A stretch of 24,526 bases of DNA, taken from the IMG/VR virus record IMGVR_UViG_3300043409_001130, positions 1 to 24,526 of that record; one strand, written 5' to 3'. Numbering within the stretch: position 1 is the stretch's first letter; each line of letters starts with the position of its first letter. The notes under the pieces were generated by a model. That model was not told the DNA's origin. It did not search any database and worked only from the letters and a program-made list of their open reading frames with translations. The position numbers and the translations under genes were made by a program. The DNA is from a virus. Below are positions 1 to 24,526 of this stretch, piece by piece.

Positions 1-15
1 AATACTTATTATCCA

Positions 16-1173
16 TTAATATTCGAAGTTCGCCACCAGAACCGCTTTAACATCTGCGGGCTGTGTGCCTGTTATTGTGATTGTGTTTACTGTGTCATTA
101 TACCAGAATGCATCACCTGTGCAATTAGTTAAGGTTACAGTTGCACCGCCATCGGATTTCACTTTATTGATTCCTTTAAATATGCAAGTGGTAAAAGTCA
201 AATCGGTATCATCTGGAATATCAAATGTGCAATTCTCAAAAGTGAAATTAGTGTAACTTCTTGCGGCGACTACTGGAGTACCAGCCGCACCGTCAACTAT
301 ATGACACCCGATTATCTTTGCTTCAACCGTTAAAGAACTGTTAGGTGCTCTACGATTAATAACGGGTCTATTCATACCCACTATGTCAACCCTATCTGAA
401 ATCCACGCACTTGTACCGTCATCTGCATTGATTGTATTACCGCTTGCACCCAATGGCTCTAACAGCATTACACCTCTTTTAGTGTTACCTGAAACCAGAG
501 CCGCCAGATAAGCGTTTGCCAATTCCATTGTGGTATGTGAATAAGCATCCTCAGTAGTTCTTAAAGGAATTACTTTATTAAGGAATGTTGATTGAACTAC
601 ACCGATAACGCCTGCAAAAATAGTATCAACATAATGCTTTGATGTCAAATGTCCTGTTGCTGTTGGATACCCCGTTGTTGTTGGAGCACTGATTGACGGC
701 ACAATCGAACCTGTCGAGCTAAATATTAATTGCCCCGCTTTGGTTTGTGTGCCTGTGGTTAATATTGCTTCATCAAATCTTACAGCGTCTCCCGTTGCTG
801 TGCCTGCCGCTAATCCTGTAATCTTATTAGCACCCATTGCAATAGCACCTGTCATAGCCTGACTTGCTGTGTCAAACTTTGATAAGAACTCCTCTGCTCC
901 GCTACCTATGTCCTGAACACCAAATGAAGTTTGTTCAGTGCCGGATAAATACAATTTAACATTCTTATAAAATCCCGTAGTGCCTGTGTCAAATCCCGTG
1001 TATGTATAATGACCTGTACTCCCCACTTCCGCAAATGCGATATTCGTTAATACATTACCCGGAGTCGCATAGGGAGATTCCCTGAAAGTCAAATTAGCCG
1101 CCTGCCCTGTGTTTGGTAATGGTGGGCTTGCTCCATTGTTTAAAAATATTGAACCTTTAAATGCTATTGCCAT
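16..1173 (-). CDS. tail fibre / receptor-binding-type protein
   Basis: Last complete gene of the tail module. The 385-aa product is rich in Gly, Thr and Ala and contains hallmarks of phage fibre proteins around residues 105-185: AMTGAIAMGANKITGLA, followed by GDAVRF and later HLTSKHYVDT. These resemble the segment that precedes beta-helical fibre shafts. The C-terminal third (about 255-380) has short repeating beta-strand patterns (FENCTFDI, TFTTCIF, VTLTNCT) typical of a right-handed beta-helix. It probably forms the distal fibre or adsorption appendage and contacts the host surface. A strong SD (AAGGAG) lies 9-10 nt before the ATG. It follows the 178-aa tail protein by 16 nt. The fibre class is well supported; the receptor cannot be inferred. 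Confidence 0.75.
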   Translation of the reverse strand: MAIAFKGSIFLNNGASPPLPNTGQAANLTFRESPYATPGNVLTNIAFAEVGSTGHYTYTGFDTGTTGFYKNVKLYLSGTEQTSFGVQDIGSGAEEFLSKFDTASQAMTGAIAMGANKITGLAAGTATGDAVRFDEAILTTGTQTKAGQLIFSSTGSIVPSISAPTTTGYPTATGHLTSKHYVDTIFAGVIGVVQSTFLNKVIPLRTTEDAYSHTTMELANAYLAALVSGNTKRGVMLLEPLGASGNTINADDGTSAWISDRVDIVGMNRPVINRRAPNSSLTVEAKIIGCHIVDGAAGTPVVAARSYTNFTFENCTFDIPDDTDLTFTTCIFKGINKVKSDGGATVTLTNCTGDAFWYNDTVNTITITGTQPADVKAVLVANFEY

Positions 1174-1189
1174 TATATATTCTCCTTAA

Positions 1190-1726
1190 TTATCCTGATA
1201 CCCAAGTAACATATTTAGTAATTACACCAAATACTGTTGACGGCTCTGGAACTAATATCCATTTTAAACTCTGCTCTAAATTCTTTGTTCTGAATTGCAA
1301 TGTAACCGCTTTATTACGCCACGCCTGAACTCCGCCTTTGCCTAATCCTAACAGTATTTCCGAATTAGACAATATTACATCAAACCACCTTGACGGCTGA
1401 TCTATGCGGGGTGTTAATCTCAATGCATCGCCTTGTTGAGCCGAATAAAGTAATAAATCAATATTCATTAAATCTGCACCTTTGATAAAATCTGTATAAC
1501 TCAAATCAAAGTAAATTGTATAGCCTAATATCCTTTGAACCATTGGCATTGTAGGAGCGTTAATATCCAACCCCTGCAATTCCTGTTCAATTTTCCTGAT
1601 TTGGTTAGTTTCCAGCATCCCGCCATTAAGATTGGTCAATGGCAGATTAATAGTAAACACTGTTCTGTTCCTGTCCGCAGGTGTTACTCTTATAGAGCTG
1701 TAATCATATCCGTTAATTATTGCCAT
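1190..1726 (-). CDS. tail-module protein of unknown function
   Basis: A 178-aa protein between the large tail-tip protein and the fibre. I recognise no family. It is mostly mixed alpha/beta with several predicted strands (IYFDLSY, VTLQFRT) and no signal peptide or membrane segment. The ATG directly follows the TAA of the upstream gene (TAAATG), so the two are likely translated in series. Position and size fit a baseplate, tail-tip or fibre-attachment component, which is inference from gene order only. Confidence 0.55.
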   Translation of the reverse strand: MAIINGYDYSSIRVTPADRNRTVFTINLPLTNLNGGMLETNQIRKIEQELQGLDINAPTMPMVQRILGYTIYFDLSYTDFIKGADLMNIDLLLYSAQQGDALRLTPRIDQPSRWFDVILSNSEILLGLGKGGVQAWRNKAVTLQFRTKNLEQSLKWILVPEPSTVFGVITKYVTWVSG

Positions 1727-3352
1727 TTACCGTTCTTTCCAATAAGAATCAACTTCACGATTTCTAATGTCTAAATTAGTCAGTTTATACAATACATAAG
1801 TCGCACCGTTCTTAATAGTGGTATCAAACAGCTTATAAATCAATCCTGTGAGTAGTGATAATTTTAATTGCATAACTTTTTTGATTGCACCCGTTACCAC
1901 AAAAAGCCAATTAGTAATAACTCTTTGCCAAATAGCACTCAACCCAGAATACGGGCTGAAATTATCGTAATAAATTGTGTAAAAATATTGGTGTCTATCA
2001 CCGCTTAAAGTCCCCGCCTGTGTAGCGTGAAAGGGTGTATGGTAATTATGCCAAGTCCACATTGCGGGGAATGAAAAGTTTTTAGGCATAAACGACCATC
2101 GGGGGTAAGTAAAACTATAAGCATCTGATGGATAACCGTAACTCCAATGTGTGTTATTATTCCCCTCCTGTGTTGATGGATTGAGATAATAATTAGCCTC
2201 AATTTCTACTACATCTTTAATTGGTATATCTACCTCTTGATTAGGCACGTAGGCATCTCTTAACTTATAAAATCCCGCCGTTGCTTCAATTAACTGATTG
2301 TATGGATCAATACTGCCCTTACTAATTAACCCCGCTAAAAAGTAAGGTGGTGTTCCGTATATCCCCCCGTATATTCTATATTCGTCATCAATACTTTTAA
2401 AAATCCCCAATCCTAAATTTGGATTGTTATAAGAAATATCATTAGCGGTAAAATATCCCGGCTGCGTATAAAACACATTTGAACACTGTATATATTTAAA
2501 GTAAACCCATTTATTAGTTGCTTTATTAATGTCTAAACCGTGTTGATTTTCTATTACGCTTAAAGTATGGCTAACAGAATCACCAAAACCCGTATCCCTG
2601 AAAGCTAAATACATTGTAACTTCCCATAATTGGTCTGCTCTCTCTGCCGTGATTTCCATTTTATAAATCATTCCCCAGAACTTGCATAAGTCGTCAAACA
2701 TCATCCAGCGTGTGTACTCCGATAACTGCCCTAACTTCTTGACTCTATTGCCCACTTCATTGTGAAACCACGATAAAAGTTCGGTAACTAAATACGGTTC
2801 AATACCACCCGCCCAATTCAAATTGCTTGTATCAACTTTTAATTGTAGCGGTCTTTGTGTCGCAAAATGGCACTCGTTCATATAATCTGTAAACCTGCCA
2901 TACATAATTGCTGGCTCTCTTACCGCACTATCACCTAAATCTTTTAATTCTCTGGCAAATGAATAAACTTGTACTTTAACGTCATATAGCCCGTCTTTGT
3001 ATGTATCATTAAACCACGTTGCGGATAAATCAACCATCCCGCCAAATACTTTTCCCCAAGTTACCTTACAAACTATGCAATGATTATCTATGTTTTCGGT
3101 TAAGAACTGTCTAAGGTTCTTTCCTAAATCACTTGTTTCGGTTTGTAACTGTGAAAACCCCAAATCAAAATCGCCAAATGTTACATTGAAAGCATCTAAA
3201 CTATTCTCAAACTCCTCGCTGAATATCGGGGAATCCTCCATCTTCACACTCGATAAAACAATCTTGTCATAGAATGACGGTCTTGAATTATCATCGTGAG
3301 CAAAGTAATTTGGCACGCCATTGAATTGATATTTACGAAATTCAATTGGCAT
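1727..3352 (-). CDS. tail tip / baseplate hub-type protein
   Basis: A 541-aa protein encoded directly downstream of the tape measure gene, with an 11-nt overlap. This is where siphophages keep their distal tail (Dit), tail-associated lysin (Tal) or hub protein. It is rich in aromatic residues (many Tyr, Trp, Phe) and beta-prone; the N-terminal 150 residues (for example GKVFGGMVDLSATWF) resemble a beta-barrel tail-hub domain in general character. I see no lysozyme or peptidase active-site motif. The start is ATG with AAGGAA about 7 nt upstream. The role is inferred from synteny; the exact family is not recognised. Confidence 0.6.
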   Translation of the reverse strand: MPIEFRKYQFNGVPNYFAHDDNSRPSFYDKIVLSSVKMEDSPIFSEEFENSLDAFNVTFGDFDLGFSQLQTETSDLGKNLRQFLTENIDNHCIVCKVTWGKVFGGMVDLSATWFNDTYKDGLYDVKVQVYSFARELKDLGDSAVREPAIMYGRFTDYMNECHFATQRPLQLKVDTSNLNWAGGIEPYLVTELLSWFHNEVGNRVKKLGQLSEYTRWMMFDDLCKFWGMIYKMEITAERADQLWEVTMYLAFRDTGFGDSVSHTLSVIENQHGLDINKATNKWVYFKYIQCSNVFYTQPGYFTANDISYNNPNLGLGIFKSIDDEYRIYGGIYGTPPYFLAGLISKGSIDPYNQLIEATAGFYKLRDAYVPNQEVDIPIKDVVEIEANYYLNPSTQEGNNNTHWSYGYPSDAYSFTYPRWSFMPKNFSFPAMWTWHNYHTPFHATQAGTLSGDRHQYFYTIYYDNFSPYSGLSAIWQRVITNWLFVVTGAIKKVMQLKLSLLTGLIYKLFDTTIKNGATYVLYKLTNLDIRNREVDSYWKER

Positions 3353-5237
3353 AGTTGCGTTCCTTTAATCTTGATTGTGCTCTCGGCAAATTCTCTAATA
3401 GAAATGTTTGACCTGCTAATGTCCCTTTAAATACAAATGTCGGATTCATAGCCATACCGCCTCCGCCGTTACCCATTGGGGGAGCTTTCATCCCGCCTAA
3501 AGCACCGCCTGCCAAAGTTGATACAGCACCTCCACCGGGTATTAGTCCCAATATACTGTTTAGCGTTTGCATTGCTTTTATTACAGCCACTATACTCTCT
3601 GTTATACTTAACGCCTGAACAACATTGGATAACATTTTGCCAAAACCCGTATCCATTAATCCAAACTTTTCCAGCATTGATTGTGTAGCGGTTAGCATTG
3701 TGCCAAAACTATCGCCCATTTTCCCTAAAAGTTCATCCCAATCAACTCCGCCTGCACGTGGATTAACCCTGCCACCCTCGCTGATGTTCTTACCCGTTAT
3801 GCCCCTGCCTGCAAGTCCCGTTCTGAAAGCACCCGTAGCCAGAACAATCTCTTTTGTAATTACTTCATCTATTGCTTTCCCTAAATTCTTTAAGACCTCA
3901 ATCTCTTCTTTGTGACGGTCAATAGGTGTTTTTCCACCCTTATTTTTAACGGGGGATATAGGCAATTCCTTTGTGCCCTGTTTAGCGTCACTATCCTTAA
4001 TAGCTCCCTGTGAGGAGAGTAAACCTAAATAGAAAAGTAAAGCCCTTACTTCTTCTTTGGCAAATTCAACCGCTTGTCTAATTCCCTCCAATAACGGTGT
4101 CGGAACAGCACTGTTAAGCGTTTTTAATATTCCGCCTAAATAAGTATTTGAATCATTAGCCGCTATGCTTATCTCTTTTAGCTTTTCACTAACACCCTTG
4201 AATATCCCAATTAAATTAGTAAGAGGGATAACCATTTTTATTAGAATATCAATATGAGCTAATGCCTTATCAGAAAACTTGCCCAAAAACGAAGCAGCTT
4301 CTTTTGAACTTACTCCAAAATTATTAAGGGTTTTGTTTGCATCTTCTAATTGATTTGCAAAAAAGTCCACAAGACTATCACCCAGCTTTGCGGAAAAGTT
4401 TTCAAGAGCAACCCCAGCCGCTTCTAACTTGTCTTTGTTATCCTTTATTTTATTAGTTGCACTATCGTAAGACTCACCTGATACTTTTAACAGGGCTTGT
4501 ATCCTAATCTGCTTTTGTGCTTCTGCATCTAATTGGTCAAGTTCTTTAACACCAACAGGTAAAAGACTTTTTATGGCTTCCTCATATACCTTTTTCTGGA
4601 TACCCAATGTCTTTAATACCTTAGTTGCTCCTTCGGTAGAATTTATTAATCCTCTGAAGTTTTCATCAACCGTACCGCCATATTTATCAGCCGCATTTTC
4701 CGCAAGAGAAAACATTATGGTCTGCTCTTTCAAGGTCAAACCTAAATCTGAAGCCTGATTGGATAATTTTATAAGGTTTGCATCTGTAACTGTGCCAGCC
4801 GAAGATATTCTAAACATTTCTAATTCATCGGCAGTACCTTTAAAGTTTGCTTTTAATACTTGTAACTCTGCTCCTGCTGTTATAGAATGCCCTATGAAAT
4901 CCGTAAAGGGTTTTAACATTCCCTTTAATCCAGCTACAACCACTGTGAGGTTTTCCCCCATTTCAAGAAGTTGTAAGCCTGACATCTTACCCGTAACACC
5001 AAAGGATTTAATTAGAGATGTGGTTGTTCTTAACTCACGGGATAGGGCGGTAACTTTTGCCCCCGCCGCTTGTACTTCAGCAGAAAACGGTTTGAATTGG
5101 TTTGAAGTTTTTGCAAGTTCTTCTTTAGCAAGTCTAAGGTCTTTTTGTATATCTTTTAGACCTCTGCCTTTTTCCTCAATTACTATTTGATGTTTCTGTT
5201 CAGCCAAATTTCTTAATCCATTTAGTTCCTGTATCAA
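3342..5237 (-). CDS. tape measure protein (TTG start likely)
   Basis: A 631-aa protein with an alpha-helical, Lys/Glu/Ala-rich N-terminus (coiled coil about 10-75), a hydrophobic central part (about 325-350, VIPLTNLIGIFKG), a second hydrophobic block near 555-590, and Gly-rich tracts near the C-terminus (GGGAVSTLAGGALGG). This architecture and its position after the tail chaperones identify the tail-length ruler. At roughly 1.5 Å per residue it would predict a tail of about 95 nm. The frame has no ATG before residue 84. The best start is TTG at 5237 with AGAAG upstream, giving a 38-nt overlap with the preceding gene. A second TTG lies a little downstream, so the first few residues are uncertain. 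A transglycosylase domain is not evident. Confidence 0.85.
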   Translation of the reverse strand: MIQELNGLRNLAEQKHQIVIEEKGRGLKDIQKDLRLAKEELAKTSNQFKPFSAEVQAAGAKVTALSRELRTTTSLIKSFGVTGKMSGLQLLEMGENLTVVVAGLKGMLKPFTDFIGHSITAGAELQVLKANFKGTADELEMFRISSAGTVTDANLIKLSNQASDLGLTLKEQTIMFSLAENAADKYGGTVDENFRGLINSTEGATKVLKTLGIQKKVYEEAIKSLLPVGVKELDQLDAEAQKQIRIQALLKVSGESYDSATNKIKDNKDKLEAAGVALENFSAKLGDSLVDFFANQLEDANKTLNNFGVSSKEAASFLGKFSDKALAHIDILIKMVIPLTNLIGIFKGVSEKLKEISIAANDSNTYLGGILKTLNSAVPTPLLEGIRQAVEFAKEEVRALLFYLGLLSSQGAIKDSDAKQGTKELPISPVKNKGGKTPIDRHKEEIEVLKNLGKAIDEVITKEIVLATGAFRTGLAGRGITGKNISEGGRVNPRAGGVDWDELLGKMGDSFGTMLTATQSMLEKFGLMDTGFGKMLSNVVQALSITESIVAVIKAMQTLNSILGLIPGGGAVSTLAGGALGGMKAPPMGNGGGGMAMNPTFVFKGTLAGQTFLLENLPRAQSRLKERNYAN

Positions 5238-5622
5238 CTAACTTCTTTTGCAGTCTTTCACCTAAACCAAACCCACGCCTGCCACCCTCTTCAAGATATG
5301 TCATTACGTCATCTCTTACTTTGTCAATATAAACTATGCCACGATTTGCAGTAACCTTTTTCTTAATGGCATTAATGAGTTTTAATTGTTTACCTTTGAA
5401 AATATCGGTATATCCTAATTTGGCACTTTTCCACTTCTTGTAATCAGCCGATAAGGGTTTTAATGCCGAGCCGTCATAACTGCGTTCTGTTCTTACGTTT
5501 TCCTCGTTATCTGCTCTGGCTACTTCGGTTAATTCAGCAATCAATTCAGGCATTTGTTTTCCCATCTGCATAAATAATTTCTCTAAATCAACTCCGCTAT
5601 TTATACTTTTTATCTCAATCAT
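5200..5622 (-). CDS. Mu gpG-like / HK97 gp10-like virion morphogenesis protein
   Basis: A 140-aa protein. The pattern is an N-terminal helix, then DGSALKPLSADYKKWKSAK, then a G-x-L-type helix (KGKQLKLINAIKKKV), a short strand (RGIVYIDKV) and a basic C-terminus (GFGLGERLQKKLVDTG). This matches the general layout of phage virion morphogenesis and tail-completion proteins (Mu gpG, HK97 gp10). Its position between the tail chaperones and tape measure is unusual, because that family normally sits upstream of the tail-tube gene. The start ATG overlaps the stop of the chaperone frameshift ORF (ATGA), so translation is probably coupled. Assignment is by pattern only. Confidence 0.5.
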   Translation of the reverse strand: MIEIKSINSGVDLEKLFMQMGKQMPELIAELTEVARADNEENVRTERSYDGSALKPLSADYKKWKSAKLGYTDIFKGKQLKLINAIKKKVTANRGIVYIDKVRDDVMTYLEEGGRRGFGLGERLQKKLVDTGTKWIKKFG

Positions 5623-6178
5623 TTCTGCATCCTGTGATACGTTATCCAGCTTTCCTCATTAATGCACATCTGATAAACATATAATTCAATAATATCCTTT
5701 TTTTCAACCACTGCGGGGTCAAGTCCGTAATTAGTAGCGTATCTATGAATTAACTTTTCGATTGACATACATTCCGGCATTAAGTAACATTCGCTAATCA
5801 TTAAATCATCAGGCGGTGATTGCCAGCCCATTTTATACGTAGCCTGCCACGCTTTTAGCTCGGCGTTAAATCGTTGCTCACTGTAAAAAAATCAGAGAGC
5901 ACCTCAACGGCAAATATAATTAGCTTTTGATGGTTCTTAACATCTTCCTCTAATTCAGTTATCTTGCTAAAATCACCATCCATAAAACACGCAAAGAACT
6001 TTTCGAATATTGGCTTTTCATCAAACACCATTTCGGCAACTATACCCATAACATTATCGTTATGCTTAATAGCCAGTGATAACAGTTTGCCACGCTGTAT
6101 CCAATAGTCTTTAAAGTATTTAGCCTCACGAAAGTTCTTTTGCTGGAATTCCTGACCCTCGAAATTATATGTTTTCAT
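5619..6178 (-). CDS. tail assembly chaperone, -1 frameshift product (G-T type)
   Basis: Extended form of the 107-aa chaperone. After codons for SDFF the sequence is a run of seven T in the phase GAT TTT TTT, a canonical X XXY YYZ slippery heptamer. A -1 slip on it continues without a stop: 18 residues beginning YSEQRF and ending ATYK lead straight into the MGWQSPPDD ORF that ends at 5619. The fused product would be about 186 aa (98 + 88). Such G/G-T pairs directly before the tape measure gene are a conserved siphophage arrangement; both forms coat the tape measure during tail assembly. The downstream 70-aa ORF (5619-5831) could also start by itself at its ATG, but the uninterrupted -1 frame and perfect site favour frameshifting. 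Confidence 0.75.
5855..6178 (-). CDS. tail assembly chaperone, short form (G type)
   Basis: A 107-aa, largely helical acidic protein with the usual features of short tail chaperones: a compact N-terminal part (NFEGQEFQQKNFREAKYF) and a middle section rich in Phe, Glu and Lys. It ends with VSNDLTPS after the U7 slippery run. It would be made by ribosomes that do not shift. The start ATG overlaps the TGA of the 55-aa gene upstream (ATGA). Its neighbours, tail tube upstream and tape measure downstream, fit the role. Sequence similarity to a named family is not recognised, so the call rests on position, size and the frameshift site. Confidence 0.75.
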   Translation of the reverse strand: MKTYNFEGQEFQQKNFREAKYFKDYWIQRGKLLSLAIKHNDNVMGIVAEMVFDEKPIFEKFFACFMDGDFSKITELEEDVKNHQKLIIFAVEVLSDFFTVSNDLTPS

Positions 6179-6342
6179 TTATCACTATCCAATCCGCTAA
6201 AAGGTTTTGCTTTATCCGGCGGTTCAGGAATGGCAATCTTTTCCCTTACCAGATAATGTTCCATTTCCTTTGATACTTTCGGGCTTTCCCCTGCCTTGTG
6301 TTTCTTATCCTCAAATACCCAATTAACCAATAGCGTTATCAT
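6175..6342 (-). CDS. small tail-module protein, 55 aa
   Basis: A 55-aa ORF that exactly fills the space between the tail-tube gene and the chaperone. Its ATG shares one base with the TAA of the upstream gene (TAATG) and its TGA overlaps the next ATG (ATGA). This tight packing is strong evidence for a real gene. The layout is an N-terminal strand (MITLLVNWVFED), a KAGE turn, a helix (KEMEHYLVREKIA) and a Pro/Lys-rich tail. It resembles in pattern the small phage proteins of type 'K-x-G ... hydrophobic helix ... G-x-A-x-P' often found next to tail genes. Function unknown. Confidence 0.65.
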   Translation of the reverse strand: MITLLVNWVFEDKKHKAGESPKVSKEMEHYLVREKIAIPEPPDKAKPFSGLDSDK

Positions 6343-6875
6343 TATGTGGTCTCCACAATAAGATATTTCTGGTTAATAGGCACTGATGCAGTTGCTGAAT
6401 TGTAAGCACCCAAAGATGCTAACAATGCGGCTGATAATGAAACAGCGGCTGAATTAACCAATGCGGTTAGTTTCTGTGCGTTACTTGAAGCTCCGCCCGG
6501 TGCAGATGCGTTAAACTGCGGTGCTACTTTGCATATCGGAAAGTACCATTCCTGCTTAACGTTGTTAAAGTCCCTGCGGTAATAAGCACCCCAATAAGTG
6601 TTCTTTACATCATTAGCAAAGAAATCTATTGTGGTCTTATCTGTTTGCATTAAAGTGAACGGCATTGAAAGATCGTAGTCGTATTCAGTCTGAACTACAT
6701 CGCCTTTTTCGTTCTTGAACGTTTCCTCACTTGTTGCCAACACCCTTTGGGATGTGGAAATATGCCCCACATTAAACTGTGTGAATGTGGAGAAAACAGA
6801 CCCGTCATCATTAACTTTCCAGAGGATAAGTATATTGCCGGATTTGTCGTTTACTGCGCCTACATCGTATGGCAT
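6342..6875 (-). CDS. major tail tube protein (probable)
   Basis: A 177-aa beta-rich protein (for example VQTEYDYDLSMPFTLMQTD) with a flexible Ala/Ser-rich segment around 125-160 (ASAPGGASSN) and a final strand (KYLIVETT). It lies just upstream of the small 55-aa gene and the tail chaperones, the standard place for the tube protein in siphophages. Its length is normal for a tube subunit without an Ig-like extension. The ATG has a good SD (AAGGAG) 7 nt upstream, as expected for a highly expressed virion protein, even though it starts inside the end of the preceding glycosyltransferase gene (16-nt overlap). Confidence 0.7.
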   Translation of the reverse strand: MPYDVGAVNDKSGNILILWKVNDDGSVFSTFTQFNVGHISTSQRVLATSEETFKNEKGDVVQTEYDYDLSMPFTLMQTDKTTIDFFANDVKNTYWGAYYRRDFNNVKQEWYFPICKVAPQFNASAPGGASSNAQKLTALVNSAAVSLSAALLASLGAYNSATASVPINQKYLIVETT

Positions 6876-7858
6876 AATTGCTCCTTAATTTGTTTTACTT
6901 TATAAATTAATTCGTTGTCTATAAATTCATTTGTATGTTCTAAATCCGCAGTCAGTCCCGATTCAACATCTTTCATCATTTCTAACTGTTTTATGGTTTC
7001 ATCAAATTGTTCTTTTTGAAATAAACAATTTGCCAATGCTAACCTTGCACGCCTTTGATTAGGCACCAACTCTAAACTATGTTTCAAGTACATCAGTGCA
7101 GTATCACCACGTTCAAGATTATTCCACGCTAAAAACAGGGTATAAGATAACAGAGCACGCTTGTCGTTATCCAGCCCGTCAAGAAATAAAGCCACTGTCC
7201 CGTATTCAATTACCCTTTCCCACCGCTGAAAGTTACCATAAGCACGGGTTAAGTTATACCTAACATCTTTGTTATCAGGTTCATCAATTAACTGTTGAAG
7301 ATGTAATTTAATATTACGTTCTGATTTAGCTTGCTTATCCTCTTCGGTTTTAAAGTCGTATCCTGTATGATAAATAATTATATCAGTTAATCCTGTTGTA
7401 TGTCCCTTGTCAATCAGTACCTCGTGAGAGCGGTTAATATACCGTATGTCGGGCAGGTTCTTAAATAATCTGTAATGCTGGCATTTGATATGATTGCCAC
7501 CGTCAATATAATTCCACTGGATTAAAGTCATTATATCCACACCTGATTCCATTGCTTTGCGTATTTTTGCCTCCGAACCATCTTCAAGATATTCGTCACC
7601 GTCAAGTATTAAAATGTAATCACCTGTTGCTTTGTCAATTGAGTAATTACGTGCTTTGGAAAAGTCATCTATCCAATCAAAATCATAGCTTTTTACACTC
7701 GCCTGTTTGGCAATTGACCAGCCATTAACCCTATCCATAGTCCAGTCCCTACTCCCCGTATCAACTATGATAATCTCGTCAGCCCATTTAACTGATTCCA
7801 AACTTCTTATGATTGTGCTTTCACAATCACGCACTATGTAGCAAACTGATAATCTCAA
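6860..7858 (-). CDS. GT2 glycosyltransferase with C-terminal TPR-like region
   Basis: 332-aa GT-A fold enzyme. The N-terminus MRLSVCYIVRD with IIIVDTGSRDWT (residues 29-40) is the typical nucleotide-sugar binding start of family 2. ARNYS (69-73) and the metal-binding ILILDGDE (DxD at 86-88) follow. Residues about 195-310 form helical repeats (NLTRAYGNFQRW..., RARLALANCLFQKEQFDETIKQLE) resembling TPRs, as in SunS-type protein glycosyltransferases and many Bacillota or phage relatives. The start is TTG at 7858, forming a TTGA overlap with the preceding stop and with AAGGGA upstream; the family's usual N-terminus supports this codon. It lies directly before the tail-tube gene, suggesting modification of a virion protein or of the host surface. 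Acceptor unknown. Confidence 0.85.
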   Translation of the reverse strand: MRLSVCYIVRDCESTIIRSLESVKWADEIIIVDTGSRDWTMDRVNGWSIAKQASVKSYDFDWIDDFSKARNYSIDKATGDYILILDGDEYLEDGSEAKIRKAMESGVDIMTLIQWNYIDGGNHIKCQHYRLFKNLPDIRYINRSHEVLIDKGHTTGLTDIIIYHTGYDFKTEEDKQAKSERNIKLHLQQLIDEPDNKDVRYNLTRAYGNFQRWERVIEYGTVALFLDGLDNDKRALLSYTLFLAWNNLERGDTALMYLKHSLELVPNQRRARLALANCLFQKEQFDETIKQLEMMKDVESGLTADLEHTNEFIDNELIYKVKQIKEQLCHTM

Positions 7859-8160
7859 TTTAAAGTCCCTTGTCCTGTAATGCCGGTTTCTTTATATTTG
7901 CATACCTGTCTATTGTCTAAATAAGACGGCTCTACCCCCATAAAATTTACAGCCAAAACAACATGACCACCGCCCACCACATTGTATTGCCACTCACAAA
8001 TTTCTTTTATGTCGTCAAGTAAATTTTGGGTAATGATGCAAGTCGCACTTTTTGAGCCTATGTAAATATAGTTATCTGTTACACGCCATTCAAATTCTGC
8101 GGATTTAATCCTTTCGGTTAATAACGATATTAACTTTAGTTTTTGTTCTTGATTTATCAT
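7855..8160 (-). CDS. unknown protein in connector/tail region, 101 aa
   Basis: No family recognised. A mixed alpha/beta protein with an N-terminal helix (EQKLKLISLLTERIK), a central strand-helix section and a Gly-rich turn (VVGGGHVVLAVNF). There is no signal peptide or membrane segment. The ATG lacks an obvious SD (AT-rich leader). Its TGA overlaps the TTG start of the first glycosyltransferase, so the two are probably translationally coupled. It could be a small connector/tail protein or an accessory to the glycosyltransferase; the sequence does not decide. Confidence 0.5.
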   Translation of the reverse strand: MINQEQKLKLISLLTERIKSAEFEWRVTDNYIYIGSKSATCIITQNLLDDIKEICEWQYNVVGGGHVVLAVNFMGVEPSYLDNRQVCKYKETGITGQGTLN

Positions 8161-8172
8161 ATTATTATTTGT

Positions 8173-8610
8173 TTAAGTCGCATCAACTATCCTTAATTGA
8201 AAGTTTATTGAGGGCTGTAAATAATTGCCCTTGACTACATCCTCTAAGCCCGTTACATTCATATTCAATACATCCAATACCGCAAAATTGGTAGTCTTGT
8301 ATCCGCCCTTAATTAACTTCACTATCGGCTGTATATAGTCATCAATTACATTCTCATATTCATCTGAATCTTTTTTATACAATCCAAAAGTGAAATTGAT
8401 TGACACATTGACCTCAAACAGTTTACCGCTTTCGTCATCTACTAACTGATAGTCCTTAATCCTGATTGTATAATACCTGTGCATTTGGTTAGCTGGTAAC
8501 TTATCCAAGTCAAGACTTGCGGTGGTTTCAGCAATATCACTCGAAGTCGTCCCGTTAAATGTGGTGATCTTTGCATCAAGAAAAGTTCTTATGTGCTGGT
8601 AAAATGCCAT
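8173..8610 (-). CDS. tail terminator / tail completion-type protein (tentative)
   Basis: A 145-aa protein with an N-terminal amphipathic helix (FYQHIRTFLDAKI), several beta-strands (YYTIRIKDYQLV, FEVNVSINFTFGLYKK), a helix (NVIDDYIQPIVKLIKGG) and a C-terminal strand ending FQLRIVDAT. A helix-flanked beta sheet of about 140 residues, encoded between the connector and tail-tube genes, is what tail terminator proteins look like. The ATG has GGAAGA upstream. I cannot name a family, so the role is positional inference. Confidence 0.45.
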   Translation of the reverse strand: MAFYQHIRTFLDAKITTFNGTTSSDIAETTASLDLDKLPANQMHRYYTIRIKDYQLVDDESGKLFEVNVSINFTFGLYKKDSDEYENVIDDYIQPIVKLIKGGYKTTNFAVLDVLNMNVTGLEDVVKGNYLQPSINFQLRIVDAT

Positions 8611-8955
8611 TTACTTATTCTTCCAAATGTCTATATCAACCCTGCCCGCTCCGGCTAACCATAAGTCAGGATATGAAGCGGAACTAAAAGTGCCCAGATA
8701 CGTGAACACCCCAGCCCTGACAGTCCGCCTGATTGTATTGGTAGAATTAAAGAACACCGTAGCGGTATCCGTTAAGGCGTAAATAGCTATGTGGTACTCA
8801 CCATATAACTGTGCCATTGAATACAGTGAAGAGCCGTAGGCTGTGTTAATCAATGCGGTTAAAGTCAGCGTATCAGCCGCCAGAGTGCCAGTGAAGTGCT
8901 GTTGCGAATAACCGATTGAGCAAATAAAAAGTAATACGAATAATAGTTTTTTCAT
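8611..8955 (-). CDS. small secreted protein with Sec signal peptide
   Basis: The preferred start is the ATG at 8955, giving MKKLLFVLLFICSIGYSQQ. That is a textbook signal peptide: KK n-region, LLFVLLFICSI hydrophobic core and a likely cleavage after GYS. The mature part is about 95 aa, beta-rich and Thr/Ala-rich (GTLAADTLTLTALINTAYG). An in-frame ATG at 8973 would add six residues and overlap the upstream glycosyltransferase by 13 nt; the start at 8955 leaves a 5-nt gap and a proper n-region. The Cys in the core lacks a good lipobox. An exported protein is odd within a connector/tail gene block. It could act in the periplasm or at the cell surface, or be a moron. Function unknown. Confidence 0.7.
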   Translation of the reverse strand: MKKLLFVLLFICSIGYSQQHFTGTLAADTLTLTALINTAYGSSLYSMAQLYGEYHIAIYALTDTATVFFNSTNTIRRTVRAGVFTYLGTFSSASYPDLWLAGAGRVDIDIWKNK

Positions 8956-8960
8956 TTTTA

Positions 8961-9962
8961 TTATTGATAACATTTTGAAATCATTTCATTAACCTGCCCT
9001 TTGTTTAGCAGTATATCTTGATGCATATCTGTTTTCATACAATCCCTGTTTCTTAAAGTCTTTAGTAATTTCATAGCCTCATTCTTCTTACCCTCTGCCT
9101 TTAGTAACTCCGCCTCGATTATTATGCCTAAATTCTGTATCGGAGCAAGTTTTAAACTGTCTTTAATCCTGTCCCTCGATAACATCTTGTAAAAGTTTGA
9201 ATATTGTTTATATGCATCTGCCAAAAGCACGTGAGCGTGTGCCTGTATATTGCCTGCCATCTTATCCTGAATAGCAAGATTAAAATAATCAATGGCTTTC
9301 TCAATCTGCCTGCCCTGTGCGTAAGCAATACCCAAATAATAATTCTTATACGGGTGTCCCTGATACTCTATCCCGTCAATTACTCTTTGCGTTTTTACCA
9401 TATCGTGTATGTTGTTGTAAAAACCCCAGTGCTCAAACATCAAATCAGTGCCAACAATCCGCAAATGATTAACTTCAAGAAAAGTGTCCACTGTTTCGTG
9501 TACAGGAAAGTCATACTTGATGCCTAAACCGTTACGCCATAACCTTGTTGTTGAACAAGGAACGTCATCTTTGCCCGTTTTATGCACCTGCAAGAGCCGA
9601 AAAGCGTCTGCGTCAGAATAATTGGTAATTAAATCCTCAATCTGTTTGGGATTAACCACCCTTTCATCAGTGTCAAGTATCAAAATCCAGCCTTTAGTGG
9701 ATTTACTTAACGCATAATTACGTGCTACATTGAATAAGAATAAAAACCGGAACTTACTCCATAAGAAAACTTTAAACACAAACCAATTCCTAAACCAACT
9801 CTTGTAATACCTGACATTTTTATATTCAGATGCCAAACTTTTTAAATTCTCTTTTGAGCCTGTATCAAGTAATACAACTTCATCAGCAAATTGGAAGTTT
9901 TCCAGTGCTGGTCTTACCTTGTCAATAGGTTCATTCGTAATTAGATTTATACTTATATTCAA
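8961..9962 (-). CDS. second GT2 glycosyltransferase with TPR-like tail
   Basis: A 333-aa homologue of the 332-aa enzyme encoded downstream. It shares ADEVVLLDTGS (residues 26-36), ARNYALSK (80-87) and ILILDTDE (DxD at 97-99), then a catalytic-domain remainder with HETVD, and from about 205 helical repeats (KNYYLGIAYAQGRQIEKAIDYF) of TPR type. It differs by an aromatic, basic and hydrophobic insertion at about 56-77. The start is TTG at 9962, again in a TTGA overlap with the preceding stop, after GGTGG. The two enzymes are diverged, so this is an old pair and not a recent duplication. Probable donor is a nucleotide sugar; the acceptor could be a virion protein or host envelope. Confidence 0.85.
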   Translation of the reverse strand: MNISINLITNEPIDKVRPALENFQFADEVVLLDTGSKENLKSLASEYKNVRYYKSWFRNWFVFKVFLWSKFRFLFLFNVARNYALSKSTKGWILILDTDERVVNPKQIEDLITNYSDADAFRLLQVHKTGKDDVPCSTTRLWRNGLGIKYDFPVHETVDTFLEVNHLRIVGTDLMFEHWGFYNNIHDMVKTQRVIDGIEYQGHPYKNYYLGIAYAQGRQIEKAIDYFNLAIQDKMAGNIQAHAHVLLADAYKQYSNFYKMLSRDRIKDSLKLAPIQNLGIIIEAELLKAEGKKNEAMKLLKTLRNRDCMKTDMHQDILLNKGQVNEMISKCYQ

Positions 9963-10615
9963 TGTACCACCGGGATAAATTTTAAATCCTGTTTTTCTGA
10001 TTGTGTTATCTCACCATCCCCATCTTCATCGTAAAACGGCTGGAAACCCTGCCATCGGTCTTTATACTTCAATGTCAATTCTTTATACGCCATATCATAA
10101 GCATCATTTTCTGTTACCCGTGCATTCAGCATTATAAGGCTTAACCATTTCAATTTATATAGCTGGTCATAATTATCTGATTCAACCAAGCTAACCGTAG
10201 AGGTCATTGAGCCTGTGTTGGAATACTTGTAATACTGGTATTCATCAGTCAGTAAAAAGGTGCTTGTCCCCGTTGCTGTTAGGCTTGCACTTGTACCGCA
10301 GGTTACAAACGTATCATCGGGGTCGTTAGCACCCGTGATTGTTACAACTGCCGTTGCTGTTACTGTTGATACCACTATGACACATCTGTTACGATTGCCT
10401 ATGTCAGCATTTTCATTTTCATCAACTGTATCCAGAACCAAAGGCGGTCTTAAATTCCTAACCTGAAATCCCCTGTCAACAAAGTCCGCTCTTACTTCAC
10501 TCTCAGCTTGTAATTTCTGATTGCTGTAAGTGGTCTGCCCTGCCCATAGATATACGTCTAATTCGGGATAGTAACCTGATAAATCAGCTTGAAGTATATA
10601 ATTTTTTAATGCCAT
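9959..10615 (-). CDS. head-tail connector-like protein with EF-hand loop
   Basis: 218 aa. The N-terminal part (about 1-50, LQADLSGYYPELDVYLW ... SEVRADFVDRGF) and the C-terminal part (about 145-195, YDQLYKLKWLSLIMLNAR ... AYKELTLKYKDRW) are helical and resemble head-tail adaptor proteins. Between them (about 75-140) lies a Thr/Val-rich beta segment that looks like an inserted domain. Residues 196-207, DEDGDGEITQSE, are a perfect EF-hand calcium loop (ligand positions 1, 3, 5, 7, 9, 12 are D, D, D, E, T, E). Gene order (after capsid and cement genes) supports a connector. Its ATG lies within the end of the 55-aa ORF upstream (10-nt overlap). Confidence 0.55.
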   Translation of the reverse strand: MALKNYILQADLSGYYPELDVYLWAGQTTYSNQKLQAESEVRADFVDRGFQVRNLRPPLVLDTVDENENADIGNRNRCVIVVSTVTATAVVTITGANDPDDTFVTCGTSASLTATGTSTFLLTDEYQYYKYSNTGSMTSTVSLVESDNYDQLYKLKWLSLIMLNARVTENDAYDMAYKELTLKYKDRWQGFQPFYDEDGDGEITQSEKQDLKFIPVVH

Positions 10616-10773
10616 AATCTTTTAAAATATTGTTTTAAATAATCAGCCCAAATAGTAACCGTTTTATAATTCCTGCCATCGAATCCAAATGTAATCACAT
10701 AATTCATATCCGTTAATTGCCGTATGCTAATAAATCTATTGCGTAACACACGATATTTGTTGTCTATTTTCAT
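10606..10773 (-). CDS. small basic protein, 55 aa
   Basis: A 55-aa ORF beginning MKIDNKYRVLRN and ending KQYFKRLWH, rich in Arg, Lys, Tyr and Phe. It fills the interval between the cement gene's terminator and the connector gene and overlaps the connector ATG by 10 nt. The ATG follows directly on the terminator's T-run (TTTTAAAATG), so it is read only by transcripts that pass the terminator. No family recognised. It has no SD, which lowers certainty. Confidence 0.5.
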   Translation of the reverse strand: MKIDNKYRVLRNRFISIRQLTDMNYVITFGFDGRNYKTVTIWADYLKQYFKRLWH

Positions 10774-10776
10774 TTT

Positions 10777-10799
10777 AAAAGGGGGAGGTTTCCCTCCCC
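10777..10799 (-). terminator. intrinsic terminator after the cement gene
   Basis: On the minus strand GGGGAGG-GAAA-CCTCCCC forms a 7-bp GC-rich stem closed by a GNRA-type GAAA tetraloop, followed by C and four T. It lies 8 nt after the stop of the cement gene. The short U-tract suggests partial termination, which would reduce expression of connector and tail genes relative to capsid and cement. Confidence 0.75.
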
Positions 10800-10807
10800 G
10801 ATTAAGT

Positions 10808-11203
10808 TTAGTTTACAGGTGCTGTCGCGAATGCTGTGATTGTGCAAGCTGAAGCTGCTGAACCTGTTAAGGTATAACGCAGTCTTACAAACTTTGCCAC
10901 ATCTGCGGGCAGTGTAAAATGTTTCTCGAAATTAGCCGAACCCGTTACAGCCGTGCTAATGTCCTGTACAAATGTAGTCGGAGCGGTTGCTGAACCTGCG
11001 GCTACTTCAACTAAAATAGTTGAGGCGGCTGTTGCCGTGATACCCTGAACCTGAACCACTACCTGTATAGGTTTACCCTTACCCATCTGTGTTGAACCCA
11101 AATTGAGTTCTGACGAGTAAGTGGCGGTTGTTACCGTTAGAGCTACTGCATTGGAAAATGCTAAATCCAAGTCAAACGCTCTGTAATATTGGTCTAAAGC
11201 CAT
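10808..11203 (-). CDS. Bbp16-like capsid cement (decoration) protein
   Basis: A 131-aa beta-sandwich-type protein. An N-terminal region (ALDQYYRAFDLDLAFSNA) is followed by the characteristic stretch LNLGSTQMGKGKPIQVVVQV (residues about 33-52) and Thr/Ala-rich strands. This matches the pattern of Bordetella phage BPP-1 Bbp16-type cement proteins, which trimerise on the capsid surface and stabilise the expanded head. It lies 15 nt downstream of the capsid gene, as in that family. The SD (AAGGAGGAAATAATAAAATG) is the strongest in the window, in keeping with high copy number. A GC-rich terminator follows. Confidence 0.8.
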   Translation of the reverse strand: MALDQYYRAFDLDLAFSNAVALTVTTATYSSELNLGSTQMGKGKPIQVVVQVQGITATAASTILVEVAAGSATAPTTFVQDISTAVTGSANFEKHFTLPADVAKFVRLRYTLTGSAASACTITAFATAPVN

Positions 11204-11218
11204 TTTATTATTTCCTCC

Positions 11219-12154
11219 TTACTCTGTGTTAGTGATATTTTCATCGATTAAGATGGGAATGCCGTCATAGGTTAAGATACCTTTTTTAAGTTCGGTATCC
11301 TGTGCCTGATAATAGATGGTTGATTTCAAACCCTTTAACAGGGTCTTACCTGTTTTATTAACAAGTATTACGTCAGGTGAAAACGGGAACATCTGGTCTA
11401 TGATTGCATCAATGTTAGCCGCAGTCGGAGCTATGGCTGAAGTTAAGCTCTTATATCTGCCAACTGACCTTGTATCATAAACTGCAAGTCCTGCCATCCA
11501 CTGTATCTTTGATACATAGCCGTAGAACTGATTTGTTGCACCGTTATCAGTAATTAATTCTCTGCCCATATCTTCAGCGGAAAGCGTCATTGATTGAACA
11601 CCCTCTACGCCTCTTATCCTGCCCTGCAATGTATTAGCGTCAGCAAATGATACAAAGTAAATCGAGGTTGAAGAACCCGAAGCACCTGTACCTGCCTGAA
11701 CTGTTGCCACAGCAGTCGAAGATAAGATTGTTGATAAACCGTCAAACTGCAAAGCGTTTGTTGAACCTGCTCCATAATAAACATCGGAGGCAAACAAATT
11801 GCCAACGGCTGCTATGTGTGAAGCATCTTCTTCATTACGCAAAGCGTTCACGCCCTCTGCGTACATCATTGCCTCTACCTCATCAACAACTGACCGCGAT
11901 TCGTAAATTTTCGTTTCGTAGGTTGTTTGTATGATTTGAGATTTGGAGGCAGCTATACCCTGATTAAAGCCCCTGCGTGAAGCTGTGGGTAATCCCACAC
12001 GGGTCTTTACTCTGTAAGAATTACCCACAATAGTTCTGAATGGAAGTCTTTCAACTAAGGCGTTAGCCTGAGCCATAGATTCCACCAAACCCACTGATCT
12101 GTCATTCCCTGACCTTTTAGCAAGGTCTAATAGTGTTAATTTAGTAGTTGCCAT
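11219..12154 (-). CDS. major capsid protein (HK97 fold, Bbp17-like)
   Basis: 311 aa. The start MATTKLTLLDLAKRSGN, then IVGNSYRVKTRVGLPTA, RRGFNQGIAASKS (about 60-72) and an E-loop/spine-helix region (ESRSVVDEVEAMMYAEGV) follow the layout of HK97-fold coat proteins found with Bbp16-type cement proteins. The A-domain includes FSPDVILVNKTGKTLLKGL. It is encoded after the scaffold and before the cement, the standard order. The leader before the ATG is A-rich with no SD, which is surprising for the most abundant virion protein. A mature N-terminus created by protease is not indicated, since no protease gene is present. Confidence 0.85.
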   Translation of the reverse strand: MATTKLTLLDLAKRSGNDRSVGLVESMAQANALVERLPFRTIVGNSYRVKTRVGLPTASRRGFNQGIAASKSQIIQTTYETKIYESRSVVDEVEAMMYAEGVNALRNEEDASHIAAVGNLFASDVYYGAGSTNALQFDGLSTILSSTAVATVQAGTGASGSSTSIYFVSFADANTLQGRIRGVEGVQSMTLSAEDMGRELITDNGATNQFYGYVSKIQWMAGLAVYDTRSVGRYKSLTSAIAPTAANIDAIIDQMFPFSPDVILVNKTGKTLLKGLKSTIYYQAQDTELKKGILTYDGIPILIDENITNTE

Positions 12155-12167
12155 TTTTTGTTTTTAA

Positions 12168-12683
12168 TTAATTATTCTCTTTATATGATACCACATATTT
12201 AGGCTTGTTATCTTTAGGAGGTGGGGGATTCCCTTTGTGATTCCCCGATGCCGGATTAAACTTACCCTCAATGTGCATTTCAACGAACTCTTCTAAAGCC
12301 TCCAGCGTGGTCATCTGCTCTGCTAACTTCTTGACTTTTGCGTCAGTCAGTTTAGCGAGTAATGATTCACGTTTGGATTTTTCATAAGTAGTCCATTGTT
12401 CGGCAATTAATTTTAACTTTTCCTTTTCTGCCCGTTCTATTTCTAATTCAGTTAAGCGTTCATTGGCTAATTTCTCAAACTCACCTTTGGCTTCCGCCTG
12501 TGCGTCTTCAATCTCTTTTAATTTACGCTTTGCTTCATCACGTTCCTTTTTCACTTTGTCAAAGTGTTCTGGATTGTTCGGAATCTTTGCGAGCTTTTCT
12601 TCAAGTTCAGTTACTTTTAATGCCTGTTCTGTTAGCTTTGCTTCCGCTTCGGCTAATTTGGCTTCCGCCGTTTCTTCTGCCAT
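12168..12683 (-). CDS. capsid scaffold protein
   Basis: 171 aa, extremely charged, Ala/Glu/Lys-rich coiled coil over about residues 5-120 (for example EAKLAEAEAKLTEQALKV and KKERDEAKRKLKEIED), then a short helix (TLEALEEFVEMHIEG) and a Pro/Lys-rich basic tail (GNPPPPKDNKPKYVV) that could bind coat protein. Composition, size and position directly upstream of the capsid gene are those of phage scaffold (GP20-type) proteins, which fill the procapsid and leave on maturation. GGAAGGG lies about 8 nt before the ATG. Confidence 0.85.
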   Translation of the reverse strand: MAEETAEAKLAEAEAKLTEQALKVTELEEKLAKIPNNPEHFDKVKKERDEAKRKLKEIEDAQAEAKGEFEKLANERLTELEIERAEKEKLKLIAEQWTTYEKSKRESLLAKLTDAKVKKLAEQMTTLEALEEFVEMHIEGKFNPASGNHKGNPPPPKDNKPKYVVSYKENN

Positions 12684-12704
12684 TTCTTTACCCTTCCGAG
12701 TTAG

Positions 12705-12893
12705 TTATTTATATGATATTTCATTATCCATTTCCACAATCTGCTCAGACAAGACCTCAATCATTAGATTCTTGTCCGCTTTGATTGCCTTGATTCCCTT
12801 TATCAGCGTTTCCGCCGTTTCCTGTGTTGTTGAATCCCGTGCCTGTATTAGGGTCAGCACTTTCTGTTTTAAATCTTGCTTTAAGTTCTGCAT
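12705..12893 (-). CDS. possible small helical protein overlapping the portal 3' end
   Basis: A 62-aa ORF whose first 137 nt overlap the portal gene in another frame. It is almost entirely helical and charged (LKQKVLTLIQARDS, AIKADKNLMIEVLSEQIVEM). A good SD (AGAAGA) sits a few bases before its ATG, and its stop lies 21 nt before the scaffold start, filling an otherwise empty gap. In the portal frame the overlapped part encodes a low-complexity Gly/Asn tail, as expected if the second frame is the constrained one. It could be a scaffold accessory or a minor head protein. It may also be a chance ORF. Confidence 0.45.
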   Translation of the reverse strand: MQNLKQDLKQKVLTLIQARDSTTQETAETLIKGIKAIKADKNLMIEVLSEQIVEMDNEISYK

Positions 12894-14256
12894 TTTCTTC
12901 TAATTGTTTAATAGCTTGTTCAGTTGTTAAATCAGGGTCTTCAGCCTGCAAGTAATCTACCTTAGATTTCAAACCCTGTTCAAGTTCAAATGTCCATTTA
13001 TTAACCTTGTCAGATTCATTCAATGGAGTAGTCTTTTCAATAAAATTAACCTTAAAAGTTAAATTCTCATTTAGCTTTTCAGCAGCGTGATAATTGTAAA
13101 CTGCCAGCACTTTTTTATATAGTTTCTCTTCAAAGTCAATTAGCGTAATCTTATCTTCCTGCTGTTGTAACTCCAACTCTTCCATATCGAGAGCCTTTGA
13201 AATGCCGGGTGCGTTTGTGTTTTCCGTTGCTGTTTGAGCAGATAAACCTTTTAAGTTAGCAATTCTTTCGTAGTTAGTCTTTAACGCTAAATCCAATTCA
13301 GTCAACGGTGCTTGCGTTGCCACTGATTCAATCGAGGGCTGTACTTGTTCAGGCTTAACATTGTTAGCCGTTAAGATCATACCCGGCGTTAAGGGAATCT
13401 GCTCTGAAGTACCAAAGTTAATAGCGTATATAATACCCAGCCCTTGCAATATCCTGACGTATATGTTGTTGTTTGCTTCAATATCGTGCCAGATATTCTG
13501 GTCGGTTAAATCCATCATACCTATACCGTAGTAATCCTGCCCTTTGTTAAAGCGTAATTCCTGCGAGGGGATTACTTTATATGGATTAAGCATATCGAGA
13601 TTGTCATCTGATACAGCTTTTTTCTCGAATATGGTAACAAACTCTTTAACCCCGTTCAGTGTGGTTTCCAGTGTACCAGTAGCCACCATATAATAATGCT
13701 CGTCTTTAGTCCATACCTCCATAGCATCTACCTCTTCACCGTTAATCTGTGGTAACAAGATGTCAAATGCAATCAGGTCTTTATAATAAACATTTTCAAA
13801 GTTGCTCCATACCGTAAAGAAATTGGGTGTCCATATATCGAACTCTAACTGGTCAGTAACTGTACGCCAAACAGGTTTCACTTCTACAATGTTCATAAAC
13901 TTTGCAGCCCTGTACCATTCAATCTGACACTGACCCACCCCCGCCTGCTTGTAAACCTCATTCAGTAATTCGGTCTGCTCTTCATCAATATCGCCATCAT
14001 CTTTAACCAAATAACGGTCAATGCCTGAGTGATACACTTTGCAAATGTTCTTTAATATCTTACCCACTAAATCAATGTGGATATTCTTTAACATTCCAGC
14101 GGTCTTTGAGCTGAACATACCGTTAGATGTCATATAATCGCCCTGCACTTCTTTTATCTCTTCGGTGTCGTTCTGCAATAGATTATACATTATCCAAGCA
14201 GTAGCCTTACGGTTCTTGTCTGATTCGATTAATGTCTTAACGTAATTTATGTCCAT
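12757..14256 (-). CDS. portal protein (SPP1 gp6-like)
   Basis: 499 aa. It is helical at the N-terminus (residues 1-70), followed by the portal core with mixed beta (DQLEFDIWTPNFFTVWSN) and the long helical part with ANLKGLSAQTATENTNAPGI around 330-350, where SPP1-type portals have their channel region. The C-terminal 40 residues are a low-complexity Gly/Asn/Gln tail. It forms the dodecameric DNA-entry ring and binds the terminase encoded just upstream. The terminase TAA and portal ATG share a base (TAATG). Order terminase, portal, scaffold, capsid supports the call. Confidence 0.8.
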   Translation of the reverse strand: MDINYVKTLIESDKNRKATAWIMYNLLQNDTEEIKEVQGDYMTSNGMFSSKTAGMLKNIHIDLVGKILKNICKVYHSGIDRYLVKDDGDIDEEQTELLNEVYKQAGVGQCQIEWYRAAKFMNIVEVKPVWRTVTDQLEFDIWTPNFFTVWSNFENVYYKDLIAFDILLPQINGEEVDAMEVWTKDEHYYMVATGTLETTLNGVKEFVTIFEKKAVSDDNLDMLNPYKVIPSQELRFNKGQDYYGIGMMDLTDQNIWHDIEANNNIYVRILQGLGIIYAINFGTSEQIPLTPGMILTANNVKPEQVQPSIESVATQAPLTELDLALKTNYERIANLKGLSAQTATENTNAPGISKALDMEELELQQQEDKITLIDFEEKLYKKVLAVYNYHAAEKLNENLTFKVNFIEKTTPLNESDKVNKWTFELEQGLKSKVDYLQAEDPDLTTEQAIKQLEENAELKARFKTESADPNTGTGFNNTGNGGNADKGNQGNQSGQESND

Positions 14257-15593
14257 TATCTTCTGCCTATTTCTGTTTTAGGTAAACCGTGAACAGGGTA
14301 TTCGTAATCATTATAATAATCAACCGCCCTGCACGAATGACCTCTTAACGGATCTCTATTGTCTAACTCCTTTGAGTTGGATTTCCAAATACAATACTCC
14401 CAGTCTTTCAATAATGATTCACAATCTTTAGGGTTAATAAACTGTTTTCTCGTTCCCAACGCATTGCATAGCTGTGCGTTTGTAGCCCCAATTGAATCGC
14501 GGATGGATAAACAGGGCTTTATCCTGAGTTCAATATTTGTTTTGTTATGGAAGTAGTTCTGTATTATCTCCCAGTCATTGAAGCTGGAGTTTGAAGTGTG
14601 TTTCCTTCCTGCATAATCACCGTAAAAGTTTACTCTTGCCGGGTATGTTTCCAAAGTCTTAAAATAGTCGTCCAATATACTGCACATTGTTTCGGTGTTT
14701 GTGTACTGATATGATAATGACTTGACCCACACCGTATTATCTATATTGCGGTCATTGAATCTTTGTCCCACTACCCAGCTCATTGGGTTTTCAGTAGCAT
14801 TAAAGTCGCAAGCAACTATAACGGGCAGGTTAGGATTAGTCTTATACTCACGATTGTTTAACAGATTGTATGCATAATACGGATTGCCTGATTCGGTTTC
14901 AAATGATGCTAAATACTCACGCTTGTAATCCTGCTCTGATAGGTTAGACTTTGCATTAATCAATTGCTGGTCATCAAGTATATCCTCCGCAGTCCAATGG
15001 TAACTCCCCCAATTAGCCAAACCATTTACACCTTTTAGGTAGTCGTCATAAAAATGGTTCTTCCCTAACGGTCTGCCCTCTTTGATACACCACCCGTAAG
15101 TGTCGTTTATCATAGGTTCAATTGATTCTGAATAAACATCGGGGTCACATTCCTGATATTCGGTTATCACTATACCGTGCATTAACTGACCCTGAATACG
15201 CTTAAACTCTTTTAATCCCACTACACGCAGAACCGAACCGCCATTGAACTCAATCTTCATCCCTGTTTCATTAATCTTCTTGACACACCAGTTAGGGCTT
15301 AACTTCTTTAAATCATCCCAGAATATTTCCCTGCTTTGGCTTAATGTCGGAGCACCTGCGTAATAATGCTTGTCTGTATTGTTTATGCACTCTTTAATCA
15401 AATAACGCTTGGCAAATCGTTCAGTCTTGAATGACCGCCTTCCAGCCGCAACCACTACATTCTGATAAGTCTTGTTAAACAAGTCCGCTTTGAGCTTAAT
15501 CTGTACAGGGTGATTAACCGCCTTTGGATTAATGTCAAACCATCTCGGTGTCAGTAGTGTGCTCAATATCAGTATGCTAAAGATTATGTTCAA
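14256..15593 (-). CDS. terL: terminase large subunit
   Basis: A 445-aa DNA-packaging motor. Walker A is the variant GRRSFKT (51-57; the usual Gly before Lys is Phe). A downstream GAPTLSQSREIFWDDL segment and a Walker B-like GIVITEYQ follow (140-147; the catalytic Glu is E145, the usual preceding Asp is Thr). The C-terminal RNase H-like nuclease shows its acidic residues at D263 (ACDFN), D326 (YGDYAGR) and D425 (AVDYYND). The longest frame starts at TTG 15593, 17 nt inside the small-terminase gene. Its first 14 residues are hydrophobic and atypical, so a slightly later start (for example the TTG near residue 10) is possible. Confidence 0.9.
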   Translation of the reverse strand: MNIIFSILILSTLLTPRWFDINPKAVNHPVQIKLKADLFNKTYQNVVVAAGRRSFKTERFAKRYLIKECINNTDKHYYAGAPTLSQSREIFWDDLKKLSPNWCVKKINETGMKIEFNGGSVLRVVGLKEFKRIQGQLMHGIVITEYQECDPDVYSESIEPMINDTYGWCIKEGRPLGKNHFYDDYLKGVNGLANWGSYHWTAEDILDDQQLINAKSNLSEQDYKREYLASFETESGNPYYAYNLLNNREYKTNPNLPVIVACDFNATENPMSWVVGQRFNDRNIDNTVWVKSLSYQYTNTETMCSILDDYFKTLETYPARVNFYGDYAGRKHTSNSSFNDWEIIQNYFHNKTNIELRIKPCLSIRDSIGATNAQLCNALGTRKQFINPKDCESLLKDWEYCIWKSNSKELDNRDPLRGHSCRAVDYYNDYEYPVHGLPKTEIGRR

Positions 15594-15972
15594 TTTGCGT
15601 ATTTGCCTGTTTCTTTAAACTTAGTAATTCCGCATCAGTTAATTGCATTTGATTCTCTGTATCACGCCATCCAAACCTGTTCTTCATATTCATATACCAT
15701 AATACGGGTGAAAATGTCTTATCTCTTAATGCTATCCTGCCTTGTTTCTCCCACCACGCTTGAGATAAATCTTTGCCTTTTTTTATGGTTTTTGAAAATT
15801 CTGGCTCTTCATTTATCCATCTTGTCCATAAATCAGTTGAAAATGAACCGGAAACATCATACAGCCACGCCCTTATCTCTACATCAGAAGCACCTTCTCT
15901 ATAAAGGTCTAATATACTTTTCTGCCATTTATCGGGTAAAACATCAATATTCTTTTTCGGTCTGCCAGCCAC
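15577..15972 (-). CDS. terS: terminase small subunit
   Basis: 131 aa. It begins with a GTG (AGRPKK basic N-terminus), then a helix-turn-helix (KSILDLYREGASDVEIRAWL) and the family signature FSKTIKKGKDLSQAWWEKQGR with WYMNMKNRFGWRD. It recognises the packaging site and hands DNA to the large subunit. AGATAGGA lies about 13 nt before the GTG. The gene follows the 42-codon ORF immediately (its TAA ends one base before this GTG) and overlaps the large subunit by 17 nt. Confidence 0.85.
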   Translation of the reverse strand: MAGRPKKNIDVLPDKWQKSILDLYREGASDVEIRAWLYDVSGSFSTDLWTRWINEEPEFSKTIKKGKDLSQAWWEKQGRIALRDKTFSPVLWYMNMKNRFGWRDTENQMQLTDAELLSLKKQANTQIEHNL

Positions 15973-15973
15973 A

Positions 15974-16102
15974 TTAATTTAATCCTATCTCAATAACAAT
16001 TACTTCGGCATAAAGCACGTGGTCAACATAAGCCACATTGCTAAATGCGTAAAACCTAAAAGGTATGTTATCTTCGATTATTATTTCTTCTTCGTATTCC
16101 AT
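15974..16102 (-). CDS. possible 42-aa acidic peptide before terS
   Basis: A 42-codon ORF, N-terminus MEYEEEIIIEDN, C-terminus VIVIEIGLN. It is acidic, strand-prone and ends one base before the terS GTG, so it could be a small protein or a leader that couples translation into terS. No SD; an 8-T run lies just before its start. No family recognised. Confidence 0.4.
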   Translation of the reverse strand: MEYEEEIIIEDNIPFRFYAFSNVAYVDHVLYAEVIVIEIGLN

Positions 16103-16152
16103 ATAAAAAAAAGAGTGATTAAACATAAGCCATTTCTGGTCTTAAATTTAAC

Positions 16153-16196
16153 CACCCTTAGAGTTATTCTCTTTTAGTGATTCCGTGAATCGGGTG
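16153..16196 (-). ncRNA. candidate structured leader: three-way junction
   Basis: On the minus-strand RNA an outer stem CACCC/GGGTG (196-192 with 157-153 of 16 kb) encloses two hairpins: GATTC-ACG-GAATC (191-179) and AGAG-AATAA-CTCT (172-160). It starts three bases after the stop codon of the 67-aa gene and lies upstream of the packaging genes. No U-tract follows, so it is not a simple terminator. The stems are short and covariation is unknown; it could be a regulatory leader, an RNA processing site or chance. Confidence 0.3.
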
Positions 16197-16199
16197 AAA

Positions 16200-16403
16200 C
16201 TAATTACTTACGCTTGTATAATCTGGTACATAATGCACGATTTTAGGCTGAATAAAGTTCATTGAGGGGATTAATTCAACCACCTCACCCTTCTCAATTG
16301 TTATTACTAATTTGCCGTAACCGTGTTGTTTTAATAATTCAATAAGGTGTGTAATATTCCCATCCTGTGCTAATTCAGAAACCTGCCGGAGTTTTTCTTC
16401 CAT
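16200..16403 (-). CDS. small protein, DUF2292-like pattern
   Basis: 67 aa. An N-terminal helix (KLRQVSELAQDGN) and second helix (THLIELLKQHGY) precede GKLVITIEKGEVVELIP. The 'G-x-L-x-I-x-I-x-x-G-x-V-x-x-I' beta hairpin resembles the small DUF2292 (YezD-type) proteins, whose function is unknown. It is the first gene after the regulatory stretch at 16404-16647 and so may be the first gene of the late transcript. A 12-bp palindrome lies just upstream of its ATG. Family similarity is by eye only. Confidence 0.55.
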   Translation of the reverse strand: MEEKLRQVSELAQDGNITHLIELLKQHGYGKLVITIEKGEVVELIPSMNFIQPKIVHYVPDYTSVSN

Positions 16404-16411
16404 ATTTAATT

Positions 16412-16423
16412 AGCTTGCAAGCT
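16412..16423. promoter_or_regulatory. 12-bp perfect palindrome AGCTTGCAAGCT
   Basis: AGCTTGCAAGCT is exactly self-complementary, and with one bulged base the flanking AATT/AATT extends it. It lies 9-20 nt before the ATG of the 67-aa gene, over the expected ribosome-binding region. It could be an operator or a site for dimeric protein; no repressor gene is identified in the window. Confidence 0.35.
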
Positions 16424-16488
16424 TAATTTGCCTATCCTTTACTTTGAGTGCGGTTTCGCCGCATCGCTGATGGCAGTTGTGAAATTAC

Positions 16489-16509
16489 TGTATTTATATT
16501 TTTAATACA
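16489..16509. promoter_or_regulatory. inverted repeat TGTATT-N9-AATACA, possible operator
   Basis: Two perfect 6-bp half-sites separated by nine A/T-rich bases, starting about 10 nt downstream of the TATAAT box on the minus strand. This is a position at which a dimeric repressor would block transcription. The AT-richness of the region means chance is possible. Confidence 0.3.
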
Positions 16510-16518
16510 ATGCATAAA

Positions 16519-16524
16519 ATTATA
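16519..16524 (-). promoter_or_regulatory. candidate -10 box (TATAAT)
   Basis: A consensus TATAAT in the context GGGTATAATTTTATGC on the minus strand, just after the terminator's T-run. No good -35 box is present at 16-18 nt; TTGAGA is 24 nt upstream and too far. It could work with an activator or a phage-specific factor, and would drive the 67-aa gene and the packaging genes. Confidence 0.4.
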
Positions 16525-16555
16525 CCCTAAAAACACTTGAGCGGGGGGTCTCAAG
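16525..16555 (-). terminator. terminator-like hairpin after the early/middle genes
   Basis: CTTGAG-ACCCCCCG-CTCAAG: a perfect 6-bp stem with an 8-nt C-rich loop, followed on the minus strand by TGTTTTTA. It would end transcripts coming from the methyltransferase region, about 95 nt after the 77-aa gene. The stem is short and not very GC-rich, so efficiency may be modest. Confidence 0.5.
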
Positions 16556-16647
16556 AAATAAAGCACCTCTTTAGATATTCTAACCTCTAAACGTGAGGCA
16601 ACGTTCCCGTTTGGGAATTGGTTTTAGAATAAATCCCCCCGATACTC

Positions 16648-16881
16648 TTAATACTGCCCGTTCTTAATATCTGTTTCGGATATATAATTTTTTGACCTAT
16701 TGCAAATGCTGAACTGTTCGCTTTCCAGTGATAGCAAAATATGATACCTCCTAAAAAACCCCGCTCTTTTATCTAACAAACAGCTTAAGTCCGCATAAGA
16801 ATAATACTTCCCAGTGTGGATAACATAATAGTGCTTAATAAACCGCCCCAATATCTTATCTAATAGTTTTCTCTTATTCAT
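16648..16881 (-). CDS. small basic protein of unknown function, 77 aa
   Basis: No family recognised. Basic and aromatic (KHYYVIHTGKYYSYADL, FFRRYHILLSLES), probably alpha/beta, without signal peptide or membrane segment. Its ATG lies within the last codons of the 53-aa membrane protein gene (8-nt overlap). It is the last gene before the 244-nt regulatory stretch. Confidence 0.5.
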   Translation of the reverse strand: MNKRKLLDKILGRFIKHYYVIHTGKYYSYADLSCLLDKRAGFFRRYHILLSLESEQFSICNRSKNYISETDIKNGQY

Positions 16882-17035
16882 CCAGACACGCCAGCCCGAT
16901 TAAACACACTGCAAGCTGTGTCGAATAGATGTAAAACTTGATGAAGTTACGGAATTGGCTCATATCCAAGCCGGCTATGACCATAAACCCTACACAAATT
17001 AATGCGTATATGATTATGAAGTGTTGTTTTTTCAT
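16874..17035 (-). CDS. small membrane protein with two TM segments, 53 aa
   Basis: A 53-aa ORF: MKKQHF, a hydrophobic helix (about 6-22, FIIIYALICVGFMVIAG), a short polar linker (DMSQFRNFIKF) and a second helix (about 35-51, ending LAVCLIGLAC). It overlaps the methyltransferase stop as ATGA and the next gene by 8 nt, so it is part of a packed operon. Small size and two helices are compatible with a holin, but there is no endolysin beside it, so that is only a possibility. Confidence 0.6.
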   Translation of the reverse strand: MKKQHFIIIYALICVGFMVIAGLDMSQFRNFIKFYIYSTQLAVCLIGLACLDE

Positions 17036-18744
17036 ATGAATAAATTAGTTTGAGAATCACGTTCTTTATCTTCAATTGTTTTCTGTCCCTTAGCCCACTT
17101 AACCCGTGCTTCAGCTATATCACAATATTCCTTTTCACGTTCTATGCCTATGTAGTCAAAGCCCTCCATTACACAAGCCATTAAAGTCGTTCCACTTCCT
17201 GTGAACGGGTCAAGACAAACTCCGCCCTTTGGTGTTACAAGCCTTACAAGGTATTGCATAAGTTTAAGGGGTTTTACTGTGCTATGAAAATTACTTAAGT
17301 CTTGCCAATTTTCGTTTTCTTTTATTAAGGATAGCATTTTCAACGCAACACGATTTGCACCACGGGCTAATTCCAGATTTCCGTTTGTAATAGTTAGTAG
17401 CCACCTCTTTAAACTCTCCGCACTTTCGGCAGGGTTTCCACCATTCGCCTTTTCGGATTTCACAGCCGGAGTGGATTCTTTTGTGAGTAAGGGCGTCAAT
17501 GAGTTCAAGGTTTTCAATTCTATTATCCTGTTTATTTCCGTTAATATGATGGATAAACATTCCCGATGGCACAGCCCCATTATGCTTACGCCATTCTCTA
17601 CGGTGTTGAAACTCACTTGAACCGTATCTGACATAACCCTTTTTAGTAATTGAACCGCTACCGTGTTTTCTTCTTTGCATTGTTTTTTATCTGTAATATA
17701 CTTAACGGTTAGATAACAGTCAAGCCCGTTATTACGCTCACCCCGTGAACTTTTGGCACAGTAAAAAAAACGTGATGCACCGCCTGTGGATGATTCACGG
17801 GCTTCGTGTATTCGTGCATAATTTTTACCACTCATACAGTTATTATGAGATTCTTTCGTCTGCTGTCCCTGTTTAAACACTCCGCTTTTCAACTCCCCAC
17901 TCATTTCATCCAACATCACCCCTGCAATTTCATCAAAGATTATGTTTGCGGGAAATCTGCCTTGAGTATGTGAATTTCTGTTTATTGGTTTTTTGCCCGT
18001 AAATATGTTATCGCTTTGGGTAGTGTTTTTTCTATGATATTCATCTGACTTATCTTCTATCTCTATCCTTGTTGCATCAATATTAATCCCGCCTGTACCA
18101 TACTTCAAAACATTTTCAGCTACCGTTGTTGGAATTGGTTTACGTGCTACACAAATAGGTTCACAGGCTGGCTTTAAAGCTGTACCGTAGCCGTTGTATT
18201 GTATTGCTTCGGGGGTTGCGGGATTAGTTAAATTATCTTTGGTCGGGTCAAAACCACTATTATTTCCCCATTCGCCTTTTAGCTTACTCCAATTTTCCCT
18301 ATTCGGTCTATCAGTTCCGTCTGGTCTTTTATATTTTCCTATTACCTCACGTTGCGCCCCCTTAATCTTATCAATAGCCTTACCTATATCCAATGACTTA
18401 GGAAAACCACTGCCATATATCCAGCTTATCATATCCCTTATTTCAAAACCTGCATCTTCAATATTTACAGTCATTCTGTGATACGTTCTTGTACCTGCAA
18501 ATGATAATAAATGTCCACCGGGCTTTAATACCCTTAAACATTCTTTCCATAATTCTACCTTTGGCACTTCGTAATCCCAATGCTTATTCATAAATGATAA
18601 GCCGTAGGGTTATGGAGGGTCAGTAACTATTGCATCAATACTATCATTAGGCATTTTGCGAATTACCTCGATATTATCTCCGCAAATAATCTGACCCGAT
18701 TTCTCCGTTATTTGTTGTGTCTTTTTATATGACACTTCAGGCAT
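17032..18744 (-). pseudogene. DNA methyltransferase (N6A/N4C, beta order) interrupted by in-frame TAA
   Basis: One continuous frame from ATG 18744 to 17032, except for TAA at 18610-18612. Before it lie IICGDNIEV, SIDAIV and TDPP. After it come PYGLSFMNKHWD and the methyltransferase body (RVLKPGGHLLSFAGTRTY, SGFPKSLDIGKAID). A 6-nt insertion in the codons for the catalytic DPPY (motif IV) creates the stop. The part after it can be read from ATG 18591 (519 aa) but lacks motif IV. The C-terminus keeps HSTVKPLKLM and the SAM-binding DPFTGSGTT (residues 461-469 of that part). Motif IV before motif I is the beta-class order. Residues 291-433 are a non-family insert lying over the first HNH gene. 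As it stands, methylation activity is unlikely unless TAA is read through; an assembly error is also possible. Confidence 0.75.
17291..17680 (-). CDS. HNH endonuclease nested inside the methyltransferase gene
   Basis: 129 aa, in a different frame from the surrounding methyltransferase. A basic N-terminus (MQRRKHGSGSITKKGY) precedes the HNH core FIHHINGNKQDNRIENLEL with H44-H45, Asn 53/57 and H66/H70 (THKRIHSG). A C-terminal zinc-ribbon-like part has C84-x2-C87 and C108-x2-C111. This is a free-standing homing-type endonuclease (HNH_3-like). It lies exactly between the methyltransferase segments ERNNGLD and NFHSTVKP; its TAA is one base before the Asn codon. No strong SD precedes its ATG. It may spread into methyltransferase alleles without it. 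Confidence 0.85.
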   Translation of the reverse strand: MQRRKHGSGSITKKGYVRYGSSEFQHRREWRKHNGAVPSGMFIHHINGNKQDNRIENLELIDALTHKRIHSGCEIRKGEWWKPCRKCGEFKEVATNYYKRKSGISPWCKSCCVENAILNKRKRKLARLK

Positions 18745-19247
18745 AGCGTTATTAAATTTTGTGAATTGTTGTTTTTACCGTTATAGTTTTCAATATGGTG
18801 ACACTGGATTAATTTATTGCTATCGGCATAGTCTCTTTTACTTTGGCACTTAACGCCACAATCTTGACAAATATATTTATCCCTTTTATATATTTCTTTT
18901 CTTATGGTTTCCCAATCATTACCACGCCAACCTCTTTTAAGGTACGAAGCCCCATCAACATAAGAGGGGTTTTTAATCCCTGCCATATTTTGTTTATGGG
19001 CAATTTCAAAGCACTTACGGGAACAATATTTTTGAGTTGATTTATGATATATATATTCATTTTGGCAAATTAAACAAATGCGGTTTGATTTTCTCTTACA
19101 GTTATATGGCTTTTTAATATTTCTTTTAGTAAATCCCAATGAACGCCCCTTATACGCACAATCTTGTGAACAATAAACGGCTTGACGTTCCTTATATATT
19201 TTTTTACTAAACTTTTTTTGACAAACAGGGCAAATATGATTTTCCAT
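18708..19247 (-). CDS. HNH endonuclease with N-terminal zinc fingers
   Basis: 179 aa. Two Cys4 clusters come first (C6-x2-C9 with C26-x3-C30; C58-x2-C61 with C75-x3-C79), then a GIKNPSYVDG linker, then the HNH nuclease: C127-x2-C130, HH at 150-151 (IQCHHIENYNG), Asn 164, and LCLKCHIKRH (C169, C172, H173, H177). Typical of free-standing phage homing endonucleases that bind DNA through zinc modules. It lies between a methyltransferase 5' fragment (19283-19354) and a second methyltransferase 5' end whose ATG (18744) overlaps its last 37 nt. No clear SD. Confidence 0.85.
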   Translation of the reverse strand: MENHICPVCQKKFSKKIYKERQAVYCSQDCAYKGRSLGFTKRNIKKPYNCKRKSNRICLICQNEYIYHKSTQKYCSRKCFEIAHKQNMAGIKNPSYVDGASYLKRGWRGNDWETIRKEIYKRDKYICQDCGVKCQSKRDYADSNKLIQCHHIENYNGKNNNSQNLITLCLKCHIKRHNK

Positions 19248-19282
19248 AAAACAAAGATAACTAATTCATAAACCAATAACAA

Positions 19283-19354
19283 GACTATGCTGTCAATTGA
19301 GTTATCCTCAAATGATTTTAAGACTTCTAAATTATTGCCGTGTATTATACGCAA
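19283..19354 (-). pseudogene. 5' fragment of a DNA methyltransferase gene
   Basis: 24 codons from TTG 19354: RIIHGNNLEVLKSF and DNSIDSIV, the usual N-terminus of phage DNA methyltransferases that leads to TDPPY. Similarity stops after SIV, where TDPP would be expected; a trace of YEL follows, then the second HNH gene begins. A strong SD (GGAAGGAAA) precedes the TTG and the start overlaps the membrane-protein stop by 10 nt, so this was a genuine, coupled gene start. The frame runs on to 19070 across the HNH gene without family resemblance. It is about half identical in protein to the second N-terminus at 18610-18744. Confidence 0.7.
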
Positions 19355-20202
19355 AATTTCCTTCCTGAGTTAAACCAATGAACCGCCAGCAATGGCAATG
19401 CCCACTCAATTGGGAATACATTTACCGTCGCTATAATCATTGGCACAAATATCCACTGTAACAATCTTTGGGTATCTGTGGCAACCCATATCGAACCATA
19501 CGCCACTAACAGCCCGATTATTAACCGTAAGTCTAAATTGCCGAAAGCCAGAATAACCACGCCCCACGGCAATACTATTTCAAACAATTTCCCCTTATGA
19601 AATTCCCAGCCGGTTTTAAAGGGGTGGTCTAACCTGTGCTCACTGTTCAGAAAATCACTCTTTGCGGGCTTGCTTGTCAGGTAACGGATTAATACAGGTA
19701 TGCCACCGATTAATGCCAATGGATTCCAACTGCACAATGCGGTGTAAACAAAGGTTTTCTCGTTAGCCATTGAACCCACTCCAGCCAATACAATCCCGAT
19801 TAATATGTTATCGGTTTGAAACGCTATTAGACTTAACAACATCATTAGCATCCCAAATGCGTCTGTTAAATATTTCGCCAAATAATTTATTAATATCACT
19901 CCGCCTAATCCACAGGTTAAGCAACACCCGATTAACGATTGTGTTTCTGAATAGCCCTTAACGATTAACAATTCATACATAGCAACTGGGATTAAAAAGA
20001 CGGGTAACAAAGTAAAACAATTCCACAGCCATTCATTCTGTTTGCATATCTTTGGTAATAGCCAGCGTAAATAAAATGGCTTATATAATTTAGTCCCGCT
20101 ACCTGCTTCAAAATAACGCTTTCCGTCTGGGAGGATTGTGCGTGTTTCATTAAGCATTAATAATGCAAAGTACACGGCTGATATTAATATGGCGTATATC
20201 AT
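19345..20202 (-). CDS. polytopic membrane protein, possibly GT-C-like
   Basis: 285 aa with about seven hydrophobic helices: IYAILISAVYFALLML near the N-terminus, FTLLPVFLIPVAMYELLIV, IGCCLTCGLGGVILINYL, FGMLMMLLSLIAF, ILIGIVLAGVGSM, and two or three near the C-terminus. The first loop has PDGKRYFEAGSGT followed by YKPFYLRWLLPKIC. An acidic residue after the first helix and a conserved-looking NEKT (about 147) recall GT-C type lipid-linked glycosyltransferases, but I cannot confirm this. With two GT2 enzymes in the same phage, a role in surface glycan change is conceivable. TAAATG links it to the 85-aa gene upstream. Confidence 0.6.
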   Translation of the reverse strand: MIYAILISAVYFALLMLNETRTILPDGKRYFEAGSGTKLYKPFYLRWLLPKICKQNEWLWNCFTLLPVFLIPVAMYELLIVKGYSETQSLIGCCLTCGLGGVILINYLAKYLTDAFGMLMMLLSLIAFQTDNILIGIVLAGVGSMANEKTFVYTALCSWNPLALIGGIPVLIRYLTSKPAKSDFLNSEHRLDHPFKTGWEFHKGKLFEIVLPWGVVILAFGNLDLRLIIGLLVAYGSIWVATDTQRLLQWIFVPMIIATVNVFPIEWALPLLAVHWFNSGRKFCV

Positions 20203-20460
20203 TTAATAATCAATTCCTTTTATTAAATCCATTTTTAACATAAGAGAAATAAATGTTGCTGTTTGTTCGGCGTCAAAATTGGGATTGTAACAATACGCAC
20301 ACCCGTCTATTATCGAATCAATTATATCTTGGTTTTTGTCCCAATCGAAATCCTTTAATTCTTTAACCATTGCCATACAATCATAAACCGCCTCGTAATA
20401 GGCATCATTATCTTCGGGTGGTGTGGTTAAATACTTGTCTAAATCTGTTGAAAAGCTCAT
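20203..20460 (-). CDS. small acidic protein, 85 aa
   Basis: No family recognised. Strongly acidic and helical (DNDAYYEAVYDCMAMVKEL, NQDIIDSIIDGCAYCYN). It has three Cys without a zinc pattern. An AAGGAG SD lies 7-8 nt before the ATG. It follows the phosphoesterase gene by 12 nt in the same transcription unit. Confidence 0.55.
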   Translation of the reverse strand: MSFSTDLDKYLTTPPEDNDAYYEAVYDCMAMVKELKDFDWDKNQDIIDSIIDGCAYCYNPNFDAEQTATFISLMLKMDLIKGIDY

Positions 20461-20472
20461 TTTCTTTTCTCC

Positions 20473-21354
20473 TTAATAATCAATTATGTGAGTTTTGTTT
20501 GCGTCAAAAAATCCCTTGTTATTAAGCTGTGCTCTGATACAGCCCAATGCGGGGGGGTTGCCTTGTAACTTACCATTAAACACGTAATCAAATGCTATCT
20601 GATTGAAGTCAATCAAACAGGGGATTTGGTATAAATGCTTGGTGTCGAACTTGACCTTTGCTGATACGTGGTTATGTGCCTGCACTACAATGTTGTAGGG
20701 TTTGAAGTTAAGGATTGACTGCCATCTCTGCATATCTTTTTCACATTCCTGTACCACTTTGCCTATGTCTTTGTTTGACTTTTCTAGGTGTGTAAATATA
20801 ACGTTTTTATGTTGGTAAATATATCCCAATTTACGCCTGCGGTATTCAATATTTTCGGGTGTTTCTAATTCGAGATTATCATAGCTCAATCTTTGATTAA
20901 CGATTGTTACATTGGGAATTAACTTAATCAGATCATTCATTAATTCCAGATTGACAAATGCTAAACTATCCAGCGGAACAGTGTCGTAAATATATTTCCT
21001 GAACCGTTCATCGTGGTTAGACAGCATTATAAATACTTCATCAAAGTAAGTGGCGGCGTCTTGCAGTAAAGCGTATGCCTGCCGGAACTCATCCTGAAAA
21101 CTTATTGCCTGCGTCTTGCGGTAATGAGATTTAGTGTAGTTATCAAAGAAATCACCAGCTATAAACAGCTTTGCACAATCGGTGTTTTCCTGTATTGTTT
21201 GCTCAAATCGTTTCTTAGAGTGATATGGTGCATGAATATCTGCTATCCATAATTCCATATCTGGATTCTTTTTAAGTTTCTTCTGCTTTAGTACCTGCTG
21301 AAAATCCAGATTGAAATGCTCTGAAAAAAATCTTAACGCATTGTCATTTAACAT
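20473..21354 (-). CDS. calcineurin-like metallophosphoesterase
   Basis: 293 aa with the full metal-binding set of the family: D39-x-H41 (ADIHAP), G67-D68-x2-D71 (GDFFDN), N113-H114-D115 (SNHDER), H189 (FTHLEK) and H227-x-H229 (AHNH). Such enzymes hydrolyse phosphodiesters or phosphomonoesters with two metals. In phages they occur in replication and recombination modules, sometimes as DNA repair or RNA-related nucleases. About 30 extra residues precede the domain. It overlaps the upstream HTH gene by 11 nt. The substrate cannot be told. Confidence 0.85.
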   Translation of the reverse strand: MLNDNALRFFSEHFNLDFQQVLKQKKLKKNPDMELWIADIHAPYHSKKRFEQTIQENTDCAKLFIAGDFFDNYTKSHYRKTQAISFQDEFRQAYALLQDAATYFDEVFIMLSNHDERFRKYIYDTVPLDSLAFVNLELMNDLIKLIPNVTIVNQRLSYDNLELETPENIEYRRRKLGYIYQHKNVIFTHLEKSNKDIGKVVQECEKDMQRWQSILNFKPYNIVVQAHNHVSAKVKFDTKHLYQIPCLIDFNQIAFDYVFNGKLQGNPPALGCIRAQLNNKGFFDANKTHIIDY

Positions 21355-21931
21355 TTGTTTGTTGTTTTAGTTTGAATTCTTTTAAGTAGTAATATACGGC
21401 GGTTTCTCCAAGCTTTATATCGTAAATATTATTCAGATACGCTTTCGCTTTTTTGTATCCCACCCCGCTTACTCTTTTATCTTGCTTAAAAACCTCCATA
21501 ACTCGCTTTTTTGTTTGCCCTTGTTTTTCACGAGCAGGGGATAATTTATATGGTGAATAGCGGACATTGAGTATGGCAATATTTAATTCTTTCGCATATC
21601 TGTATATGCAGGAAGATGATACCCTAATACCATATTTTTCTCTTATTAAATTAGGCATTCCCCATCGAGATACTGCCCCCGCATATTTTAGAATTATACT
21701 TAGTATAATTTTTTTATCGGGTCGTGGTTGTGTTGCCCTCCGCTTGTTACTTATATGTAGCCTAAGTTTTGTCAGATTTTTTGTTTTGAGAACATAGTTC
21801 CACCACCTGTAAAGTGGTTTATACGCTTTTCTATATGCCTGTCTTTGAATGCCAAAAAACTCACATAATTCATTCTGTGTCAGAACTTCCCTGCTGTCAA
21901 TCCACTCTTTTATTTCGGTGTCGGATTTCAT
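21344..21931 (-). CDS. DNA-binding protein with repeated HTH-like units
   Basis: 195 basic residues. The N-terminal unit LTQNELCEFFGIQRQAYRKA is a clear helix-turn-helix. Two further similar units follow: LIREKYGIRVSSSCIYRYAKEL (about 100) and LNNIYDIKLGETAVYYYLKEF (about 165), both of the form 'L-x5-Y-x-I ... Y-x-Y-x-K-E'. This recalls the tandem HTHs of transposases and phage regulators, but there is no DDE catalytic triad, so it is likely a regulator or origin-binding protein. ATGA overlap with the coiled-coil gene upstream. Confidence 0.6.
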   Translation of the reverse strand: MKSDTEIKEWIDSREVLTQNELCEFFGIQRQAYRKAYKPLYRWWNYVLKTKNLTKLRLHISNKRRATQPRPDKKIILSIILKYAGAVSRWGMPNLIREKYGIRVSSSCIYRYAKELNIAILNVRYSPYKLSPAREKQGQTKKRVMEVFKQDKRVSGVGYKKAKAYLNNIYDIKLGETAVYYYLKEFKLKQQTNVK

Positions 21932-22200
21932 AGTGAGTTAAGTTTGCGTTTTAAAATTTCTATCTGGTCGGGCAATAAAAACTCAGATAACCATTTGCCG
22001 TATATTTTAACGCTGTCTAATTCCCCTATCACCCGTTCACGTTCCTCCTGTTGCTTCATCTCAATTAGCCCGTCTATGTGTGCATTGTTTTCAGCAAGTT
22101 CATATTCAGCTGCCATTAGACGGCTGTTAAGGTCGTTTACCTGCGCTTCAAGTTCCGCTATACGCATTTTTACCGCTTCCCAAATTTCCTGATTAGTCAT
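21928..22200 (-). CDS. coiled-coil protein, 90 aa
   Basis: Heptad-rich helix over about residues 5-60 (AELEAQVNDLNSRLMAAEYE, EMKQQEERERV), then a short amphipathic C-terminus (DQIEILKRKLNSL). Probably a small oligomeric accessory protein of the early region; function unknown. A strong SD-like GGGAGGGG lies just before the ATG. Confidence 0.6.
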   Translation of the reverse strand: MTNQEIWEAVKMRIAELEAQVNDLNSRLMAAEYELAENNAHIDGLIEMKQQEERERVIGELDSVKIYGKWLSEFLLPDQIEILKRKLNSL

Positions 22201-22210
22201 TTCCCCTCCC

Positions 22211-22273
22211 TTAGTTTATTTTCGGGGTTTCCCCTGTACTCAATCCCGAATTTCTTATTTCCTTGTTTGTCAT
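22211..22273 (-). CDS. possible 20-aa mini-ORF
   Basis: ATG overlapping the preceding stop (ATGA), 20 codons beginning MTNKEIRNSG. Its first six residues resemble those of the next gene (MTNQEIW), suggesting a decayed partial duplication of that gene start or a leader peptide. Too short to be confident. Confidence 0.2.
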   Translation of the reverse strand: MTNKEIRNSGLSTGETPKIN

Positions 22274-22476
22274 TTCAGTTTCTCACTTACTAATTTTTTA
22301 AGTTCTGCACGATTTACCTCGTACTCGGCTATTACTTCGCATTCCTTAGTGCCGTCTGCCAGTTCTGTTATCTCATTTCCGTATATTACCACGTGATTGC
22401 GTGAAGTCCACTCTGGATTGAATAATAGAATTTCATAAACTATCTGTGCGAATGTTACCTTTTTCTTATGTGGCAT
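22270..22476 (-). CDS. small early-region protein, 68 aa
   Basis: No family recognised. A basic start (MPHKKKVTFAQIVYEIL), a strand pair (NHVVIYGNEI) and a helical C-terminus (VNRAELKKLVSEKLK). The layout would suit a small alpha/beta protein. No SD; AT-rich leader before the ATG. Confidence 0.5.
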   Translation of the reverse strand: MPHKKKVTFAQIVYEILLFNPEWTSRNHVVIYGNEITELADGTKECEVIAEYEVNRAELKKLVSEKLK

Positions 22477-22507
22477 TAATTAAAATATTTATTTTCGGTT
22501 TGTGTAA

Positions 22508-22891
22508 TCATTTCCCCTCACTTAGTTCACTGTTTAATATTTCACCTGCTTTGTTGCAGGCTTGAACAAAAGAACCACAATAATCGTCATATCTATTGCT
22601 ATACAATAACTTACCCGTTTGTGTAATTATATTGTCCAAACCGTGTATTGTTGTATATGTAAATCCGTTACTGTCTAACCTGCAATTTATCTCTATCCCC
22701 CGTTCCCTGAAATACTGCTCGTAAACACCTTTTTTGTGTCCGATGGTTAAGGATATAAACGTTTCAAATGCCAAAAATGATTTAATAAGTTTCCCTTGAT
22801 ACCAAACATCAATGGGTTCTTGTTGCTCCCTTTTATACCACTTCTCAAAATCCACCCGTACCTTTGGCGGTAATGTTATTTTATCGCTCAT
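22508..22891 (-). CDS. unknown early protein, 127 aa
   Basis: No family recognised. An N-terminal helix (KVRVDFEKWYKREQQEP), a strand (IDVWYQGKLIKSF), and a C-terminal helical part (GSFVQACNKAGEILNSEL). No catalytic pattern is evident. GGGAT lies before the ATG. Packed in the early operon directly after the 85-aa basic protein gene. Confidence 0.5.
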   Translation of the reverse strand: MSDKITLPPKVRVDFEKWYKREQQEPIDVWYQGKLIKSFLAFETFISLTIGHKKGVYEQYFRERGIEINCRLDSNGFTYTTIHGLDNIITQTGKLLYSNRYDDYCGSFVQACNKAGEILNSELSEGK

Positions 22892-22893
22892 TT

Positions 22894-23151
22894 TTATTTA
22901 TCCCTTAGTAAATCGTTTTTCCCTTTGAACCCATCTTTACGGCCAGTCTTAGCACCTGAACCACGCCAATCACCTGCCATCTTTGCCATACAACTGAATG
23001 CGTTAATGTAGTGCAGGCTTTTCTTACGCTTACATGCTGTTTCGTTAGCGTTGTATGTGCCGCATAATAACGAGCCGGGCTTTAAGACTGACCTCACGCC
23101 CGCCCATTGGCGGTTATAATCGTTTACATTTGCGGGTATTTTGTATTTCAT
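22894..23151 (-). CDS. unknown basic protein, 85 aa
   Basis: No family recognised. Rich in Lys, Gly and Asn, with four Cys that do not form an obvious zinc finger. The C-terminus (GSGAKTGRKDGFKGKNDLL) is flexible and basic, so nucleic-acid contact is possible. A strong AAAGGAG SD lies inside the end of the upstream gene, which overlaps as ATGA. Confidence 0.5.
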   Translation of the reverse strand: MKYKIPANVNDYNRQWAGVRSVLKPGSLLCGTYNANETACKRKKSLHYINAFSCMAKMAGDWRGSGAKTGRKDGFKGKNDLLRDK

Positions 23152-23354
23152 AACTTACTCCTTTGAAGATGTATTAAACCCCAATTCAAAACCAAGTAAC
23201 TTTCCCCGTCATCATAATCTACATACCACCCATAATATTCATCGGGTTGCTTACCACATTTCCCGTATTTCAGTGTCCCCGTTTGTGTGGTTAAATCAAC
23301 ATCATAAGTATATATCTTATCCCCGTGTTTTAAATCTGTTGGATTTTCTTTCAT
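23148..23354 (-). CDS. unknown small protein, 68 aa
   Basis: No family recognised. Beta-prone with many Tyr and Asp (HGDKIYTYDVDLTTQTG, YYGWYVDYDDGESYLVL), perhaps a small SH3-like barrel. Its stop overlaps the next start. There is no SD before the ATG. Confidence 0.45.
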   Translation of the reverse strand: MKENPTDLKHGDKIYTYDVDLTTQTGTLKYGKCGKQPDEYYGWYVDYDDGESYLVLNWGLIHLQRSKL

Positions 23355-23356
23355 AA

Positions 23357-23608
23357 TTAAAATGGTTTAAGTTCTGATACAATTTTATACGCTGTTTCAA
23401 TGTTGTTGTAATTGCCGTTAATTAATATCAACTTCCCCTTAGACTTATTTATTTTGTAACCTGATTTTCTTAACTCACGCAAATATCTGTTACAGGTAAA
23501 CTCCGCTATGTTTATCAGTGTGCAGGCATCAATGAAGCTATAATTTTCTAATGCTAATAACAATAGCTGTAATTTGTTTCTTGTTGTATGTGCCTGTTTG
23601 AATTTCAT
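23357..23608 (-). CDS. small winged-HTH-type protein, 83 aa
   Basis: The N-terminus helps form a helix-turn-helix: RNKLQLLLLALENYSFIDAC, then LINIAEFTCNRYLRELRKSG (recognition helix) and a wing-like KINKSKGKLILING. This is the general layout of small phage regulators. Fits a transcriptional switch or a replication accessory. AAGGAAA lies before the ATG and the start overlaps the previous stop (ATGA). Confidence 0.55.
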   Translation of the reverse strand: MKFKQAHTTRNKLQLLLLALENYSFIDACTLINIAEFTCNRYLRELRKSGYKINKSKGKLILINGNYNNIETAYKIVSELKPF

Positions 23609-24084
23609 AGTGTGATTTCCTTATGGTTATGCGTCAGTTGACCGTATAAACCCTTTAAGGTAAACTCGGTTAATATTTTATGTTCACAAATTTTTACCTG
23701 CTTGAAACTGTATAAGTCCTTTTTCTGTATTGTGATTGACTTACCGCAAACCTCGCAAATCAAAATCCCGTAATAAAATTGCTGTTTAGATTCATCATCA
23801 ACGATTATATCAGCCATACCGTCAAAACTTATATCCATAAAATCATTGAATGTTACCTTACCAAATATTTTAACATCTTCCTTTACTGCTCTTACCCGTT
23901 TGCAAACCTCATTAGCCGTCATTCCCTTATCCCAGAAACATTTAACCCACTCCCTTAGTGTTTCATTGGTGTATTTTTCCTGACGGGCATCTGCCAGCCT
24001 CAAAAACTCCTGATGTATGAACTTCTTTTCAAGTTCCTCGTACCCTGTTAGGTTTCCCTTAACTAAAGATGTAGTTCCAGTCAT
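23605..24084 (-). CDS. zinc-finger protein of the replication module
   Basis: 159 aa. A helical N-terminal half (EELEKKFIHQEFLRLADARQ, REWVKCFWDKGMTANEVCKR) and a C-terminal zinc-binding part (C-x2-C in ICEVCGKS, then C-x-H in KICEHK). Encoded just downstream of the probable initiator, overlapping it by 26 nt. Position suggests a replication accessory such as a loader partner, but no loader ATPase motif is present. Family not recognised. Confidence 0.5.
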   Translation of the reverse strand: MTGTTSLVKGNLTGYEELEKKFIHQEFLRLADARQEKYTNETLREWVKCFWDKGMTANEVCKRVRAVKEDVKIFGKVTFNDFMDISFDGMADIIVDDESKQQFYYGILICEVCGKSITIQKKDLYSFKQVKICEHKILTEFTLKGLYGQLTHNHKEITL

Positions 24085-24526
24085 TCTGTTTACTTAGTTT
24101 TGGGTTAGTTAATTTATTCCATTGTGAATTAATCAGAGATAGTTCCCACTTATCCCGCACCCAGTCATCTTGATATGCCTTAGTGATTAAACATTGAAAT
24201 CCCTTAAATAAATCGGCGGGTGTTTGAAATTCTGGGCTGGCAATATCAGCAATGCTTTTTAGAAACAGTTTTAAGTGTTTGCCCTCTTTGCCATTAAATC
24301 TATAATTAGGATTTATCTTTTCCTTGGTGAAGTCTATAAACCATTTACAGGATTGATTAAATAACTCGGTTTCGGGCTTTGCCCGAACAATATCTTCTTT
24401 CTTATCATTCTTTACATTCTTATCATTATTGTTTGTGTTACTTTGTTGTTCCTTTGTTGTTACTTTGTTGTTACTTTGTTGTTGCTCTAATGATTTAGCT
24501 ACCTGGTAAGTGTTATATTTTTCAAT
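24059..24526 (-). CDS. probable replication initiator protein, 3' part (partial)
   Basis: The frame is open to the window edge; 155 residues are seen and the N-terminus is missing. The visible part begins IEKYNTYQVAKSLEQQQ, runs through a Gln/Asn/Lys-rich linker coded by 11-bp repeats, then a conserved-looking C-terminal domain (CKWFIDFTKEKINPNY, GKHLKLFLKSIADI, WELSLINSQWNKL). The final part resembles the C-terminus of DnaD-like or HTH-type replication proteins of Bacteroidota phages. Linker plus repeats suits a lambda O-type initiator with the origin inside its own gene. The product is inferred; the missing N-terminus should hold the DNA-binding domain. Confidence 0.55.
   Translation of the reverse strand: MEKYNTYQVAKSLEQQQSNNKVTTKEQQSNTNNNDKNVKNDKKEDIVRAKPETELFNQSCKWFIDFTKEKINPNYRFNGKEGKHLKLFLKSIADIASPEFQTPADLFKGFQCLITKAYQDDWVRDKWELSLINSQWNKLTNPKLSKQNDWNYIFS
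24371..24387. repeat. inverted repeat TTCGGGC-TTT-GCCCGAA
   Basis: Perfect 7-bp arms with a 3-nt loop, inside the replication-protein gene and about 50 nt from the 11-bp tandem repeats. No T-run follows on the minus strand, so not a standard terminator. It may be part of an origin. Confidence 0.4.
24399..24427. repeat. two direct copies of TTCTTATCATT
   Basis: TTCTTATCATT occurs at 24399-24409 and again at 24417-24427, AT-rich and lying between the inverted repeat and the tandem repeats. In the coding frame they give Asn/Asp/Lys codons. Candidate unwinding or binding elements of an origin. Confidence 0.4.
24440..24483. repeat. four tandem 11-bp repeats (iteron-like)
   Basis: Plus-strand unit ACTTTGTTGTT, present at 24440-24450, 24451-24461 (first base C), 24462-24472 and 24473-24483. 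The repeat length, one helical turn and not a multiple of three, rotates the reading frame, so the repetition is a DNA feature and not a peptide repeat. Position within a putative initiator gene parallels the lambda O origin. Confidence 0.6.

What the first reader, a model, noticed from the sequence alone, without database searches (positions are those of the whole stretch)
6860..9962. Two GT2-TPR glycosyltransferases inside a virion operon, both with coupled TTG starts
Seen: two diverged GT2 enzymes with DxD motifs and C-terminal helical repeats lie among connector, terminator and tail-tube genes. Each starts with TTG in a TTGA overlap with the preceding stop. Known: SunS-type GT2 enzymes with TPR-like tails glycosylate peptides or proteins. 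Inference: the phage may glycosylate its own tail or capsid proteins, the low-efficiency starts keeping enzyme levels below those of structural proteins.
Basis: partly seen in the sequence, partly recalled or inferred. Interest (0 to 1): 0.6.

Follow-up and report, generated by a model that had tools for sequence, protein, structure and literature searches.

The report
Phage enzymes sugar-coating their own particles
An uncultured phage carries, among the genes that build its particle, two diverged enzymes of the kind that attaches sugars to proteins, so it probably decorates its own head or tail with sugar; related enzymes sit beside capsid or fibre genes in many other phages.

Summary
GT-A (6860-7858, minus strand, 332 aa) and GT-B (8961-9962, minus, 333 aa) are two diverged family-2 glycosyltransferases with intact DxD motifs and C-terminal TPR helices. 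Both start with TTG in a TTGA overlap, inside a head-tail gene cluster (terminase, epsilon15-type capsid protein, Bbp16-like head protein, tape measure). Their closest solved relatives by sequence and predicted fold are protein or peptide glycosyltransferases: GmaR (flagellin O-GlcNAc) and SunS/ThuS (glycocins).
The family is common in uncultured phages. One clade often sits 2-4 genes behind a capsid gene (10 of 19 dereplicated loci; 0 of 20 in the other clade). The other often sits beside collagen-like G-X-T fibre genes (13 of 20; 0 of 19). Six cultured jumbo phages keep a homologue near the head-maturation protease.
Virion glycosylation is the best explanation (about 0.6), but no glycan or substrate was shown. 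The TTG starts are real but not conserved, and terminase and tape measure apparently also use TTG, so the 'low enzyme dose' idea is untested. The 80 closest capsid relatives lack a GT: the enzymes are accessory. Phage virion glycosylation is known (mycobacteriophages) with other GT families, so this is a new variant of a known kind.

The parts
6860..7858 (-). GT-A: GT2 + TPR protein glycosyltransferase, 332 aa, TTG start
   Evidence: Pfam GT2 1.6e-13 and TPR_19; PHROG 13126 1.8e-23; GmaR 1.5e-20, SunS about 1e-12; AF2 pLDDT 88.8, SunS Z 25.4
8961..9962 (-). GT-B: diverged GT2 + TPR protein glycosyltransferase, 333 aa, TTG start, with an aromatic insert at about residues 57-76
   Evidence: Pfam GT2 2.4e-6; GmaR 4.5e-8; AF2 pLDDT 86.6; SunS Z 21.7 over residues 1-286
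7855..7858 (-). TTGA overlap: stop of 7855-8160 and start of GT-A
   Evidence: sequence
9959..9962 (-). TTGA overlap: stop of 9959-10615 and start of GT-B
   Evidence: sequence
7595..7603 (-). GT-A DxD motif (D86-G-D88)
   Evidence: both Asp invariant in alignments A8/A9 of 30 sequences
9666..9674 (-). GT-B DxD motif (D97-T-D99)
   Evidence: both Asp invariant in alignment A8
11219..12154 (-). major capsid protein, epsilon15 gp7 type
   Evidence: NCBIfam 2.9e-46, PHROG 212 6.5e-41
10808..11203 (-). Bbp16-like head protein, possible substrate
   Evidence: PHROG 427 4.3e-12; Pfam Bbp16 7e-4; homologues beside the MCP in L032 and L042
9959..10615 (-). unknown 218-aa protein in connector position, coupled to GT-B
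   Evidence: gene order only; no convincing family match
8611..8973 (-). 120-aa protein with a hydrophobic signal-like N-terminus, overlaps the GT-B 3' end
   Evidence: hydropathy
8173..8610 (-). 145-aa protein in tail-terminator position
   Evidence: gene order only
7855..8160 (-). 101-aa unknown protein, coupled to GT-A
   Evidence: no family match
6342..6875 (-). 177-aa protein in tail-tube position, overlaps the GT-A 3' end by 16 bases; candidate GT-A substrate
   Evidence: gene order only; no confident family match
5200..5622 (-). tail-completion / virion-morphogenesis-like protein
   Evidence: PHROG 26 0.0015, Pfam Phage_tail_S 0.0082, weak
3342..5237 (-). tape-measure protein, apparent TTG start
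   Evidence: PHROG 167 4.2e-5; start census
12757..14256 (-). portal by position
   Evidence: gene order only
14256..15593 (-). terminase large subunit, apparent TTG start
   Evidence: PHROG 2 1.7e-26, tblastn, start census

Best explanation
GT-A and GT-B are soluble, probably active GT2-TPR protein glycosyltransferases of the SunS/GmaR type, made late together with the virion proteins. The TPR arm binds a polypeptide and the GT-A-fold domain transfers a sugar from a host nucleotide sugar to Ser/Thr (less likely Cys). The likeliest substrates are the phage's own virion proteins: GT-B for the capsid, head-decoration or connector proteins just upstream, GT-A for the tail-tube candidate just downstream. 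Shown: family, predicted fold, intact motifs, co-directional overlapping genes in a virion cluster, and recurrent virion adjacency of homologues. Inferred: activity, sugar, residue, substrate and benefit.
For: Best sequence match for both is GmaR, the Listeria flagellin GlcNAc transferase (function from PMC9638930). Best fold matches are SunS and ThuS across both domains, Z 25.4/24.0 for A and 21.7/20.6 for B, against 19.8 and 16.5 for the next family. Catalytic-motif residues are invariant among 30 family members. Both genes overlap virion-cluster genes. Homologue clades track their neighbours: MCP within 6 genes in 10/19 versus 0/20 loci; collagen-like G-X-Y ORF within 3 genes in 13/20 versus 0/19; Fisher 1.5e-4 and 1.3e-5, not corrected for shared ancestry. 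GT-B has the same spacing (MCP three genes upstream). Six cultured jumbo phages carry a homologue next to or a few genes before the head-maturation protease. Virion glycosylation by phage GTs is established in mycobacteriophages, on capsid and tail tube (PMC12363180, PMC12619734).
Against: No glycan, substrate or activity was demonstrated. The 80 nearest capsid relatives lack the GT within the DNA held (30 have at least 2.5 kb downstream), so the enzymes are dispensable. Not all homologues sit by virion genes: Tunturi_5, S-SRM01 and L017 do not. GT-B has an aromatic, hydrophobic insert that could bind membranes. Placement alone does not define a substrate.
Confidence: 0.6

Rival explanations
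1. The enzymes modify host surface glycans (LPS core or capsule), changing receptors and blocking superinfection.
For: PHROG 13126 is labelled moron, beta-1,4-glycosyltransferase; some phage GTs encoded between portal and MCP have been read this way (Gratiaviridae, PMC8008677); GT-B has an aromatic hydrophobic insert.
Against: No transmembrane-like stretch in GT-A and no flippase or GtrA/GtrB genes recognised beside them; NCBIfam puts GT-A nearest SunS, ahead of any LPS or EPS enzyme; the fold match covers the TPR arm; virion-cluster placement.
Confidence: 0.15
2. They glycosylate a host protein (flagellin, pilin, surface protein or a defence factor) during infection.
For: GmaR, the nearest characterised relative, modifies flagellin.
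Against: Does not explain the clade-specific pairing of homologues with capsid or collagen-like fibre genes.
Confidence: 0.12
3. They are cargo (morons) without a virion role, or modify phage DNA or a small peptide.
For: Absent from the nearest capsid relatives; GT-B is on a very long branch.
Against: Two separate, intact, motif-complete genes; no base-modification gene and no glycocin precursor/transporter set recognised in the window.
Confidence: 0.13

Closest known systems
SunS / ThuS (glycocin S-glycosyltransferases; SunS is encoded by prophage SPbeta)
   Same: GT2 domain plus TPR-like helical arm in the same arrangement; top structural match for both proteins
   Different: 16-24% identity; TIGR04195 score 64 against a cut-off of 350 for GT-A and no hit for GT-B; no glycocin precursor or transporter beside them, virion cluster instead (SPbeta context)
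GmaR (Listeria flagellin O-GlcNAc transferase and anti-repressor)
   Same: closest sequence match in the PDB for both; GT2 followed by TPR; substrate is a self-assembling filament protein
   Different: 637 aa with linker and anti-repressor domains that are missing here
Mycobacteriophage virion glycosyltransferases (Che8 gp108-110; Corndog and Myrna enzymes not compared)
   Same: proposed job: glycosylate capsid and tail tube (PMC12363180)
   Different: no convincing homology to the window enzymes or their family profile; in Che8 they are encoded near the genome end, not among virion genes
GTs of jumbo phages PaBG, HRDY3, JA29, fHe-Yen9-02, SNUABM_5, Afa-NA1
   Same: same broad family; sit in a cluster near the head maturation protease
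   Different: unrelated, much larger phages; about 16-21% identity to GT-A for the three aligned

Membership tests
GT2 (GT-A fold) glycosyltransferase | Pfam Glycos_transf_2 above the gathering score | tested here: met
   A 51.3 and B 28.0 bits against 23.3
GT2 (GT-A fold) glycosyltransferase | DxD metal/nucleotide motif | tested here: met
   DGD 86-88 and DTD 97-99, Asp invariant in 30 rows
GT2-TPR protein/peptide glycosyltransferases (SunS/ThuS/GmaR type) | GT2 domain followed by a TPR arm in the same arrangement | tested here: met
   AF2 models; SunS Z 25.4 and 21.7 over both domains
GT2-TPR protein/peptide glycosyltransferases (SunS/ThuS/GmaR type) | transfers sugar to a polypeptide | not testable with these tools
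   needs an enzyme assay
SunS equivalog (TIGR04195) | score above the curated cut-off | tested here: not met
   GT-A 64.2 against 350; GT-B no hit
SunS equivalog (TIGR04195) | glycocin precursor and transporter genes adjacent | tested here: not met
   none seen in the window gene list; present in SPbeta
Mycobacteriophage-type virion GTs (Che8) | homology to Che8 gp108/109/110 | tested here: not met
   HMM and hhalign comparison, only a weak local match to gp108
Phage virion glycosylation systems (functional class) | glycan on a virion protein | not testable with these tools
   needs mass spectrometry
Phage virion glycosylation systems (functional class) | GT encoded with the virion genes | tested here: met
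   gene cluster from terminase to tail

The most novel reading that the evidence does not exclude
SunS/GmaR-type GT2-TPR enzymes form a widespread, so far unrecognised phage system that glycosylates virion proteins, each enzyme clade being dedicated to the virion protein encoded beside it: one to the capsid or its decoration protein, another to collagen-like G-X-T tail fibres. The window phage carries two such enzymes, one for the head side and one for the tail tube.
Probability: 0.4. Interest if true: 0.72.

Novelty: new variant of a known kind. Interest (0 to 1): 0.52.

Why it matters
Phage virion glycosylation has been shown in few phages. If this family does it, a simple gene-context rule would predict sugar-coated phages, and which of their proteins carries the sugar, across hundreds of lineages, with consequences for adsorption, antibody recognition and particle stability. 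It would also give an experimentally handy set of soluble enzymes with paired natural substrates.

Tried and rejected
Close relatives of GT-A, GT-B and the MCP were sought in viral contigs with single proteins: none. 'Listeria phage' and 'Enterococcus phage' hits looked at first like phage relatives but read as host DNA (motA-motB-gmaR-cheV; a glycocin-like operon). The idea that the GTs belong to the epsilon15-type head module was rejected: phiV10, AF, RapA, two further podoviruses and 80 metagenomic MCP relatives show none. Conserved TTG starts were rejected: homologues start mostly with ATG. A recent tandem duplication was rejected by the tree. Membership in the Che8 GT families was rejected. 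The first MCP alignment was too diverse to scan with. A genome scan with GT-A gave only Firmicutes GTs at 34-37%, so no host assignment. No Rfam match in the window.

Full report
What is there. The window is a whole 24,526-base virus record. The virion genes run on the minus strand: terminase subunits, portal position, scaffold position, epsilon15-type major capsid protein, a Bbp16-like head protein, then short head-tail genes, tape measure and distal tail genes. GT-A (6860-7858) and GT-B (8961-9962) lie between the head protein and the tape measure. Each begins with TTG inside a TTGA that also holds the stop of the gene before. The labels connector, terminator and tail tube for the immediate neighbours are plausible from gene order but no library confirmed them.

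Start codons. TTG is the only start that keeps the GT-B domain whole, and the only sensible one for GT-A. Among the 20 virion-cluster genes 15 start with ATG, 4 with TTG (both enzymes and, apparently, large terminase and tape measure) and 1 with GTG. Both enzymes drawing TTG has a chance of 6/190, about 0.03 (own arithmetic). All four are expected to be low-copy proteins, so a dosage role is imaginable, but homologues start mostly with ATG (60 of 80 rows, some imprecise). The TTGA coupling is therefore a local feature.

What the enzymes are. Pfam gives GT2 for both and TPR for A. By sequence the best solved relative of both is GmaR, A 1.5e-20 and B 4.5e-8; A also matches SunS at about 1e-12. 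AlphaFold models from a 30-sequence alignment are good: B pLDDT 86.6, A 88.8, pTM 0.83 each. SunS and ThuS are the best structural matches over GT domain and TPR arm together: Z 25.4 and 24.0 for A, 21.7 and 20.6 for B; the next family (WrtF) has 19.8 and 16.5 and, for A, covers the catalytic domain only. D33-T-G-S36, the DxD and one histidine (GT-A H145) are invariant in all 30. SunS equivalog membership is not met. The two are about 24% identical and not sisters; B has a very long branch.

How the family is placed in other phages. A profile scan of viral contigs found at least 431 relatives. In six loci an MCP homologous to the window's lies a few genes before the GT. For 142 genes flanking the GT in non-redundant loci, the most frequent PHROG matches are virion families: tail fibre, collagen-like minor tail, major head protein. 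In a further sample read protein by protein, about half the loci had a recognised virion or packaging neighbour, while one sat by a primase. The tree has two large supported clades. After dereplication, 10 of 19 loci of the first have an MCP within six genes and none a collagen-like ORF within three; 13 of 20 of the second have a collagen-like G-X-Y ORF within three genes and none an MCP. The MCP queries were drawn partly from members of the first clade, and shared ancestry is not removed, so the p-values (1.5e-4, 1.3e-5) are optimistic. GT-B has the head-side spacing; its tree place near that clade is unsupported. Cultured jumbo phages of Erwinia, Dickeya, Yersinia, Pseudomonas and Alcaligenes keep a homologue next to or a few genes before the head-maturation protease. 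Exceptions exist.

What speaks for caution. The 80 closest MCP relatives carry no such GT in the DNA held, so the enzymes are accessory. GT-B has a 20-residue aromatic insert. No substrate, sugar or activity was shown.

Explanation. GmaR, SunS and ThuS all act on polypeptides; TPR arms are protein-binding scaffolds, and the GmaR authors propose that its TPR domain recognises flagellin (PMC9638930). Together with the placement, the likeliest role is glycosylation of the phage's own virion proteins. Precedents: capsid and tail tube of mycobacteriophages are glycosylated by phage enzymes (PMC12363180, PMC12619734, citing Freeman et al. 2023), and glycoproteins were detected in jumbo phage XacN1, which encodes two GTs (PMC5852040). 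The Che8 enzymes show no convincing homology to the window's. Others have read virion-embedded GTs as capsule modifiers (PMC8008677); that rival is kept at 0.15.

Verdict. Observation confirmed; interpretation partly supported; new variant of a known kind; interest 0.52.

Noticed in passing
L013, L016, L041, L045, L050, L054, L062, L063, L072, L081 and others (GT at about 8000 in most loci): A whole clade of GT2-TPR enzymes often lies beside phage ORFs with collagen-like G-X-T repeats (13 of 20 dereplicated loci, none in the other large clade). Such Thr-rich repeats are glycosylated in Bacillus spore collagen-like proteins (my own knowledge), so these fibres are natural candidate substrates.
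   Followed up: partly
window 17032-19354 (-): A DNA methylase gene (PF01555) looks interrupted twice by HNH endonuclease ORFs: 18708-19247, and 17291-17680 in another frame inside the C-terminal part. No Rfam intron was found.
   Followed up: partly
window 8611-8973 (-): A 120-aa protein in the head-tail cluster with a signal-peptide-like N-terminus (MKKLLFVLLFICSIGYSQQ), unusual for a virion gene.
   Followed up: no
L023, L028, L042, L060: Head operons of other phages hold small sugar cassettes near the GT: by eye, an oxidoreductase, a hexapeptide acyltransferase and a nucleotide-sugar epimerase (not all in each), as if the phage made its own sugar donor.
   Followed up: no
L007, L008, L010, L180, L181, L183: In jumbo phages of five host genera a GT of this family keeps nearly the same place, near an NAD-dependent DNA ligase and the head maturation protease.
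   Followed up: partly
L003 (OR848533), L004 (OR846634): GenBank records named Listeria phage and Enterococcus phage appear to be host DNA: a flagellar gmaR operon and a glycocin-like operon.
   Followed up: partly
window 3342-5237 (-) and 14256-15593 (-): Tape measure and large terminase also appear to start with TTG; with the two enzymes, all TTG genes of the cluster encode proteins expected to be low-copy.
   Followed up: partly
window 8961-9962, residues 57-76 of GT-B: An insert rich in Trp and Phe (FRNWFVFKVFLWSKFRFLFL) between a strand and the ARN helix, absent from the other aligned GTs and of low model confidence; it may bind a membrane or the acceptor.
   Followed up: no
L103:16328-16918, L139:9983-10579: At the far end of the tail module of MCP relatives that lack the GT, an ORF that by eye resembles a GT-A-fold enzyme (CIFCFSGDALPLRECIKGAI...).
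   Followed up: no
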